From assembly GCF_009495355.1 (NCBI RefSeq), contig NZ_VZAD01000042.1, positions 1 to 64,000 on the forward strand: 64,000 nucleotides of DNA, read 5' to 3'. This DNA is from Segatella copri. Lineage in GTDB: Bacteria > Bacteroidota > Bacteroidia > Bacteroidales > Bacteroidaceae. The position numbers were made by a program, and so were the translations under genes. Of the stretch, positions 1-64,000 are shown one piece after another; within the stretch, counting starts at the first letter, position 1; each line of letters starts with the position of its first letter. The notes beneath the pieces are model-generated. The model made no database searches and had not been told where the DNA came from. It saw only the letters and a program-made list of their open reading frames with translations.

Positions 1-54
1 TAAATACCTGCGACTGGAGTTAAACCAGTTAGGTTAGTGTCATGCCCGACACAC

Positions 55-85
55 AAAAAAGGAGCATGCCTTTCGACATGCTCCT
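55..85 (-). terminator. Intrinsic terminator of murF-alr
   Basis: An 8-bp perfect stem (ggagcatg / catgctcc, 61-68 and 77-84) with an 8-nt loop is followed, on the minus strand, by six T residues (complement of 55-60). It lies about 45 bp after the murF-alr stop. Plus-strand sequence after it is also T-rich, so it may act in both directions. I see nothing identifiable in bases 1-54. Confidence 0.75.
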
Positions 86-126
86 CAACCTTTTTATACC
101 TTATTCTACTTTCGCAAATGGGGAAG

Positions 127-2604
127 TTAATCCTGATAATATACCCTCTTCACACGATTGCTGATGGTGGTCAGCACCTCGTAAGGAATGGTCTCCAGGA
201 TATCGCTGAGAGTCTGGACAGGCAGATGTTCACCAAAGATCTCCACGCTGTCGCCCTCCTTGCAGTCGATGCCCGTCACATCGATCATCGCCACATCCAT
301 ACAGATGTTGCCTACATACTCTGCCTTTTGTCCGTTGACAAGACAGAAGGCATGACGGTTGCCCAAACGGCGGTTCAAGCCATCGGCATAGCCGATAGGG
401 ATGGCAGCGATGACGCTGTCCTTGTCCAGAATCGTCTTGCGGCTATAACCCACGCTCTCACCAGCCTTGATGTGGTGCATCTGCAGGATGGTGGTCTTCA
501 GCGTGCTCACGCAGTTGATGGTCTCATTGTTGCAAGAGTTTATGCCATAGAGTCCCAATCCTAAACGGCACATATCCAACTGGCGCTCTGGGAAATGCTC
601 AATACCCGCCGAATTGCAGATATGACGCAATATCTTATGGTCGAAGGCAGCCTGCAGCTGCTTGCTGCCCTTGTCGAAGAGCTCGAACTGATGGGCAGAG
701 AACGTATCGAAGCTGTCATCATCGCTTCCCACGAAGTGAGAGAACACGCTGCGAGGGATGATGGCGTTCTGATGTTTCAGTCTGCCTATCAGCTCCTCCA
801 TATCGTTCTCGGGATCGAAGCCCAGGCGGTGCATGCCGGTATCCAACTTGATATGCACAGGGAAACCAGTGACTCCCTCCTTCTCGGCAGCCTTGATAAG
901 GGCGTCGAGCAGACGGAAAGAGTAAACCTCGGGCTCAAGATCATAATCGAACATGGTCTTGAAGGCGGTCATCTCTGGATTCATGATCATGATATTGCTG
1001 GTGATACCGTTCTTGCGAAGCGTCACACCTTCATCGGCAACAGCCACGGCAAGATAGTCCACACGGTGATCCTGCAGGGTCTTGGCTATTTCCACTGCTC
1101 CCGCTCCATAGCCGTCGGCCTTGATCATGCAGACCAACTTGGTCTCGGGCTTCATAAACGAGCGATAGTAGTTCAGGTTGGCTACCACAGCATTGAGGTT
1201 CACCTCGAGCGTGGTCTCATGCACCTTGCGTACCAAGAGCTCGGTGAGCTGGTCGAAACCAAACTGACGTGCGCCCTTGAGCAGGATGACCTCATCGCGC
1301 AAAGACTTGAACACCTCGCTGTCGATAAACTCCTCCACATTGCTGAAGAAGAACTTCTCTGATATCTGAATCTCATCGCTCTGTGAGCAGAGCTGAGGAC
1401 CGATGCCGATAAACTTGACCACACCACGCTTGCGACAAAGATCGCTCACCTCGTGATACAGGTCCTTTGCCGACTCTCCACTCTGGAAGATATCGCTCAG
1501 TATCAAGGTATGTCGGCGGCCTTTATGGTCGGGACGGCGGCTCATGAAATCGAGCGCGATGTCGAGCGAGTTGATATCCGAGTTGTAGCTGTCGTTGATA
1601 AGGGTGCAGCCATGCTGTCCCTCCTTCACCTCCAATCGCATGGCGACAGGCTCGAGCAATGCCATGCGCTTGTCGAGTTCCTCGGCCGAAAGACCCAGGC
1701 GGCGTGAGACGACAGCGGCAATGATAGAGTTGGTGACGGAAGCCTCATCGATGAAAGGCAGCGAATAACTGTCTTCCTCACCTTTATATATATAGGTGAT
1801 GATAGAGAGGTTGCCCTTCTTCTCCACATTCTTCACAAAGAAAGGAGCCTTAGTGTCACGGAACGACCAGAAGAGCTTCTCGCCCTTATAGTCCTTATAC
1901 TCGTTGACCACTCCGCTCACCGTCTTGTCGTCGCCATTATAGACGATGGTATCGGCATCGTGGAAGAGGATGATCTTCTCACGGCACTTTGCCTCCAACG
2001 ACTCGAAGTTCTCCTGATGGGCTGCGCCCAAGTAGGTAAGCACAGCAATGGTGGGCTGGATGATGTCGCGAAGCGCCAACATCTCGCCGGGCTGACTGAT
2101 ACCAGCCTCGAAGACTCCCACCTGAGTCTGCTCGTTGAGCAACCATACTGAGAGGGGCACACCTATCTGGGAATTGTAGCTGCGTGGGCTTCGTGTGACA
2201 AACATGCTGGGCGAGAGCAGCTGATGGAGCCACTCCTTGACCATCGTCTTGCCATTGGAACCCGTAATGCCCACAATAGGAATGTTGAACTCATCACGAT
2301 GACGTTCTGCCAGGCGCTGGAGAGCCTCCAACGTGTTGACCACCTTGAGGAAGTTGGCCTCTGGATAATCGGAGGCATATCCCTTAGGTACCTGGGAAAC
2401 TACGAAATTTCTAACACCACGGCGATACAACTCTGGAATATAGTTGTGACCGTCATTACGCTCTGACTTGAGAGCGAAAAACAGAGTTTCCTCCGGAAAA
2501 CAGAGCGAACGGCTGTCGGTAAGGATAAATCCTACATTGCCGTCTCTATCACCATAACGACGCGCACCTATCAGTGTGGTTACCTTTTCAATAGTATATG
2601 TCAT
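127..2604 (-). CDS. murF-alr: Bifunctional MurF ligase / alanine racemase
   Basis: One 825-residue cytoplasmic protein carries two peptidoglycan-precursor enzymes. Residues about 1-455 are UDP-MurNAc-tripeptide:D-Ala-D-Ala ligase, with the ATP loop GITGSNGKT at 112-120. Residues about 465-825 are a PLP alanine racemase, with the cofactor lysine in MIKADGYGAG (K495) and the catalytic-tyrosine region SVGYSRKT. The racemase makes the D-Ala used for the dipeptide that MurF adds. The fusion is known in Bacteroidales, so it is not novel. It starts 3 bp after the GSCFA gene stop, so the two are almost certainly co-transcribed with the yfhO-like gene upstream. Confidence 0.95.
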   Translation of the reverse strand: MTYTIEKVTTLIGARRYGDRDGNVGFILTDSRSLCFPEETLFFALKSERNDGHNYIPELYRRGVRNFVVSQVPKGYASDYPEANFLKVVNTLEALQRLAERHRDEFNIPIVGITGSNGKTMVKEWLHQLLSPSMFVTRSPRSYNSQIGVPLSVWLLNEQTQVGVFEAGISQPGEMLALRDIIQPTIAVLTYLGAAHQENFESLEAKCREKIILFHDADTIVYNGDDKTVSGVVNEYKDYKGEKLFWSFRDTKAPFFVKNVEKKGNLSIITYIYKGEEDSYSLPFIDEASVTNSIIAAVVSRRLGLSAEELDKRMALLEPVAMRLEVKEGQHGCTLINDSYNSDINSLDIALDFMSRRPDHKGRRHTLILSDIFQSGESAKDLYHEVSDLCRKRGVVKFIGIGPQLCSQSDEIQISEKFFFSNVEEFIDSEVFKSLRDEVILLKGARQFGFDQLTELLVRKVHETTLEVNLNAVVANLNYYRSFMKPETKLVCMIKADGYGAGAVEIAKTLQDHRVDYLAVAVADEGVTLRKNGITSNIMIMNPEMTAFKTMFDYDLEPEVYSFRLLDALIKAAEKEGVTGFPVHIKLDTGMHRLGFDPENDMEELIGRLKHQNAIIPRSVFSHFVGSDDDSFDTFSAHQFELFDKGSKQLQAAFDHKILRHICNSAGIEHFPERQLDMCRLGLGLYGINSCNNETINCVSTLKTTILQMHHIKAGESVGYSRKTILDKDSVIAAIPIGYADGLNRRLGNRHAFCLVNGQKAEYVGNICMDVAMIDVTGIDCKEGDSVEIFGEHLPVQTLSDILETIPYEVLTTISNRVKRVYYQD

Positions 2605-2607
2605 ATT

Positions 2608-3429
2608 CTATGAATTAAAATATTTCTCATTAAATCTTCTTTCCATTTCCTCCGTCTTGGCAAGGAAGCGCTGATGCGCCTCGCTGTCGGGATGGAAGGG
2701 CTTATGACCGTGAGCCTCTCGAATGGGGCGCCAGTCTTCGAGGAACTGTTCTGCAGCCCTGCCGAAATAGGCGGCACGGAAGCGCTGCCAGATAAACTCC
2801 ACCGCCTGACTGGAAGGATGGAGCATGTCTTCCTCGTAGAAACGGTAGTCGCGCAGCTCGTCGTTCATCAGCTCATAGGCTGGGAAATAGCTCACGATGC
2901 CTGGATTCTGCCTCACCAACCGGTCGGCGGCAAGCAGCAGGGTGGCCTTGGAGAGCTGGCTGCCATGAAAACCATACTTGGCGTATCGGATGGGACTCAC
3001 GGTGATGACGACCTTCAGGTCTTCCCCACTCTGCCCGCTCTTCTGCCTGGCATCCTTCAGCAAGTCGACAGCCTGCTGCAGGTAATCGGCACACTCGTCT
3101 ACCGAAAGCTCGCGCTCATCGAAAAGGCGTTGCGGCCGCTTCTGGCAATTGTCCACTATCTCGCCCGTCTCCTTGAGCACATAGACATGGTTGGTGCCTA
3201 AGGTGAAGACCGCCACGCGCGGACTGACCTGCAGACTTTTCTCTACCGTATGCAGGATGCTTGCCGGATTGTACATCACCCCAAAGGGATTGACCGTAGC
3301 CCGGAAGCGGTTCTCCACGAAGCGATGCCCCAAGCGGTCGGCAAAGCAACTGCCCACAAAGAGCATACGCTCTGCCGGCTGTATCTCGAAGTCGGCCTTC
3401 GCTATATCTACCTCTGTCCTAAACAGCAT
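2608..3429 (-). CDS. GSCFA-domain protein
   Basis: This 273-residue protein has the family-naming motif early, seen here as FVGSCFADRLGHRF (about residues 24-37). GSCFA proteins resemble SGNH-type esterases, but the biochemical role is not established. I see no signal peptide, so it is probably cytoplasmic. The start codon overlaps the last 11 bases of the yfhO-like gene, and murF-alr follows 3 bp after the stop. That packing suggests an envelope-related job, which is inference from context. Confidence 0.85.
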   Translation of the reverse strand: MLFRTEVDIAKADFEIQPAERMLFVGSCFADRLGHRFVENRFRATVNPFGVMYNPASILHTVEKSLQVSPRVAVFTLGTNHVYVLKETGEIVDNCQKRPQRLFDERELSVDECADYLQQAVDLLKDARQKSGQSGEDLKVVITVSPIRYAKYGFHGSQLSKATLLLAADRLVRQNPGIVSYFPAYELMNDELRDYRFYEEDMLHPSSQAVEFIWQRFRAAYFGRAAEQFLEDWRPIREAHGHKPFHPDSEAHQRFLAKTEEMERRFNEKYFNS

Positions 3430-5917
3430 CTTCCTTCTTTCTCTTCTTCATCTCCACTACTATACCTATTATAATAAGGAGTACGAGGATGCCATACCCT
3501 ACATAAGCCACCGTCTCGGTCTTACGGAGCGAAGCGGGATGGAAGTCGAGCACCACCGTATGCTTGCCAGGCTTCACCTGAAGGGCACGGAGAATATAGT
3601 TCACACGTCCCAGTTCTGCGGTCTGTCCGTCGACAGTGGCTGTCCATCCGGGATAGTAGATCTCAGAGAACACCACGACTCCACCCTTGTTGGAGTTGAC
3701 CTCGTAGACCAGATTGTTGGGTTTGTATTGTGTCAGTCTGACAATAGATGTATCGTCCTGAGGAACACTCTGTCCCAACTGCTCCTTGAACTTGGCATCA
3801 GCCACAGCCTCATGACGCAGGTTGTACTTGCCCACACCGGCTATCTCCTCGTTGGCATTGTTCACATAGTTCACCTTGTCAACAAACCATGCGTTGCCGT
3901 AGGCATAAAGGTTCTGCACAGGCACCGTCTGTCCTGCCTGCAGAGGCATAATGAAATACTTGGTGTTGAGCATATTGAGCACAGGGAAGAGGCTGTCGCC
4001 CTTCACCTTGGTCATATCGCCTCCAGCCTCAGCCACGCTGTTCCATACCTTGTTCTTCTCGTTGGCGATATAGGCATCTATCATCTCCTGATAGCGGCGC
4101 AGCTTGGCAGCGCTATAGCCTCCGATACTCTTGTGATAGTAAGAGGTCTCGTTCTCATTGAAAGTATTCGATGCGAGATTGAGCACACGGTAGTCGAGCG
4201 ACTTGTCGCGCAGGATAAGTTTGTCGGTCTCGGTCATGCGCTGAGGAGCATTGCGTACGGTCTGCTCCACAAACATATCGTCGTAAAGGTAACGCTTGTT
4301 GACCAACCACATGTCTACGAGGCACAGGATGGCAATACCGGCTATCATCACCTCGGCACCCACTTTTCTCATCTTGTAAAGGAAGAGGAAGGCTGTACCG
4401 ATGACGATGATCCAGAACGAGCGCCAACAGTCGGCAGAGAAGACTGCCTGCCGCATCTCTGTCAGATTGCTCATCAATGGTATGCGATACTCCTCAGGAA
4501 TCTGCTGCAGGGCATGATACTCGCCAGCCGACACAAAGTCGCTGAAGAAAGTGCCAGGCATCAAGGCAAAAAGGGCACAGAAACCGGCTGTCAGTCCGAA
4601 GCTGACGTATACGAGCTTCATCTTCTTGGCAAGCAGCTCGGGCTCATCCACAATGCGCTTCAATGCCATCATGGCCAGAAGAGGAATGGTAAACTCGGCT
4701 ATCACGAGGATGGAAGCCACGGTTCGGAACTTGGCATACATCGGCACGTAGTCGAGGAAGAAATCAGTAAACGGCATGAAGTTCCTACCCCAAGAGAGGA
4801 AAATACTCAGAATGGTGGCTGCCAAGAGTGCCCACTTCATAGGACCCTTCACGATAAAGAGTCCCAGAATGAAGAGCATCATCACAAAGGCTCCTACATA
4901 TACCGGGCCACTGGTACCTGGCTGGTCGCCCCAGTACTGGCCCAACTGCTGATATACCTGCATGAAGTTGGGATCGGCTTTCTCCATGGCTGTCTGGCTC
5001 TGGCTCAAAGGCACAGAGGCTCCGCCCTTGGCATTAGGGATGAGGAGCGTCCAGGTTTCGTCGATACCATAACTCCACTGTGTGATATAGTCGCGGTCAA
5101 GTCCGCTGTCGGTCTGATTGGCAGCATTCTTCTTTACCAACTCACTCTTTCCTCGCATGGTCTCCTGCCCATACTGCCATGTATGATACAGGTTGGACAG
5201 ATTGAGACAGATACCTATGGCAGCACCGGCGAAGCAAACCGCTGTAGCCTTGCCGAAACGTACCATCTCCTTCTTGCGGATGGCATCCACCAAGAAGGCA
5301 ATCACCATGAAGAGGATGATAAAGAGGTAATAATAGGTCATCTGCACATGGTTGGCATAGACCTCGAAGGCGGTAAAAATGGCGGTAACGAGCAGACCCC
5401 AAAGGTATTTTCCCCTGTAAGCCAACACGATACCGGCTATCATCGGAGGCAGATAGGCCAAAGCCATGACCTTCCAGATATGTCCTGCCGCAATGATGAT
5501 AAAGAAGTAGGACGAGAATGCCCAGATGATGGAACCCAAGGCTGCCAACGACTGTCGGAAATCGAAAGCCCTCAGCAGGATATAGAATCCTAAGAGATAG
5601 GCAAAGACATACCACACATTTTCGGGCAACCACAGATGATAGAAGTTGGAAGCCTGTTTCAGCACCACACCACTCTTATAGGAAGGTGCCATCTGATAGG
5701 TCGGCATACCTCCGAAGATGGAGTTGGTCCAACGTGTTTCCTCACCGGTTTTCTTCTCGAACTGCGATCTCTCCTGTCCTGCGCCCACACCGGCTGAGGC
5801 ATCATGACGATACAGGATGCGGCCATCTATGTCGGCTGGCATAAAATACACGAAAGAGATAACCGCAAACATGACCACTGCTAAAATGTCAAGCAGATAT
5901 TTCTTCAAAAATTTCAT
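3419..5917 (-). CDS. YfhO-family polytopic membrane protein
   Basis: A large inner-membrane protein of about 832 residues with many hydrophobic segments: an N-terminal helix (YLLDILAVVMFAVISFVYF), a cluster in the first half, and a last pair near the C-terminus just before a basic tail (KKRKKED). The layout matches the YfhO family, which is glycosyltransferase-like and implicated in glycosylation of envelope polymers in Firmicutes; its role in Bacteroidota is not settled. I chose the ATG at 5917 because the 22 upstream codons are not membrane-like and the next methionine starts a typical basic-hydrophobic N-terminus. It overlaps the GSCFA gene by 11 bp. An 800-codon open frame lies antisense to it and is judged a shadow. 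Confidence 0.85.
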   Translation of the reverse strand: MKFLKKYLLDILAVVMFAVISFVYFMPADIDGRILYRHDASAGVGAGQERSQFEKKTGEETRWTNSIFGGMPTYQMAPSYKSGVVLKQASNFYHLWLPENVWYVFAYLLGFYILLRAFDFRQSLAALGSIIWAFSSYFFIIIAAGHIWKVMALAYLPPMIAGIVLAYRGKYLWGLLVTAIFTAFEVYANHVQMTYYYLFIILFMVIAFLVDAIRKKEMVRFGKATAVCFAGAAIGICLNLSNLYHTWQYGQETMRGKSELVKKNAANQTDSGLDRDYITQWSYGIDETWTLLIPNAKGGASVPLSQSQTAMEKADPNFMQVYQQLGQYWGDQPGTSGPVYVGAFVMMLFILGLFIVKGPMKWALLAATILSIFLSWGRNFMPFTDFFLDYVPMYAKFRTVASILVIAEFTIPLLAMMALKRIVDEPELLAKKMKLVYVSFGLTAGFCALFALMPGTFFSDFVSAGEYHALQQIPEEYRIPLMSNLTEMRQAVFSADCWRSFWIIVIGTAFLFLYKMRKVGAEVMIAGIAILCLVDMWLVNKRYLYDDMFVEQTVRNAPQRMTETDKLILRDKSLDYRVLNLASNTFNENETSYYHKSIGGYSAAKLRRYQEMIDAYIANEKNKVWNSVAEAGGDMTKVKGDSLFPVLNMLNTKYFIMPLQAGQTVPVQNLYAYGNAWFVDKVNYVNNANEEIAGVGKYNLRHEAVADAKFKEQLGQSVPQDDTSIVRLTQYKPNNLVYEVNSNKGGVVVFSEIYYPGWTATVDGQTAELGRVNYILRALQVKPGKHTVVLDFHPASLRKTETVAYVGYGILVLLIIIGIVVEMKKRKKEDAV

Positions 5918-5948
5918 TATCTTATATAAACGTTTATATTTTCTCGTG

Positions 5949-5956
5949 CAAAGATA
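5949..5956 (-). promoter_or_regulatory. Candidate -7 box for the yfhO-GSCFA-murF-alr operon
   Basis: The minus strand reads TATCTTTG, a match to the Bacteroidetes -7 consensus TAnnTTTG, 32 bp before the chosen yfhO start. I do not see a clear -33 TTTG at the usual spacing. Confidence 0.5.
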
Positions 5957-6000
5957 GTAATTTTCTCTTATAAGGAATGCCACAGATAAGATATTTTTTG

Positions 6001-6008
6001 TATTTTTG
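6001..6008 (+). promoter_or_regulatory. Candidate -7 box for mtnN
   Basis: TATTTTTG matches TAnnTTTG and ends 34 bp before the mtnN ATG. It is divergent from the yfhO promoter; the two boxes are about 45 bp apart. No convincing -33 element is visible. Confidence 0.5.
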
Positions 6009-6042
6009 CATCCTAATTTGTTCCAAATAGCATTTTTACAGT

Positions 6043-6741
6043 ATGAAAATAGGAATTATCGTTGCGATGGACAAGGAGTTCGCGCAACTCAAGACGCTGC
6101 TCAGCGACAGCAAGACTGAGCACAGGAACCATAAAGACTTCGTGACAGGCACCATCGGAGGCAACGAAGTCATCATGCAACAATGCGGCATAGGAAAGGT
6201 GAACAGTGCCATAGGTGCCGTAGAGATGATAGACGGCTATCATCCCGACCTCGTCATCTCGACGGGTGTGGCTGGTGGAGCCGACATCAGCCTCAACGTT
6301 ACAGAGGTAGTGGTCTCTACCGAATGTGTCTACCATGACGCCTACTGTGGTGAGGAATGTGCCTTCGGACAGATTCTCGGTATGCCTGCCACCTTTGCCA
6401 CACCATCTGAATATGTAGAGAAAGCACTCTCTGTCAATGACGATCCGGGCAACATCCACCCTAAGATTCATGCCGGACAGATAGTCAGCGGCGAGTGGTT
6501 TGTAGACAGCAAGGAGAAGATGCGCTCTATCCTCGACCATTTTCCACAGGCTATGGCTGTGGATATGGAAAGCTGTTCCATCGCTCAGACCTGCCATATC
6601 TATCAGACTCCCTTCATCTCCTTCCGCATCATCAGCGATGTGCCTCTCAAGGACACCAAGGCTCAGCAGTACTTCGACTTCTGGGCCAAAATGGCTGAAG
6701 GTTCCTTCCAAGTCACCAAGGCTTTCCTGGAAAGATTATAA
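6043..6741 (+). CDS. mtnN: 5'-methylthioadenosine/S-adenosylhomocysteine nucleosidase
   Basis: A 232-residue cytoplasmic enzyme that cleaves adenine from S-adenosylhomocysteine and methylthioadenosine. Family hallmarks are the N-terminal IGIIVAMDKEF with catalytic-region Glu12, the STGVAGG segment, the nucleoside-binding VDMESCSIAQ motif and the RIISDV motif that contains the catalytic Asp. Length is normal for MTAN. luxS follows 99 bp later on the same strand, giving the classic Pfs-LuxS pair. The intervening bases contain degenerate short repeats but no terminator. Confidence 0.95.
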   Translation: MKIGIIVAMDKEFAQLKTLLSDSKTEHRNHKDFVTGTIGGNEVIMQQCGIGKVNSAIGAVEMIDGYHPDLVISTGVAGGADISLNVTEVVVSTECVYHDAYCGEECAFGQILGMPATFATPSEYVEKALSVNDDPGNIHPKIHAGQIVSGEWFVDSKEKMRSILDHFPQAMAVDMESCSIAQTCHIYQTPFISFRIISDVPLKDTKAQQYFDFWAKMAEGSFQVTKAFLERL

Positions 6742-6840
6742 GAAGATTTTTCTGAAGCTAAGGAGCTAAGGAGTTAAGACAGATGCCTTTGTGGACTTGA
6801 AATTAAACACTAAACATTAAATACCAAACATTAAAAAGAA
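6742..6840. repeat. Degenerate short-repeat spacer between mtnN and luxS
   Basis: The spacer holds imperfect tandem copies of an aaggagctaaggagtt motif (about 6759-6777) and then of an ACATTAAA-type motif (three copies around 6803-6836). Similar ACATTAAAC runs recur at about 40620-40640, 52810-52878 and 53680-53720. They appear to be low-complexity intergenic filler common in this genome. Confidence 0.5.
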
Positions 6841-7326
6841 ATGAACAAGATACCCAGTTTCACTATCAATCACAACAAATTGCTCCGCGGCATCTACGTC
6901 AGCCGCAAAGACGAGGTAGGCGGAGAAACAGTAACCACCTTCGACATCCGCATGAAGGTTCCCAACCAGGAACCCTGTCTGCACAATGGTGCCATTCATA
7001 CCATAGAGCATCTGGCTGCTACTTATCTTCGCAATGACGAAGAGTGGAAAGACCGTATTATCTATTGGGGACCAATGGGTTGCCTTACAGGCAACTACCT
7101 GCTGATACGTGGCGACCTGGAGAGCAAGGACATCGTAGAGTTGATGAAGCGCACCTTTAAGTTCATTGCCGACTTTGAGGGAGAGATTCCCGGTCAGGCT
7201 GCAAAAGACTGCGGCAACTATCTGCTCCACGACCTTCCTATGGCAAAATATGAGTCAAGGAAATACTTGCAGGAAGTACTCAACTGCATCAAGGAAGAAA
7301 ACCTCATTTATCCTACTCAGGAATAA
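6841..7326 (+). CDS. luxS: S-ribosylhomocysteine lyase LuxS
   Basis: A 161-residue metalloenzyme that splits S-ribosylhomocysteine into homocysteine and the AI-2 precursor DPD. The metal-binding HTIEH motif is present (His53 and His57), the catalytic cysteine sits in MGCLTGNYL (Cys81), and the third metal ligand is the Cys of AAKDCGNY near residue 123. Length and motif spacing match the family. It uses the product of the upstream mtnN gene. Confidence 0.96.
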   Translation: MNKIPSFTINHNKLLRGIYVSRKDEVGGETVTTFDIRMKVPNQEPCLHNGAIHTIEHLAATYLRNDEEWKDRIIYWGPMGCLTGNYLLIRGDLESKDIVELMKRTFKFIADFEGEIPGQAAKDCGNYLLHDLPMAKYESRKYLQEVLNCIKEENLIYPTQE

Positions 7327-7459
7327 ACACTTCCATTGGGCACAACCTTTCCAAAGAACCATGAGTAGACTTCTTGTGTTATAATCATAAACACATCTTT
7401 CGCAAATGTGGAAGTTAGATATCTTCTTTAACAACAACTTCTAAACTTGCGACACCAAA

Positions 7460-9847
7460 ATGGAAACACAAAAAAACATGAGAATACATATATTTTTTAT
7501 TACGCTTATCCTTTCACTTATGCTTGTTGATGTAAACGCATCGACAAGCATAAAGCATTTTACAGAAAGCGACGGACTACCCCAAAGCCTCATCACTTGC
7601 GTCACTCAAGATAGTAAAGGCTATATATGGATTAGTTCATGGAACGGACTGAGCCGATACGATGGATACTCCTTTTCCAATTTCAAGGCCAGACAGGGAG
7701 ATAATTGTCCACTAATCACTAATCGCATCTACTTTATTCGCGAAACGAAAGGAGGAGACATCCTATGCAAGTGCCCCGACGGTTATTATCTATTCAAGAC
7801 TAACGAAAAGAAGTTTGTTGCACTAAAAAACAAGAAGACAGACAAAGGTGATCGCTTTCGCCCCACCCCACAACAGACAGCAATCATCAGTTCTCTACCC
7901 GAATACAAGGATATAGAAACACGCATATTGTATAAAGACAGACAAGGAGGCTATTGGATATACACCCACCGAGGACTCGATCGACTCATTTTCGGAAAGG
8001 AAAAAGTAGGTCCTACCAAGTTTAGCCATCATGGAGAGGAGGTGATACGATCCTTGTTCTGCGACAAAGGAAACCGCATATTCATAGCCGACAAGAATGG
8101 TTTCGTCAGGATATGTACCACAAAGGGCTTACCAATAGGCTACCTTACCAAGAATGGGAATATATCGAAGACAAGAATGTCATTCGGTGCAAGTGTGTAT
8201 TCCATGTTGCAAGACTCACATGGTTTTCTATGGATTGGCACAAAGCCTAACGGACTTCTCAGACTAAGAGTATCAAAAGACGGAAGTTTCTCTGTAAAGT
8301 CATTTACTCAGAAAGCCAACTCTAACAGCATCAGTTGCAACAATGTGTATGCTATAAAAGAAGACCCATCAGGCAGAATCCTCGTGGGAACATTCAATGG
8401 TGGACTCAACATTATCGAGAATCCGTGGAGCGACAGTCCTAAGTTCATCAATAGAAATCATGGTTTACAATTCCCCAAGGAGGCAAATTCCATATACGAC
8501 ATGCTTCTGACTCCAGACAGTACATTACTACTTGCCACCAATCATGGTATCTTTACTGCTCATATAGATAAAAATGTACAAAAGATTCGGTTTTTACAAA
8601 ACAAGCGAATACCTGCCGACCCTCTGTCTATCAGCAACAATCAAGCTATGGCACTACTACGTTCTAACGACGGAACGATATATGTAGCAACTTATGGCGG
8701 GGGCTTAAATATAATAGAAAAGGAAAGCCTTCACACTCATCATCTCAAATTTTCTGCACTAACGACCGAAAATGGTATGATGTCTGACGTGGTACTCAAC
8801 ATGTGTGAGGACGCACAAGGCATGATATGGCTGGTATCAGAATACTGCCTGATGAAGTATAACCCCAAGAAACGTTCGTTCACCAACTATTCAGAAAGTC
8901 TCTTCACGGGCCATTTCTCCTTCTCTGAAGCAAAACCTCTCTACGTCTCAGAAAGCCATACGATATTCTTCGGTACAACACAAGGCGCATTGACTATCAA
9001 TGAAAAGACTATAAGAAAAAGTAACTTCGTGCCCAAAATACTTTTTGACGTTCCTTCTCATATAGAACTATCGCCCCAAGAGAAAAGTCTGAGAATTTCG
9101 TTTGCTGCCATCGATCTTAACAAGAATGAGCATATACAATATGCATATATGCTTGAAGGTGTAGATACCCACTGGATGTATACAACCGAGAACCATATTA
9201 ATCTCTCTAACATCCCTGCAGGTACATTCCGCCTAAAGATCAAGTCGACTAACGGAGACGGAATCTGGTGTGACAATGAGACATTTGTCACTATTCACCG
9301 CACTCCTTATTTCAACGAACGTCCTATAGCCTGGATGCTTTATGGAGGACTCATACTTATTGCATGCGTACTTTCATTCAGACTATATAGATACATACAG
9401 CGATTGCAGAATGAGATAAAAACTCTGAAACTCTCTGCTGGCGAAAAGATGGAATACATCAAGGTGAGAGTGGCAGACATGATAGACCACAATGCTAAAG
9501 AACCCGCAAACACAGATTCCATCGAGTCATCTACCTTCAGATCTAAAGTGGAAAAAATTGTCCTCGAACACTTATCCGACGCCGACCTGAATGTAGATTT
9601 CATTGCCAAGGAAATGTGTACGAGTCGCTCCTCTTTATATATAATTATGAAGAAAGAGTTGGACTGCACCCCCAACAACTTCATTCTTGACATCCGATTG
9701 AACGCAGCTCGCCAAATGCTCCTTGAAAAAAAGAGCCTCAACGTATCAGAAGTAGCCTATCGTTGCGGTTTCTCTGATCCTAAATATTTTAGCCGTTGCT
9801 TTAAAAAAGCCATGGGAGTAACTCCATCCGAAATAAGAATGGACTGA
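7460..9847 (+). CDS. Membrane one-component regulator: propeller sensor, Y_Y_Y, TM, AraC HTH
   Basis: This 795-residue protein has an N-terminal signal/anchor (IFFITLILSLMLV) and a periplasmic two-component-type propeller with recurrent motifs such as QDSKGYIWISSWNGLSRYDG. A Y_Y_Y-like domain follows at about 530-615, then one TM helix at about 625-645. The last 102 residues (694-795) are an AraC/XylS HTH with the conserved AYRCGFSDPKYFSRCFKK. Hybrid two-component regulators in Bacteroides share these ends but carry a histidine kinase and receiver between TM and HTH. Here only about 48 residues separate them, so both signalling modules are absent. It converges on the GH95 gene, a plausible target. 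No SusC/SusD genes are present. Confidence 0.85.
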   Translation: METQKNMRIHIFFITLILSLMLVDVNASTSIKHFTESDGLPQSLITCVTQDSKGYIWISSWNGLSRYDGYSFSNFKARQGDNCPLITNRIYFIRETKGGDILCKCPDGYYLFKTNEKKFVALKNKKTDKGDRFRPTPQQTAIISSLPEYKDIETRILYKDRQGGYWIYTHRGLDRLIFGKEKVGPTKFSHHGEEVIRSLFCDKGNRIFIADKNGFVRICTTKGLPIGYLTKNGNISKTRMSFGASVYSMLQDSHGFLWIGTKPNGLLRLRVSKDGSFSVKSFTQKANSNSISCNNVYAIKEDPSGRILVGTFNGGLNIIENPWSDSPKFINRNHGLQFPKEANSIYDMLLTPDSTLLLATNHGIFTAHIDKNVQKIRFLQNKRIPADPLSISNNQAMALLRSNDGTIYVATYGGGLNIIEKESLHTHHLKFSALTTENGMMSDVVLNMCEDAQGMIWLVSEYCLMKYNPKKRSFTNYSESLFTGHFSFSEAKPLYVSESHTIFFGTTQGALTINEKTIRKSNFVPKILFDVPSHIELSPQEKSLRISFAAIDLNKNEHIQYAYMLEGVDTHWMYTTENHINLSNIPAGTFRLKIKSTNGDGIWCDNETFVTIHRTPYFNERPIAWMLYGGLILIACVLSFRLYRYIQRLQNEIKTLKLSAGEKMEYIKVRVADMIDHNAKEPANTDSIESSTFRSKVEKIVLEHLSDADLNVDFIAKEMCTSRSSLYIIMKKELDCTPNNFILDIRLNAARQMLLEKKSLNVSEVAYRCGFSDPKYFSRCFKKAMGVTPSEIRMD

Positions 9848-9887
9848 ACTATCCGCAGCTATACCAACATTAAGCATCAAAAGAGAA

Positions 9888-9929
9888 GGGAGGATGTTTC
9901 AAAGCCATTATTCTTTGAAGCATCCTCCC
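9888..9929. terminator. Long hairpin between convergent regulator and GH95 genes
   Basis: A 17-bp stem with one mismatch (gggaggatgtttcaaag / ctttgaagcatcctccc) and an 8-nt loop sits between the two converging genes. On the minus strand it is followed by a T-rich stretch (TTCTCTTTT), so it most likely ends the GH95 transcript and may also stop the regulator transcript. Confidence 0.7.
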
Positions 9930-9999
9930 TATATGATAGATAAGTAGCTTACTTAGCCATCAAATATGTGACGTATTGCACGAGACCCTTATCTTTGCT

Positions 10000-12900
10000 T
10001 TACTGCACATATTTAATCCCATCTTTTATCACAATACCATGATAACTTTTGTCTACTTGCTGACCGCTGAGGTTATAGCAGGCATGACGGTTACCAGGAA
10101 AAGGCTTATCGACTGATACATCTACAATACCTGTAGTGCTACTCACAAGCATGATTTCCTCTCCAGCCCGAGTTGGGATATCATAGAGATAGGTATCTTC
10201 AAGCAGGGTTGCAGGAATCTTACTCTTATCTTTCACGATAGGTTCTGGCATTCCATAAGGCTGCATCAACACATTGGTATTATTACCTTCTGCTGTCTTA
10301 AGAGCAACACCACCGGTCTTGTAAAGAGGTGATGCTGAACGCAGGCGAAGATTTCCGCCAATGGTAGACTTAATCGTCAACTTCACAATTTTACCATCAG
10401 CCCATTGAAGGTCGGTCACCACAAATCCACCACGTGAACGAAGGCCCTTAACCTCACCACCAGCTTTCCATTCAGAAGGCAAGGCAGGAAGGATGTGCAA
10501 GAATCCCGCATGCGACTGTACAAGCATCTCAGCAATGGCAGCAGTAGCACCGAAGTTGCCATCAATCTGGAATGGAGGGTGAGCATCAAACATATTGGCG
10601 TAAGATCCTCCATCCGAAGAAGCTATAGTGACATTAGGATCGAGCAAAACAAGCTGATTTTTCAGAATCTTCATGGCATGGTCGCCATCAAGCATACGAG
10701 CCCACATGGCCTCTTTCCATCCCATGGACCAGCCACGAGCTGCATCTCCACGTCCTATAAGACTCTTAAGAACAGCCTGATAGAGCGTAGGATTCTCGTA
10801 AGGAGATACCTGATTGCCAGGATAGGCACCCCAGAGATGTGAGAGATGACGATGGGATGACGTTTCCTTATCCCAGTCTTCCTGCCATTCCTGCACCTGT
10901 CCGTACTTACCTATTCTCCATGGGGTAATCTTCGATTTCAAATCATCGAGGGCATCAGCAAAAGAGATATCTTTATTCAAAGCACGAGCTGCAAGAGCCG
11001 TATTCTTCAAGAGGTCGTACACCATTTCATTATCCATTGCCACACCACCAAAAAGAGCTATACTTGCCGTGTTTCCATCACTCTTGGTGAATTTGCCAAT
11101 GCCTGGATGGTTTTCTGGAGAGTTGCTTGGACAGACTACCATATAACCTGTTTCGGGATCTTTCACAAGAAAATCCTGGAAGAACTCGGCAGCGCCTTTC
11201 ATCAATGGATACACCTCAGCAAGATACTGTTTGTCTCCAGAGAAAAGGTAACGTTCCCACAAATGTGAACAGAACCAAGCATTACAGGTTGGCCATACTC
11301 CTACCGTACCATTATCTACAGCACCCGTAGTACGCCAAATATCGGTGTTATGATGCAGTGCCCATCCACGTGCGCCATACATCTTTTGTGCGGTTTCGGC
11401 TCCTGTCACACTTACATCTTTCACCATCTCTACAAATGGCTCATGGCATTCTGCAAGGTTAGTAACCTCTGCAGGCCAGTAATTCATCTCCACATTGATG
11501 TTAGAGGTATATTTGGAATCCCAGGCAGGGTATTGGCGTGCATCAGGATTCCATATTCCCTGCAAGTTGGCAGGTTGCGTACCTGGCTGCGAAGAGGAAA
11601 TAAGAAGATAACGCCCAAACTGGAAGTAGTTAGCAGCAAGCTGCGGATCGGACGTTTTGTGAAATTCCTTGATGCGAAGTTCTGTATCCTTAGCCTCTTG
11701 TACTGCATTGCCTTGGAGAGTAAGGTCTACTCGGTCAAACTGATTCTTATATATAGCTTTGTGGTCGGCCAGTGTCGTAGCATAATCCTTCCCACTTGCC
11801 TCGTAATCCTGCAAATAGGTGAGAGCTGCAGCGTTTGCATCACCACTCACATCATTGTACTTTTTGAAGTTTGTTGCCTGCGATATAATGATGGTAGCAT
11901 GGGTGGCTCCTGTGATATTCAATCGGGGAGCATTGGTTGCAGCACCTGCCGTACCTTGTCCATAGATAGTAGTCAGGTCGTCATCGATACTACCATCACA
12001 ATCTATCACACGAATATATGTACAGAGTTGCAACTTGTTATCCACATTTTCGCATTGGTTGCGAGCTGGACCCATCACTGCCTTGATGGTACGACGGTCA
12101 TACAGTTCGTTGGAAATAAGTTTTTCGATATTCGTCTTGTTACAACCTGCATAAGATACGTTGAAATCGAGTTTTCCTGCCTGGTCGGCCTCAAGACGTA
12201 CTACCGTCACATTATCTTTAAACGATGTGAACACCGTGCGCTTATATCCCACATTCTTTATATGATATTCCACATGACTCGTGGCTGTATTCATGTCCAA
12301 ATAGCGTACATAGCCCTGTGCATCAACAGCATTCTCGGTTTGGGCTCCTTCCATATCATCGAAGCGCTGACCAGGGAATCCGATAAGCATCACACCACCC
12401 GCACGATAGCTTGCTCCATGAGACCCTTGTGACATCCAATTGGTGATAGCAAGATTCTGCACCGAAGCATAATCTTTATTGAAAATACCTTGTTGTACTT
12501 GCTTCAACACTCCCAGTGCATGGGAATTGTAATTGGTGTTAGGTCCCTGATCCCAGAAGGTGTCTTCATTGAGTTGCAGTGTGTCACAAGCTACACTACC
12601 CGAATGCATAACACCAAGACGACCATTTCCCAATGGGAGTGCTTCCTCCCAATAACCAGCAGGTTTGTTATACCATAAGTGGTTTTTACTCTCAATAACA
12701 GGAGCTGCAATAGGATCGGTATCTGCTGTGGTAAAGCTGAACTTTACGGCTTCTCCGCTTACATTACCAGAAAGGTCAATAACTGTATTCCCAGGCAACT
12801 CAAAACGATACGTACTACTCTTAGCAAGCGAAGAATAGGCAAAACGCAAGCTATTACCATTAACAATGGGTTCTATCGCTGTCGTCTTATTGGTTGCAAC

Positions 12901-13725
12901 GTTAGTGAGTTTTGCCATCGCACCCTCTGCCAGTTGCACACTCTCATTGAAGTCGATTACTATAAAACCTTTCGTAGCTACATGAGTCTGCATATCAGCA
13001 GGACGACTTGTTTGAAACTTTGGAGCCTCATGGTCATCGGCAAGAATATTCACGTATTTCAGATTGTAGTTACTGTTTTTCGTTGCTTTGGTAATGAAAA
13101 GACGAACTATCACGCTCTCCTTATCATCAGCATCGAGGTCATATTTCGCATCTACATAGGTATTCCAATGGCTTCCACTCACATAGTCGTCGAGAATTTT
13201 CCATGTGACTCCTTCATCCACTGAATAAGCTACGCCAAAGGGTGTAGAACTACTCGACCCATCCCCTATCGAGAAGTTCAACTTCACATTATGAAGACTT
13301 ACTGTCGGAAAGTTCACTTCAAAGTATTGATCGTGCTTAGAAGCATCATGATAGTCGGCCTTGGAGGTAAACTTATTGATAGATGCTGTGTTAAGGCGCA
13401 ACAAGTAACTATCTTTGCTTTGCTTCACCTCCCACTTTCCATCACTGGTCTTCAGCGTAAGTTTGTACTGATCCAAAACACCATTACAAGTATTTGGCAA
13501 AAATACGGGTTGCTTAGTTTTCCATGCGGTATTTGTAAGTGCAGTCCACCCACTACCATCTGGTGTATAAGTTACTACACTTCCATTACTCGATGCTTCC
13601 CATCCTTGTGAGAAGCCCCATGATGCCACTACGGTTTGAGCTGCCACACATATTGACGGGCAAGCAACAATCAAGCCCAACAATACAAGCATCATGCGGC
13701 ATAAACGTTTTGTCATTCTGTACAT
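10000..13725 (-). CDS. Secreted GH95 alpha-L-fucosidase
   Basis: A 1241-residue exported glycosidase. A signal peptide covers about residues 1-29. A beta-sandwich-like region runs about 32-230, and an Ig-like Big_5 type domain about 233-335. The GH95 catalytic region (about 350-1165) opens with [21 protein letters not shown]95 hallmarks are the N-x-N pair in [13 protein letters not shown] (Asn742, Asn744), a SPEN motif with Glu871, and [10 protein letters not shown] with Asp1055. The C-terminal tail (CYNLSGQQV...GIVIKDG) is typical of secreted Prevotella proteins. GH95 enzymes mostly release fucose from host glycans or plant xyloglucan; some act on L-galactose. The true start may be Met4 (13716). 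There is no adjacent SusC/D pair. Confidence 0.92.
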
Positions 13726-13791
13726 GATTTAGTTTTTTGATGAATGTTTTAATTATTAGTTATCTCTTGTTTGTATATTGAAAAGCTGCGG

Positions 13792-13854
13792 CAAAAGTAG
13801 TGATAAATGGTTTTTCATATGTGGATTATCGTCTTTTCATGGTGGATTATCATC
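13792..13854 (-). promoter_or_regulatory. GH95 promoter with 21-bp direct repeat (likely AraC-type operator)
   Basis: The minus-strand -7 box TACTTTTG is at 13792-13799. There is no -33 TTTG. Instead two nearly identical units stand in tandem at 13812-13833 and 13834-13854, sharing TTTTCAT, then GTGGATTATC, then TC. The core TGGATTATC copies start exactly 21 bp apart, two helical turns, the usual geometry for AraC-family direct-repeat sites. The proximal unit covers the -33 position, fitting an activator that replaces a weak -33 element. The membrane AraC regulator at 7460-9847 is the obvious candidate ligand, by inference. Confidence 0.6.
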
Positions 13855-14003
13855 GAAAAACACTATAAAACACGAAACTGTAAAGATTTCGATCTATTTC
13901 ATACCTCTAAAGAGAAAAATATGCAGCAAAAAACAAAAGAAATACAAAACTTGATTCAATGGCTAACAATCAAAGACCATATTGCTAACAAAGACCGAAG
14001 ACT

Positions 14004-14088
14004 CTGCACAACTACTGATGGAAAGGAGTACAACAACTGTCGGAAGACTACACAACAATTGATATGCAGCCGCACAACAGTTGATGTG
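14004..14088. repeat. Degenerate tandem repeat, about 22-nt period
   Basis: Four related units (starting near 14004, 14028, 14047 and 14070) share an ACAACaayTGATg-like core. The last unit can fold into a hairpin: ccgcaca at 14070-14076 pairs with tgtgcgg at 14085-14091. Function unknown; it lies about 280 bp upstream of the GH95 start. Confidence 0.45.
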
Positions 14089-14202
14089 CGGTTATAGGAG
14101 GTAATAAAACCGAAGACCTCATATAACTAATCTGTGGATTACAGTTACCTTACTCAGGGTTATAAGCTAACTGTTCGACAATAACTCTTTTTGATAACCC
14201 CA

Positions 14203-15168
14203 TCACCATTTCAGGTGACCATACTTCTCTTTATACCATAGTTGCCAACCGTTGACTAAGTTTTGCCACACCACGTAAGCACCAGGAGCCACGGCAGCAA
14301 GCGGATTGAGGAATGTAAGGGTGAGCCAGATACCCACAATCGTATTCTTCTGACCCAAAGCCTGACCGCCACTGATGTTCGCATCCCAATGGCGCCCCAC
14401 AGCCTTACCTATGGCAAACTGGATGAGGCAAACAAGCAGCGGCACGAAGAGCAACAAGGCAAGTATCCTGCCGGAAACCGTGGCATGCAGAATATTGCGT
14501 ACTGTCTCGCCCATCAGAATCGTCAGGTTGAAACACCACATATAGAATCCCAAGTCTTTCACACTCTTCACCTTATCAACAAAACGGGGCAGGAACTTGC
14601 GACTCAGCAGGGCAAACAACAAGGGAACCACCAGCACGGTGGTGACATTGCGGAACACCATCATACTCATATAGAGAAATGACACATCGGCTCCCTTCTC
14701 TACCATCGGGAAAAGAGAAGGAATAATAATCATTGTGAAAATATTGGCTATCACGGTATAGGTGGTGAGGGAACCTATGCTGCCTCCCAACTTCTCGGTC
14801 ACTACCGCCACGGCAGCTGCCGTAGGACAGATGAAACAAATAAAGGCTCCTTCGAGGATGACCTTCGTCTCATAATTCTTACCAAAAAGAGAGATGGCTA
14901 TCACCATCAGCAATGCCAAGGAAGTGCGGATGAGCTGCAACACGAAATGCCACATCTTAGGCTTCATCTCCTTAATCTCTATCTTGCAGAAGGTAACATA
15001 CAGAAGAGCAAAGAGAACCACCGGCATGAGTTCAACAAGGCGTGGACCCACCGCGTCACCCAATGGCTGCAAGAAAGGAACATTGGCAAAAATCAAATAC
15101 CCCAAGGCACCCAAGACAAGGGAACAGGGCAAAGCAAACTTCCTGAAAAACGAAAACACCTTCATCAT
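14203..15168 (-). CDS. BASS-type (bile acid:Na+ symporter superfamily) transporter
   Basis: A 321-residue inner-membrane protein with about nine hydrophobic segments. Family-like features are a conserved ICPTAAAVAVVTEKLGGS segment in the first half and GGQALGQKNTIVG near the C-terminus, where BASS proteins have a conserved glycine-rich GQ motif. The substrate cannot be read from the sequence; relatives carry bile acids, pantoate or other organic anions. It is separated from typA by a strong terminator and seems to be transcribed alone. Confidence 0.75.
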   Translation of the reverse strand: MMKVFSFFRKFALPCSLVLGALGYLIFANVPFLQPLGDAVGPRLVELMPVVLFALLYVTFCKIEIKEMKPKMWHFVLQLIRTSLALLMVIAISLFGKNYETKVILEGAFICFICPTAAAVAVVTEKLGGSIGSLTTYTVIANIFTMIIIPSLFPMVEKGADVSFLYMSMMVFRNVTTVLVVPLLFALLSRKFLPRFVDKVKSVKDLGFYMWCFNLTILMGETVRNILHATVSGRILALLLFVPLLVCLIQFAIGKAVGRHWDANISGGQALGQKNTIVGIWLTLTFLNPLAAVAPGAYVVWQNLVNGWQLWYKEKYGHLKW

Positions 15169-15190
15169 ACGGACATGTTTTAGCGAAAAG

Positions 15191-15238
15191 AAAAAAATCC
15201 TCCTTGGTCAACCAAGGCTGACTTCAAGAGGATTTTTT
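15191..15238 (-). terminator. Intrinsic terminator after typA
   Basis: The arms AAAAATCCTC and GAGGATTTTTT enclose an inner short stem (cttgg / ccaag). On the minus strand the stem ends in a run of T residues, 26 bp after the typA stop. The symmetric A/T flanks would also allow termination in the other direction. Confidence 0.8.
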
Positions 15239-15264
15239 AACTCCATTTATATTAAAGCTATAGC

Positions 15265-17067
15265 TTAATCTTTGTTGCTGCGCTTACGCTCCAAGTGGTC
15301 AAGGATAACCTTGCGCATACGCATGTTCTTTGGTGTGACCTCCACATACTCGTCCTCGCGGATGTACTCAAGGCATTCCTCAAGACTCATCACGGTCTTA
15401 GGAATCACGCGAGCCTTGTCATCAGAACCAGACGCACGTACGTTGGTCAACTGCTTGGCCTTAGTAACATTGATGACCAAGTCGTTTTCGTGAACATGCT
15501 CGCCCACTACCTGGCCTGCATAAACCTCCTCACCAGGGTCGATGAAGAACTTACCACGATCCTGCAGCTTATCAATGGCATAAGCATAGGCGGTACCTGT
15601 CTCCAGAGCTATCATGCTACCGTTGCTACGGCGGCTGATCTCGCCCTTATAAGGCTGATACTCCTTGAAGCGGTGTGCCATAATGGCCTCGCCCTGCGAA
15701 GCTGTCAGCACATTGGTACGAAGACCGATGATACCACGTGAAGGAATATCGAACTCGATATCCACACGGTCACCCATGTTGAGCATAGAGGTCATATCGC
15801 CCTTACGACGTGTCACCATATCAATCATCTTAGAGGCAAACTCCTCTGGAACATTGATGGTCAACTCCTCTACAGGCTCACATTTCACACCGTCGATCTC
15901 CTTATAGATAACCTGTGGCTGACCTACCTGAAGCTCATAGCCCTCGCGACGCATTGTCTCGATAAGCACAGAGAGATGGAGCACACCACGTCCGCTGACA
16001 ATCCACTTATCAGTAGTATCCTCGTAAGGCTGAACACGAAGGGCAAGGTTCTTCTCCAACTCCTTGTTCAGACGGTCCTGAATGTGACGGGAGGTACAGA
16101 ACTTGCCTTCCTTACCGAAGAAAGGTGAGTCGTTGATGGTGAAGAGCATACTCATGGTAGGCTCATCGACAGCAATAGGAGGAAGAGGCTCAGGATTCTC
16201 GAAGTCGCAGATGGTATCGCCAATCTCGAACTTCTCCAGACCGACAACGGCACAGATATCACCTGAATCCACATGGTCGGTCTTCTGGTGTCCCATACCT
16301 TCGAAAGTGTGAAGTTCCTTGATCTTAGTCTTCTCCTGAGTTCCGTCGCGATGGCAGATAGTGATATTCATACCATCCTTCAAAGTACCACGGTGTACGC
16401 GGCCCACTGCAATACGACCCGTATAAGAGCTGTAATCCAAAGAGGTGATGAGAAGCTGAGGTGTACCCTCCAACTGTTTAGGAGCTGGAATGACCTCTAC
16501 AATCTTATCGAGCAGATAGTCAATGTTGTCAGTAGGAGTCTTCCAGTCTTCAGCCATCCAGCCATTCTTGGCAGAGCCATAGACTACAGGGAAGTCGAGC
16601 TGTTCCTCAGTAGCGTTGAGGTCGCACATCAGGTCGAACACCATCTCGTAAACTTCCTCAGGACGGCAGTTAGGCTTATCCACCTTATTAACTACAACGA
16701 TAGGCTTCAAACCCAACTGCAAAGCCTTCTGCAGCACAAAACGAGTCTGAGGCATAGGACCCTCGAAAGCGTCGACAAGAAGCAGACAGCCGTCCGCCAT
16801 ATTGAGTACACGCTCTACCTCGCCACCGAAATCAGAGTGACCAGGAGTATCGAGAATATTGATTTTAATACCTTTCCAATTAATAGACACATTCTTTGAA
16901 AGAATGGTTATACCACGCTCACGCTCCAAGTCGTTGGAGTCGAGAACTTCGCCACTGTTATCCTGGCCATCACGGAAGAGTTTGCCAGCGAGCATCATCT
17001 TGTCTACCAGGGTAGTCTTACCATGGTCTACGTGTGCAATAACTGCAATGTTTCTAATGTCTTGCAT
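15265..17067 (-). CDS. typA: Ribosome-associated GTPase TypA/BipA
   Basis: A 600-residue translational GTPase of the EF-G family that binds ribosomes and helps 50S assembly under stress. The G1 motif AHVDHGKTT is at 11-19, with DTPGHSDFGGE (G3) and NKVDK (G4) following in order. EF-G-like domains and the TypA-specific C-terminal region complete a full-length protein. The minus-strand -7 box lies 34 bp upstream. rpsO is divergent. Confidence 0.96.
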   Translation of the reverse strand: MQDIRNIAVIAHVDHGKTTLVDKMMLAGKLFRDGQDNSGEVLDSNDLERERGITILSKNVSINWKGIKINILDTPGHSDFGGEVERVLNMADGCLLLVDAFEGPMPQTRFVLQKALQLGLKPIVVVNKVDKPNCRPEEVYEMVFDLMCDLNATEEQLDFPVVYGSAKNGWMAEDWKTPTDNIDYLLDKIVEVIPAPKQLEGTPQLLITSLDYSSYTGRIAVGRVHRGTLKDGMNITICHRDGTQEKTKIKELHTFEGMGHQKTDHVDSGDICAVVGLEKFEIGDTICDFENPEPLPPIAVDEPTMSMLFTINDSPFFGKEGKFCTSRHIQDRLNKELEKNLALRVQPYEDTTDKWIVSGRGVLHLSVLIETMRREGYELQVGQPQVIYKEIDGVKCEPVEELTINVPEEFASKMIDMVTRRKGDMTSMLNMGDRVDIEFDIPSRGIIGLRTNVLTASQGEAIMAHRFKEYQPYKGEISRRSNGSMIALETGTAYAYAIDKLQDRGKFFIDPGEEVYAGQVVGEHVHENDLVINVTKAKQLTNVRASGSDDKARVIPKTVMSLEECLEYIREDEYVEVTPKNMRMRKVILDHLERKRSNKD

Positions 17068-17100
17068 TTTTTTACCTTAAGTACTTTATGAATTTGGGTG

Positions 17101-17108
17101 CAAAATTA
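17101..17108 (-). promoter_or_regulatory. Candidate -7 box for typA
   Basis: The minus strand reads TAATTTTG, matching TAnnTTTG, 34 bp before the typA start. A -33 element is not obvious. Confidence 0.5.
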
Positions 17109-17126
17109 CAAAAAATATCGGAAAAG

Positions 17127-17158
17127 TTTGCATGAATAACAAAAAAGTTGTAACTTTG
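17127..17158 (+). promoter_or_regulatory. rpsO promoter with -33 and -7 boxes
   Basis: TTTG at 17127-17130 and TAACTTTG at 17151-17158 are separated by 20 bp, the expected spacing for the primary sigma factor of Bacteroidota. The predicted transcript has a leader of about 50 nt before the rpsO ATG, room for S15 autoregulation, though I cannot show a specific structure. Confidence 0.8.
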
Positions 17159-17215
17159 CACCGCATTTTTAAAATGCACAATATTTTATTCAATCAATTA
17201 TTAAGTTTTTAAGCA

Positions 17216-17485
17216 ATGTATTTAGACAAAGCAAAAAAAGAAGAGATCTTTAGCAAGTACGGAAAGTCTAACTCTGATACTGGTTCTGCTGAGAGCCAGA
17301 TAGCATTGTTCTCATACCGTATTGCTCATTTGACGGAACATGTTAAGCAGAACCGTAAAGATTATACTACAACACGTGCATTGACACAGCTTGTAGGAAA
17401 GCGTCGCGCTTTGCTCGACTACTTGTACGACCGCGATATCAATCGCTACCGTGCCATCATCAAGGCCCTCGGTCTCCGCAAGTAA
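17216..17485 (+). CDS. rpsO: 30S ribosomal protein S15
   Basis: An 89-residue S15, full length, with the conserved central and C-terminal helices (SQIALFSYRIAHLTEHVKQN and LVGKRRALLDYL). It binds 16S rRNA early in 30S assembly. It is monocistronic here, with its own promoter and terminator. Confidence 0.97.
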   Translation: MYLDKAKKEEIFSKYGKSNSDTGSAESQIALFSYRIAHLTEHVKQNRKDYTTTRALTQLVGKRRALLDYLYDRDINRYRAIIKALGLRK

Positions 17486-17516
17486 TCTTGAGCAATTTTT
17501 GCTGAAAGGCATTTTA

Positions 17517-17551
17517 AAATCCCATCACTCTCACGAGCGATGGGATTTTTT
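17517..17551 (+). terminator. Intrinsic terminator of rpsO
   Basis: The stem AAAATCCCATC / GATGGGATTTTTT encloses an 11-nt loop and is followed by T residues, 32 bp after the rpsO stop. Confidence 0.88.
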
Positions 17552-17570
17552 CGTATATTTTCTTTATATA

Positions 17571-17654
17571 TTTCCTTTATAGAGGAAGGATTTTCACTAA
17601 AAGTTTCCCCTATAAAGGAAACTTTTTGCTATTTTCTTTCCATTATAAAGGAAA
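17571..17654. repeat. Array A: three 18-bp palindromes at 33-nt period
   Basis: Three units, at 17571-17588, 17604-17621 and 17637-17654, follow TTTCCnnTATAAAGGAAA (the first is slightly degenerate). Each pair is separated by exactly 15 bp. The array starts 14 bp past the stop of the last gene of the kinase/protease operon. A matching array in the same orientation lies at 33897-33974, just beyond the operon's upstream end. The middle unit with its flanks can form a 10-bp stem (AAAAGTTTCC / GGAAACTTTT). Confidence 0.85.
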
Positions 17655-17667
17655 TTTTGTATATTTT

Positions 17668-20274
17668 TTATCGTACAACGACTTTCTTACCTTTTATTAT
17701 ATAGACACTAGAAGGCAGACTAATCGTTTGACGAACATTAGGTTCTGTAAGGAAAGTCTTCACACAGCGACCATCCAAGGCATGAACACTTAACTTCTCT
17801 ACCTTTGCAGACAATACCGAAATAAAGCCCTTGCCACATTCTACTTGGCAACCATTCTGTACTTCAACAGAAGAAATAGAAGATGACTCTCCTGTCAGAT
17901 AAACCAAGACTCGACCTTTATAGCCATCAAACCAGAACTTCTTGGTAACATACCAATATTGCCTTACAGGCCATTTATCATAACTCAAGACATTATGTCC
18001 ACCACCATCCCAAACTTCAATATCTCCATACATAAAGTTTTCTCCTACTTCATCAAGCGTAAAGGTTTCTTGGATGTAAGTAACCGCTCCATCGCCAGGA
18101 AACTCTATATCCTTCATGTGAAGAGACTTTTGAGGCCATTTATAACCACTGCACCAACCACCTGCTACATATCGCAAGGTTGCTGTTGCCCCCGTATTCT
18201 TGATTCCAAAAGAAAATGTAACCTTATCATCATGAACTCGTGGAGTAGCTATAATATCGCAACCGTTCTGATAAGACTTCTCCGTCTCCAAGTCGTTGTC
18301 ATCAGCATTACTTGTGGAACTTATCAGATACAAGACTGGGGTTGAAGTATGCTCTACTGTGAATGACTTGGCATCAACAAGTAGTTGATTACCATAATCA
18401 GCATCCTTTACCCAAAAATAAAGCGAACCAGCTGTTGGCGTAACCACAACTTTGCGAGTGATTGTGCCATGAGCAGGAATTGTGACATACAAACTTGTCA
18501 TACTCATCGTAGGACACTCGTTAGTGCTATTGCTATAAACATCGGCAAAGCCATCATATTCATAGTCCAAATTGTTTGTTATCACCACATTGAAGACATT
18601 TTCCGTAGCACTAACCAACTTGTCGTTTTCCTCCCCCAACTCAACACTTACAGTAAAAGGGGAAGACATTCTCGTCAACTTATTAGCAGTAGCAGCCACA
18701 ACAAAAGCCCCATGAGCTGCATTACTACAAATATCCCATTGCTTGCCGTCCTTACTATATATACCATAAATGGTCGTATTACCAATAGGGAAAGCATAGT
18801 TGAAATCCAAAGGACAAAGAGCGAAGCTTCCTCTTCCCTCTGTTGTAACACCAGGAATATTCACCTTTGCAGAAGACGATACCAACTGGATATTTCCATT
18901 CTTATCCTTCACGCCCAAAGCCAAATACCCTGCGAAATCATCAGAACTCAAATTCCCAAAACAATATGTCACCTCTCCTATAAAAGCATCCGAAACATAG
19001 TTTCGGGTATCCGAAGTGATAGATAGGGTCACTTTTCCCTTGTAATCATATAAGGTAATCGGAGCAAACACAGTCAAAGGTTCATCCTTTACCCCATTGT
19101 CTGGTTGAATGCCTATAATCATACTACAATCACGATTATAACCATCAGTAGAAGTACTTGACGAAGCACCTTCATAGTTGGCATTCAGTACAGTCAAGTC
19201 AAAATAGCCATTCAGACTACCACTCCATCCCCAGTTGATATGATACAGTCCATTTCCATCAGAGCCATCACAAATAAATTCATGTCCGCCTGTGGAAGAC
19301 TGCCCAGAATATAATATCGGGCGTTTTTCCGCCAATTCATTGTCTATAAGCGCATTCCACTGTGCTTGCGTAAAACTGGAACGGCTGACATCCTGCATCA
19401 AGTCCGCATCATAACCAAAGTAGTGGGATAACACATAAGGCGTAATGTTCGCAGAAGAGCCAGACGGTGTATAGTCCATTTTTACAGCAAATCCACAATC
19501 TATCAACAAAGAAGCCACTTCTATACGTTGAGAAGAAGTATACTCGCCACTAACATATCTATCTAACATTTCATCCCAATTGTAGGTCTCGTCCTCCTTA
19601 CTTCTTCCTGCAATAGACAGTCCTAAGGTTTTAGTCGTATAGGAAGGTATATCGGCTTGCAAAGCCGCAGGATACCTATAATACTTCATGATTTGCGCCA
19701 TCGCCGTTGCCACGCATCCTGCAGGATACGTATAACAACTCTCATTATCATCACGAGGACAAAAGTCATTGTAAGGACCACCTTGTCCCCAAGCGATATT
19801 TCCCAACAAAGGAGAAACCGCCGTTGATGTTACTGACGAACGCAAACTTTCCACTTCCTTCAACTGGCGAGTCGCTGCAACATTGCCTTTATTCACAGCC
19901 TCCACCATAGATTGATAAGCATTCATGTAGCTTTTGAAGTTATCAGGCAACTGTGCTTCATCGTATGTGCCTTGGTCAGAATAGCCTACAATCTCAGGAA
20001 ATCTATCATCGCCAGAGACGATGACAAAGCCCTTAGCCTCAGCATTGGAGAACACATAGTATGGGCTTTGTTTCTCCACAACACCCGACATCCCCTTAGC
20101 AAGGTTTCCTTGTGTTCCATCGTCCACAACTTGCAAGCCCATTTCAGCCGCCTTTTTCTCGGCAATAGCCTTGGCTTGCAAATAACTTCTCGGTCCTGCC
20201 CAAGAACAAGTACATAACAAAGAGAACAACACCACGAAGAGTCCTCTTGGAAAACTAAATAGATAATTACTCAT
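17668..20274 (-). CDS. Secreted C10 (streptopain-like) cysteine peptidase, operon-distal
   Basis: An 868-residue exported protease. A signal peptide covers about residues 1-26, a propeptide/inhibitor-type region about 28-150, and the C10 catalytic domain about 155-390. The nucleophile is Cys187 in PAGCVATAMAQIMKYY and the partner His331 is in GGHEFICDG, followed by HINWGWSG, the usual C10 signature. Beta-rich repeats fill about 400-780, and a short C-terminal module resembles secretion/sorting tails. C10 enzymes include SpeB and Prevotella interpain. It is the last gene of the apparent eight-gene operon, 20 bp after the PP2C gene. It is paralogous to the peptidase at 29619-32591 but clearly diverged. 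Confidence 0.92.
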   Translation of the reverse strand: MSNYLFSFPRGLFVVLFSLLCTCSWAGPRSYLQAKAIAEKKAAEMGLQVVDDGTQGNLAKGMSGVVEKQSPYYVFSNAEAKGFVIVSGDDRFPEIVGYSDQGTYDEAQLPDNFKSYMNAYQSMVEAVNKGNVAATRQLKEVESLRSSVTSTAVSPLLGNIAWGQGGPYNDFCPRDDNESCYTYPAGCVATAMAQIMKYYRYPAALQADIPSYTTKTLGLSIAGRSKEDETYNWDEMLDRYVSGEYTSSQRIEVASLLIDCGFAVKMDYTPSGSSANITPYVLSHYFGYDADLMQDVSRSSFTQAQWNALIDNELAEKRPILYSGQSSTGGHEFICDGSDGNGLYHINWGWSGSLNGYFDLTVLNANYEGASSSTSTDGYNRDCSMIIGIQPDNGVKDEPLTVFAPITLYDYKGKVTLSITSDTRNYVSDAFIGEVTYCFGNLSSDDFAGYLALGVKDKNGNIQLVSSSAKVNIPGVTTEGRGSFALCPLDFNYAFPIGNTTIYGIYSKDGKQWDICSNAAHGAFVVAATANKLTRMSSPFTVSVELGEENDKLVSATENVFNVVITNNLDYEYDGFADVYSNSTNECPTMSMTSLYVTIPAHGTITRKVVVTPTAGSLYFWVKDADYGNQLLVDAKSFTVEHTSTPVLYLISSTSNADDNDLETEKSYQNGCDIIATPRVHDDKVTFSFGIKNTGATATLRYVAGGWCSGYKWPQKSLHMKDIEFPGDGAVTYIQETFTLDEVGENFMYGDIEVWDGGGHNVLSYDKWPVRQYWYVTKKFWFDGYKGRVLVYLTGESSSISSVEVQNGCQVECGKGFISVLSAKVEKLSVHALDGRCVKTFLTEPNVRQTISLPSSVYIIKGKKVVVR

Positions 20275-20294
20275 AAAAAATAACTATGATTTTG

Positions 20295-21029
20295 TTATAT
20301 TACTTCCACCGTCACAACCGTGACATTATCTTTACCACCAGCTTGCAAAGCAGCTTGGACATACTGTCGTGCCCCACAGCTGTTCTTCAACAATTCATGG
20401 ATACTTTCATTAGAAACCAAGTCTGACAAGCCATCTGAACAAATTACATATCGATCACCAACGACTAACTTCATAGACTTTACATCCATGAACGCCGTAC
20501 CTGTTCCTAATGCATTATAGATAAAATTACTTGGGATGCTGTCATCACCCAACCTTGCTCTTTCGGAATGATCATCTGTCAATTGTTTCATACATTCATA
20601 CCGATAACGATAAGTTCGACTGTCACCCACATTCATGACAAAGAGGCTATTACCATAAGCCAACAATCCCGTAAAAGTAGTTCCCATATTTTGCAAAGAA
20701 GAGATTCGCTCGCCTTTTTGCTTTATTTCGGCATCGACGTCTCTTGCCCACTTTTTTAAACGCACAATTACAGCATTGTCGTCCAAGTCCATAGGAAGCA
20801 CCTCCACGAAATCATTAAAAGAAGTTGCAGCCATTTCTGAGGCAACTTCTCCTCCATTCATTCCTCCCATCCCATCAGCCACAATTGCCGCAAAGGGAAT
20901 ATTCGGTGTCAATTCAAAAGTAAATGACACTGAGTTATCTCTTATAAGTTCGCCGAACACAAGAGCCATATCTTCATTATTTGACCGCAACAATCCTTTA
21001 TCGCTAACGACCTCATACTTTATCTTCAT
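20295..21029 (-). CDS. PP2C-family Ser/Thr protein phosphatase
   Basis: A 244-residue cytoplasmic PPM-type phosphatase with all the usual motifs in order: RSNNED near the N-terminus, VADGMGGMNGGE with metal-binding Asp and Gly, FVMNVGDSRTYR, LTDDHS, CSDGLSDLV and GGKDNVTVV at the end. All metal-binding aspartates appear intact, so it should be active. It lies 36 bp after the FHA gene and is the natural eraser for the kinase encoded upstream in the same operon. Confidence 0.95.
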   Translation of the reverse strand: MKIKYEVVSDKGLLRSNNEDMALVFGELIRDNSVSFTFELTPNIPFAAIVADGMGGMNGGEVASEMAATSFNDFVEVLPMDLDDNAVIVRLKKWARDVDAEIKQKGERISSLQNMGTTFTGLLAYGNSLFVMNVGDSRTYRYRYECMKQLTDDHSERARLGDDSIPSNFIYNALGTGTAFMDVKSMKLVVGDRYVICSDGLSDLVSNESIHELLKNSCGARQYVQAALQAGGKDNVTVVTVEVI

Positions 21030-21065
21030 CTAAATCACAATATAAAAATGAACGACTCTTACTTT

Positions 21066-21602
21066 CTATTCTACCATAAAGTCATAATAGGAAGCAATTC
21101 TAACTAAATCCCCCATGCAGAAAGTTCCCACTGGCGAACATGGCATCCCATTAACCTTGGTTCCATTTCGAGAACCTAAGTCTGTGATTTCCCATCTACT
21201 ATCAGATAGTTTTCTTAATCTTGCATGAGTTCCCGATATGTATATACATTTAGAGAGGGCTGACACATAATTGCCATTTGTTCTACCTATAACGCCACCA
21301 TCCAACAATGGTAACTTGATATTCTCTGCACGACAAAACAGGCAAGTTGGTTGCTGAACAGAAGGAGTCGGTGATGCCACTGTGTTTGAATAAGCAGATG
21401 TAGTATCCTGTTGAACAACCTCTTGGACTACACTCTCCCTTTTAGTAGCTTCAACCAACTTACTACCGCATTTTCCACAACACTTGCCTGGACCCTTACC
21501 AACGATATGACAATTAGGACAGACATATTGTACTTGCCCACATTGGTCACAGAACAGACTATCAGAATCTATATCTGCACCACATTTATAACATTTAGCC
21601 AT
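21066..21602 (-). CDS. Zinc-ribbon / FHA-domain protein
   Basis: A 178-residue cytoplasmic adaptor. Residues 1-50 contain four Cys-x-x-Cys pairs (starting CYKCGADIDSDSLFCDQCGQ), enough for two zinc ribbons. After a Ser/Thr/Pro-rich linker, residues about 90-178 form an FHA domain with the phosphopeptide-binding residues in GVIGRTNG, SGTHARL and LGSRNGTKVNG. FHA domains bind phosphothreonine, so this is the likely reader of the operon's kinase. It lies between the AAA+ and PP2C genes with short gaps (18 and 36 bp). Confidence 0.93.
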   Translation of the reverse strand: MAKCYKCGADIDSDSLFCDQCGQVQYVCPNCHIVGKGPGKCCGKCGSKLVEATKRESVVQEVVQQDTTSAYSNTVASPTPSVQQPTCLFCRAENIKLPLLDGGVIGRTNGNYVSALSKCIYISGTHARLRKLSDSRWEITDLGSRNGTKVNGMPCSPVGTFCMGDLVRIASYYDFMVE

Positions 21603-21620
21603 TTTTATAACTTTATATCA

Positions 21621-24600
21621 TTAATCTTCTACCAACATATCATCCGCTTCAAAGACATGCAAATCCGCTCTATCAAAGTTTGGTAGATATATACGTTTAC
21701 GCAACCGCCTACCTTGATTGAGTTTTACTCTATCATAATAGTTGTTTACCTCACGAGCATTAGCAAAGTGCGCAGTCTTATTATATACCAAATCAGAAAA
21801 GTATCTGCACATCGCATCATCAGCCTGCTGCGTCATGCGCATCTCATTCTTCAGCACAATTTTCCTAAAAATTTCCGCCAACTCTTCCGCAGTATAGTCC
21901 TCGAAGTGAATTGTTCTCGTATAACGAGACTCCAAACCTGAATTTGTTGCCAGCCACTGTTTCATCTCTTTAGGATAACCAGCAGCAATACTAACGAAAC
22001 GTCCTTTATAATCAAGCAACTTGGTTAAGAGCACAGGCATCGCATCCTTGCCAAATCCACTATCACAAAGGGAATAAGCTTCATCAATAAAGAAGATACC
22101 ACCCAAGGAACGCTCTATCTGTTGAGCCGTTTTCTCGGCAGTTTGACCGACATATTGCGCTATCAAATCTTTACTTGTCACTTCCACAACCTTGTTAGAC
22201 GGCAATAGTCCCAAGGAATAGAATATATTGCCCATGATACGAGCCACAGTAGTCTTTCCCGTACCAGGATTACCAACAAATAAATAATGATCCAAGTTGA
22301 TTTTGACAGACTTTCCACTTTCCTTTGCCCTCATCTGCTCTATTACCAAAGTGTCCGCCATTTCTCTGACGGCTTCCTTCACCGCTTTCAGTCCCACAAG
22401 GGAATCCAACTCCTTCATACATTCAGACATATCCACTTTCTTTGGTGGATTGTAAGGTATATCTTCCGCCTCTATTGTAGCAAGTTGTTCCAACGTAGCA
22501 TCATAAGGCAATCGGTCTGCCTGACGACTGATTGTTTCATTAAACAAAGATATGATGGTGCCAGCATTACCAAAATTTTTGCTTTTAGTCGTAACCATCT
22601 CTTCTATTTTTCTCGTCAACAAAGTCTCGGCATCTGGTGTCAGATGATACTGTCCCTTATCAACTTGCTGCTTGAATATCTTAACTAAATCATCTGCAGA
22701 ATAGTCATCTATATGGATGCGATGGGTAAAACGCCGAGACAAGCCTGGATTTGCATTAGCTATAAACTCCTCTATTTCTTGCTTATATCCTGCAATAACC
22801 GTGACAAACTTACCTGCATCATTAGACATACGAGTCATCAATGCTTCTACAGCAGCAACACCGTCGGCATCTTTCTGTCCTGGCGTGTTCATTGGAATCA
22901 AGTTATAAGCCTCATCAATAAACAAGATACCGCCCATAGCCTCATCCACCGCCTTGTCCATATTGATACCTGCCGAATTAGCATAACTATTGAGCAAAGT
23001 CTTGCGTTCACGTTCCACGACATGACCTTTAGAGAGAATACCCATAGCTCGGAACACTTGACCCAAACGTTTGGCAATCATCGTCTTACCAGTTCCAGGG
23101 TTACCAGTTATTGCTATATGGATATTGGTAAGCGAGGCATTTCCTGCTCCCATTTCTGCACGTCTTCTTTCATTCCTTACTTTTTTAGCAATAGACTTCA
23201 ACTGTTCCTTGACTTGGTCCATACCAATGATGTCATCCAAAGAAGCCAACACCTCATCTACACTAAGAATCTTACCTGTCTCCTCGCCTTCAATATCATT
23301 CATTGTGATGATTCTCTCCTCACCCTCATGATAACTTCCGTTTTTCCTTGCCTCGACCATACGTGAGTGCAAAGAAGAGACAGCTCTATTGAAAACATTT
23401 CGCACTTCACGAGCGTTTCCAAACGTTCTCACTCTCCCTTGATACATTCTGTCAAAGAAGTTGCCTACTTGGATTTCTGCATCAGAAGACAATACATAAT
23501 GTTCTTCCGAATGCTTCAACATACCCTTAAATATCTGAGTCAGCTGCGCTCCATTATAATCTGGAAAATTGACGACCTTGTTGAAACGCGAAGCTAATCC
23601 AGAATTAGCTTCCATGAACTCACCCATTTCTTTGGTGTAACCAGCTATAATAACGACCAATTTTCCTCGACGATTCTCGGCACAAGTGATAATTGTATCT
23701 ATAGCTTCTTGACCAAAATTATCATTCTCTGAATTCTTTAGCGAGTAAGCCTCATCTATGAAAAGCACTCCCCCCATAGCCTCATCAAACTTTGCCATCA
23801 CACGCTTTGCCGTATCACCCACATAATTAGAAACCAAATCCGCACGACTTACTTCTACAAGTTGACCTATAGGCAATGCCCCCAATGCATTAAGAGCCTC
23901 CGCAAAAAGACGAGCCATTGTCGTCTTTCCTGTGCCAGGATTTCCAAGGAACTGGTAATGATCTGTGAGTTTGATGACAGCATCTTCGCCTCTCATGCGC
24001 CTTTGCTCCTCTATATTATAAGCAATCTCCTCAACAGCTTTTTTCACTTCCTCTATCCCAACATATTTCTCGAACTCTTTTTTAATGTCCTCATACGTCT
24101 TCGGACAATATTCTGTGCCCTCTACGAGATTCACATCAACCTCCTTCACATGGAACCCCAACTGACAAGCAGCCAAATCTATCTCGTATGCTTTCGATGC
24201 AGCATTATGGCCTTGTGGACGTAACTGTTCATTTGGATGGCGCAAATCATTGTTGAAGATACGACACAACTTCTCCTTAGCCTCCTCTGTCATAGCTAAA
24301 TGATACTTATGTTTCAGAAGAAAAGCCGTTATGTCAGCCATATCCTTGGCACGAAGCGAAGGCAAGTCATAGAAGTAGTCTATCTCGGCAGCTGTGGCAG
24401 GGTTATTGTCGAAAAACTCCTTCAGCCTTTCCAACCCTGTGAATACCACAACAGGCTTAGTAGGGTCTTCACGCCAACTCCTTACATATTTCAAGATACT
24501 GTCTATCTGCTCAACTTGCTTTCCACCAATATCATTCACCAACTTATGCGCATCCTTAACAATGATTACACATGCTCCATACGTTTCCTCATTCTTATCC

Positions 24601-24998
24601 AAGTTTTTTATAAACTGCGGATAATCAACAGGTGATATAACGACAGGGGCTTCTTTGGATATAAGCCCATTATGATACAATTCATATCCAATTGTCTTAG
24701 CAACCGTCAACTTGCCAGTTCCAGACTCACCCGTGACAACAAAGCTCAAGTTCATCCTTTGTTTCATATTGAAACGACGGCATCTAACATCCATGGAGCG
24801 AGCCTTACCTACAACATCCCGCAATAAGCGCACTATCTCGCTTTTGCCTATCAGAGAATCGAAACCAAATTCCTCGTCCTTGCGATTTGGCTTACTATCA
24901 ATAGCCACCTGTTCATCTGGTACAATGATAGCAGCCCCACACCATTTGCAAAAACGAGCAATTGACCGATTATCTTTATTGCATTTAGTACATTTCAT
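21621..24998 (-). CDS. Four-module AAA+ ATPase (CbbX/SpoVK type) with zinc ribbon
   Basis: A 1125-residue cytoplasmic protein. An N-terminal zinc ribbon (residues 3-20) precedes four ATPase modules. Module 1 has Walker A GESGTGKL at 90-97, but its Walker B position reads VIIVKDAH (about 144-151) without the catalytic Glu, so it is probably degenerate. Modules 2, 3 and 4 have GNPGTGKT at 352-359, 632-639 and 909-916 with FIDEAY at 413-418, 693-698 and 970-975. Those three are the CbbX/SpoVK/EccA type, which remodel proteins or assemble secretion machines. Three intact modules in one chain is more than CbbX or EccA carry. It lies 20 bp after the kinase gene. Confidence 0.92.
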   Translation of the reverse strand: MKCTKCNKDNRSIARFCKWCGAAIIVPDEQVAIDSKPNRKDEEFGFDSLIGKSEIVRLLRDVVGKARSMDVRCRRFNMKQRMNLSFVVTGESGTGKLTVAKTIGYELYHNGLISKEAPVVISPVDYPQFIKNLDKNEETYGACVIIVKDAHKLVNDIGGKQVEQIDSILKYVRSWREDPTKPVVVFTGLERLKEFFDNNPATAAEIDYFYDLPSLRAKDMADITAFLLKHKYHLAMTEEAKEKLCRIFNNDLRHPNEQLRPQGHNAASKAYEIDLAACQLGFHVKEVDVNLVEGTEYCPKTYEDIKKEFEKYVGIEEVKKAVEEIAYNIEEQRRMRGEDAVIKLTDHYQFLGNPGTGKTTMARLFAEALNALGALPIGQLVEVSRADLVSNYVGDTAKRVMAKFDEAMGGVLFIDEAYSLKNSENDNFGQEAIDTIITCAENRRGKLVVIIAGYTKEMGEFMEANSGLASRFNKVVNFPDYNGAQLTQIFKGMLKHSEEHYVLSSDAEIQVGNFFDRMYQGRVRTFGNAREVRNVFNRAVSSLHSRMVEARKNGSYHEGEERIITMNDIEGEETGKILSVDEVLASLDDIIGMDQVKEQLKSIAKKVRNERRRAEMGAGNASLTNIHIAITGNPGTGKTMIAKRLGQVFRAMGILSKGHVVERERKTLLNSYANSAGINMDKAVDEAMGGILFIDEAYNLIPMNTPGQKDADGVAAVEALMTRMSNDAGKFVTVIAGYKQEIEEFIANANPGLSRRFTHRIHIDDYSADDLVKIFKQQVDKGQYHLTPDAETLLTRKIEEMVTTKSKNFGNAGTIISLFNETISRQADRLPYDATLEQLATIEAEDIPYNPPKKVDMSECMKELDSLVGLKAVKEAVREMADTLVIEQMRAKESGKSVKINLDHYLFVGNPGTGKTTVARIMGNIFYSLGLLPSNKVVEVTSKDLIAQYVGQTAEKTAQQIERSLGGIFFIDEAYSLCDSGFGKDAMPVLLTKLLDYKGRFVSIAAGYPKEMKQWLATNSGLESRYTRTIHFEDYTAEELAEIFRKIVLKNEMRMTQQADDAMCRYFSDLVYNKTAHFANAREVNNYYDRVKLNQGRRLRKRIYLPNFDRADLHVFEADDMLVED

Positions 24999-25018
24999 CT
25001 TACTTTTCCAAAAGAGTT

Positions 25019-28000
25019 TTACTCCACGCTATTACCTTGCGGATCCTTCACTTTAGAGAGTATTCCACTGTTGGTCTCAACACCATCTTTCTTGTGGTTA
25101 TATTCTATAGTCATATTGCTTTCCTTTGGCTCATAGAACTTCATCTCATAATAGTCATTGTCCATTTTTGCTCCATTTTCATCCAAGACATAGAATATAT
25201 AATTTTCTTTGTCATCTGGGTTGACCTCTGCCTGCAATTTATAGGATGTGGTCTCGTCCCCCTCTATCGTCAAATCTGCCAAGACTTTCTTCCTATCGTC
25301 AGTAATATCAACAACAAGTGTATATTTGCCGTCATTTTGAAATTCATAGGTTCCACACATTCTCTGCAAGAACATTTCTTCCCCCAAAGTAGAAGTTTCT
25401 TCCTTCTCAGCTTCCACTTTATCCTCAGCCTCGTTATAAGGAGTATCTTGAAGGCTCTCGGCATTCTCTGCTTCCGCCTTTGCCTCCATTTCTGCCACAT
25501 ACTTGTCATGACTATGCTTTTGCACAGCCTTACTTCCAATGACGAAGCATAATAGTAACGAACCAAGAGCCAAAGCGAACAATACCATTGCTTTCTTATA
25601 CAACTTAGGACGGCTACTCTCCGCAACATTGGCACTTTCACGATACACATTTACAGGATAGTCCTCACTATCGCCCAAGAGTTTTTTCTTAGAGTCGAAA
25701 GCTTCTCCCATTATCACACGTTTTCCTGCATCTATCAGTTTTGCGTCGTCAGGATCAATATCTTTTACAAATCCATTCTTGACCATGTGGTATGCTTGGT
25801 ATGCCAAGTACCAACAATAAGCCACCATCACCCATGGGAACAAGAAACCGAATGTCCTACAGAACCATGAAATGATAAAGTAACCTAAGAGAGCACCGAT
25901 CAAGCCACCAGGCCAACTTGCAAGATACAGTCCAATGATACCTACGATAATCGCAGCGATAAAGCCCACTCCCTCACCGACATCGACCATGACCACATCA
26001 AAGAATGACTTGCCTGCATAAAGAGAAAGAACAGCAAAGACAATACTGATAACCACAAGAGGCAAAATGCAAAAATTTTTCGTTATCTTCTTGAGAGGCT
26101 CCAGTTTATCCCATTGCCTCTCCATGCGTTCTTTTGCACCATTCACTTTCGAATCAGCAAGCAAACCTTGCTTGTAATACTTGCTACTCGTTAGTTTGGA
26201 AGATATAAACTTGTAATAATCCCATGTCAAGTCATAATAGGAACGTTTCTTATAATCTGTAAAAGGATCCTCCTGGAAGAACAAAGCGCACCAATCTGCC
26301 AACCTGTTCTGCTCCTTCTCCGACATATTGAACACATCCATAAAGTGACTATCTATATCATTCAACGAGCTAAACTTCACTTTAGCAACAGTTATCGTAG
26401 GCACCTTTCCAGATATACCCGTAACAGCCTTCATTCTTGCCAATTCTTCATTATAAGGACCATAACGTTTAGAATTTGACGCAGACTTTAAGTCCAGGCA
26501 CTCGCAAATATAGTTAGGATACTTTGCATATTTTGGACGAGAATAGAAATAAGCGTCCAAGCGTTTCTCATCTATATGACTAATAAGCTGTCCCTCATAG
26601 TTACATACAAAAAGAACGTCTTGATTATCATATTCTTTTACCAATAGCTCCGCAAAATCAGAAGGTGTCACCAGTTCCGATCCTTCATTTACTTTCTTGA
26701 AGTCAAAGCCACAGTCAAACGCTATCGTATAAAGCATCAACCATCCTTTGACGGAATCCGCAGCGTTCTCATATTCACTTAACTTACTCTTAACCATCAT
26801 GAACTTCGCCAAGTCTCGTTCTGACAACCAAGCCATAAAATCAGGTTCGAGCAACCTTTTCGCTTCTTCGGTCGTTAAGTCATTTACCTTTGACAAGAGT
26901 TCGTCAAGACTATTGATTTCGATTACCTTTTCGGCATTCGGATTTTCCAGAACAGGGAGTTCTGGAGGTAAGCGATACAGCAGATAAGGAAGACCAGGTG
27001 TCAAGCGATACATCAGCAATGCTGTATATACCAAAGGTTTTTCCAAAACATCCTCTGGCGAAGAAGGCAAAGAGTCCTGCCCCACAACAGTATGCAAATA
27101 TACCCACAAGATATGCTGCTCATCTTTAAGTTCCTCGCAGTATTCCGCAAAATGAGCATATATTTCCTCACCTATTTGACTCAGAGGCACAACCTTTCCC
27201 TCCTTACCTACATAAGGAGTATCTGGGTCTATAACCAACCGTGCCGCATACAATCCCGAATCTCTATTGTCAGGATAAATGTTTTCCGTTATCTCCTCTA
27301 ATCTCGCAGCCTCAGGGAACATATCGTATTCTTTCAGCCAACTGCCTATCTGGTCTTGATACAGATAACGTTTTGCCAAATCTGGGTTCTCACCCATCAT
27401 CTTTGCCAAATCCTGCAAGCTATTTGCCACCAATCCCTCTTTTACATTGAACGGGATACGGAAATCGGTACGTCCGTTAGGATTGATTTGGAATATTACC
27501 TTGCCTTTTGCCCATTCCTCAATCTCAGCCATACCTGCACGATCCTTCACATTATTACGTGTCAATGCCATCATAAGCGAAAGCGTGTGCTCGGATATTT
27601 CCTGAAGAGTAGGATAAGGAAGTTTGTTCTCTTGCTTCATAGTCACAAGTTCCTGCTCCTTTCCTATCAAGAAGCCTTCACCTTTCCACAGGGCGACAAG
27701 TGTCATACCCAAGGAATAGAAGTCAGCCTTAGTGGTCACCACTGGCGAAAAGCTCTGCATCTGCATATACATTTCAGGAGCAGCATAGACTACCGAGCGA
27801 GCTTCCTCTATAAGTTGGCGACGCTTGTCATAAATCATATTTCCTTCATCATCCAGCATCATGGCTATACCGAAATCCGCCAAGACCAAGTGTTTGTGTT
27901 CCTTGTCCACATACAAGAAGTTGCCAGGCTTTACGTCCCGATGCAAGATATGATGGCGATGACAGAAGTCTATAGCGATTGCCATTTCCAAAGCAACACG

Positions 28001-28561
28001 CTTAAACTCGTCTTCCTTTCCCTTAAAGCTTACCTCAGCCAACGAGCCACCTTCACAATATTGCATCACCTCAAAGTCATGTGTCCAACCCGTTTTAGGG
28101 TCTGTCCACAAGCCATGGGAATAAATGCCAACGAGAGGGCTGTCTGCTCCTCTTGTCTTAGTCATAATCTCTTCCAACACATCATGATTAGGATGGCGAT
28201 TAGGCTTATATATCTTCAATACGAAAAATTCGTCTTTTCGCTTTACCAAATAGACAAAAGCTTCGCCTGAACTTGCAGACAACAACTTTTCATACGTATA
28301 CTGCTTGGGACTATCCTGTCCCATACTCACCAATTCTATCGTTTCAAACTTTGGTTCTTCCTTTGGAGCCGTAGGAACAACATCACTTGTTCCACCTGGA
28401 ACAGCCGTCGCATTAGGAACGGCTGTAGCATTAGGAATAGCAGTCTCCGACATTGGGACTGCTGTTGCTTCAGGAATCGCCGTAGTTTCTGGCACTGAGG
28501 TTGCGTCAGGTATCGCTGTAGCACCTGGCACCATCGTGTTCATTTCATTCGAAGGATTCAT
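25019..28561 (-). CDS. Transmembrane Ser/Thr protein kinase
   Basis: A 1180-residue kinase. Residues 1-60 are low-complexity repeats of an (A/E)TA(V/I)P type. The kinase domain spans about 85-350 with all key residues: Lys116 in FFVLKIY, HRDVKPGNF at 207-215 (catalytic Asp209), DFG at 229-231 and APE at 261-263. A long middle region (about 355-825) has no domain I recognise. About four hydrophobic segments lie at 829-930, another TM helix at 989-1010, and then an outside-facing domain of about 170 residues that begins acidic. It is the only operon member that clearly spans the membrane between the cytoplasmic reader/eraser proteins and the exported peptidases. Confidence 0.93.
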   Translation of the reverse strand: MNPSNEMNTMVPGATAIPDATSVPETTAIPEATAVPMSETAIPNATAVPNATAVPGGTSDVVPTAPKEEPKFETIELVSMGQDSPKQYTYEKLLSASSGEAFVYLVKRKDEFFVLKIYKPNRHPNHDVLEEIMTKTRGADSPLVGIYSHGLWTDPKTGWTHDFEVMQYCEGGSLAEVSFKGKEDEFKRVALEMAIAIDFCHRHHILHRDVKPGNFLYVDKEHKHLVLADFGIAMMLDDEGNMIYDKRRQLIEEARSVVYAAPEMYMQMQSFSPVVTTKADFYSLGMTLVALWKGEGFLIGKEQELVTMKQENKLPYPTLQEISEHTLSLMMALTRNNVKDRAGMAEIEEWAKGKVIFQINPNGRTDFRIPFNVKEGLVANSLQDLAKMMGENPDLAKRYLYQDQIGSWLKEYDMFPEAARLEEITENIYPDNRDSGLYAARLVIDPDTPYVGKEGKVVPLSQIGEEIYAHFAEYCEELKDEQHILWVYLHTVVGQDSLPSSPEDVLEKPLVYTALLMYRLTPGLPYLLYRLPPELPVLENPNAEKVIEINSLDELLSKVNDLTTEEAKRLLEPDFMAWLSERDLAKFMMVKSKLSEYENAADSVKGWLMLYTIAFDCGFDFKKVNEGSELVTPSDFAELLVKEYDNQDVLFVCNYEGQLISHIDEKRLDAYFYSRPKYAKYPNYICECLDLKSASNSKRYGPYNEELARMKAVTGISGKVPTITVAKVKFSSLNDIDSHFMDVFNMSEKEQNRLADWCALFFQEDPFTDYKKRSYYDLTWDYYKFISSKLTSSKYYKQGLLADSKVNGAKERMERQWDKLEPLKKITKNFCILPLVVISIVFAVLSLYAGKSFFDVVMVDVGEGVGFIAAIIVGIIGLYLASWPGGLIGALLGYFIISWFCRTFGFLFPWVMVAYCWYLAYQAYHMVKNGFVKDIDPDDAKLIDAGKRVIMGEAFDSKKKLLGDSEDYPVNVYRESANVAESSRPKLYKKAMVLFALALGSLLLCFVIGSKAVQKHSHDKYVAEMEAKAEAENAESLQDTPYNEAEDKVEAEKEETSTLGEEMFLQRMCGTYEFQNDGKYTLVVDITDDRKKVLADLTIEGDETTSYKLQAEVNPDDKENYIFYVLDENGAKMDNDYYEMKFYEPKESNMTIEYNHKKDGVETNSGILSKVKDPQGNSVE

Positions 28562-28589
28562 TTTAATTATGCTTAAAGATTAGTAATTA

Positions 28590-29546
28590 TCAAGTCAAGA
28601 TTTCTGCTTCTGTGATTTTGGTTCGATACTCCCACTCTCCACCAAGTTCCTCTCTTACGCACTCGGATGGTTGGTTATGCCTACAACCACAATAGTTGCA
28701 AACCCAACAACTCTTTACTTTTTCACTTATCTGTATTTTTCTTGCACAGATAAAATTACGTTGCACTTCTGGAGTGGCATTAGTATCCGGAAAAATGGAT
28801 GCCATAGCAGCTTTCATTTCTTCTATTTTCCTACGCAAATCCTCCACAGAAGGACTACATTTATGCAGTTTAGGACTTGGCTTCTTTATTTTTGGGGCAC
28901 TATGCTCTTCGAGGATTGGTTTATCATTGTTGGAAATGGGCGCTTTTCCTAAATGAGAAAACAGATTACGATATTTATTCAAAAGTTCCTTATCATCATC
29001 GCTTAGCACGTCGATAGCCCCATCATCCATCTCATCCTTTTCTGATGCAAACAAAATGCTATCTTGCATATCCGCCAACTCCATCGCCAACTTCCATACC
29101 TTTTGCATACGAGGATCATTCTTCGCCTCCTCAATAGCCTGACGTGCCATCTCGTTGAGAGGAGTATTACATACTCTACAAAAGCTTCTAAAGTTCAAGG
29201 TCTTGCATTGAGGGCACTCGATACCCTTTGACGGATTTCCACAATTAGGGCAAAAGAGGTCATCTGCCTCTTTCGGTTCTCCACAAAAAGAACAACGAGT
29301 TGCATTGACCGGGTGCATACAATGCGGACACAATGCCATTCCTGCACTTACAGGTTTATGACAACAAGGACAGTCTCTTGCAAGAAGTGAATAGCCACAC
29401 TCTTCACAGAAGCGCATATCCGAGCTTATCATCCCCCCACAATTCGGACAAGAAGAGACATGAATTTCTTCCTCTTCTCGCTGCAAGTTAACTTGCTCGC
29501 TTATCCCTTGATGCTTATAGATATTTTGGAAAGATTGTTTTTCCAT
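28590..29546 (-). CDS. Multi-zinc-ribbon protein
   Basis: A protein of about 318 residues with a string of Cys-x-x-Cys knuckles in its N-terminal half (for example SCPNCGGMI, FCEECGYSL, DCPCCHKPV, LCPHCMHPV, RCSFCGEPK, FCPNCGNPS, ECPQCKTLN, FCRVCNTPL), forming several double zinc ribbons. The middle is charged and helical, and a last CWVCNYCGCRH cluster sits near the C-terminus. No catalytic domain is visible. Such ribbons often act as protein or nucleic-acid adaptors. I took the ATG at 29546, since the codon three residues upstream is TTG. It sits between the first C10 gene and the kinase gene. Confidence 0.85.
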   Translation of the reverse strand: MEKQSFQNIYKHQGISEQVNLQREEEEIHVSSCPNCGGMISSDMRFCEECGYSLLARDCPCCHKPVSAGMALCPHCMHPVNATRCSFCGEPKEADDLFCPNCGNPSKGIECPQCKTLNFRSFCRVCNTPLNEMARQAIEEAKNDPRMQKVWKLAMELADMQDSILFASEKDEMDDGAIDVLSDDDKELLNKYRNLFSHLGKAPISNNDKPILEEHSAPKIKKPSPKLHKCSPSVEDLRRKIEEMKAAMASIFPDTNATPEVQRNFICARKIQISEKVKSCWVCNYCGCRHNQPSECVREELGGEWEYRTKITEAEILT

Positions 29547-29567
29547 CAAATACAAAATATACGTTAC

Positions 29568-29613
29568 CTAAAGTTTCCCACCCCCTATAATTCATAGGGG
29601 AAGGAAACTTTAG
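29568..29613. repeat. Compound palindrome inside the operon
   Basis: An outer perfect 11-bp stem (CTAAAGTTTCC / GGAAACTTTAG) and an inner 7-bp stem (CCCCTAT / ATAGGGG) enclose a 5-nt loop. The outer stem matches the sequence around the palindromes of the flanking arrays. It begins 6 bp after the stop of the operon-proximal C10 gene. No T-run follows on the minus strand, so a transcript-processing or stability hairpin is more likely than a strong terminator. Confidence 0.75.
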
Positions 29614-29618
29614 TTAAA

Positions 29619-32591
29619 TTAGTTCCTAAACTTTATGGTCTTTGATGCAGACTTCAAGATATAAGTTCCTGAAGGAATCTGAGACATCAATTTTGGCAGA
29701 CATTGTTCTGAAGCTATGACTTTTTGGATAACCTTACCACTCAAATCATAAACTGTAATAAGCTCTCCATCCTTAAATATGCCATTAGCACCTGAAGCCT
29801 TTACATTATCAATACCCGTCAGTGTATTACCTTGAAGCGACAAACGAGCTATCGTTAAATCTTCATTCAGTAAATAGCCCCTTCCTTGCCAAGTATATTT
29901 TTGTAAAAGAAGGGTTACTTCATATTTTTCATTTGGGTCAAGACTTGAAGACAACACCACATTTGCGGTCTCTCCTGCTGGTATGTCTATATTTTCCAAG
30001 GTTTCAGAAATCAACTCGCCAGACTTCTCATTATAGAACAAACCTGTCAATGTTGCTCCAGAGACCATATAACTGCCAAAACTCTTCAAGCCCAACTGAA
30101 GAGCCAAGCCAGAACTTCTCGTAGAATTGCTTGCAACCTTAGCTGAAACCAACTGGAAATAATCTGTTATATTTTTATCTTCATAATAGAATGTATAGCT
30201 GTGCGCATCGTCGTGCTTATAATACTCAGATGGCATCAAACCTACACGTTCTCCATTAGGAGTTACATATCTGCATCTAAATTCATAATTACCTGTAAGT
30301 GGGAAGAAGAAGCGATTCAAGGTGATACTCTGTTTTGGCACCCATTCATTGTCTACAGCAAGCAATTTCTCATCACCAGTATCCTTGTTAATCATATAGA
30401 CATTCATTCTCACAGGATCTTCATTCTTATTTGCATAACTATATTGAGGAGTAATCAATTTCAACAGTGTATTGTTCGGAATGTAGTTGCACCCATGAGC
30501 CTTCACATCGTCTGCCTTATAGGTAGAATAACTTGCATAAGCCAAATTGTTGCCATCAAGGATAGGATAAGCAGGTTGCTCTTGTACATCAATATAGAAA
30601 TTTCCTGCCAAGGTTACATCTTTTTCATCTTCCGGCAACTCTATTTTGTATCGACCAGCAGGCATTGAGAAACTATTGTCCACATTCTTAGGCACACACT
30701 TGGTAATGATAGTAGAAGTATAATCATCATAAATATGATGGAAAGAAGAAGCCTCTGAATTCTTATAAAGTTTTCCTGTCTCTACATTTCTGAAATACAA
30801 AGTAGTACCATTGGAATAGCCCTTTCCTGTAAGACTAAGGTAGAAAGCGGTCTTTGCATAAATCTCACTTGCAGGGGCAATATTCTGTATTGTCAAAGAG
30901 CCATCAATATCATCACCCTCTATTCCACGAATAATCATTCCTGCGCCATTGTTGACAATCTCCATCGTTGGAATAATCTGCTTTGGAGCTGGACACAAGA
31001 GAGTTTTTCCGCTCTCGTCCTGATAGGCAACACGAATGTCATATACACCATCATCCAATCCAACAGGCACCTTACTAAAGCCATGCACCAGATTCCATCG
31101 GTTAATATTAGGGAAACCAGAAACACTTTGATTGTAGTATCCTCCAGGTAATATTTTCACGATATTACCATCCTTGGTCAAAACTGTAGTAAAATACGTT
31201 TGCTTGCTGTCATAAGAATTACGAATCAGATGATAATACATCTTAGACTTAGAGGTAATGACATCAGAGGTAGAACTTTGAGCAGAGACGTCCGCAGAAG
31301 ACAATGTTGCCAAGCCTGTGTTTGGTTTACTTTCCACCGCATCTCCTCGACTGGTCACCCAATCATAAGGAACAAAAGCTTGATAGACTACTTCCTTGTA
31401 ATCTGTCGAACGAGGCTGAATGCCAATAATCATTTCGTGCTGACAACGAAATCCTTGCTCATAATTAAAGGAAATTCCAGGATTGAGAATAGCTACATCA
31501 TAATATCCATCCATAGATCCAGCCCATCCCCAATTGACATGAACATAATTTTGTTCATCAATACCATCCAATACAAAGCAATGACTTGTTCGAGGGTCAA
31601 TTATGACTCCAGCACCTCCCTCCAAGTCTGTGGCAGAATAGATGATAGGACGACCAGCCTCCAACTCTTCCTGAATCATACTCATCCATTTCTTCGTTGA
31701 GATATAATAATCACTCTCCGTAAACATATCCCAAGAATAAATATAATCACGAGGCACAAACATACAGTCAAAGTTATAGTATTTATTGAGTGCCACAAAT
31801 GGAATGTTTGCAGATGTCGAGGTATACCCATAAGTAGCCTTACTTGCAATGCCACACTCCAACATCAATTTGCCGACAGCATCCTTTTGGGTTTTTGTAG
31901 CATTGTCATCATAAGTATTGAGCATATTCTTCCAATCATAGGTTGTTGTAGAATAGTCTATATCATATTCCGTCTCCGAATCGAGATGTGCATAATAAAG
32001 ACTTCCTCCACCTTTTCTGTCTTGGTGATAGTAATTGAGAACTTGCGCCAAAGCAACAGGCACGCAACCTACTAACGCTGTTTGCTTACCATTGGAAGGA
32101 CACTTACTGTTGAATGGAGCAGATTGTCCCCATTGTGTCTTAAGCAAAGGAGCTACAGGCTTCACTGTTGGTCCGTCCCAAGAAGGTTCTTTTGTACCCA
32201 AAGTCGTAGATTTAGCCATAGCCTGCTGATACCCCTTCAGCCAACTTTTCATTGCATCTGGTACATTGGCAGCATCCACACTTCCTGTATCAGAATAACC
32301 AGCGATAGTAGTATTGCCATTGCCTGTACAAACCAAAGCAAAACCACCTCCCTCAGCATTGAAAGCATAGACACTTGACTCTTGCGAAGAGCTTGCGCTA
32401 TTACCTCCAATAGATTTTGCATAATTACCACTCTCGCTGACCGTTACAGAAGTCAACTTAACATTAGATACCGCTTTTCTCTTCTGCAAGAAGTTCATTG
32501 CAGCATTTCTTGCATCATCTTCAGTCTGTGCACACAATGGCAGAGACAGCAAGACGGTAACCAAAAAGAATAGATGTCTTAAATTTCTCAT
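29619..32591 (-). CDS. Secreted C10 (streptopain-like) cysteine peptidase, operon-proximal
   Basis: A 990-residue exported protease. Signal peptide about 1-21, propeptide about 22-145, catalytic domain about 148-390. The nucleophile is Cys176 in LVGCVPVALAQVLNYY and the partner is His337 in TSHCFVLDG, followed by HVNWGWAGSMDGYYD. It differs from the other C10 protein around the nucleophile (GCVPVA versus GCVATA), so the two may cut different substrates. Beta-rich modules follow. The C-terminus (TVYDLSGKVIQ ... GTYILK) resembles type IX secretion sorting tails. It starts 21 bp after the antiterminator gene and is followed by a strong hairpin. Confidence 0.92.
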   Translation of the reverse strand: MRNLRHLFFLVTVLLSLPLCAQTEDDARNAAMNFLQKRKAVSNVKLTSVTVSESGNYAKSIGGNSASSSQESSVYAFNAEGGGFALVCTGNGNTTIAGYSDTGSVDAANVPDAMKSWLKGYQQAMAKSTTLGTKEPSWDGPTVKPVAPLLKTQWGQSAPFNSKCPSNGKQTALVGCVPVALAQVLNYYHQDRKGGGSLYYAHLDSETEYDIDYSTTTYDWKNMLNTYDDNATKTQKDAVGKLMLECGIASKATYGYTSTSANIPFVALNKYYNFDCMFVPRDYIYSWDMFTESDYYISTKKWMSMIQEELEAGRPIIYSATDLEGGAGVIIDPRTSHCFVLDGIDEQNYVHVNWGWAGSMDGYYDVAILNPGISFNYEQGFRCQHEMIIGIQPRSTDYKEVVYQAFVPYDWVTSRGDAVESKPNTGLATLSSADVSAQSSTSDVITSKSKMYYHLIRNSYDSKQTYFTTVLTKDGNIVKILPGGYYNQSVSGFPNINRWNLVHGFSKVPVGLDDGVYDIRVAYQDESGKTLLCPAPKQIIPTMEIVNNGAGMIIRGIEGDDIDGSLTIQNIAPASEIYAKTAFYLSLTGKGYSNGTTLYFRNVETGKLYKNSEASSFHHIYDDYTSTIITKCVPKNVDNSFSMPAGRYKIELPEDEKDVTLAGNFYIDVQEQPAYPILDGNNLAYASYSTYKADDVKAHGCNYIPNNTLLKLITPQYSYANKNEDPVRMNVYMINKDTGDEKLLAVDNEWVPKQSITLNRFFFPLTGNYEFRCRYVTPNGERVGLMPSEYYKHDDAHSYTFYYEDKNITDYFQLVSAKVASNSTRSSGLALQLGLKSFGSYMVSGATLTGLFYNEKSGELISETLENIDIPAGETANVVLSSSLDPNEKYEVTLLLQKYTWQGRGYLLNEDLTIARLSLQGNTLTGIDNVKASGANGIFKDGELITVYDLSGKVIQKVIASEQCLPKLMSQIPSGTYILKSASKTIKFRN

Positions 32592-32612
32592 AAAGTTAGA
32601 TTTTGAATATTG

Positions 32613-33368
32613 TTAATAATCAGTACACTTTTCCAAATAGTCTTTTGGGATATAAGTTGTAAATATAGTTCCTACTCCTTCTATTATCAAACCTACCCTT
32701 GCTTGTCCCTTGATTCGACAAACCTTACCTTCGAAGCCAACAAACTTTCCTTTCGTAATTTTCACCTTGTCGTCTTTCGTAAAGTTGAACTTGTCATCAG
32801 GAACAAACAACTTATCCTCTTCTTCTACTGCATTCCACTTGACAAAAAGACTTATTTGTTTTTCTGGTATTATCAATGGCTTGATGCCTTTCTTGCCTAT
32901 CATTTTTCCGTTTTCATCTTTGTGTGGTACATAATAATGATGCAAGAAGTCAAGTTCGCCTCTACCCACAAACTTTTTCAATTCCGCCTCCGTACTCTTC
33001 ACAAACAAGAAATTGGGGATTAGGGAAACTTGCTTACATTTGCGCTTGCCATTCTGCACAAAGCATTTTTCCTGCATTGGCAAGAATACCTCAATTCCTT
33101 TCGCCTCCAAAAAATCCTTTGCTTTCTTCTCTTGTCCATACGCAGCCCTCATCAAAAACCAAACCGCCTCTTCCACATTTGCTGCAGAAGAGGCGGTTTT
33201 TATATTGTCTATAGAGCATTTTGCACTCTGCTTTGAAACATAAGTAGGGGTCACCCCATTATGTATATTATAGGGAGACATGGCTACATTTTGTATGCCA
33301 CTTTTAGGAGAGTTAACTCCTTTGTTTTGTCCTTTAAACAAAGAGACAGGCCTTTTATTATTAGGCAT
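32613..33368 (-). CDS. UpxY-like NusG-family transcription antiterminator
   Basis: A protein of about 251 residues. A non-conserved N-terminal extension of about 65 residues precedes an NGN domain (EAVWFLMRAAYGQEKKAKDF ... IEVFLPM ... LIPNFLFVKS) and a C-terminal KOW domain (VKITKGKFVGFEGKVCRI). This matches specialised NusG paralogues (UpxY family) that head capsule operons in Bacteroides and let polymerase read through their own long operons. Here it heads a kinase/protease operon, with no polysaccharide genes nearby. I took ATG 33368; the 15 upstream codons are not domain-like. Confidence 0.85.
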   Translation of the reverse strand: MPNNKRPVSLFKGQNKGVNSPKSGIQNVAMSPYNIHNGVTPTYVSKQSAKCSIDNIKTASSAANVEEAVWFLMRAAYGQEKKAKDFLEAKGIEVFLPMQEKCFVQNGKRKCKQVSLIPNFLFVKSTEAELKKFVGRGELDFLHHYYVPHKDENGKMIGKKGIKPLIIPEKQISLFVKWNAVEEEDKLFVPDDKFNFTKDDKVKITKGKFVGFEGKVCRIKGQARVGLIIEGVGTIFTTYIPKDYLEKCTDY

Positions 33369-33693
33369 AGATTTAGAACAGTTATAACATAAAAAAGAAA
33401 AAGCGGGGATCATGCCTAGTTACCCGTTCTACAAACTGAGGTCCTGAGATTACCCATCATCGCTGAACGAGCAACCACAGACCCCACGCCGATATGAATT
33501 ATATACATCATGATATAATCACACAACGTGACATCTGCCAGTTGCCATGTTCTTGACGATGATTTGAAATTTCTCAGGTTTCAGTTTGTCATGAACAAGC
33601 GCGTAGCAAACGCCCTTCCAAATTTATATTTGTCCCACTCCCTTGCTGTCCCCTGCATTATTCATGCATTCTACAGCTATCGGCATGGGATAT
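33369..33693 (-). promoter_or_regulatory. Long transcribed leader of the antiterminator operon
   Basis: From the promoter at 33699-33729 the transcript would run about 325 nt before the antiterminator ATG. Three short open frames occur on this strand: 20 codons (33624-33686, starting MPIAVECMNN), 25 codons (33581-33658, starting MQGTAREWDK) and 31 codons (33416-33511, ending TSVCRTGN). The last two share one frame split by a single TGA. A GC-rich GATCCCCGC followed by CTTTTTCTTTTTT ends the leader (about 33391-33414) and could be the 3' arm and U-tract of an attenuator, but the pairing 5' arm is imperfect. Confidence 0.5.
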
Positions 33694-33698
33694 ATGTG

Positions 33699-33729
33699 CA
33701 AAAGTACAAGAAATAAATGGAACTTCAAA
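33699..33729 (-). promoter_or_regulatory. Promoter of the antiterminator/kinase/C10 operon
   Basis: On the minus strand, TTTG (complement of 33726-33729) and TACTTTTG (complement of 33699-33706) are separated by 19 bp, a good match to the Bacteroidetes promoter. It is the only clear two-box promoter I see for this operon. Confidence 0.7.
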
Positions 33730-34139
33730 ACTTTTTCCAAAATATTTTTCAAAAAAGATAAAAACAGATGTGTTTATGCATTAGATGATATGAGTTGTTA
33801 AGAATAGTAGAAAAGAAGAAAAGAATGACAAGAAGAAACAAGTTTTAGTCATCCTTTCAAGCATAAAAATACTTATTGGGGAAACAAAAGGGCATCACCT
33901 ATAAAGAAGACTCCACACTAAAGTTTCCTTTATAAAGGAAATTTTCAATCATTTTCTTTCCCCTATAAAGGAAACCTGAAAGTATACACCAATATTTCAA
34001 CCAACAGCATATAATATTAACAAGAATCTTGCAAAGATATTAACGACATTCACGTCATGCCACTTTGGAAGAAGCAAATGAAAGGGATCTAAGACTCGCA
34101 CACCCATAAACATAGAAGCCCTAATTAGATAATTAGCGA
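33730..34139. other. A/T-rich intergenic region beyond the operon promoter
   Basis: This stretch of about 410 bp has no convincing gene. It contains repeat array B and, at 34032-34039, a minus-strand TATCTTTG that fits a -7 box but has no -33 partner. The rest is A/T-rich with no structure I can name. Confidence 0.6.
33897..33974. repeat. Array B: 18-bp palindromes at 33-nt period
   Basis: Two clean units at 33924-33941 (TTTCCTTTATAAAGGAAA, a perfect palindrome) and 33957-33974 (TTTCCCCTATAAAGGAAA) are separated by exactly 15 bp. A decayed third unit lies at about 33897-33911. Spacer sequences resemble those of array A in the same order (cactaaag in the first, attttc at the end of the second). 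The arrays are homologous, in the same orientation, and bracket the operon about 16.3 kb apart. Confidence 0.85.
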
Positions 34140-35168
34140 CTATATTCCTAAAAACAGGTCTGCATCAGCCTGACGTGTTTCCTTGGAGCGTTTTAATCTA
34201 CGGGCTATTTGCAGTTTCAGCACCCTATCAACAACAACCTTACATATAGCCCAAGCTACCAAATACCCCATGGCTAAACGATAGTCGTAAACAGCCCATA
34301 CCAACACTGCCAACATCCACATCCATTTTACGATGAGCATGAGAACCTTACAGTTTCTCGCATAACTACTCTCACGCTTATCAATGGGATTATTATAAGA
34401 CAGGTGCTTACCCTGACCGTCAGCTATAAAACAATAGCGACGATTGTTATATGTGTAATAAGAGAAATAGAAAGGTACAAAGAGAGGCTCTCCCAGATTG
34501 GTCAGTTCAACAGTGGGAGAAATCTTCAACTTGCGAACCTTTTGGTTACCTATTTGGTCATGCACCGTACTTTTTGCCAGCTTATCTGTTAATTTCGTTC
34601 CCCACTTCTTCCACACTGCCTCAGCAGTAATTGTAGACAAGGTTGCGAGAACATGACTATCAGTTGCATCGATGTGCCCAGCCTCGAAAGAACTCAAAGC
34701 CTCAGCATCGTAAGGCAAACAAGTGGTAAAATCGCGAAGTTCCTTTGGAAGATCACCTTTTCTATCATTGGCTAAGTATAAATAAGCCAACTTACCCTTA
34801 GCATTCCCATTAAGTTGCTGTTGATCTGGACCAATTCCGCTCCAAGCCACCTGATAGGTACCCTCATAAAGATACATAGGCAGATAGATACAGAATACCT
34901 CCTTGGCATCGATGGCCTGGAAAACATCGCATGGAACAAAGTCGATATCAACCAAAGTTTGCGCCATCAAGTGCTTAAAACCATCTACATCAATGGTAGG
35001 CGACACATAACGCAAAGGCATGTGCGCTTCAACCGTCTGAAGTACATGGCTATTCATACGGTTATGACAAACAGGGCATGTTATAACCTGCTCAAATTCA
35101 AAGAAGTATGTTAGCTTAGCATTGCATGCCGGGCATTTCAACACTTGCAATTTACTAGTCTCTTCCAT
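34140..35168 (-). CDS. Zinc-ribbon membrane protein of unknown function
   Basis: A 342-residue protein. Residues about 12-36 form a zinc ribbon (CPACNAKL ... CPVCHNRM). A mixed alpha/beta region follows with no domain I recognise, then two hydrophobic segments at about 275-320 and a basic C-terminal tail. The N-terminal ribbon would be cytoplasmic. It lies 39 bp after folK on the same strand and outside the repeat-bracketed operon. It shares the zinc-ribbon plus membrane theme with that operon, but nothing links them functionally. Confidence 0.7.
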   Translation of the reverse strand: MEETSKLQVLKCPACNAKLTYFFEFEQVITCPVCHNRMNSHVLQTVEAHMPLRYVSPTIDVDGFKHLMAQTLVDIDFVPCDVFQAIDAKEVFCIYLPMYLYEGTYQVAWSGIGPDQQQLNGNAKGKLAYLYLANDRKGDLPKELRDFTTCLPYDAEALSSFEAGHIDATDSHVLATLSTITAEAVWKKWGTKLTDKLAKSTVHDQIGNQKVRKLKISPTVELTNLGEPLFVPFYFSYYTYNNRRYCFIADGQGKHLSYNNPIDKRESSYARNCKVLMLIVKWMWMLAVLVWAVYDYRLAMGYLVAWAICKVVVDRVLKLQIARRLKRSKETRQADADLFLGI

Positions 35169-35207
35169 ATATCTTCCTATTTTAATATTTTTCCTATGGT
35201 AATTCTA

Positions 35208-35618
35208 TTACAGAGACATGATTTCCCTTAAAGGAATCATGACAAAATCTCTTTCCTCCATCAGGGGATGAGGAATTTTCAGGTCGGGCTGATCGATGTG
35301 AAGATCATCATACAGAAGAATGTCAATATCTATAATCCGGTCGTGATATTCACCATTCACCGACTTGAGCGTACGGCCCATCTCTTGCTCCACCTTCTGA
35401 GTAGCCTCAAGCAACTGGCGAGGCGCCAAAGGAGTGAGCACACAGACACATGCATTGATAAAGTCGTTGGGCGAAGAATAGCCCCACGGCTTAGTTTCGT
35501 ATAGAGCTGACTGGCGATCTACGTCACCAATCAGCTCTCCTATCTTTTCAAGAGCCTCGCGGATGTTACGCTTGCGGTTGCCTAAATTGGATCCGAGACT
35601 CAGATATACTCTATGCAT
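35208..35618 (-). CDS. folK: HPPK, 6-hydroxymethyl-7,8-dihydropterin pyrophosphokinase
   Basis: A 136-residue folate-pathway enzyme that transfers pyrophosphate from ATP to hydroxymethyl-dihydropterin. Signatures are the N-terminal YLSLGSNLGNR, the ALYETKPWG segment, and the metal-binding DRIIDIDILLYDD. Slightly short but complete. It comes after queA in a run of minus-strand housekeeping genes. Confidence 0.94.
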   Translation of the reverse strand: MHRVYLSLGSNLGNRKRNIREALEKIGELIGDVDRQSALYETKPWGYSSPNDFINACVCVLTPLAPRQLLEATQKVEQEMGRTLKSVNGEYHDRIIDIDILLYDDLHIDQPDLKIPHPLMEERDFVMIPLREIMSL

Positions 35619-35696
35619 GTATACATAAATATGTTATTGAACGATGCTTCGCCTAAAAGGAAACGAAGTCATTAACAGCCTCGACTATCACAAAGA

Positions 35697-36869
35697 TTAG
35701 TCGTTGAGAATGAGCAGAGAGTCGCCGAAGCAACCAAACATATAGCCATTCTTCAAAGCCTTCATGTAGGCTTCATATACAAGGTCGTAACCTCCAAATG
35801 CAGCAGTACTCATCATCAGTGTAGATTCTGGATGATAGAAGTTGGCCACCATGCAATCGGCCAGTCCGAACTCATAAGGAGGGAAGATAAACTTATTGGT
35901 CCATCCGTCAAACTCCTTCATCATTCCATCTGTACCCACCGCAGTCTCTGTAGCCTTGACCACACTTGTACCGATGGCACAAACATGATGACCGGCACGC
36001 TTGGTGTCGTTGACCAGTGCGCAAGCCTCCTTGCCGATATGCATCTGCTCGGAGTCCATCTTGTGCTTGGTAAGGTCTTCCACCTCGATTTCATGGAAGT
36101 TGCCCAATCCACAATGCAAGGTAATAAATGCAGAGTTGATGCCTCTGATTTCCATACGTTTCATGAGCTCGCGCGAGAAATGAAGCCCTGTGGCTGGCGC
36201 TGTTACAGCACCTTCCTTCTCAGCAAACACGCACTGAAAGTCTTCCATATCTTCCTCTGTGGCATGGTGTACCTCGCGATTGTCAATAATATAACGTGGC
36301 AATGGAGCCTCGCCCAATGCAAAAAGTGAGCGCTTAAAAACATCGTGCTGACCGTCCTCGTCATAGAGGAAGCGAAGAGTACGTCCACGGCTGGTGGTAT
36401 TGTCGATTACCTCAGCCACCATCTCGTTGACATCATCAAAGAAGAGTTTGTTTCCTATACGAATCTTACGGGCTGGTTCTACGAGCACATCCCAGAGTCG
36501 CATCTCCTCATTCAACTCTCTGAGCAGGAACACCTCAATCTTGGCATCGGTCTTCTCCTTGGTACCATAGAGTCGTGCAGGGAACACCTTGGTGTTGTTG
36601 AATACAAACGTATCTCCCTCATCGAAATAGTTGACGATGTCCTTGAACTCAATAAACTCGCCTTCGATAGGATTTCCGTTAGCATCCTTGCGGTACATAT
36701 CTATGGTTTCCGACTTTTTGTGTAGAACCATCATACGCGCCTCATCACGACGGGTTACCTCAAAGGTACGTTCCTCTCCGGTAGATGTCTTGACGATACG
36801 CTTGGTCTTGTGGGGATAAAGCGCCACTTGTGCCTCAGGCAACTTAAAGTTGAATTGTGACAGTTTCAT
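35697..36869 (-). CDS. queA: tRNA preQ1(34) S-adenosylmethionine ribosyltransferase-isomerase
   Basis: A 390-residue QueA that adds the epoxycyclopentanediol moiety from SAM to preQ1 in tRNA during queuosine synthesis. Family motifs are the FNNTKVFPARL segment, the long RYII loop region, APATGLHFS and the C-terminal MSTAAFGGYD. It is longer than the roughly 340-350 residues of many QueA proteins, mainly through an extended N-terminal region. Confidence 0.94.
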   Translation of the reverse strand: MKLSQFNFKLPEAQVALYPHKTKRIVKTSTGEERTFEVTRRDEARMMVLHKKSETIDMYRKDANGNPIEGEFIEFKDIVNYFDEGDTFVFNNTKVFPARLYGTKEKTDAKIEVFLLRELNEEMRLWDVLVEPARKIRIGNKLFFDDVNEMVAEVIDNTTSRGRTLRFLYDEDGQHDVFKRSLFALGEAPLPRYIIDNREVHHATEEDMEDFQCVFAEKEGAVTAPATGLHFSRELMKRMEIRGINSAFITLHCGLGNFHEIEVEDLTKHKMDSEQMHIGKEACALVNDTKRAGHHVCAIGTSVVKATETAVGTDGMMKEFDGWTNKFIFPPYEFGLADCMVANFYHPESTLMMSTAAFGGYDLVYEAYMKALKNGYMFGCFGDSLLILND

Positions 36870-36928
36870 GTTATATTTGTCTCCTTTCTAATGGTTACTA
36901 ATTATATTCTATTACTATTCTGGAAATA

Positions 36929-37648
36929 TCAAACTTGATGGATGTCTTCTATTTCCTGTTGTTCGAGCCATTCCCTGAAATTTTCGAAACTCACACAGTT
37001 GTCGACAGTAAAGTCGCCCACTCGGGTTCTTCTCAACTCAGTAAGAAAGGCTCCGCTTCCAAGTGCCCGACCTAAGTCGCGAGCCAAGGAGCGTATGTAA
37101 GTTCCCTTACCACATACTACGCGCAAACCGAGTTGCTTGGTCTCGTCGTCGTAATGGGTAAGTTCTATCTCGTCTATACGAACGCTCTTTGGTTTGAGCG
37201 TCACATTCTCTCCCGCCCTGCGCAAGGCATAGGCTCTGTCGCCATTGACCTTGACAGCACTATAAGTAGGCGGCACCTGCTGAATGTCACCGACAAACTG
37301 AGGCAACGTTTCCTCTATGAGCTGTCGAGTAATATGACGGGTGGGATAAGTATGATCGACCGTATGTTCAAGATCATAGCTGGCTGTCGTGGCTCCCAAC
37401 TGAAGTGTCGCCGTGTACTCCTTAGTATGAGTCTGCAGCTGTTCTATCTCCTTGGTCTTCTTTCCTGTGCAAAGCACGAGCACGCCTGTAGCCAAAGGGT
37501 CGAGCGTACCTGCATGTCCTATCTTCACCTTATGGTGCAAAAACTTAGAAAGTACGTATCTGATATGTGCCAAAGCCCCAAAACTTGACATACGATAAGG
37601 TTTGTCGATGGCAATGATTTCTCCTGTCTGGAAATTCATGTCTGGCAA
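36929..37648 (-). CDS. truB: tRNA pseudouridine-55 synthase
   Basis: A 239-residue enzyme that makes pseudouridine 55 in the T loop of tRNAs. The catalytic aspartate is Asp50 in KIGHAGTLDPLATGVL, and the later RVVCGKGTYIRSLARDLG motif is conserved. The C-terminal PUA-like region of longer TruB proteins is reduced, as is common in Bacteroidota. The gap after uppP is 18 bp. Confidence 0.95.
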   Translation of the reverse strand: MPDMNFQTGEIIAIDKPYRMSSFGALAHIRYVLSKFLHHKVKIGHAGTLDPLATGVLVLCTGKKTKEIEQLQTHTKEYTATLQLGATTASYDLEHTVDHTYPTRHITRQLIEETLPQFVGDIQQVPPTYSAVKVNGDRAYALRRAGENVTLKPKSVRIDEIELTHYDDETKQLGLRVVCGKGTYIRSLARDLGRALGSGAFLTELRRTRVGDFTVDNCVSFENFREWLEQQEIEDIHQV

Positions 37649-37666
37649 AAGATTTGTCGTTACTTA

Positions 37667-38464
37667 TTAAAGAAGAGAGAAAAGAATGGTGGCTAAACCT
37701 GCTATGGTACAATAGACGCCAAAGTAAATGAGTTTGCCTTTCTTAACAATATTGATCATCCATTTGCAGGCAAGACAGCCTGAAATAAAGGCAGCCACAA
37801 AGCCAATAATCATAGGCAAGGTGTCAACACCTCCAAGTGTTTCCTCTCCTTTCAGTCCTTTGATTAGGTCGAGCAACGCCTCGCCAAGTATGGGAGGAAT
37901 GACCATGAGGAAAGAGAATTGTGCCATCTTCTCCTTCTTATTGCCCAACAGAAGACCTGTTGCGATGGTTGTACCTGAGCGGGAAAGACCTGGCAAAACA
38001 GCCAAAGCCTGGCCCAGACCAATGACAAACGCATGCCAAAGGCTTATGTTCTCACGCTGACGTGGTTTAGCATAATAAGAGAAAGCAAGGACCAGAGCAG
38101 TTACGAGCAACATGCATCCTACTATGAGCAGTCCAGAACCGAAGATTTTTTCTACTTCATCCTTGAAGAAGACTCCAACGACGCCAACAGGAATCATGGA
38201 GACTACAATATTAAGCGCATACTTAGTCTCCTCGTTCATCTGGAACTTAAAGAGTCCTTTCAAAATCCAGTCGATTTCTTTCCAAAGTACTACCAAAGTA
38301 CTCATGACTGTTGCTACATGCACCAAGATAGTAAAACCCAGATTAGCCTCACCGTCAATACCAAACATATAGGCACCAATAGCCAAATGACCGCTACTAC
38401 TAACTGGCAGATATTCTGTAAGTCCCTGAATAAGACCTAACACCAAGGCTTCAAACCAATTCAT
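37667..38464 (-). CDS. uppP: Undecaprenyl-diphosphatase UppP (BacA)
   Basis: A 265-residue polytopic membrane enzyme that recycles undecaprenyl diphosphate to the monophosphate carrier for wall and polysaccharide synthesis. The glutamate-rich motif [18 protein letters not shown] (Glu17) and the second motif [18 protein letters not shown] are both intact. Confidence 0.96.
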
Positions 38465-38518
38465 TGATAAATACTATTTTTTATTATTGAATAATGTGTA
38501 TGTATCGGGATATAAATA

Positions 38519-38749
38519 TTACTTATTGTCTTTTGGCTTACGAATGACAGCATAAATAATAGAAAGAAACCCAAACAGAGTAACTACTGGTGCTACTACG
38601 ATACGGCGTGTGCTGAAGATATCGGTATCGAAAGTATGCTCGTCTGAGCCAGATCCGCTCATCAAGAGAAAACCGATGATGACTATAGCCATCCCCACAG
38701 CCAAGAGGATGAAGTTTACTTTGCCGAATGCTAAATTCTTCTTATCCAT
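38519..38749 (-). CDS. DUF3098 small membrane protein
   Basis: A 76-residue protein with two hydrophobic segments (NFILLAVGMAIVIIGFLLM and VVAPVVTLFGFLSIIYAVI) separated by a short polar loop with a GSGSDEH motif. It matches the short Bacteroidota DUF3098 family, conserved next to ftsX and uppP. Function unknown; the neighbourhood suggests a cell-envelope or division role. Confidence 0.85.
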   Translation of the reverse strand: MDKKNLAFGKVNFILLAVGMAIVIIGFLLMSGSGSDEHTFDTDIFSTRRIVVAPVVTLFGFLSIIYAVIRKPKDNK

Positions 38750-38788
38750 TTATTATATATATATTAATAATGTGTAATGTTCGATATT

Positions 38789-39667
38789 CTAAATCTTATA
38801 CAAGTCGCCAGCCTTCATCTTGAGGAATTTGTTGACAGAGATGCTGGCACAGATGGCAGTAATGATGACTCCAAAAAGGAAAACTGAACCACCCGTTATG
38901 GCAAGTTCCTGCCATCCCATCACCATGAGCAGTTCTGGCTCATGCACATACCATGCATAAAGACTGCCTCCCAAAAAGCCGTTGGCAATCAATGCCGACA
39001 ACAATCCAATCAGTATGGCCCTATTCACAAAGGGACGTCGGATGAATCCCCAAGAGGCTCCAACAAGTTTCATCGTGTGTATCGAGAAACGTCGGGCGTA
39101 AATGCCGAGCCTTACGGTATTGTTGATCAGCGAGAAAGATATAAACGTGAGGAGAGCCGCCACGATGAGCAATCCTATGCTTATCTTGGTCAGCATTTGA
39201 TTCACCTGCTCTATCAGGTCATGCTGGTAAGACACCTCTGTAACACGTGGATAGGCTTTCAGTTCCTTGGCCACCCATTTCAGAGAGTCATTATTGGCAT
39301 AGTCGGCCTGTGCTGTCAACTCGATAGAAGGCTGGAAAGGATTGACTCCGGCAAACTCACTGGGGTTTACTCCAAGATCGTGAGTAGCCTCCTTAAGAGC
39401 CTTCGCCTTCGAAATATAGTTGATTGACTTGACATAAGGCTTGGCTTTCAGCTGTTTGCACATCTGAACGACCTCAGAATTGGTCATATCCTGTTCAAGC
39501 ATCACGGACACGACAAGGTTCTCCTTCACATAGGAGGAGAGATTTCTTCCCATAAGTACGGAGAATATGACCAGTCCGAGCAACACGAGCACCATGGCGG
39601 TGCTTATACATAGAGTTACCACCTGCAATCCTCGGTGACTGCTGGGTTTATATTGTTTCTTTCTCAT
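38789..39667 (-). CDS. ftsX: Cell-division permease-like protein FtsX
   Basis: A 292-residue membrane protein with four TM helices: one after the basic N-terminus (VVTLCISTAMVLVLLGLVIF) and three in the C-terminal half, with a large extracytoplasmic domain between them containing the usual proline-rich turn (VNPFQPSIEL). FtsX with FtsE controls peptidoglycan hydrolases at the septum. ftsE is not in this window, as is common in this phylum. It heads the ftsX-DUF3098-uppP-truB-queA-folK run. Confidence 0.92.
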   Translation of the reverse strand: MRKKQYKPSSHRGLQVVTLCISTAMVLVLLGLVIFSVLMGRNLSSYVKENLVVSVMLEQDMTNSEVVQMCKQLKAKPYVKSINYISKAKALKEATHDLGVNPSEFAGVNPFQPSIELTAQADYANNDSLKWVAKELKAYPRVTEVSYQHDLIEQVNQMLTKISIGLLIVAALLTFISFSLINNTVRLGIYARRFSIHTMKLVGASWGFIRRPFVNRAILIGLLSALIANGFLGGSLYAWYVHEPELLMVMGWQELAITGGSVFLFGVIITAICASISVNKFLKMKAGDLYKI

Positions 39668-39754
39668 TTACCAAAAGGGTATAATATTCCAAATTTGGTG
39701 CAAAGTAACAAAAAAATGTGCGAATAAACGAAAGTTTAATAGACATTAACACAA

Positions 39755-39790
39755 GAAAGGAGAGTCACCCCATGGGGCAACCCTCCCTTT
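39755..39790 (-). terminator. Imperfect hairpin downstream of lpxA
   Basis: The arms AAAGGAGaGTcaCCCC and GGGGcaACcCTCCcTTT form an interrupted stem around a 2-nt gap. It lies 40 bp after the lpxA stop. The minus-strand T-tract is weak (TTTCTTG), so efficiency is uncertain. Confidence 0.5.
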
Positions 39791-39829
39791 GTGTATAAAG
39801 AAAAAATCGTTTATTATAACTTTCGCAAC

Positions 39830-40612
39830 TTACATCTTGGTGATGACACCTTTCTCTGTACTTTCGAGGAACTTGATGATATTGCGCACTTCTTCTCCGT
39901 CTGGCACCTGATCCTTGATCTGATTGATGGCATCAAAGAGAGATGTCTGACCGTGGAAGACAAGTCGATAAGCATTAGCTACATGCTTGCGAACCTTCAC
40001 GTCTATATCGGCAGCCTCCATGATAATGCTGTTAGGACCCGCATACTTCACAGGCTTACCACCCGCAATAATATAAGGTGGAATATCTTTGGAGAAAGTT
40101 GTTCCTGCCTGTATCATCGCCAAGTCGCCAACTCTGGTCTTGGCATTTTCTACTACAGATGTAGAGTAGATGACGCCATTACCTATCACACAGTCGCCAG
40201 CTATCTTGGTTCCATAACCGAACACGCAACTGTTGCCTATCACGGTATCGTGAGAGATATGGGCACCTTCCATAAGAAAGTTGCTGTTGCCAAGCACTGT
40301 TTTACCACCCTTGTGAGTACCTCGGTTGATAACCACATTCTCACGGATAGTATTGTTATCGCCAATCACTACTTCACTCTCTTCACCAGTATAGTTGAAA
40401 TCCTGTGGGAGGGCAGCGATAACGGCAGCCTGGAACACCTTATTATTATTACCCATGCGAGTTCCATTCATGATGCTCACGAATGGATAGATGGTACAGT
40501 TGTCACCGATAACCACATCGTCCTCAATATAGGCGAATGGATATATCTTGCAGTTGTCTCCTATCTTAGCCTTTGGAGAAACCTCTGCCTTTGGACTGAT
40601 TATACTTGCCAT
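39830..40612 (-). CDS. lpxA: Acyl-ACP:UDP-GlcNAc O-acyltransferase
   Basis: A 260-residue left-handed beta-helix enzyme with hexapeptide repeats through residues about 1-190. It catalyses the first step of lipid A synthesis. Diagnostic residues are ALPQDFNYTGEES, IRENVVINRGT and the catalytic His121 in MEGAHISHDTVIGNS. The helical C-terminus is normal. It lies just downstream of the RND efflux operon on the same strand; some co-transcription is possible. Other LbH acyltransferases are less likely given the QDF and ISHD motifs. Confidence 0.9.
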   Translation of the reverse strand: MASIISPKAEVSPKAKIGDNCKIYPFAYIEDDVVIGDNCTIYPFVSIMNGTRMGNNNKVFQAAVIAALPQDFNYTGEESEVVIGDNNTIRENVVINRGTHKGGKTVLGNSNFLMEGAHISHDTVIGNSCVFGYGTKIAGDCVIGNGVIYSTSVVENAKTRVGDLAMIQAGTTFSKDIPPYIIAGGKPVKYAGPNSIIMEAADIDVKVRKHVANAYRLVFHGQTSLFDAINQIKDQVPDGEEVRNIIKFLESTEKGVITKM

Positions 40613-40645
40613 AATAATCTAACATTTTACATTTAACACTTAACA

Positions 40646-42040
40646 TTACTTGGCTCCACCACCCAATGCATAGTATAGGTTGACCACAGCCTGCATTTTG
40701 TAGAAGTCGTCAGCCACCTTGGAGAGCTGTACATTGAGCAATGATGACTGTGCCTGGATAACCTCAAGATAAGAACCACCAGCCTCGCCCATCAACTTAC
40801 GGGTGTCTTCTACGTTCTGCTTGAGCACCTCAATCTGCTGTGCCTCGATTCTTCCCTTCTCGTCGGAAGAGTTATAGAGTACGAGGGCATTGCTTACTTC
40901 GCTGCCAGCCTTCAACACTGCATCCTGCCAAGTGTTGTAAGCCTGCTCGTACTGCATCTTAGCCACCTTGAGTCCAGCAATGAGTCTTCCATTCTGGAAG
41001 ATAGGCTGAACAAGTGAACCCACAGCAGAGAGAAGCCACTTTCCAGGATTTACAATACCAGCTCCAGCTGAGTTGGTAAAGGCACCAGCACCAGAAATAG
41101 TGATAGAAGGATAGAACTTGCTGCGGGCAGTCTCCACTCCATAGAAGCACTGCGCCAAGTTCATCTCGGCTGCATGTACGTCAGCCCGATTGTTGAGCAA
41201 CTGCAAACCTACTCCTGTAGAGAAGTTGGCAGGAAGACTCTGATTATCAAGTTTGCCCCGTGCGATGGCATGAGCCTGCTCGCCAAGAAGAAGGCTGAGC
41301 GAGTTCTCTGTCTCACGAATCTGCCGCTTCAGGTCTGCTCTCTGTGCAAGAACAGAGTAATAGTTAGACTCTGCTGCCTGCACCGATGTTGAGCGATAAC
41401 CCATCTTGGCATCCTTGAGCAACTGCATTGTTTGCCATGTGTCCTTGGTAAGACCTTCCATATCGTTCACTATCTCAAGCTGCTTGTCGAGCATGAGGAG
41501 CGAATAGTACATATTGGCAATATTCGCAACGAGGTTCGTCTGTACAGACACCTGGTAGTCCTTTATCTGCAACAGGGCCATCTGAGCACCACGCTTCTGT
41601 GAAAGAAGATTGCCAAAGAGGTCAACACTCCATGACGCATTCACTGGCAGACTATAGGTCTTTGTCGCTTTGTTACCGTCCCAAGAAGAGATGGTTCCCT
41701 GTGGGGTAAATGTAAAAGAAGGTATGAAAGCCAACTTGGCACACTTCAACTGCTCCTCAGCCATCTTTACGTTCAAAGCAGCATTGAGGAGATTGGCGTT
41801 ATTGGCAAGTCCCTTCTCGATAAGAGTCTGCAACTGCGGATCGGTGAAAACGCTGCGCCAAGGAATATTGGCAAATGATGTAGTATCCTTCACAGCCAAC
41901 GTATCGGATATAGAAGCTGAATCGCGTACGATACCATTAGTTTTCACATCAGGACGCTCATACTTTCCGTAGAGAGTCTTGCAGCTGCTCAATGAGAGCG
42001 CTGCGAGACCCAATATGATAATATTTAAATTCTTTTTCAT
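40646..42040 (-). CDS. RND efflux outer-membrane channel (TolC/OprM-type lipoprotein)
   Basis: A protein of about 464 residues of the NodT/OprM outer-membrane factor family. The lipobox (AALSLSSCK) is near residue 20. Two repeats of a coiled-coil hairpin plus beta segment follow, with the conserved AEMNLAQCFYGVETARSKFYPSI and KAGSEVSNALVLY. I chose ATG 42040 because it starts the lipoprotein signal; the 38 codons upstream overlap the pump gene and make no sense there. It is the last gene of the tripartite efflux set. Confidence 0.93.
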   Translation of the reverse strand: MKKNLNIIILGLAALSLSSCKTLYGKYERPDVKTNGIVRDSASISDTLAVKDTTSFANIPWRSVFTDPQLQTLIEKGLANNANLLNAALNVKMAEEQLKCAKLAFIPSFTFTPQGTISSWDGNKATKTYSLPVNASWSVDLFGNLLSQKRGAQMALLQIKDYQVSVQTNLVANIANMYYSLLMLDKQLEIVNDMEGLTKDTWQTMQLLKDAKMGYRSTSVQAAESNYYSVLAQRADLKRQIRETENSLSLLLGEQAHAIARGKLDNQSLPANFSTGVGLQLLNNRADVHAAEMNLAQCFYGVETARSKFYPSITISGAGAFTNSAGAGIVNPGKWLLSAVGSLVQPIFQNGRLIAGLKVAKMQYEQAYNTWQDAVLKAGSEVSNALVLYNSSDEKGRIEAQQIEVLKQNVEDTRKLMGEAGGSYLEVIQAQSSLLNVQLSKVADDFYKMQAVVNLYYALGGGAK

Positions 42041-42065
42041 TGTTTCGTTTGAAGTTACAACGTTA

Positions 42066-45000
42066 TTACTTCTTCTCGATACCTTTTCTGCGATGAGCAG
42101 CATTGGCATACTGCTCCAACTCTGAGACAGCCTCGGCATTGAACTCGTCCTCAAACTTCAAAGGAGTAAGCTTCTCCTGCAACCACTCGAAGACGGCGAA
42201 GAGAGCTGGGACGACGAAGATCTGACAGATTGTACCGATCAACATACCACCTACAGCGGCAGCACCCAAAGTCTGGTTACCATTCTTGCCTACACCTGAA
42301 GCGAACATCAGAGGCAGCAGACCAATGATCATCGCCAGAGAGGTCATCAAGATAGGACGGAGACGGGCTCCGGCACCTAAGATGGCAGAATACTTAATAG
42401 CCATACCCGTACGACGACGCTCAAGGGCAAACTGCACAATCAGGATGGCGTTCTTTGCCAACAGACCGATCAACATAATCAACGAAATCTGCATGTAGAT
42501 ATCGTTGGAATGGCCGAAGAGGTTGGTGAAGACGAAAGCACCTGCCAAACCGAATGGGATAGACAACACTACCGACAGAGGCAAGATGTAACTCTCGTAC
42601 TGAGCACTCAGAATCAAGTAAACGAATACGATACAGAGTGCGAAGATAAGACCAGTAGAGTTGCTTGACTCTGCCTCCGAACGTGTCAGACCAGAGTATT
42701 CATAACCATAACCCTCTGGCAATGTCTGCTTAGCCACCTCGGCAATAGCCTTCATACCGTCACCGGTAGAATAGCCGCTGTTAGGAGTTACAGACACATC
42801 CATTGAGGTAAAGAGGTTGAAACGTGTGATGTTGGATGGACCATAAATCTTCTTCAAGTTCACGAACTCGCTCACTGGAGACATAGTTCCATCAGCACAA
42901 CGTACATAAATCTTATTCAAGTCGTCTGGATGCATGCGGTTCTCAGGTCCAGCCTGAATCATGACACGGTAGAGCTTACCATAGGCATTGAAGTTGGATG
43001 CATAAAGTCCACCGAGGTAACCCTGCATCACAGCCAACACTGAAGATGGAGAAATACCGGCCTGCTTGGTCTTGGCAACATCCACATCCACCATGTACTG
43101 AGGATAGTTAGGGTTGTACTGTGTCTGCGCAGTCTGAATCTCAGGACGGGCATTCAGTTCCTTCAAGAAAGCCTTCACGTTGGTATAGAATCTGTTCAGA
43201 TCGCCACCCGTCTTATCCTGCATAGTCATGGTAATACCATTCTGTACTGAGAAACCGGAAATCATAGGTGGAGCGAAGGCCAGAACCTGTGCATCCTTGA
43301 TCGTGGCAGTCTGCTTGTAGATCATACCCAACACAGAAGAATATTCCATAGGGTTAACAAACAGCGCCTCAATACCGCCACCGGTACAAGCCTCCTTAAT
43401 ACGATGGAAGAATCCGCCAGGACGGTCCTCGAATGGCTTCAGTTTGACGATGATAGTACCCTGGTTAGAACCAGTACCACCAATAAAGCTATAACCCATG
43501 ATGGCATTACGGGTTGCGATGGCAGGGTTGTTAGCCAGCATCTTGTCCACCTGCTGTACCACCTGGGCGGTACGTTCCTGAGTTGTACCAGGAGCGGTAG
43601 AGATACAAGCGAAGATTGTACCAGTATCCTCATCTGGCACAAGTCCAGTCTTGGTAGTACCCATCAGGGCAACCAAGCCCACGATGCTGACAGCCACCAA
43701 GCTACCAGCGATAATGCCATGACCGATAACCCACTTTACACCTTTCTTATATTTATTGGTAATCTTATCAAACTGATAGTTGAACCCAGCATGGAAGCGG
43801 TCGATAAGCGACAACTTCTTCTCGCCATGCTCATCATCATGTGGTTTCAATAACACCGCACAAAGAGCAGGAGACAAAGTCAACGCATTGACAGCAGAGA
43901 TGACGATTGACACCGCCATGGTAACACCGAACTCACGATAGAAGTAACCAGATGTTCCACCGATGAATGATACAGGAACGAACACGGCAGACATCACCAA
44001 TGTAATAGAGATGATGGCGCCAGAGATTTCGTTCATCGCATCGATAGATGCTGTCAGGGCACTCTTGTAACCCTGATCGAGCTTGGCATGAACCGCCTCT
44101 ACTACCACGATGGCATCATCGACCACAATCGCAATAGCCAACAGCAGGGCGGACAGCGTCAGCAAGTTGATGGAGAATCCGAATACCCAAAGGAAGAAGA
44201 ACGCACCAACCAAAGCCACTGGCACGGCAATCATAGGAATCAGCGTAGAACGGAAGTCCTGCAAGAAGATATACACCACGATGAACACCAATACCAAGGT
44301 GATGATCAAGGTGAAGATAACCTCCTCGATAGATGCGAACAAGAACTCGGTAACATCCATCAGGATGACGTTCTTCAGTCCTGGAGGATAACTCTTCTCC
44401 AGTTCATCCAACGTCTTCTTCACATCGCTTGCAATCTGGGTAGCGTTGGAACCGGCAATCTGCTGAACCATACCCATCACAGCGGGCTGACCATCATTGA
44501 GCAAGTTGACGTTATACTGCAAACCGCCCAACTCTATCTTGGCAACTTCGCCGAGACGGAGAGTCTGACCAGATGTATTACTCTTGATCAAGATATTCTC
44601 ATACTCGATAGGAGTCTTCAAACGACCCTTGTAACGCAAAGTATATTCATACTGCATATCAGAGCTCTCACCAAAGCTACCGGGGGCAGCCTCGATGTTC
44701 TGCTCTGCCAAAGCCTGCGAAATATCAGAAGGAACCAATCCGAACTCCTTCATCTTCTCTGGCTTCAGCCAGATACGCATAGAGTAGTTACGGGTAGAAG
44801 GACTCTGCACATCACCCACACCATTGATACGCTTCAACTGAGGAACGACGTTGATCAAGGCGTAGTTGGTAACGAACTGGTCGTCGTAACGGCCATCGTC
44901 TGTGGTCAGAGCGAACATGATCACGTTGGAGCTCTGACGCTTGGTAACGGTGACACCCACCCTGGTAACCTCGGCTGGCAGCAATGACTGTGCCTGGGAC

Positions 45001-45335
45001 ACACGGTTCTGCACGTTGACCGCAGCCATATCTGGGTCGGAGCCCTGCTTGAAGTAAACGGTGATGCTGGCATAACCTGAGTTTGACGCAGAAGATGTCA
45101 TATAGGTCATGTTCTCCACACCGTTGATGCTCTCCTCCAGAGGAGCGATGACTGAATTCAATACCGTCTGAGCATCAGCACCCTGATAGGTGGTAGACAC
45201 CGAGATGGTAGGCGGCGCGATATTCGGGTACTGCTCAATAGGCAGCGATATCAAGCCAATGGTACCCAGCAAGACGAAGAAGATGGAAACCACCGTCGAA
45301 AGCACTGGGCGCTTTATGAAGTTTGTAAATGTCAT
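42066..45335 (-). CDS. RND efflux pump, inner-membrane permease (HAE1/AcrB type)
   Basis: A 1089-residue proton-driven pump with two halves of six TM helices and large periplasmic loops. The N-terminus (FIKRPVLSTVVSIFFVLLG) and the TM4 relay aspartates in IAIVVDDAIVVVEAV are conserved, and the second-half TM region is complete through LIGLLAKNAILIVQFA. It should expel hydrophobic drugs, dyes, bile salts or detergents; the substrate is not readable. The outer-membrane factor gene is 25 bp downstream. Confidence 0.95.
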   Translation of the reverse strand: MTFTNFIKRPVLSTVVSIFFVLLGTIGLISLPIEQYPNIAPPTISVSTTYQGADAQTVLNSVIAPLEESINGVENMTYMTSSASNSGYASITVYFKQGSDPDMAAVNVQNRVSQAQSLLPAEVTRVGVTVTKRQSSNVIMFALTTDDGRYDDQFVTNYALINVVPQLKRINGVGDVQSPSTRNYSMRIWLKPEKMKEFGLVPSDISQALAEQNIEAAPGSFGESSDMQYEYTLRYKGRLKTPIEYENILIKSNTSGQTLRLGEVAKIELGGLQYNVNLLNDGQPAVMGMVQQIAGSNATQIASDVKKTLDELEKSYPPGLKNVILMDVTEFLFASIEEVIFTLIITLVLVFIVVYIFLQDFRSTLIPMIAVPVALVGAFFFLWVFGFSINLLTLSALLLAIAIVVDDAIVVVEAVHAKLDQGYKSALTASIDAMNEISGAIISITLVMSAVFVPVSFIGGTSGYFYREFGVTMAVSIVISAVNALTLSPALCAVLLKPHDDEHGEKKLSLIDRFHAGFNYQFDKITNKYKKGVKWVIGHGIIAGSLVAVSIVGLVALMGTTKTGLVPDEDTGTIFACISTAPGTTQERTAQVVQQVDKMLANNPAIATRNAIMGYSFIGGTGSNQGTIIVKLKPFEDRPGGFFHRIKEACTGGGIEALFVNPMEYSSVLGMIYKQTATIKDAQVLAFAPPMISGFSVQNGITMTMQDKTGGDLNRFYTNVKAFLKELNARPEIQTAQTQYNPNYPQYMVDVDVAKTKQAGISPSSVLAVMQGYLGGLYASNFNAYGKLYRVMIQAGPENRMHPDDLNKIYVRCADGTMSPVSEFVNLKKIYGPSNITRFNLFTSMDVSVTPNSGYSTGDGMKAIAEVAKQTLPEGYGYEYSGLTRSEAESSNSTGLIFALCIVFVYLILSAQYESYILPLSVVLSIPFGLAGAFVFTNLFGHSNDIYMQISLIMLIGLLAKNAILIVQFALERRRTGMAIKYSAILGAGARLRPILMTSLAMIIGLLPLMFASGVGKNGNQTLGAAAVGGMLIGTICQIFVVPALFAVFEWLQEKLTPLKFEDEFNAEAVSELEQYANAAHRRKGIEKK

Positions 45336-45432
45336 AATCTTGTTTTAAATTATAAATTATAATGTATCATGCATTCTTCCGTTGCAGGAATCACACACGT
45401 TCATTCTTTTATTCTTGTTGATTATTTATAAT

Positions 45433-46641
45433 TTACTTACCGCTCATGGTTTTTGCAAACTCATGTGCATTATCCTGCGACTCAGCCATCTTGGCAGCCT
45501 CAGCAATTTTCTGATTGTAACGTTCTACGGTGATAGGCTTGATTTGCTGACCATCGGTCAACTTGGTAATGCCCTTTACTACCACACGGTCGCCTATGTG
45601 AAGACCAGAAGTTACGATATAGTTCTTGCCGTCATCCTGTGGATTCACCTTGATCTCAGAATACTTCACCTTGTTGTCCTTGGTGACGATGTAAACGAAG
45701 ATCTTGTCCTGAACCTGTGAGCAAGCCTCCTGAGGTATGACGATAGCGCTGTTGTTGTCGTTAGGAACAATGATAGAACCGGCGCCACCGCTCTTCAACA
45801 GCTTCTCTGGGTTGGGGAAATGAGCGATAAGAGATACAGAACCAGTGGCAGCATCGATGACACCACTCATCTTGACAACCTTACCTGGGTGATTATAGAC
45901 AGAGCCGTCAGCCAACTGCAACTTAACTGCAGGGAATGCGGCAATGGCAGCCTGAATACTGCCATTGGTCTTAGACATATTCAAAATCTGAGACTCAGAG
46001 AGAGAGAAGAACACCTCCAAGGTGCTGATGTTGGAAACTGTAGTAAGAGCTGGACCTGAAGCGCTTACCAAAGCACCTACCTTGAAAGGCAAGCTGCCAA
46101 CAACACCTGCAGAAGGACTGGTAACAGTACACCAAGTCAACTGCTCGCGAGCTGAAGCCAAAGCCGCCTCAGTCTGCGCTACCTGAGCCTTAGCTGTAGC
46201 ATAGCTGTTGGCTGCAGTAGAAAGTTCATACTGACCGATAATCTTGCTGTCGAAGAGCTTCTTGTTGTTCTCGTAAGTCAACTTAGCTGTGTTAGCCTGT
46301 GCCTTCGCTGTATTCACAGCTGCTGCAGCAGAGCGAACGGCAGCCTGATAAGTCTCGCTGTCGATAGAGAAAAGAGGCTGACCTGCAGAAACAGTCTGAC
46401 CCTCATGTACAAACACCTTTGTTATGAAACCCGAAACTTTCGGACGAACCTCTACATCCTGAATACCTTTAATTGTAGCAGGATAAGTAGTCTGCAAAGC
46501 GGCGCTGGTAGTTCCTATAGTCACTACAGCAAACTCATCATCGCCGAAGTTAGGCAGACCGCCCTTCTTGCTTCCGCCACATGATGTTAAAGTTGCGAGA
46601 GCTGCAAGAGCTGCAACAAACAAAACGTTTTTAATCTTCAT
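45433..46641 (-). CDS. RND efflux periplasmic adaptor (membrane-fusion protein)
   Basis: A 402-residue lipoprotein (ATLTSCGG lipobox near residue 21). Beta-barrel and lipoyl strands enclose an alpha-helical hairpin at about 95-165 rich in Ala, Lys and Gln (AAAVNTAKAQANTAKLTYEN). It bridges the pump and the outer-membrane channel. First gene of the efflux operon, with a -7 box 142 bp upstream and tandem 23-bp repeats further up. Confidence 0.94.
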   Translation of the reverse strand: MKIKNVLFVAALAALATLTSCGGSKKGGLPNFGDDEFAVVTIGTTSAALQTTYPATIKGIQDVEVRPKVSGFITKVFVHEGQTVSAGQPLFSIDSETYQAAVRSAAAAVNTAKAQANTAKLTYENNKKLFDSKIIGQYELSTAANSYATAKAQVAQTEAALASAREQLTWCTVTSPSAGVVGSLPFKVGALVSASGPALTTVSNISTLEVFFSLSESQILNMSKTNGSIQAAIAAFPAVKLQLADGSVYNHPGKVVKMSGVIDAATGSVSLIAHFPNPEKLLKSGGAGSIIVPNDNNSAIVIPQEACSQVQDKIFVYIVTKDNKVKYSEIKVNPQDDGKNYIVTSGLHIGDRVVVKGITKLTDGQQIKPITVERYNQKIAEAAKMAESQDNAHEFAKTMSGK

Positions 46642-46782
46642 ACCTATTTATTTAAATACAATTGTTATTATTAATCTGTTATTCAACATGCCACTACAGC
46701 ACATTGTCATTGCCTTTTTACAAGTAATCTGACTTTCTTATGTCGAAAACTCAAAATATCAATAGAGTTTTTAAAGGCGGTG

Positions 46783-46790
46783 CAAAATTA
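46783..46790 (-). promoter_or_regulatory. Candidate -7 box for the efflux operon
   Basis: The minus strand reads TAATTTTG, matching TAnnTTTG, 142 bp upstream of the adaptor ATG. No standard -33 partner; the operon may be activator dependent or have another start. Confidence 0.4.
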
Positions 46791-46873
46791 CTAATATTAT
46801 AGCAATATTGTACATTTGCCAAGTGTATTTTAACATTAATTATTTTGTATTTAGAGTTTTCCTCATGTAAGGA

Positions 46874-46987
46874 GCCTATTAAGCCTAATCTTGCCATCTA
46901 TTAAGGCCAACACCGGTCGTCTATTATGACCGCGCTTGGTCATCTATTAAGACCAAGTCTGGTCATCTATTAAGGCCAAGTCTGGTC
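46874..46987. repeat. Tandem 23-bp direct repeats upstream of RND operon
   Basis: Four consecutive 23-bp units (46896-46918, 46919-46941, 46942-46964, 46965-46987) follow ATCTATTAAGgCCAAGtCtGGTC; the second is the most diverged. A decayed fifth unit precedes them at about 46874-46895. The region is non-coding and sits 84-204 bp upstream of the -7 box. Confidence 0.85.
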
Positions 46988-47095
46988 TTTATAGGTGACG
47001 AAGCTCAGTAACAGAAGACGAGGGGCATTTCCTGCTTTTTTATTTTTCCAACTGTGGAAATTTTCTTTTCCAACTATCTCTTACGGAAAAGCCAG

Positions 47096-48523
47096 TTACT
47101 CTATCAGTCCGTGCTCCTTGGCTTTCTGCATAAGCAATTCCATAAGGGGCTCACGCTCATTGGCCACCTTGCCGTCCAGCACAGCGTCCTTGAGAGTCTG
47201 CTTCAGCGCTCCTACCTCAGGACAGGAGCCCAAATGGAACATTTCCATGATTTCCCTGCCATCTATACAAGGCTGGAACAGTCGCTTGTAGTCGCGCACC
47301 TTCAAGTCGGCAATCTTTTCGCGCACCAAGCGGAAATTATCCAGGAAGTGCTGTTTGCGCACTTGGTTTTTGCTGGTAATGTCGGCTTCGCAAAGTGTCA
47401 TCAAGTCGTCAATATCATCGCCGGCATCGTTCAGAAGTCGACGCACAGCGCTGTCGGTCACTTCCTCGTCGGAAATAACAATAGGGCGCATGTGCAACTC
47501 TACGAGTTTCTGCACATATTTCATCTTGGCATCCATGGGCAACTTCATGCGACGGAACATCGAAGGAATCATTCTGGCTCCCACGACATTATGGTTACGG
47601 AAAGTCCAGCCTGCCTGATTGTCCCATCGCTTGCTGCGTGGTTTACCTATGTCATGAAGCAAGGCAGCCCAACGCAACCAGAGGTTAGAGGTTTGACGGC
47701 AAACATTTTCGAGCACCTCCATCGTATGGTCATAGTTGTTCTTATGCGAGCGACCGCAACGTGTCTCCACCTTGTCAAGTTCACAAAGTTCGGGCATGAT
47801 GAGCTGCAGAAGCCCTGTATCCTTGAGATAATAGAATCCACAACTGGGATGAGGCGAAAGCATAATCTTGTTCATCTCGTCGGCTATGCGCTCACCGCTG
47901 ATAATCTTCAGTCGGTCGGCATTGCGCGAGAGTGCCTCGTAGGTTTCGTCCTCTATCTGAAAGTTGAGCTGAGTGGCGAAGCGCACACAACGCATCATGC
48001 GCAAAGGATCATCGCTGAAGGTAATATCTGGATCAAGTGGTGTTGCCACAATTCCGTCTTCCAGGTCATAGACTCCATCAAAGGGATCAACCAGTTCACC
48101 AAAGCGATTGCTGTTGAGACAAACAGCCAGCGCATTGATGGTAAAGTCACGACGGTTCTGATCGTCCTCGAGCGTTCCATCCTCCACAATGGGCTTGCGC
48201 GAATCGTGATTATAACTCTCTTTACGTGCACCGACAAACTCGACCTCTATATCACGATACTTCACCTGTGCAGTGCCAAAGTTGCGGAATACAGACAGAT
48301 GAGCCTTCCTGCCCAGTTTCTGTTTAAGAGCAGAAGCCACCTGTATGCCGCTTCCCACCACCACAACGTCAATATCATTGGAAGGCCGTTCCAGGAAAAG
48401 GTCTCTCACATATCCGCCTACCACATAGCATTCCAGTCCCAAGCTGTCTGCTGCCTGTGATATAAGATGAAAAATGTCTTTATCAAGTATTTTTGCCAGT
48501 TCGGCATTGGATAGATTTCTCAT
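47096..48523 (-). CDS. cca: tRNA nucleotidyltransferase (CCA-adding) with HD domain
   Basis: A 475-residue class II nucleotidyltransferase. The head motif is YVVGGYVRDLFL, with catalytic Asp residues in NDIDVVVVG, followed by the TRRDFTINAL-type motif (NRRDFTINAL). An HD domain follows (LLHDIGKP). It should add or repair the 3' CCA of tRNAs; that fits the tRNA-Pro gene here, which has no encoded CCA. A poly(A) polymerase role cannot be excluded from sequence, but in Bacteroidota this architecture is normally the CCA enzyme. Confidence 0.9.
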   Translation of the reverse strand: MRNLSNAELAKILDKDIFHLISQAADSLGLECYVVGGYVRDLFLERPSNDIDVVVVGSGIQVASALKQKLGRKAHLSVFRNFGTAQVKYRDIEVEFVGARKESYNHDSRKPIVEDGTLEDDQNRRDFTINALAVCLNSNRFGELVDPFDGVYDLEDGIVATPLDPDITFSDDPLRMMRCVRFATQLNFQIEDETYEALSRNADRLKIISGERIADEMNKIMLSPHPSCGFYYLKDTGLLQLIMPELCELDKVETRCGRSHKNNYDHTMEVLENVCRQTSNLWLRWAALLHDIGKPRSKRWDNQAGWTFRNHNVVGARMIPSMFRRMKLPMDAKMKYVQKLVELHMRPIVISDEEVTDSAVRRLLNDAGDDIDDLMTLCEADITSKNQVRKQHFLDNFRLVREKIADLKVRDYKRLFQPCIDGREIMEMFHLGSCPEVGALKQTLKDAVLDGKVANEREPLMELLMQKAKEHGLIE

Positions 48524-48543
48524 TTCTATATAATTTCAGACTG

Positions 48544-48574
48544 CAAAGTTACTGCAAATCGAAGACAATACAAA
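48544..48574 (-). promoter_or_regulatory. cca promoter with -33 and -7 boxes
   Basis: On the minus strand, TTTG (complement of 48571-48574) and TAACTTTG (complement of 48544-48551) are 19 bp apart, 20 bp before the cca start. Most of this promoter is duplicated 81 bp upstream. Confidence 0.75.
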
Positions 48575-48657
48575 ATAAAAAAGGATTTTTTTGTTTTTAT
48601 TGTTGAGATGCAGCGTAACTTATCTAAAGTTACTGCAAATCGAAGACAATACAAAAT
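48545..48657. repeat. Exact 32-bp direct repeat duplicating the cca promoter
   Basis: The 32-nt sequence beginning AAAGTTACTGCAAATCGAAG occurs at 48545-48576 and again at 48626-48657 with no mismatch. It spans the -7 and -33 boxes of the cca promoter. In the outer copy the base completing TAACTTTG is changed (to TAACTTTA), so it is probably a poor promoter. Confidence 0.9.
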
Positions 48658-48685
48658 GTTTCGCCACTTATTTTTATACAATATA

Positions 48686-48717
48686 TTTGGCTATTTCATC
48701 AGAAATGCTTAAATTTG
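48686..48717 (+). promoter_or_regulatory. Promoter of the DUF1599-tpiA-folE operon
   Basis: TTTG at 48686-48689 and TAAATTTG at 48710-48717 are 20 bp apart; the -7 box ends 20 bp before the DUF1599 ATG. Confidence 0.75.
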
Positions 48718-48737
48718 CAGCGATTTTCGAAAATATT

Positions 48738-49286
48738 ATGGCAGATTCAGCAAAAACAGAGCAGCAGTTTAAGGACGTCCTGACAGAGTGCAGAACGCTT
48801 TTCCAAAAGAAGCTGCACGACTACGGCGCATCATGGCGCATCCTGCGTCCCTCTTCGCTTACCGACCAGCTTTATATCAAGGCAAAGCGCATCCGCTCAC
48901 TTGAAATAAAGAAGGAGTCGCTCGTGGGCGAAGGCATCCGACCCGAATTCATCGCCCTCATCAACTACGGCATCGTGGGCATCATACAGCTCGAGAAAGG
49001 TTATGTGGACGAGGTGGACATCACTTCCGACGAAGCATTGCAACTATACGACAAGTATGCCCTTGAGGCTCTGCAGCTCATGACACGGAAGAACCACGAC
49101 TATGACGAGGCATGGCGCTCTATGAGAGTGAGCAGCTATACCGACTTCATCCTCACCAAGATACAGCGAGTAAAGGAAATAGAAGACATTCAGGGCGACA
49201 CACTCGTTTCGGAAGGCATAGATGCCAACTATATGGACATCATCAACTATGCCGTTTTCGGAGTCATCAAGATGAGTGAAGAGTAA
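48738..49286 (+). CDS. DUF1599-domain protein
   Basis: A 182-residue cytoplasmic protein with two copies of a DUF1599 unit. Each has a HDY (LHDYGASWRILRPSS and NHDYDEAWRSMRVSS) and a downstream EGI ... INYG/INYAV segment. The duplication is typical. Function is unknown. I chose ATG 48738 because the codons upstream cover the promoter. First gene of a conserved Bacteroidales run with the DoxX-like protein, tpiA, a SPOR protein and folE. Confidence 0.88.
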   Translation: MADSAKTEQQFKDVLTECRTLFQKKLHDYGASWRILRPSSLTDQLYIKAKRIRSLEIKKESLVGEGIRPEFIALINYGIVGIIQLEKGYVDEVDITSDEALQLYDKYALEALQLMTRKNHDYDEAWRSMRVSSYTDFILTKIQRVKEIEDIQGDTLVSEGIDANYMDIINYAVFGVIKMSEE

Positions 49287-49310
49287 AGAATGACGACTGA
49301 GAAATGAGGA

Positions 49311-51404
49311 ATGAAGAATAAGGCAACACAAATCATCAGGAACACGGCAGTCAACATAGGGCGGCTGCTCATGGCGGCGACCTTCATCTTCTCCGGATAC
49401 GTGAAGGCCATCGACCCATTGGGCACACAATACAAACTCGCCGACTACCTGCAGGCAATGGGGCTCGGGAGTTTTCTGCCCGAATGGACGCTGCTCGTTG
49501 GAGCAGTTCTACTGGCTGCGCTGGAGTTCTCGTTGGGCATCTTCCTGTTGTTTGCCATCAGAAGACACCTCGTCTCAAAGATTGTACTCGCGCTGATGAG
49601 CATCATGACCCTGCTCACCCTGTGGATAGTCATCGCCAACCCCGTGAAAGACTGCGGATGCTTCGGCGATGCAGTCGTACTGAGCAACGGACAGACCTTC
49701 ATCAAGAACATCATCCTGCTCGCCATAGCACTCATGCTGCAGAAATGGCCTACAAGCATGGTGAGGTTCGTATCGAAGAAAACACAATGGATCGTCATCA
49801 ACTATACGGTCATCTTCGCCTTGGCACTCAGCGCATGGAGTCTGTGGGACTTACCCCCGTTCGATTTCCGTCCCTACCACGTGGGAGCCAACATAGCACA
49901 GGGAATGAAGATTCCACAAGGTGCGCCACAACCGCAGTTCGAGACCACATTCATACTCGAGAAGAACGGTCAGCAAAAGGAATTCACCCTCGACAACTAT
50001 CCAGACTCCACATGGACTTTCGTCGACTCGAAAACTGTGCAGACAGCCGAAGGATACGTGCCACCGATACACGACTTCAGCATACAGGACAACAAAACGG
50101 GTGAAGACATTACACAAGAGGTGCTGAACGATACAGGTTACACCTTCCTGCTCATCTCGCCCACCCTGGCTTACGCCGACGATTCCAACTTCGGCAGAAT
50201 AGACCAGATATACGAGTTTGCACAAGACTATGGCTATCGGTTCATCTGTCTCACGGCAAGTTCAGACAAGGACATCGCCAAATGGCAGGACATCACAGGA
50301 GCAGAATATCCCTTCTACACTACCGATGCCACAACCCTGAAGACGATGATAAGAAGCAACCCCGGACTGATGCTCCTGCACCATGGAACCATCATACAGA
50401 AATGGAGCCACAACAAGCTGCCACAGCCCGAGGAACTCAATCAGCCCTTGGAGAAAAGCGCATTGGGCAAGATGCCATCCGACAGCATACCACGCAAGAT
50501 CCTGCTCATGCTCATGTGGTTTGTGCTGCCCCTCACACTCCTCGCCATCGCCGACAGACTATGGGCTTGGACAACATGGGTGAAAAAGAAGAAAGAGAAT
50601 GCTAACAAGATAATATCAACTTTTAACAAAAAAGAAAAGAAAATGAGAAAGAAAATTGTAGCAGGCAACTGGAAAATGAACATGAACCTGCAAGATGGTG
50701 TAGCTCTCGCTAAGGAAATCAACGAGGCTTTGGTAGCAGACAAACCAAACTGCGACGTTGTTATCTGCACTCCATTCATCCACTTGGCTTCAGTAGCTCA
50801 GGTCTTGAATGCAGAGGTAGTAGGTCTTGGTGCAGAGAACTGCGCAGACAAGGAGAAAGGCGCTTACACCGGTGAAGTTTCAGCAGAAATGGTAAAGAGC
50901 ACAGGTGCTCAGTATGTCATTCTCGGTCACTCAGAGCGTCGCCAGTACTATGGTGAGACTGCAGAAATCTTGAAAGAGAAGGTAGAGTTGGCTCTGAAGA
51001 ACGGCTTGAAGGTAATCTTCTGCTGCGGCGAGACTCTCGAGGAGCGCGAGGCTGAGAAGCAGAACGAGGTTGTAAAGGCAGAGCTTGAGGGTTCAGTATT
51101 CCACCTCGACGCAGAGGCTTGGAAGAACATCATCCTCGCCTACGAGCCAATCTGGGCTATCGGTACAGGCAAGACTGCCACATCCGACCAGGCTGAGGAA
51201 ATGTTGGCTTACATCCGCTCTATCGTAGCAGAAAAGTATGGCAACGAGGCTGCAGAGGAAACATCTATCCTCTATGGCGGAAGCTGCAAGGCAAGCAATG
51301 CTCCAGAGCTCTTTGCTAAGCCAAATATCGACGGCGGTTTGATTGGTGGCGCTTCTTTGAAGGCAGCTGACTTCAAGGGCATCATCGACGCTTGGAAGAA
51401 GTAA
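49311..51404 (+). CDS. DoxX-like membrane protein fused in frame to triosephosphate isomerase
   Basis: A single 697-codon frame. Residues about 1-150 are a four-helix DoxX/MauE-like membrane domain ([20 protein letters not shown] ... KDCGCFGD). Residues about 200-395 look like a thioredoxin-fold domain without a CxxC motif. One TM helix follows at about 405-425. After a Lys-rich linker, a complete TpiA begins at Met445. In related genomes these are normally two adjacent genes. No stop codon separates them in this frame, while both other frames have stops in the linker (for example TAA within gctaac and ttttaac). A real fusion, internal re-initiation at Met445, or a one-base error in the A-rich linker are all possible. 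Confidence 0.75.
50643..51404 (+). CDS. tpiA: Triosephosphate isomerase (probable separate translation start)
   Basis: 253 residues, the normal TpiA length, beginning at the internal ATG 50643. The enzyme interconverts dihydroxyacetone phosphate and glyceraldehyde 3-phosphate. Catalytic elements are present: Asn/Lys in AGNWKMN, the catalytic His in ILGHSERR, Glu in [12 protein letters not shown], and the phosphate loop [10 protein letters not shown] ... IGGASL. The A-rich stretch just upstream (aaaaaagaaaagaaa) is the usual type of leader for Bacteroidota translation starts, supporting independent initiation even though the upstream frame is open. Confidence 0.93.
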
Positions 51405-51530
51405 TTTCTGAAAAGCTAACAGAATCATTACATATTGTCAGCATGGGCTACTGCTGCCTCGCATCAAATACGGGGCAGCAGAAAGTCTATAGCTGATATT
51501 TCCATTTTTATCAAAAACATTAAAATCATC

Positions 51531-52175
51531 ATGAAGCAATTCGTCATCGTACTTATCGCAGCACTCTGCTCTGCCACTATGGCTCATGCGCAGAAGTATC
51601 TCGACCACTTGCAGCAACGAACCCCAGGACAGGGAACTGTTACCGTGAAACAGAGCAAGGAAATCGACGAATTGGTCAATGGCAAGGCTGCAAAACCACA
51701 GGCAGACAAGCAGAAGACAGAAACGTCGCAAAAGGCCAACCCTCAGCATCACGAAGAGGGACAAAACAAGAAGCCCGCTCCCGACTCGGTAAAGAAACAA
51801 CAAACACCCGATACTGCCAAGAAAGCTGAACACAGCAATACAGAGGGCAAAAATAACGAAGAAACAGATACACCTGCAGTCGACATGCACAAGAAAGTGA
51901 TGCGTGGAAGCTACAAGGTTACAGGATATAGAGTACAGGCTTATGCCGGAGGCAACTCACGAAACGACCGACTGAAGGCAGAACGAATAGGAAACGCCAT
52001 CAAAATGCGTTATCCCGACCAGCCCGTATACGTACATTTCTATTCACCAAGATGGATCTGCCGCGTGGGCAACTTCCGCTCTCTCGAAGAGGCACGGAAG
52101 ATGCTTGCCAAGGTAAAGGCCATGGGCTACAGACAAGCCTGTCTGGTGAAGGGAAAAATCACAGTACAATATTAA
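51531..52175 (+). CDS. SPOR-domain secreted protein
   Basis: A 214-residue exported protein. Signal peptide about 1-21 (KQFVIVLIAALCSATMAHAQ). The middle (about 45-120) is Lys/Gln/Pro-rich and likely disordered. The C-terminal SPOR domain (about 125-214) has the characteristic GYRVQAYAGGNSRNDRLKAE and PRWICRVGNF RSLEEA elements. SPOR domains bind peptidoglycan stripped of stem peptides, often at division sites. The start is ATG 51531, since it begins the signal peptide. It is followed 24 bp later by folE. Confidence 0.88.
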   Translation: MKQFVIVLIAALCSATMAHAQKYLDHLQQRTPGQGTVTVKQSKEIDELVNGKAAKPQADKQKTETSQKANPQHHEEGQNKKPAPDSVKKQQTPDTAKKAEHSNTEGKNNEETDTPAVDMHKKVMRGSYKVTGYRVQAYAGGNSRNDRLKAERIGNAIKMRYPDQPVYVHFYSPRWICRVGNFRSLEEARKMLAKVKAMGYRQACLVKGKITVQY

Positions 52176-52199
52176 GATTAAGCACACTAAAGTAAAATC

Positions 52200-52793
52200 A
52201 TGAATCCAGAAACAGAATTTCGCGAAGGCCTCGACGAACTGGCCGTACACTACAAAGAAGTACTCAAACTATTGGGCGAAGACCCTGAGCGTGAGGGACT
52301 CGTCAAGACACCGATGCGAGTGGCCAAAGCCATGCAGGTGCTTACACGCGGATACACACAAGACCCTCACAAGGTCCTGACTGACGCACTCTTTGCCGAG
52401 AAATACGACCAGATGGTCATCGTCAAGGACATCGACTTCTTCTCGATGTGCGAACACCACATGCTGCCTTTCTATGGCAAGGCTCACGTGGCATACATCC
52501 CCAACGGACACATCACAGGACTGAGCAAGATAGCCCGCGTGGTGGACATCTACAGCCATCGCCTTCAGGTGCAGGAGCGCCTCACACAGCAAATCAAGGA
52601 CTGCATACAGGAAACCCTCAAACCTCAGGGCGTGATGGTTGTCATAGAAGCCAAGCATATGTGCATGCAGATGAGAGGTGTGGAAAAGCAGAACAGCATC
52701 ACGACAACAAGCGACTATAGTGGTGTATTCAACTCTCTCAACACCCGGCAGGAATTCATGAACCTCCTGAGAGGTGAAAGCAAGAGAATCTAA
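52200..52793 (+). CDS. folE: GTP cyclohydrolase I
   Basis: A 197-residue enzyme that converts GTP to dihydroneopterin triphosphate, the first step of folate synthesis. Zinc ligands are in [11 protein letters not shown] and [10 protein letters not shown]; the [20 protein letters not shown] signature is intact. It is of the type I (FolE) form. The next gene is 86 bp away across a low-complexity spacer with an inverted repeat. Confidence 0.96.
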
Positions 52794-52796
52794 ATA

Positions 52797-52879
52797 TAGT
52801 GTTCCGTGTTTAATGTTTAGCTTGTACTTATGGATGCTAACATTAAACACGAAATACTAAACATTAAACACTAAACACA
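52797..52879. repeat. ACATTAAAC repeats with inverted copy after folE
   Basis: GTGTTTAATGTTTAG (52807-52821) is nearly the complement of CTAACATTAAACAC (52837-52850), giving an A/T-rich stem. Two further ACATTAAA/ACTAAACA copies follow to 52878. It may serve as a weak terminator for folE. Confidence 0.5.
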
Positions 52880-53638
52880 ATGATGAAATTTATCTCGTGG
52901 AACGTGAACGGCCTGCGCGCCTGTGTCGGTAAAGAGTTTGAACAACAGTTCAAACAGCTCGATGCCGATTTCTTCTGTCTGCAGGAAACCAAGATGCAGC
53001 AAGGTCAACTCGACTTAAGCTTTGACGGTTACGAAAGTTACTGGAACTATGCCGAGAAGAAAGGCTATTCTGGCACAGCTATTTACACCAAGCATAAGCC
53101 ATTGGGAGTAAGCTACGGCATGGGCATCGAAGAACACGATCACGAGGGACGCATCATCACCTTAGAGTACGAAGACTTCTATCTCGTTACCGTCTACACT
53201 CCAAACTCTCAGAATGAATTGCGTCGGCTCGACTACAGAATGACATGGGAAGAAGACTTCCGCAAGTTTCTCAAAGACCTCGATGCCAAGAAACCCGTCA
53301 TCGTATGCGGCGACATGAACGTGGCTCATCAGGAAATAGATATCAAGAATCCGAAGACAAACCGACGCAATGCTGGCTTTACCGATGAGGAGCGCGAAAA
53401 GATGACACAGTTATTAGAAGCTGGTTTCATAGACACCTTCCGCTACAAGCATCCGGAAGACGTCACCTATTCATGGTGGTCGTACCGTTTCCGTGCCCGT
53501 GAGAAGAATGCAGGCTGGCGTATCGACTATTTCCTTGTTTCCGAACGTCTGAAGGAAAAGATCAGCGAGGCTTCTATCCTCACCGACTTCATGGGCAGTG
53601 ACCATTGCCCTGTAGAACTCGACTTGAAATTCTCATGA
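52880..53638 (+). CDS. xth: Exodeoxyribonuclease III (AP endonuclease, Xth family)
   Basis: A 252-residue DNA-repair nuclease for abasic sites. Conserved motifs in order: [17 protein letters not shown] (metal-binding Glu), [41 protein letters not shown] and the final GSDHCPVEL (catalytic His). Two tandem ATG codons open the gene; either may start it. It is followed by A/T-rich spacer and a tRNA gene. Confidence 0.95.
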
Positions 53639-53880
53639 TGAGGCAAGGAAAGTCTTTTCTATGGTGTATTCCTTAACGTTAAATACAGAACATTGAACAT
53701 TAAGCGAGGAACAGCAAGCGGTGAACATTAAGCGGTGAACTGCATACCCAGCAATAAAACACTTGTCTTAACTTCTTAACTCCTTAACCTAATATAATAA
53801 GGTAAAAGAGCAGAATGTCCATCAAGAATCGCTAAAAAAGCAAAGATGTATGCGAAAAAACTGCAAAAAACGATTAAATA

Positions 53881-53912
53881 TTTGTTCATTTCAAAATAAT
53901 ATCATACCTTTG
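53881..53912 (+). promoter_or_regulatory. tRNA-Pro promoter with -33 and -7 boxes
   Basis: TTTG at 53881-53884 and TACCTTTG at 53905-53912 are 20 bp apart, an excellent match, about 33 bp before the mature tRNA. Confidence 0.85.
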
Positions 53913-53944
53913 CAACCGCAAATGTTCAATAGAGCATAAGCAAT

Positions 53945-54017
53945 CGGGATTTGGCGCAGTTGGTAGCGCACACGTCTGGGGGGCGCGAGGTCGCTGGTTC
54001 GAGTCCAGTAATCCCGA
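53945..54017 (+). tRNA. tRNA-Pro (anticodon GGG)
   Basis: A 73-nt cloverleaf. Acceptor CGGGATT / AATCCCG is perfect, and the D stem is GCGC / GCGC. The anticodon loop CTGGGGG places GGG at positions 34-36. The T arm GCTGG TTCGAGT CCAGT is standard. The anticodon stem CACGT / GCGCG contains an A-C mismatch at 28/42. CCA is not encoded (ACA follows), so the CCA enzyme must add it. Promoter and terminator both flank it. Confidence 0.9.
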
Positions 54018-54026
54018 CATAAAAGA

Positions 54027-54068
54027 CGAGAGGTCATTAAGCAACAGCTTATACCTCTCGTTTTTTTT
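54027..54068 (+). terminator. Intrinsic terminator of tRNA-Pro
   Basis: The stem CGAGAGGT / ACCTCTCG encloses an 18-nt loop, followed by eight T residues. Confidence 0.9.
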
Positions 54069-54254
54069 GCGTTTATTAACAACCTATCATGCAAGATTTC
54101 TTCTCTATTTCGTTTTAAACATAGAAAAAAGTCACAATCAAGGCAACAACGGCGCAATCCTTCAAGCAAAAGATATGAGGGAAATACCATTTGCCGACAG
54201 GAGGACGATAATAGCAAGATAATAATATTAATCATTAAAAACAATAACAAAACA

Positions 54255-54935
54255 ATGAAGAAGTTCACTATCTTATCATTCGTTGCAGCCCTGATGGCTG
54301 CTTTCTCTTTCACATCGTGCAATACTGGTGGCGATTCTTACAGCGCTCCAACACTGGATCAGCAGCAGTCCATGATCAATATGCTCGGCTACTCACAGGT
54401 GGGCGGAATGGTTTACTACAACGAGAACAAACTGAACACCAAGGATGTACTCGACACCATTCCTGACATAGTTGCAAGAATCACTTCAGAAACCAACAAG
54501 GACAAAGATGGCAACATCAAGAACCTGTATGCTTCTGTTTCTTTCAAATTCCCAGTTTCTATCCTGAGTAAATTTATTGATGACGACAAGTTGGCTGCAA
54601 AGATTGCAGAGATGGATAAGGTTGACATAAAGGTAAACCTCATACCTTATCTGTATAGTACACAGACATTCATCGCCAACTCTTATGACCTGGAGCTCGG
54701 CAACATCGTAACATCAGAGAAGGAATACAAGAAGGTTACCGTGAAGTTCTACAACAACTATTGCGTAGGTGGCTATCAGACCAACAACAGCACTAAGAAA
54801 CAGTATTTCTGCTTCTATATGCAACCTGCTTACATCTATGTTGATGGTACACAGACAAACCTGCTGAAAGCTAACAGATTCAACAACACAGACTTCCCTC
54901 CTATTTTCCAGTTTACTACCGACAAGCAGAACTAA
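54255..54935 (+). CDS. Small lipoprotein of unknown function
   Basis: A 226-residue exported lipoprotein: signal MKKFTILSFVAALMAAFSFT with the lipobox Cys in FTSCNTGG. The rest is beta-rich with no catalytic motif I recognise. It resembles the short DUF4840-type lipoproteins of Bacteroides in layout, but I cannot confirm that. It stands alone between the tRNA and a convergent transporter gene, with a shared terminator downstream. Confidence 0.7.
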   Translation: MKKFTILSFVAALMAAFSFTSCNTGGDSYSAPTLDQQQSMINMLGYSQVGGMVYYNENKLNTKDVLDTIPDIVARITSETNKDKDGNIKNLYASVSFKFPVSILSKFIDDDKLAAKIAEMDKVDIKVNLIPYLYSTQTFIANSYDLELGNIVTSEKEYKKVTVKFYNNYCVGGYQTNNSTKKQYFCFYMQPAYIYVDGTQTNLLKANRFNNTDFPPIFQFTTDKQN

Positions 54936-55018
54936 GAAAACGAGGAAAAGGCTAAAAGATATTACTCTTCTGAAAAAGAAGTACTCTCTGAATGATTAAA
55001 CGTTCCGGAAACGGAAAA

Positions 55019-55057
55019 GGGCGCATCGACAAATATCGTCGAATGCGCCCTTCTTTT
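55019..55057. terminator. Terminator between lipoprotein and MFS genes
   Basis: The stem GGGCGCATCGAC / GTCGAATGCGCCC has a single bulge and a 7-nt loop, followed by TTCTTTT on the plus strand. It probably ends the lipoprotein transcript and may help end the convergent MFS transcript. Confidence 0.8.
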
Positions 55058-55109
55058 ATGTGTTCCTCGACCAGCAATCTAATCGAGGAATAAAGATTAC
55101 AAGAGTTGA

Positions 55110-56570
55110 TTACTCCTTACGCCAGAGCTTGCTCATATCCTCGAGGGTCTTTCCCTTTGTCTCAGGAACGAGTTTCCATACGAAGATAGCTGCAAGGATA
55201 CAGATGGTGCCATAGAGGCCATAGGTGAACCAATGACCGAAATCGTCGCCAGGAGTAAGGTGCATATTGAACATAGGCACGAAAGTAGAGCTGACGATGA
55301 AGTTGAATATCCACTGGAAGGCGACGGCAATAGCCACTGCAGCACCACGGATAGTATTGGGGAAGAGCTCGGCAATAAGAACCCAAGCGATTGGACCCCA
55401 TGAGAACATGAAGCTGGCACTATACACCATAATACTAATCATGGTGACTGTACTCAAGGCAGCATTACCAAAGGTAAGAGCCACGCCAAGCGCACCTACA
55501 GCCATTCCTATAGAGCCCAAAATGAGCAGAGGCTTGCGTCCCAACTTCTCTACAGTGAAGACTGCCACAAGTGTGAACGATATGTTGACTACACCCATGA
55601 TAACCGTCTGAACCATAGGATTGCCCATACCCATATCCTGGAAGATACGAGGAGCATAGTAAAGCACCGCATTGATACCTACAGCCTGCTGGAATACAGA
55701 AAGCATAACACCTACGAAGATGCACATGAAACCATAAGAGAAAAGCTTCTCGGTTTTCACAGTTACAGTATTCTTGATATCGTGGATAATCTCGCGGGCT
55801 TTCTCCGAACCATTGATCTTGGAGAGGATTCCGAAGGCCTTATCGTCCTGACCCACCATGACAAGATAACGGGGAGTCTCTGGCACGAAACAGATAAGGA
55901 AAGTAAACAAGCCTGCAGGCACCATCTCACTACCAAACATATAACGCCAACCACTCTCGATAGTCCACTGAGCATCCACCATATTGGCAATGGCACCGGC
56001 CGCATCGTATATAGGATTGGCATGAGAACCCATAATCAGGAAGTTGACGAAGTAAACCACCAACTGACCGAAGATAATGGCAAACTGGTTCCAACTAACC
56101 AACATACCGCGCACATTACTTGGTGCAATTTCGCCAATATACATAGGACAAATGGCAGAAGCCATTCCCACGCCGATACCACCGAGCACACGATAGAAGT
56201 TAAACACTACGAGCAAGGTCCAGTCGGCTTGTCCCTGAGGAAGGATATAGCTTTCAGGCTCCATGGATCCCCAGGCAGAGAGGAAGAAGCAAATGCCCGC
56301 AAAGATAAGCGAACGTTTACGACCGAAATTGCTGGCAAAGAGTCCAGACAGTGAACTTCCAATGATACATCCTATCAATGCACTTGAAGAAGTGAATCCG
56401 TGCATAAAATCGGAGTATTCGAAATCATTAGCACCCTTAAAGAATGCCTGCAATCCCTTCTCGGCTCCCGATATCACGGCGGTATCGTAACCGAAAAGCA
56501 AGCCACCGAGAACGGCGACCATCACGATTGAGATAAGATAGGCTTTAGAGCCCTTTTGATTTTGTTCCAT
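55110..56570 (-). CDS. Sugar-porter MFS transporter (XylE/GLUT-like)
   Basis: A 486-residue 12-TM inner-membrane proton symporter. Sugar-porter marks are GGLLFGYDTAVISGAEKGLQ in TM1, NFGRKRSLI between TM2 and TM3, PETPRYLV after TM6, QQAVGINAVLYYAPRIF in TM7 and the C-terminal VPETKGKTLEDM. These are closest in style to D-xylose or glucose/galactose porters; the substrate cannot be set by eye. It appears monocistronic. Confidence 0.92.
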   Translation of the reverse strand: MEQNQKGSKAYLISIVMVAVLGGLLFGYDTAVISGAEKGLQAFFKGANDFEYSDFMHGFTSSSALIGCIIGSSLSGLFASNFGRKRSLIFAGICFFLSAWGSMEPESYILPQGQADWTLLVVFNFYRVLGGIGVGMASAICPMYIGEIAPSNVRGMLVSWNQFAIIFGQLVVYFVNFLIMGSHANPIYDAAGAIANMVDAQWTIESGWRYMFGSEMVPAGLFTFLICFVPETPRYLVMVGQDDKAFGILSKINGSEKAREIIHDIKNTVTVKTEKLFSYGFMCIFVGVMLSVFQQAVGINAVLYYAPRIFQDMGMGNPMVQTVIMGVVNISFTLVAVFTVEKLGRKPLLILGSIGMAVGALGVALTFGNAALSTVTMISIMVYSASFMFSWGPIAWVLIAELFPNTIRGAAVAIAVAFQWIFNFIVSSTFVPMFNMHLTPGDDFGHWFTYGLYGTICILAAIFVWKLVPETKGKTLEDMSKLWRKE

Positions 56571-56663
56571 TTTTTATTAGGTTTTGTGACATTATTACTC
56601 TATTAATACGCATTTTCTCAATAAATATTACGTATAATCTGCCTTTTTCCCCAACTTTTTTCG

Positions 56664-56671
56664 TAAATTTG
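56664..56671 (+). promoter_or_regulatory. Candidate -7 box for metF
   Basis: TAAATTTG matches TAnnTTTG and ends 24 bp before the metF ATG. No clear -33 TTTG. Confidence 0.55.
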
Positions 56672-56695
56672 CAACCAAATTAGACTTTACACAAC

Positions 56696-57652
56696 ATGAA
56701 CATAGCAGATTTTCTAAATAAGGAAGGACAAAAGAGAGGATTCTCCTTCGAGGTACTGCCCCCACTCAAGGGCAACGGAACAGCAGCTCTGTTCCGCACC
56801 ATCGACAGTTTGAAGGAGTTTGACCCACGCTTCATCAACATCACGACGCACCACAGCGAGTACGTATACAAGGAACTCGAGAACGGTCTGCTGACCCGTC
56901 AGCGTGTGCGTAGACGTCCAGGTACCATCGCCATTGCAGGAGCCATACAGAACAAATACGATATTCCTGTGATTCCTCATATCATCTGCAGCGGAGCTTC
57001 TAAGGAAGACATCGAGTATGAGTTGCTCGACCTCCAGTTTTTGGGAATATCCAATGTGCTCGTGCTACGTGGCGACAAAGCCAAAGAAGACCGACAGTTC
57101 ACCCCTACCCCCAACGGACACGCCCATGCCACCGACCTTCTGGAACAGATCAGCCAGTTCAACGAGGGATTCTTCATGGACGGAACCCCCATCAAGCACC
57201 CTGGCGAGAAATTCTACTGTGGAGTAGCATGCTATCCAGAGAAGCATGAGGAGGCGCCCAACTTGGAACAAGACCTCCAGCACCTGAAAGAGAAACAAGA
57301 CCTCGGTGCATCCTATGCCGTAACCCAGCTCTTCTACGACAACCAGAAGTTCTACGACTTCGTGGAGAGAGCCCGCAAAATGGGAATTACGATGCCTATC
57401 ATTCCAGCCATCAAGCCCTTCGCCAAACTCTCACAACTTACCATGGTGCCCAAGACCTTCCACTGCGACATACCGGAAGAACTGGCACAGGAGGTGCTGA
57501 AGTGCAAGACCGACGATGATGCAAAGGCACTCGGCATAGAGTGGACAACCACTCAGGTGAAAGACCTCTTCGAGCATGGCTACAGTCATGTACATTTTTT
57601 CACCGTATCGGCTGTAGAAAGCGTAAAGCAGATAGCTAAAATCCTGTTTTAA
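56696..57652 (+). CDS. metF: 5,10-methylenetetrahydrofolate reductase
   Basis: A 318-residue FAD-dependent TIM-barrel enzyme that reduces methylene-THF to methyl-THF for methionine synthesis. The catalytic Glu region is GFSFEVLPP, followed by FDPRFINITTHHSEYV, VLRGDKA and the TQLFYDNQKFYDFVERARKMG segment. Full length. The delta' gene follows 24 bp later. Confidence 0.95.
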   Translation: MNIADFLNKEGQKRGFSFEVLPPLKGNGTAALFRTIDSLKEFDPRFINITTHHSEYVYKELENGLLTRQRVRRRPGTIAIAGAIQNKYDIPVIPHIICSGASKEDIEYELLDLQFLGISNVLVLRGDKAKEDRQFTPTPNGHAHATDLLEQISQFNEGFFMDGTPIKHPGEKFYCGVACYPEKHEEAPNLEQDLQHLKEKQDLGASYAVTQLFYDNQKFYDFVERARKMGITMPIIPAIKPFAKLSQLTMVPKTFHCDIPEELAQEVLKCKTDDDAKALGIEWTTTQVKDLFEHGYSHVHFFTVSAVESVKQIAKILF

Positions 57653-57676
57653 GTAAACAACCATAAAAAAATATAG

Positions 57677-58837
57677 ATGAAATTCAGCGAAGTGATAGGA
57701 CAGCAGGACGTGAAAAACCGTCTGATGCAGATGGTGGCAGAACATCGTGTGCCCCATGCCCTGCTCTTCTGCGGTCCACAAGGCTGCGGCAAGATGGCCA
57801 TGGCACTTGCCTTTGCCAGCTACCTGTTGGGAGAAAGAGAGGAGGATGCTGAAGACGACTCTCCACAGACCAGACGTGCCACCTCCATGCTTCGCAAATG
57901 GGAACATCCCGACCTACATTTCACCTATCCTACTATTAAACTTGCCAGCATGGGCGACCATTCACCCGTGAGTCTCGACTTCGTCAAGGAATGGCGGGAG
58001 ATGTTGCTCAGCGAAGCTTCCTATCCGCAAATCAACGACTGGATAAGCCGAATGGGCAAGACAAGCAGCGAGAAAGACGGCAACAAGCAAGCCATCATCA
58101 CGGTGGAAGAGAGCGAAGCCATCAGCCACAACATAAGCTTGATGTCGAGCCAAGGAGGTTATAAAATCAGCCTAATCTGGTTGCCCGAGCGCATGAACAT
58201 ACAATGCGCCAACAAGATGCTGAAGCTCTTGGAGGAACCACCAAGACAAACCCTTTTCCTCCTGGTAAGCGAACAGCCCGAGCTGTTGCTCGAAACCATC
58301 AGAAGCCGTACCCAGCGTATCGACTTCAAGAAGATAGCTACTCAGGAACTTGAGCAGGCACTCATTGAGCGACGGGGACTCGACAGGGACACAGCACACC
58401 GCATGGCAAGAATTGCCAATGGCAACTGGAACAAGGCGCTGGAGGAACTCAATGCAGGAAACGAAAACCAGCAGTTCCTCGACCTCTTTATCATGCTGAT
58501 GCGACTGGCGTACATGCGCAAGATACACGACCTGAAGAAATGGTGCGACATCGTGGCGGCATTCAACCGCGAAAAGCAGAAGCGCATGCTCGACTACTTC
58601 ACCCACATGCTCAGAGAGAGTTTTATGTACAACTTCCATCAGGAAGAACTCGTCTATATGACACAGGAAGAGGAAAACTTCGCCAAGAACTTCGCCCGCT
58701 TCATCAACGAGGCCAACATTATCGATATTTTCCACCTTTTCGATGAATGCAAGGCGATGATCAACCAGAATGCCAATGCCAAGATTATCTTCTTCGACAT
58801 GGTACTGAACATCATCGTTATGCTCATCAGAAAATAA
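57677..58837 (+). CDS. holB: DNA polymerase III delta' subunit (clamp loader)
   Basis: A 386-residue AAA+ clamp-loader subunit. The N-terminus FSEVIGQQDVKNRLMQMV is typical. The P-loop is atypical, GPQGCGKMA with Met in place of Thr/Ser, consistent with delta' not hydrolysing ATP. Conserved later motifs are the WLPERMNIQCANKMLKLLEEPP stretch and the SRTQRIDF arginine-finger-type SRC position (here SRT). A separate DnaX gene is not in the window, but the SRC-like variation fits delta'. Confidence 0.85.
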   Translation: MKFSEVIGQQDVKNRLMQMVAEHRVPHALLFCGPQGCGKMAMALAFASYLLGEREEDAEDDSPQTRRATSMLRKWEHPDLHFTYPTIKLASMGDHSPVSLDFVKEWREMLLSEASYPQINDWISRMGKTSSEKDGNKQAIITVEESEAISHNISLMSSQGGYKISLIWLPERMNIQCANKMLKLLEEPPRQTLFLLVSEQPELLLETIRSRTQRIDFKKIATQELEQALIERRGLDRDTAHRMARIANGNWNKALEELNAGNENQQFLDLFIMLMRLAYMRKIHDLKKWCDIVAAFNREKQKRMLDYFTHMLRESFMYNFHQEELVYMTQEEENFAKNFARFINEANIIDIFHLFDECKAMINQNANAKIIFFDMVLNIIVMLIRK

Positions 58838-58926
58838 GAGGAAGTAAAACAAAAAAGCAACAAAAGGCGCAAGCCTTACCAATATATACAAACATAAACT
58901 ATATACATTATAATAATTAGATCATC

Positions 58927-60342
58927 GTGGATTACAAGAATATGAAATTCAGAATGTTCAATGGTTGCGACCGAGGACTCTGCAGATGTGCAGTAGGCCG
59001 ACAGGACCGCCAGCTGAACACATACGACTGGCTTGCCGACGTACCTGGCAATGCCGAGAGCACAGACCTCGTGGAGGTGCAATTCAAGAACACACGAAAG
59101 GGTTACTACCACAACGTGAACAACCTGGACTTGAAGAAGGGCGACGTTGTAGCCGTAGAGGCCAATCCTGGACACGATATTGGCGTGGTGACACTGACAG
59201 GAAGACTGGTGAAACTTCAAATCAAGAAAGCCAACCTCCGTTCTGCCGACGACATCAAGCGTATCTACCGCATAGCCAAGCCCGTGGACTTCGAGAAATG
59301 GGACGAGGCAAAGAGCCGTGAGCACGGAACCATGATTCAGAGCCGACAGATAGCCAAAGACTTGGGACTGAAGATGAAGATTGGCGATGTGGAGTATCAG
59401 GGTGACGGCAACAAGGCTATCTTCTATTACATCGCCGACGAACGTGTAGACTTCCGACAGCTGATCAAGGTGTTGGCGGATACTTTCCATGTACGTATAG
59501 AGATGAAACAGATTGGTGCGCGACAGGAAGCCGGACGCATAGGCGGAACAGGACCTTGCGGGCGAGAACTCTGCTGCGCTACCTGGATGAAGAACTTTGT
59601 CAGCGTAGGCACCAATGCCGCACGTTTCCAGGACATCTCGCTCAACCCACAGAAGTTGGCAGGTATGTGTGCCAAACTGAAATGCTGCCTTAACTACGAG
59701 GTTGACAACTATGTGGAAGCAAGCAAAAAGCTGCCTCCTAAGGATGCTCTCCTACAGACTGCCGATGGAGAATACCATCAGTTCAAGGTTGACATTCTGG
59801 CAGGTCTTATCACCTATTCTACCGACAAGAACTTGGCTTCCAATCTGGAGACCATCAGCGCAGAACGTGCTTGGGAAATCATCAAGATGAACAAGGCTGG
59901 CGAGAAGCCTCTGAGCCTCATCGAGAATGGTAAGGCAAAACCTGCTCCTAAGTCCAGCGACCTCTTGGCAGAAGCTGACTTGAGCCGTTTTGACAAGGCG
60001 AAGAAGAAAAAGAAGAACAACAATCGCCAGAACAACCGTAAGCGTAATGCACAAGGTGACAACCGCCAGCAAGCAGACAACCGCGCAGAAAACAAACAGC
60101 AGGGAGAAAACCGTCAAGACGAAAACAGACAGCAAGGAGACAACCGTCCCAACCGTCAGCAAAACAACCGCAGACGCAACAACAACCGTCCTCGCCCACA
60201 ACAGGGAGAAAACAATAAGGGAGAGGCCAATAAAGCAGAAACCAACAAGGCCGTAGCCAACAAAGGAGAAGGAAACAAAGGCGAAGCCAATAAGGGCAAT
60301 GGAAACAAGAGCGGAGAAAACAAGGCTCCCAACAATGAATAA
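58927..60342 (+). CDS. ricT: PSP1-domain / RicT-like regulatory protein
   Basis: A 471-residue protein. The N-terminal region carries a Cys cluster (NGCDRGLCRC). The PSP1 domain continues through RIGGTGPCGRELCCATWMKNF and MCAKLKCCLNYE, cysteine motifs of the RicT subunit of the Fe-S RicAFT complex. Residues about 355-471 are low complexity, first a basic KKKKKNNNRQNN run, then Gln/Asn repeats and NKGEANK-type repeats, likely disordered. In Bacillus RicT supports RNase Y-linked mRNA maturation; in Bacteroidota its role is unproved. GTG 58927 or ATG 58942 may be the start. Confidence 0.85.
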   Translation: MDYKNMKFRMFNGCDRGLCRCAVGRQDRQLNTYDWLADVPGNAESTDLVEVQFKNTRKGYYHNVNNLDLKKGDVVAVEANPGHDIGVVTLTGRLVKLQIKKANLRSADDIKRIYRIAKPVDFEKWDEAKSREHGTMIQSRQIAKDLGLKMKIGDVEYQGDGNKAIFYYIADERVDFRQLIKVLADTFHVRIEMKQIGARQEAGRIGGTGPCGRELCCATWMKNFVSVGTNAARFQDISLNPQKLAGMCAKLKCCLNYEVDNYVEASKKLPPKDALLQTADGEYHQFKVDILAGLITYSTDKNLASNLETISAERAWEIIKMNKAGEKPLSLIENGKAKPAPKSSDLLAEADLSRFDKAKKKKKNNNRQNNRKRNAQGDNRQQADNRAENKQQGENRQDENRQQGDNRPNRQQNNRRRNNNRPRPQQGENNKGEANKAETNKAVANKGEGNKGEANKGNGNKSGENKAPNNE

Positions 60343-60406
60343 CTGATGAAGCATTCTGTGGCTTAAAACATGAGCCACAGAAGCTATAACTTTCGAGAAA
60401 GAAAAA

Positions 60407-60901
60407 ATGAAGCGATGGGCTTATACCATATGGATAATCATGGGGGCTGTAATGCTCTTCCACTCGTGCAGCGACACTCTGGTGTACGACAAATATGAGC
60501 ACACCCCTATTGCCGGTTGGGAGAAGAACGACATTCTGTCATTTGACATTCCACCTCTGAAGACTTCTGGCACATACGAGCAACAATTAGGGCTCAGGGT
60601 GACAGGAGTCTACCCCTTCATGGGTCTTACGCTTATAGTAAATCAGAGTATCTTTCCTAAAGGCAAAGTTCAGAGTATGGAGAAAATAGAGAAATCGGAT
60701 ACCATACAATGCGACCTGATAGACAAGAGTGGAACTACCAAGGGACAAGGTATCAGTTATTACCAATACAATTTTCCCATCAATGCCTATCGCTTTGCTT
60801 CCGGCGACTCCATCCACATCACCGTCAAGCATAACATGAAGCGTGAGATTCTTCCGGGTATCAGCGACATCGGAATCAAGATGAGCCACATAGGTGAATA
60901 A
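60407..60901 (+). CDS. gldH: Gliding-motility lipoprotein GldH
   Basis: A 164-residue lipoprotein with the lipobox Cys in MLFHSCSDT. The remainder is the beta-sandwich GldH domain (YDKYEHTPIAGWEKNDILSF ... SGISDIGIKMSHI-like end). GldH is needed for gliding and tied to type IX secretion in Flavobacterium; many non-motile Bacteroidales keep it. Its presence fits the sorting-like tails on the C10 peptidases. It follows ricT by 64 bp. Confidence 0.88.
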   Translation: MKRWAYTIWIIMGAVMLFHSCSDTLVYDKYEHTPIAGWEKNDILSFDIPPLKTSGTYEQQLGLRVTGVYPFMGLTLIVNQSIFPKGKVQSMEKIEKSDTIQCDLIDKSGTTKGQGISYYQYNFPINAYRFASGDSIHITVKHNMKREILPGISDIGIKMSHIGE

Positions 60902-60998
60902 ATGGGTAAAAAAACGCAAGTATCTTCATTTTTTGAGGCTATAGGGTAGCCATAATATGGGTTACATAGGATGGCAAGATAAAGACCCACAAAATCAT

Positions 60999-61039
60999 AC
61001 AACAAAAGCGACTTCATAGGATGAAGTCGCTTTTGTTGT
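60999..61039. terminator. Bidirectional terminator between gldH and rodA
   Basis: A 19-bp perfect stem with a 3-nt loop (agg) whose arms contain aaaagcgacttcat and its complement, with A-run and T-run sides that serve both strands. Confidence 0.85.
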
Positions 61040-61072
61040 TTATATATATTTTTCTTGTCGATGAATCGTAGA

Positions 61073-62542
61073 TTAGGTTCTTACCAGATTTCTTCCCGCA
61101 TCGATTCTGAGGAAGATAAAGAGAAGGATGGTAAAGCCCCAGAGCGATGAGCCTCCATAACTGAAGAATGGAAGCGGGATGCCGATAACAGGAGTAAGAC
61201 CCAATACCATACCGACATTAATAAACACGTGAAAGAGGAAGATACTGAGTACACTATAACCATATACTCGCCCAAACTTGAAGGGTTGTCGCTCGGCAAG
61301 AATAATCAGCCTGATGATCAAAGCCAAGAACAGCAGCAACACTCCTGCTGAGCCTAAGAATCCTTCCTCCTCACCTACGGTACAGAAGATGAAATCGGTG
61401 TCCTGCTCGGGCACAAACTTCAGTTTGGTCTGAGTTCCATTGAGAAAGCCCTTTCCCTGAAGACCTCCAGAACCTATCGCAATCTCACTCTGGTGCACAT
61501 TATAACCCGCACCAGCCAAGTCTTCCTCCAGTCCGAGAAGCACATTGATACGCACACGCTGGTGAGGCTCCATCACATTGTTGAGCACATAGTCGGCAGA
61601 ATAGAAGAAAGCCAAGGACCCTAAGGCAAACAAGGCGATGAAATAATAGTTTCTGATGCGTGCGGATAAGCCCTGATAGAACAGGAATCCAATGAGCACG
61701 AAACTTACAATCAACTGAACATAGGTCACATCGAAAGGAATGACGTAAACAGAGAAGAGCATACATCCCAAAGTGATGCCGACAGTATAGAGAAGCATCT
61801 GTACCGTTTGCCGCCCATTGTGAATATAGGTGCTCACCATGCCCGTAGAAAAGATTTGCACAAGTAAGAGCACAATAAACTCGCCTACCGACGTTTGTCC
61901 ATCCCACATCATCACATTTTCGTACTTCACACCCACCACGAAGTAAACCACCATGGCAACGGCAGTAAAGAGAATACTGCCAGGCATTCCTTCACGATAG
62001 AACATAAGGAAGAAGGCAGAATAGACAAGTGCAGAACCCGTCTCGCGCTGTCCCACGATACATATCATCGGAAGGATAATGATAAAGGCTGCAGCAAAGA
62101 AGTCTTTCATGCGATGAATATTGAAGCCATAGCTCGACATAAACTTGGAAATGGCAAGAGCCGTAGCAAACTTGGCAAACTCGGCTGGCTGCAGACGCAA
62201 AGGTCCAAGCACAAGCCACGAACGGGAACCCTTGATACTATGCGGATTGAAGATGGTGGCAAAGAGCAACAGTACCAAGGCGGCATAGATGACATAAGAG
62301 AAGGTGTCGTAGAACCTGTCATCGAGCAACAAGATAATGAAACCGAGCGTGATGGAGGTTCCTATCCAGATAATCTGCATTCCCGAACGAGAACCAAGAC
62401 TGAAAATATCATTGTCGCCATAGGTATAGCTGGCACCACAGACACTTATCCATCCAAAGGTGAGAAGCGCCAGATAAATGCCTATCGTCCACCAGTCGAG
62501 CGAACGAAGCACACCTTGTTGTCTGTTATCTGATTGAACCAT
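61073..62542 (-). CDS. rodA: Rod-shape SEDS glycosyltransferase RodA
   Basis: A 489-residue polytopic membrane enzyme that polymerises lipid II for side-wall growth, partner of PBP2. SEDS hallmarks: GSRSWLVLGPLRLQPAEFAK with the conserved Trp and Pro-Ala-Glu, PEQDTDFIFCTVGEEEGFLG, and the C-terminal GIPLPFFSYGGSSLWGF. It lies downstream of the PBP2 gene with a hairpin between. Confidence 0.95.
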   Translation of the reverse strand: MVQSDNRQQGVLRSLDWWTIGIYLALLTFGWISVCGASYTYGDNDIFSLGSRSGMQIIWIGTSITLGFIILLLDDRFYDTFSYVIYAALVLLLFATIFNPHSIKGSRSWLVLGPLRLQPAEFAKFATALAISKFMSSYGFNIHRMKDFFAAAFIIILPMICIVGQRETGSALVYSAFFLMFYREGMPGSILFTAVAMVVYFVVGVKYENVMMWDGQTSVGEFIVLLLVQIFSTGMVSTYIHNGRQTVQMLLYTVGITLGCMLFSVYVIPFDVTYVQLIVSFVLIGFLFYQGLSARIRNYYFIALFALGSLAFFYSADYVLNNVMEPHQRVRINVLLGLEEDLAGAGYNVHQSEIAIGSGGLQGKGFLNGTQTKLKFVPEQDTDFIFCTVGEEEGFLGSAGVLLLFLALIIRLIILAERQPFKFGRVYGYSVLSIFLFHVFINVGMVLGLTPVIGIPLPFFSYGGSSLWGFTILLFIFLRIDAGRNLVRT

Positions 62543-62602
62543 ATTACTTATTCAAATATCGCAAATCGAGCGAGTTTGGGTTATTAAAAGTTGAAGAAAA
62601 GA

Positions 62603-62632
62603 GGCGCTTCCTTTTGCTTAAGATGAAGCGCC
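62603..62632 (-). terminator. Hairpin between mrdA and rodA (attenuator or terminator)
   Basis: The stem GGCGCTTC / GAAGCGCC (8 bp, 14-nt loop) is followed on the minus strand by TCTTTTCTTC. Since mrdA and rodA are normally co-transcribed, it may be a partial terminator that lowers rodA expression relative to mrdA. Confidence 0.55.
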
Positions 62633-62648
62633 CATCTCCCTGATATTT

Positions 62649-64000
62649 CTATCTGCTGCTTGAGCCATAGGCAATTCTTCGTGCCTGCATCTGTGCGGCA
62701 AGAGCCTCAGAAGCTGGCGACAGCTTGCCTTTGATATATTGCTCCATCATGAGTCCACCAATAGGCACACCATAGTCGGCTCCCCAGCCACCGTTCTCAA
62801 CATATACTGCGATGGCTATCTGAGGATTGTTCATCGGTGCGAACCCCATGAACACAGAGTGGTCGTGACCACGGTTCTGAGCTGTACCAGTCTTGCCGCA
62901 TGGTTCAAAGTCATAACGGGCAAGCATCTTACAGGTTCCCTTCAAGGCAGAGCTGCGCATACCTGCCACAACATAGTTGTATGCCTTTTTCGAAGCCATG
63001 GTGTAATGACGGCGAGTATAGAGTGTATCGAGCGGCTCACCCTTCACCTTGCGCACCACATGGGGCGCATAATAATATCCTCGGTTGGCGATAGTGGCTC
63101 CAAGATTGGCTATCTGCAGAGGAGTGAGGTTGACCTCGCCCTGTCCGATAGAGATACTGATAATGGTGAGTCCGTTCCATGACCCTCGGTAAGCCTTGTC
63201 GTAGAACTCGGCATTAGGAATCAGTCCTCGTTTCTCGCCAGGCAGGTCGATACCAAGTTTGTATCCGAATCCCATACTCTTCATATAGTCGCGCCAGGTA
63301 TTCATAGCCACTTGCACATTGGGATACTTGCGCCTGTTGCCCATCATATAATAGAGTCCCCAACAGAAGTAGCCATTGCAGGAGGTACTGATGGCATCGA
63401 CGAGTGCTATAGGAGAAGGGTGTCCATGACAGCCTACATGCAGTCCGCGATAAGAGAATCCATGATGACAGGGGAAAGCTGTACCCGGCGTGATGATTCC
63501 TTCGGTGAGGTATGTGAGCGCCTGAGTAGTCTTGAAGGTTGAACCCGGTGGATACTGACCCATGATACTTCTGTTGAGCAACGGTTTCCAGGGGTCGTGC
63601 GAAAGGTAACGGTGCATCTTTCCGCGCATCTTTCCTACCAACCTACGTGGATCGTATGAGGGCGACGACACCATGGCAAGCACTTCACCCGTCTTGGGAT
63701 CAATGGCTACAATACTGCCTATCTTTCCTTGAAGGAGTCGCTCACCAAGAGCCTGCAGGTTCAGGTCGATGCCCAGAGTAAGGTCTTTGCCTGCCACAGG
63801 ACGCTGATCGAACTTGCCACGCTGGTAACTTCCCTGTATTCGTCCGTGCGCATCACGAAGTTTGATTTTGATACCCTTCTCTCCCCTGAGCTCTTTCTCA
63901 TAGTATTTCTCCACACCGAGTTTACCGATATAGTCGCCTGGCTGATAGTAGCTGTCATCTTCTATATCGCTCTCCGAAACTTCTCCCACATCTCCGAGCA
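62649..64000 (-). CDS. mrdA: Penicillin-binding protein 2, cut by the window edge
   Basis: The C-terminal 450 or so residues of a class B PBP transpeptidase. The frame stays open to base 64000 (…LGDVGEVSESD), so the N-terminus lies outside the window. Active-site motifs are complete: SxxK in YPPGSTFKTTQAL, SxN in ISTSCNGYF and KTG in CGKTGTAQNRG. It cross-links new wall during elongation with RodA, encoded just downstream. Confidence 0.93.
   Translation of the reverse strand, partial: LGDVGEVSESDIEDDSYYQPGDYIGKLGVEKYYEKELRGEKGIKIKLRDAHGRIQGSYQRGKFDQRPVAGKDLTLGIDLNLQALGERLLQGKIGSIVAIDPKTGEVLAMVSSPSYDPRRLVGKMRGKMHRYLSHDPWKPLLNRSIMGQYPPGSTFKTTQALTYLTEGIITPGTAFPCHHGFSYRGLHVGCHGHPSPIALVDAISTSCNGYFCWGLYYMMGNRRKYPNVQVAMNTWRDYMKSMGFGYKLGIDLPGEKRGLIPNAEFYDKAYRGSWNGLTIISISIGQGEVNLTPLQIANLGATIANRGYYYAPHVVRKVKGEPLDTLYTRRHYTMASKKAYNYVVAGMRSSALKGTCKMLARYDFEPCGKTGTAQNRGHDHSVFMGFAPMNNPQIAIAVYVENGGWGADYGVPIGGLMMEQYIKGKLSPASEALAAQMQARRIAYGSSSR

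Follow-up and report, generated by a model that had tools for sequence, protein, structure and literature searches.

A conserved kinase, FHA and AAA+ gene cassette beside two C10 proteases in a Segatella copri hotspot, a candidate phosphothreonine-signalling unit

In Segatella copri, five genes for putative signalling proteins lie between two genes for C10 proteases and behind a gene for an UpxY-like antiterminator. Is this run one system, in which the signalling proteins control the proteases, or a portable signalling unit lodged beside genes that belong to the locus? We examined the question in a 64,000-nucleotide stretch of the genome (the window) and in related loci.

Gene run and leader

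All eight open reading frames (ORFs) were confirmed on the minus strand (Table 1), with successive gaps, computed from the coordinates, of 21, 63, 28, 20, 18, 36 and 20 bp from UpxY to C10b; the single direction and the short spacing (about 20-70 bp) first proposed were thus confirmed, the separations being 18-63 bp. The UpxY gene was correctly named, but its proposed boundary, 33368, is an internal ATG, and the longest ORF begins at 33413. UpxY matches its family model (NF033644) at 132.7 bits, above the cut-off of 100, with a NusG-type domain from residue 85, and it is the first gene of the run, in keeping with the suggestion that the run has its own antiterminator. The hairpin near its start (-28.8 kcal/mol, z -7.7, a stability that none of 200 shuffles reached) overlaps a possible GTG start of the gene.

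The consensus of Bacteroidetes-type promoters, TTTG-N18-21-TAnnTTTG, had 7 matches in the whole window versus 1.08 expected in shuffles. On the minus strand, one of these lies upstream of the first gene and the two others in the operon are intragenic (in C10a and AAA4), a distribution that makes a single predicted transcript likely. A sigma-70-type scan was non-discriminating (54 matches versus 45.3, sd 6.1, in shuffles). The target of UpxY proteins is the leader that precedes their gene (PMC7819879). By analogy with what is reported for Bacteroides fragilis UpxY, the protein probably enables polymerase to pass the terminator in the UpxY leader and to continue through the long operon. As in Bacteroides capsule operons, UpxY here heads a long run, with a promoter match well upstream and a terminator-like hairpin near its start; unlike in those, the gene products are proteases and signalling proteins, not a capsule, and the hairpin sits within the longest reading of the UpxY ORF.

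Table 1 Features of the gene run (positions in the window)
Feature	Position	Strand	Remarks
Promoter match (Bacteroidetes type)	33729-33699	-	TTTG-N19-TAnnTTTG; 286 nt upstream of UpxY ORF start
UpxY antiterminator	33413-32613	-	NF033644 match
Terminator-like hairpin	33199-33161	-	17-bp, U-rich tail, within 5' part of UpxY ORF
C10a	32591-29619	-	C10 (SpeB-like) cysteine protease with I69 propeptide
ZNR, core gene 1	29555-28590	-	Multi-zinc-ribbon protein; TTG start, ATG at 29546
KIN, core gene 2	28561-25019	-	Ser/Thr kinase, PF00069
KIN tail, residues 1-78	28561-28328	-	7 x T-[A/S]-[I/V]-P, candidate phosphothreonine docking array
AAA4, core gene 3	24998-21621	-	Zinc ribbon and four CbbX/EccA-like AAA+ modules
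FHA, core gene 4	21602-21066	-	N-terminal zinc ribbons, C-terminal FHA domain
PP2C phosphatase, core gene 5	21029-20295	-	PP2C_2 match
C10b	20274-17668	-	Second C10 protease, I69 propeptide; begins 20 bp after PP2C

Conservation of the cassette and place of the proteases

To place the run among its relatives, we read 81 other loci that carry the kinase or other core genes (61, and 20 fetched later). The exact order ZNR-KIN-AAA4-FHA-PP2C was found in 63 of them (45 of 61, then 18 of 20), so the kinase, FHA, AAA+ and PP2C genes belong together more firmly than had been claimed; one locus (L102) has a kinase without other core genes in the stretch read. The kinase was found at E<=1e-30 in 122 of 298 other genomes of the genus (123 of 299 including its own) and at E<=1e-40 in 4 genomes outside it, among 393 of the order. 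In 395 genomes of the phylum, ZNR reached E<=1e-20 in 5 that lie beyond the class and belong to two families. Trees of KIN, AAA4, FHA and PP2C, covering 38 of 52 eligible loci, each grouped the window with genomes G194 and G056 (support 0.81-0.99), separate from the common genus type, although the common type had low support as one clade in some trees (0.25 for AAA4). In these two nearest relatives of the cassette the neighbours differ from those in the window: a HerA-like ATPase gene in G194 (named by eye from sequence) and a DUF1963 gene in G056. The common type sits at one site, between M13 peptidase and HTS genes; where genomes lack that insertion, these genes adjoin directly in 6 of the 12 sites read. 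The five genes appear to form a conserved, portable phosphothreonine-signalling cassette in a chromosomal hotspot, apparently undescribed: the open-licence PMC literature searched yielded no description of Hanks-type kinase signalling together with an AAA+ remodeller.

Both proteases have the features of C10 (SpeB-like) peptidases, namely a catalytic domain (PF01640; C10a 182.4 bits, C10b 213.4 bits), an I69 propeptide (PF13734) and a hydrophobic N-terminus that predicts export; what we take to be the catalytic Cys and His motifs are present in both by eye. The original prediction treated all eight genes as one system in which the kinase, FHA and AAA+ proteins sense an outside signal and control export, maturation or use of these proteases. 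In its favour, the cassette is bracketed by C10 genes within a single run, with the 20-bp gap before C10b, and the genome has a T9SS gene (SprA_N); a Por secretion (T9SS sorting) tail scored 20.7 bits in C10a, below the cut-off of 23, and was not detected in C10b. The relatives argue otherwise. The check proposed was whether all eight genes, C10 genes included, stay together. Within the stretches read, C10 and UpxY genes are missing from all 81 loci (0 of 61 and 0 of 20); this is the outcome that had been named as refuting, and the protease link is not supported. C10a and C10b share 32% identity across 413 aligned positions, C10b being nearer to a stand-alone C10 elsewhere in the same genome (41.6%), and no relative of C10a at E<=1e-60 was found in the 119 other genomes of the genus searched. 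Four relatives of the window genome, which resemble each other in layout, hold a lone C10b relative (28-30% identical) at the same hotspot without the cassette, and hotspot cargo differs between relatives. Mature exported proteases would also miss the cytoplasmic kinase domain, although control before export is possible. We consider protease control very improbable; the C10 and UpxY genes are most likely local hotspot features outside the cassette. The gene run with its UpxY and the signalling unit are what remain of the earlier model.

Patchy presence in the genus and residence in a variable hotspot are typical of defence genes, and the kinase domain is similar to that of mad6 from MADS (PADLOC E 5.9e-30). 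The cassette might accordingly be an anti-phage or conflict system with a phosphorylation-gated AAA+ effector, a reading to which we give little credence. PADLOC matches fall only in the kinase and AAA+ stretches, with one weak match in PP2C (E 0.0014) and none in ZNR, FHA or UpxY; the common type keeps to its one place; and the Pfam matches listed for the five proteins (for AAA4, the best 25 of 53) include neither a nuclease nor a toxin domain.

Two described systems were also compared and set aside. With MADS (mad1-mad8), the six proteins scanned share only kinase (mad6) and AAA (mad8) similarity among the matches listed (for the kinase, the best 25 of 34). The TerY-P triad has a vWA component that none of the five core proteins showed among the Pfam matches listed (for AAA4, the best 25 of 53). 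Structural genes of type VI secretion were absent from the Pfam-scanned genes of the relatives and of part of the window.

Threonine arrays and the FHA partner

The kinase (PF00069, 92.6 bits) has an N-terminal threonine-repeat tail, a long middle region and hydrophobic segments at residues 830-848, 864-882 and 991-1009 (by hydropathy only), its C-terminus being presumed extracytoplasmic. ZNR joins a double zinc ribbon (49.2 bits) to a conserved but unnamed domain at its C-terminus. AAA4 matches PF00004 in four stretches, with Walker A in all four modules and the Walker B D-E in modules 2-4, that of module 1 being degenerate (V-K-D-A); three relatives have four-module proteins of about 1390 aa. 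By family models (TIGR02881, TIGR02880 and TIGR03922, in 3-4 stretches) and by solved relatives in the PDB (EccA1 and CbbX), AAA4 resembles the CbbX/EccA/SpoVK family, but it has four tandem modules behind a zinc ribbon, and the cassette has no Rubisco or type VII genes. The FHA domain (PF00498, 37.6 bits) retains G-R, S-x-x-H and N-G-T, and the phosphatase matches PP2C_2 at 44.7 bits. Zinc ribbons are common to ZNR, AAA4 and FHA. Structure prediction gave models of low confidence (mean pLDDT 49.0 and 60.3).

The window tail has 7 copies of T-[A/S]-[I/V]-P, versus a shuffled mean of 0.10 and a maximum of 2 in 10,000 shuffles; the motif is absent from the rest of KIN and from the other seven proteins, the FHA protein included. 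A different array marks the common genus type, in which 42 tails hold 97 copies of T-[ILVMF]-[RK] (shuffled mean 7.0, maximum 14 of 300), present in 41 of 42 and with only 3 of the serine version, a motif chosen after many of those tails had been seen. The 20 later loci, the sole out-of-sample set and of the same cassette type and genus, gave 49 copies (mean 4.1, maximum 13 of 1000) in 19 of 20 tails, with one serine version and no mirror image. Other kinases carry 11 QKTAVAP copies (L086) or 6 DKTLKP-type matches (L031), and those of L095, L105 and L107 fall outside both tail classes. A first tail-by-tail homogeneity test was passed in 4 of 35 tails, the remaining 18 of 53 entries (the window's included, and one without a kinase) giving no tail that could be cut.

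FHA domains read phosphothreonine, and the tail motifs look like docking sites for the FHA protein of the same cassette. Tail class tracks the residue after the FHA G-R, which is basic in 43 of 46 loci with R-type tails and in 18 of 19 later loci, and non-basic in 5 of 6 loci with TA-type tails, a correlation confounded with ancestry. At R-class loci, ZNR N-termini hold the motif 18 times (mean 3.5, maximum 9 of 200), and 17 of 50 loci have it in the ZNR N-terminus or the FHA linker; the linker itself was not enriched (1 versus 1.8, in a slice that missed the extreme C-terminus) and was weakly so at TA-type loci (5 seen, mean 0.98, maximum 5 of 200). The FHA proteins of L239, L241, L242 and L243, from two distant families, carry at their C-terminus the motif class seen in the tail of the cognate kinase, with DATVRV at both places in L242.

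Proposed working and relation to known systems

Sequence comparison establishes that the cassette is conserved and its gene trees agree, that the catalytic and phosphate-binding motifs are intact, that threonine arrays are present and that tail class correlates with the FHA residue. We favour, at slightly better than even confidence, a hotspot-lodged cassette, probably co-transcribed with C10 and UpxY genes that do not belong to it, in which the kinase tail recruits the FHA and AAA+ proteins and PP2C resets it. The extracytoplasmic end of the kinase would read envelope state; candidate sensor domains end 4 of 8 relatives' kinases scanned, but neither the window kinase nor the other 4 has a Pfam sensor domain. 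Once active, the kinase would autophosphorylate the threonine repeats in its N-terminal tail, on the cytoplasmic side. Each tail would then be bound at several of these sites by the FHA domain of the zinc-ribbon adaptor. Contacts between the zinc ribbons of the adaptor, ZNR and AAA4 would gather the four-module ATPase at the membrane, where it may remodel a client protein; PP2C would reset the tail. More tentatively, as possible rather than probable, the array may be a disordered docking ladder that nucleates a membrane-attached AAA+ complex (in some lineages with FHA-to-FHA chaining through the adaptor's own C-terminal motif), tail motif and FHA pocket changing together and so preventing cross-talk between cassettes.

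One parallel suggests another output. The actinobacterial PknB/PstP/FhaA-FhaB modules (GarA, OdhI) likewise join a membrane Ser/Thr kinase, PP2C and FHA in one gene set. PstP and PknA/PknB share an operon (PMC12088040). The cassette could be a cell-envelope regulator of this kind, acting on wall-synthesis substrates with the AAA+ protein as one substrate or chaperone among several. Half of the eight relatives' kinases scanned end in peptidoglycan-binding or SH3 domains (PG_binding_1 in 3 of 3 type III kinases, bacterial SH3 in that of G535), and one common-type cassette (L042) follows a LysM-glucosaminidase gene. However, PASTA is absent from the window kinase and all 8 relatives, and the five core proteins match no wall-synthesis family among the Pfam matches listed. 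Unlike the actinobacterial modules, the cassette regularly includes a four-module AAA+ protein and a zinc-ribbon partner, and its kinase itself bears the threonine motifs as an array. We regard the envelope regulator as unlikely. It overlaps our favoured explanation, the main difference being the nature of the output.

Phosphothreonine tails read by FHA domains have precedents: in TIFA and Bdellovibrio DgcB, the FHA domain binds such a tail on the same or a neighbouring molecule (PMC7083832, PMC6733907). The predicted arrangement is the same in kind, but the window tail sits on the kinase, its FHA protein is without the motif, and only the four FHA proteins noted above have it at their own C-terminus. 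The KKP module of Pf prophages also combines Ser/Thr kinase, PP2C and FHA in one gene cluster, with two kinases fused to cold-shock and FHA domains (PMC11341870); the cassette has one kinase and a separate FHA protein, neither domain fused, plus AAA+ and ZNR.

Ser/Thr kinase signalling has, to our knowledge, been little studied in Bacteroidota, yet this kinase occurs in 122 of the 298 other genomes sampled from a single genus. The appealing connection with proteases in the window most likely reflects a local feature of a hotspot. The threonine arrays predict sharply which residues would be phosphorylated and which domain would read them, and would tie signalling by a Hanks-type kinase to an AAA+ remodeller.

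The eight-gene run and its five-gene core

The minus-strand run of eight genes has intergenic gaps of 18-63 bp (see table), and domain searches bore out the labels that the original prediction had given to all of them: a UpxY-like antiterminator gene at the head, two C10 proteases (C10a and C10b), both with an I69 propeptide, and between these a multi-zinc-ribbon protein (ZNR), a Ser/Thr kinase (KIN), a four-module AAA+ protein (AAA4), a PP2C phosphatase and, just ahead of the latter, a protein that joins zinc ribbons to an FHA domain. The FHA, kinase and phosphatase motifs are intact, the kinase has hydrophobic segments within residues 830-1009, and AAA4 comprises a zinc ribbon and four AAA+ modules, with a degenerate Walker B in module 1. 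The conserved domain at the C-terminus of ZNR is probably one more zinc site. UpxY proteins are reported to keep transcription from ending in the leader that precedes their own gene (PMC7819879), so the proposal that the operon has its own antiterminator stands as to the UpxY label and is plausible as to a role in operon antitermination.

Coordinates of features in the window
Feature	Position	Strand	Remarks
ORF fusing Mur ligase and alanine racemase	127-2604	-	one ORF
TypA/FolK-QueA site	17068-35200		
Eight-gene run	33413 -> 17668	-	
ZNR C-terminal conserved domain	about 28590-28784	-	invariant R, A, W, C, N, H, P, C, GG, W; no family match
Terminator-like hairpin, 17-bp	33199-33161	-	-28.8 kcal/mol, z -7.7; within 5' part of longest UpxY frame
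Bacteroidetes-type promoter match	33729-33699	-	remaining within-operon matches all intragenic
342-aa protein	34140-35168	-	by eye, a zinc ribbon at the N-terminus and apparent membrane segments; between operon and FolK

Within the genus, 123 of 299 genomes, the window's own included, have a relative of the kinase at E<=1e-30; for the more complete genomes the figure is 40 of 131. Across the order, 6 of 393 genomes match the kinase at E<=1e-40, and 4 of these lie outside the genus. Across the phylum, 7 of 395 genomes match ZNR at E<=1e-20, of which 5 belong to two families outside the class; the cassette is therefore rare beyond the genus. The common type was also present in two MAGs, from a Prevotella sp. 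and from Prevotellaceae. A first contig scan for relatives gave 39 stretches, none confirmed; a second kept 80 loci, of which four with long matches were mapped; in the other 76, the match is confined to roughly the first 410 residues. When 76 genomes from one distant family were searched, just the 3 cassettes already known came up. Ordinary plasmid-borne spread was ruled out by the lack of any kinase match (E<=1e-30) in 72,556 plasmid records.

The exact order ZNR-KIN-AAA4-FHA-PP2C recurred in 45 of 61 loci and then in 18 of 20 further ones. The 16 loci lacking it include cuts at contig ends, opposite-strand ORF calls and split or extra pieces, and one locus, L102, has the kinase alone, without the other core genes in the stretch read. 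Eight fetched loci with an AAA+ relative and no kinase (L020, L043-L049) were excluded from the 61. One of these, L049 (G056:C13), has no cassette; its AAA4 relative shares a 20-kb stretch with a UpxY-like gene (17681-18208, E 3e-12). AAA+ members of about 1390 aa occur in two distant families (L239 4811-8968, L241 14075-18253 and L243 3061-7236), a length that suggests room for a fifth module. An unannotated 11.4-kb phage record ('Bacteriophage sp.', MT836273.1) encodes at 6623-9046 a protein that shares 27% identity with AAA4 along 73% of the length.

In all four gene trees, built from 38 of 52 eligible loci, the window forms one clade with its nearest cassette relatives, those of genomes G194 and G056 (support 0.81-0.99), and the common genus type forms a separate clade (0.25-0.86). 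Pairwise distances correlate at 0.91-0.95 (raw, uncorrected for ancestry). Because the gene order recurs, the four trees agree and the distances correlate, we conclude from sequence that the five genes move and evolve together; on the same basis, the window carries a rare type of it. Here we call the window's rare type I, the common genus type II, and that with peptidoglycan-binding domains in the kinase III.

The C10 and UpxY genes and the chromosomal site

The original prediction had treated all eight genes as one system in which the kinase unit controls export, maturation or use of both proteases. This was not borne out: phmmer, with UpxY and eight C10 proteins as queries (E<=1e-3), found neither kind of gene in any of 81 other loci (stretches of up to 21 kb, many shorter), and control of C10 proteases was rejected on this ground as a general role for the cassette. 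C10b shares 41.6% identity with a stand-alone C10 protease of the same genome and 32% with C10a. For C10a itself, a search of 119 other genomes of the genus gave no relative at E<=1e-60. The window's genome has six C10 matches and the T9SS gene SprA; for the T9SS sorting tail, C10a scored under the cut-off and C10b gave no match.

The window's cassette lies between TypA and FolK-QueA. This site was read in 13 relatives, hand-picked from 179 with strong TypA matches, and the cassette was absent from all of them. One stretch breaks off where its contig ends. Among the remaining 12, the site has no sizeable insert in four and a C10b relative by itself in another four. The last four carry other cargo: a fimbrial operon in one, in another an AAA-ATPase that bears a nuclease domain, in a third a GDSL/MBOAT pair; the fourth case is L143, whose stretch does not reach FolK. 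The site is thus an integration hotspot with C10 genes among its cargo. The 342-aa protein encoded between the operon and FolK has no Pfam match (E<=0.001) and none in the stretches of the 13 relatives, so it probably belongs to the variable region.

Type II cassettes sit elsewhere, mostly flanked by genes for an M13 peptidase and homoserine succinyltransferase (HTS). M13 was present in all 20 genomes searched, namely that of the window and 19 that gave no kinase match, and it directly adjoins HTS in 6 of 12 cassette-free sites read, including that of the window's genome, where the ORF caller gave an opposite-strand ORF at the position in which the search places M13; in the remainder, the neighbours of M13 differ. 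Both genes therefore mark the site, and M13, ABC-F, HTS and U32 were rejected as type II partners.

Threonine motifs in the kinase tails

In most of the kinases read, a low-complexity stretch, or tail, precedes the kinase domain. In the window's kinase it has seven copies of T-[A/S]-[I/V]-P, against a mean of 0.10 and at most 2 in 10,000 shuffles, a motif absent from the rest of the kinase and from the other seven operon proteins. Relatives repeat other versions: GTAIPQQ, QKTAVAP (11 times), DKTLKPD, SGTQRP and DKTVVLG. The 42 type II tails, a count that excludes L088 and L089, contain 97 copies of T-[ILVMF]-[RK] (shuffled mean 7.0, maximum 14 in 300), 70 of them with Asp or Glu at -2, and 3 of its serine version against a shuffled mean of 4.8. 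This motif was picked after tails had been viewed, many of which were rescored among the 42; in 20 later-fetched tails, unseen at that point, it occurred 49 times against 4.1 when shuffled, with 1 serine version and 0 mirror images. A tail-by-tail homogeneity test was passed in just 4 of 35 cases, with 18 of 53 entries dropped. Three kinases (L095, L105 and L107) fit neither tail class, and L095 was left out of both when the FHA residue was compared between them. Further tail versions outside the scored classes occur in L094 8131-11304 (G290), with a DKTVVLG-like motif about ten times, and in L105 1887-5234 (G599), whose tail has DGTDVMPDGTD.

FHA domains are selective for phosphothreonine. 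A short, repeated motif with a preference for threonine fits the requirements of FHA recognition, which suggests the FHA protein as a reader of the tail. In loci with the common R-class tail, T-hydrophobic-R/K is also found in ZNR N-termini (18 copies against 3.5 shuffled). Five of 56 FHA proteins match a motif in their last 14 residues: four, from two distant families, have it as their final residues and of the same class as their own locus's kinase tail, and in the fifth, L031, it apparently lies inside the FHA domain. Where the tails are of R type, the FHA G-R is followed by a basic residue in 43 of 46 loci; where they are of TA type, a non-basic residue takes this place in 5 of 6. This correlation may come from ancestry alone. 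On the other side, the window's FHA protein has no copy of its own tail motif, FHA linkers of R-class loci do not exceed chance (1 against 1.8), and the motif occurs beyond the kinase, counting ZNR N-termini and FHA linkers, in just 17 of 50 R-class loci.

A candidate mechanism and the nearest published sets

Going beyond the sequence facts, we infer as most likely that the distal end of the kinase would sense the envelope and that the kinase would phosphorylate its own N-terminal tail; the FHA adaptor would dock along the phosphorylated tail, zinc-ribbon contacts would bring in ZNR and the AAA+ ATPase, and PP2C would reset the tail. Peptidoglycan-binding or SH3 domains occur in 4 of 8 relatives' kinases scanned, and no known domain was found at this end of the window's kinase. 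Compared with PDB sequences, the window's kinase minus its kinase domain gave nothing significant (best E 0.33), and AlphaFold models of this part and of ZNR were too poor for a fold search; by sequence, the solved relatives of AAA4 are EccA1 and CbbX. The self-recognising FHA proteins DgcB (PMC6733907) and TIFA (PMC7083832) offer precedents for an assembly of tail and FHA domain.

No description of the cassette was found in the open-licence PMC literature searched. It differs in composition from KKP (PMC11341870) and from the set of zinc-ribbon kinase, PP2C and vWA genes in actinobacterial conflict systems (PMC7159879). As far as this literature goes, the cassette is kinase/PP2C/FHA signalling of a composition unlike that of the nearest published sets.
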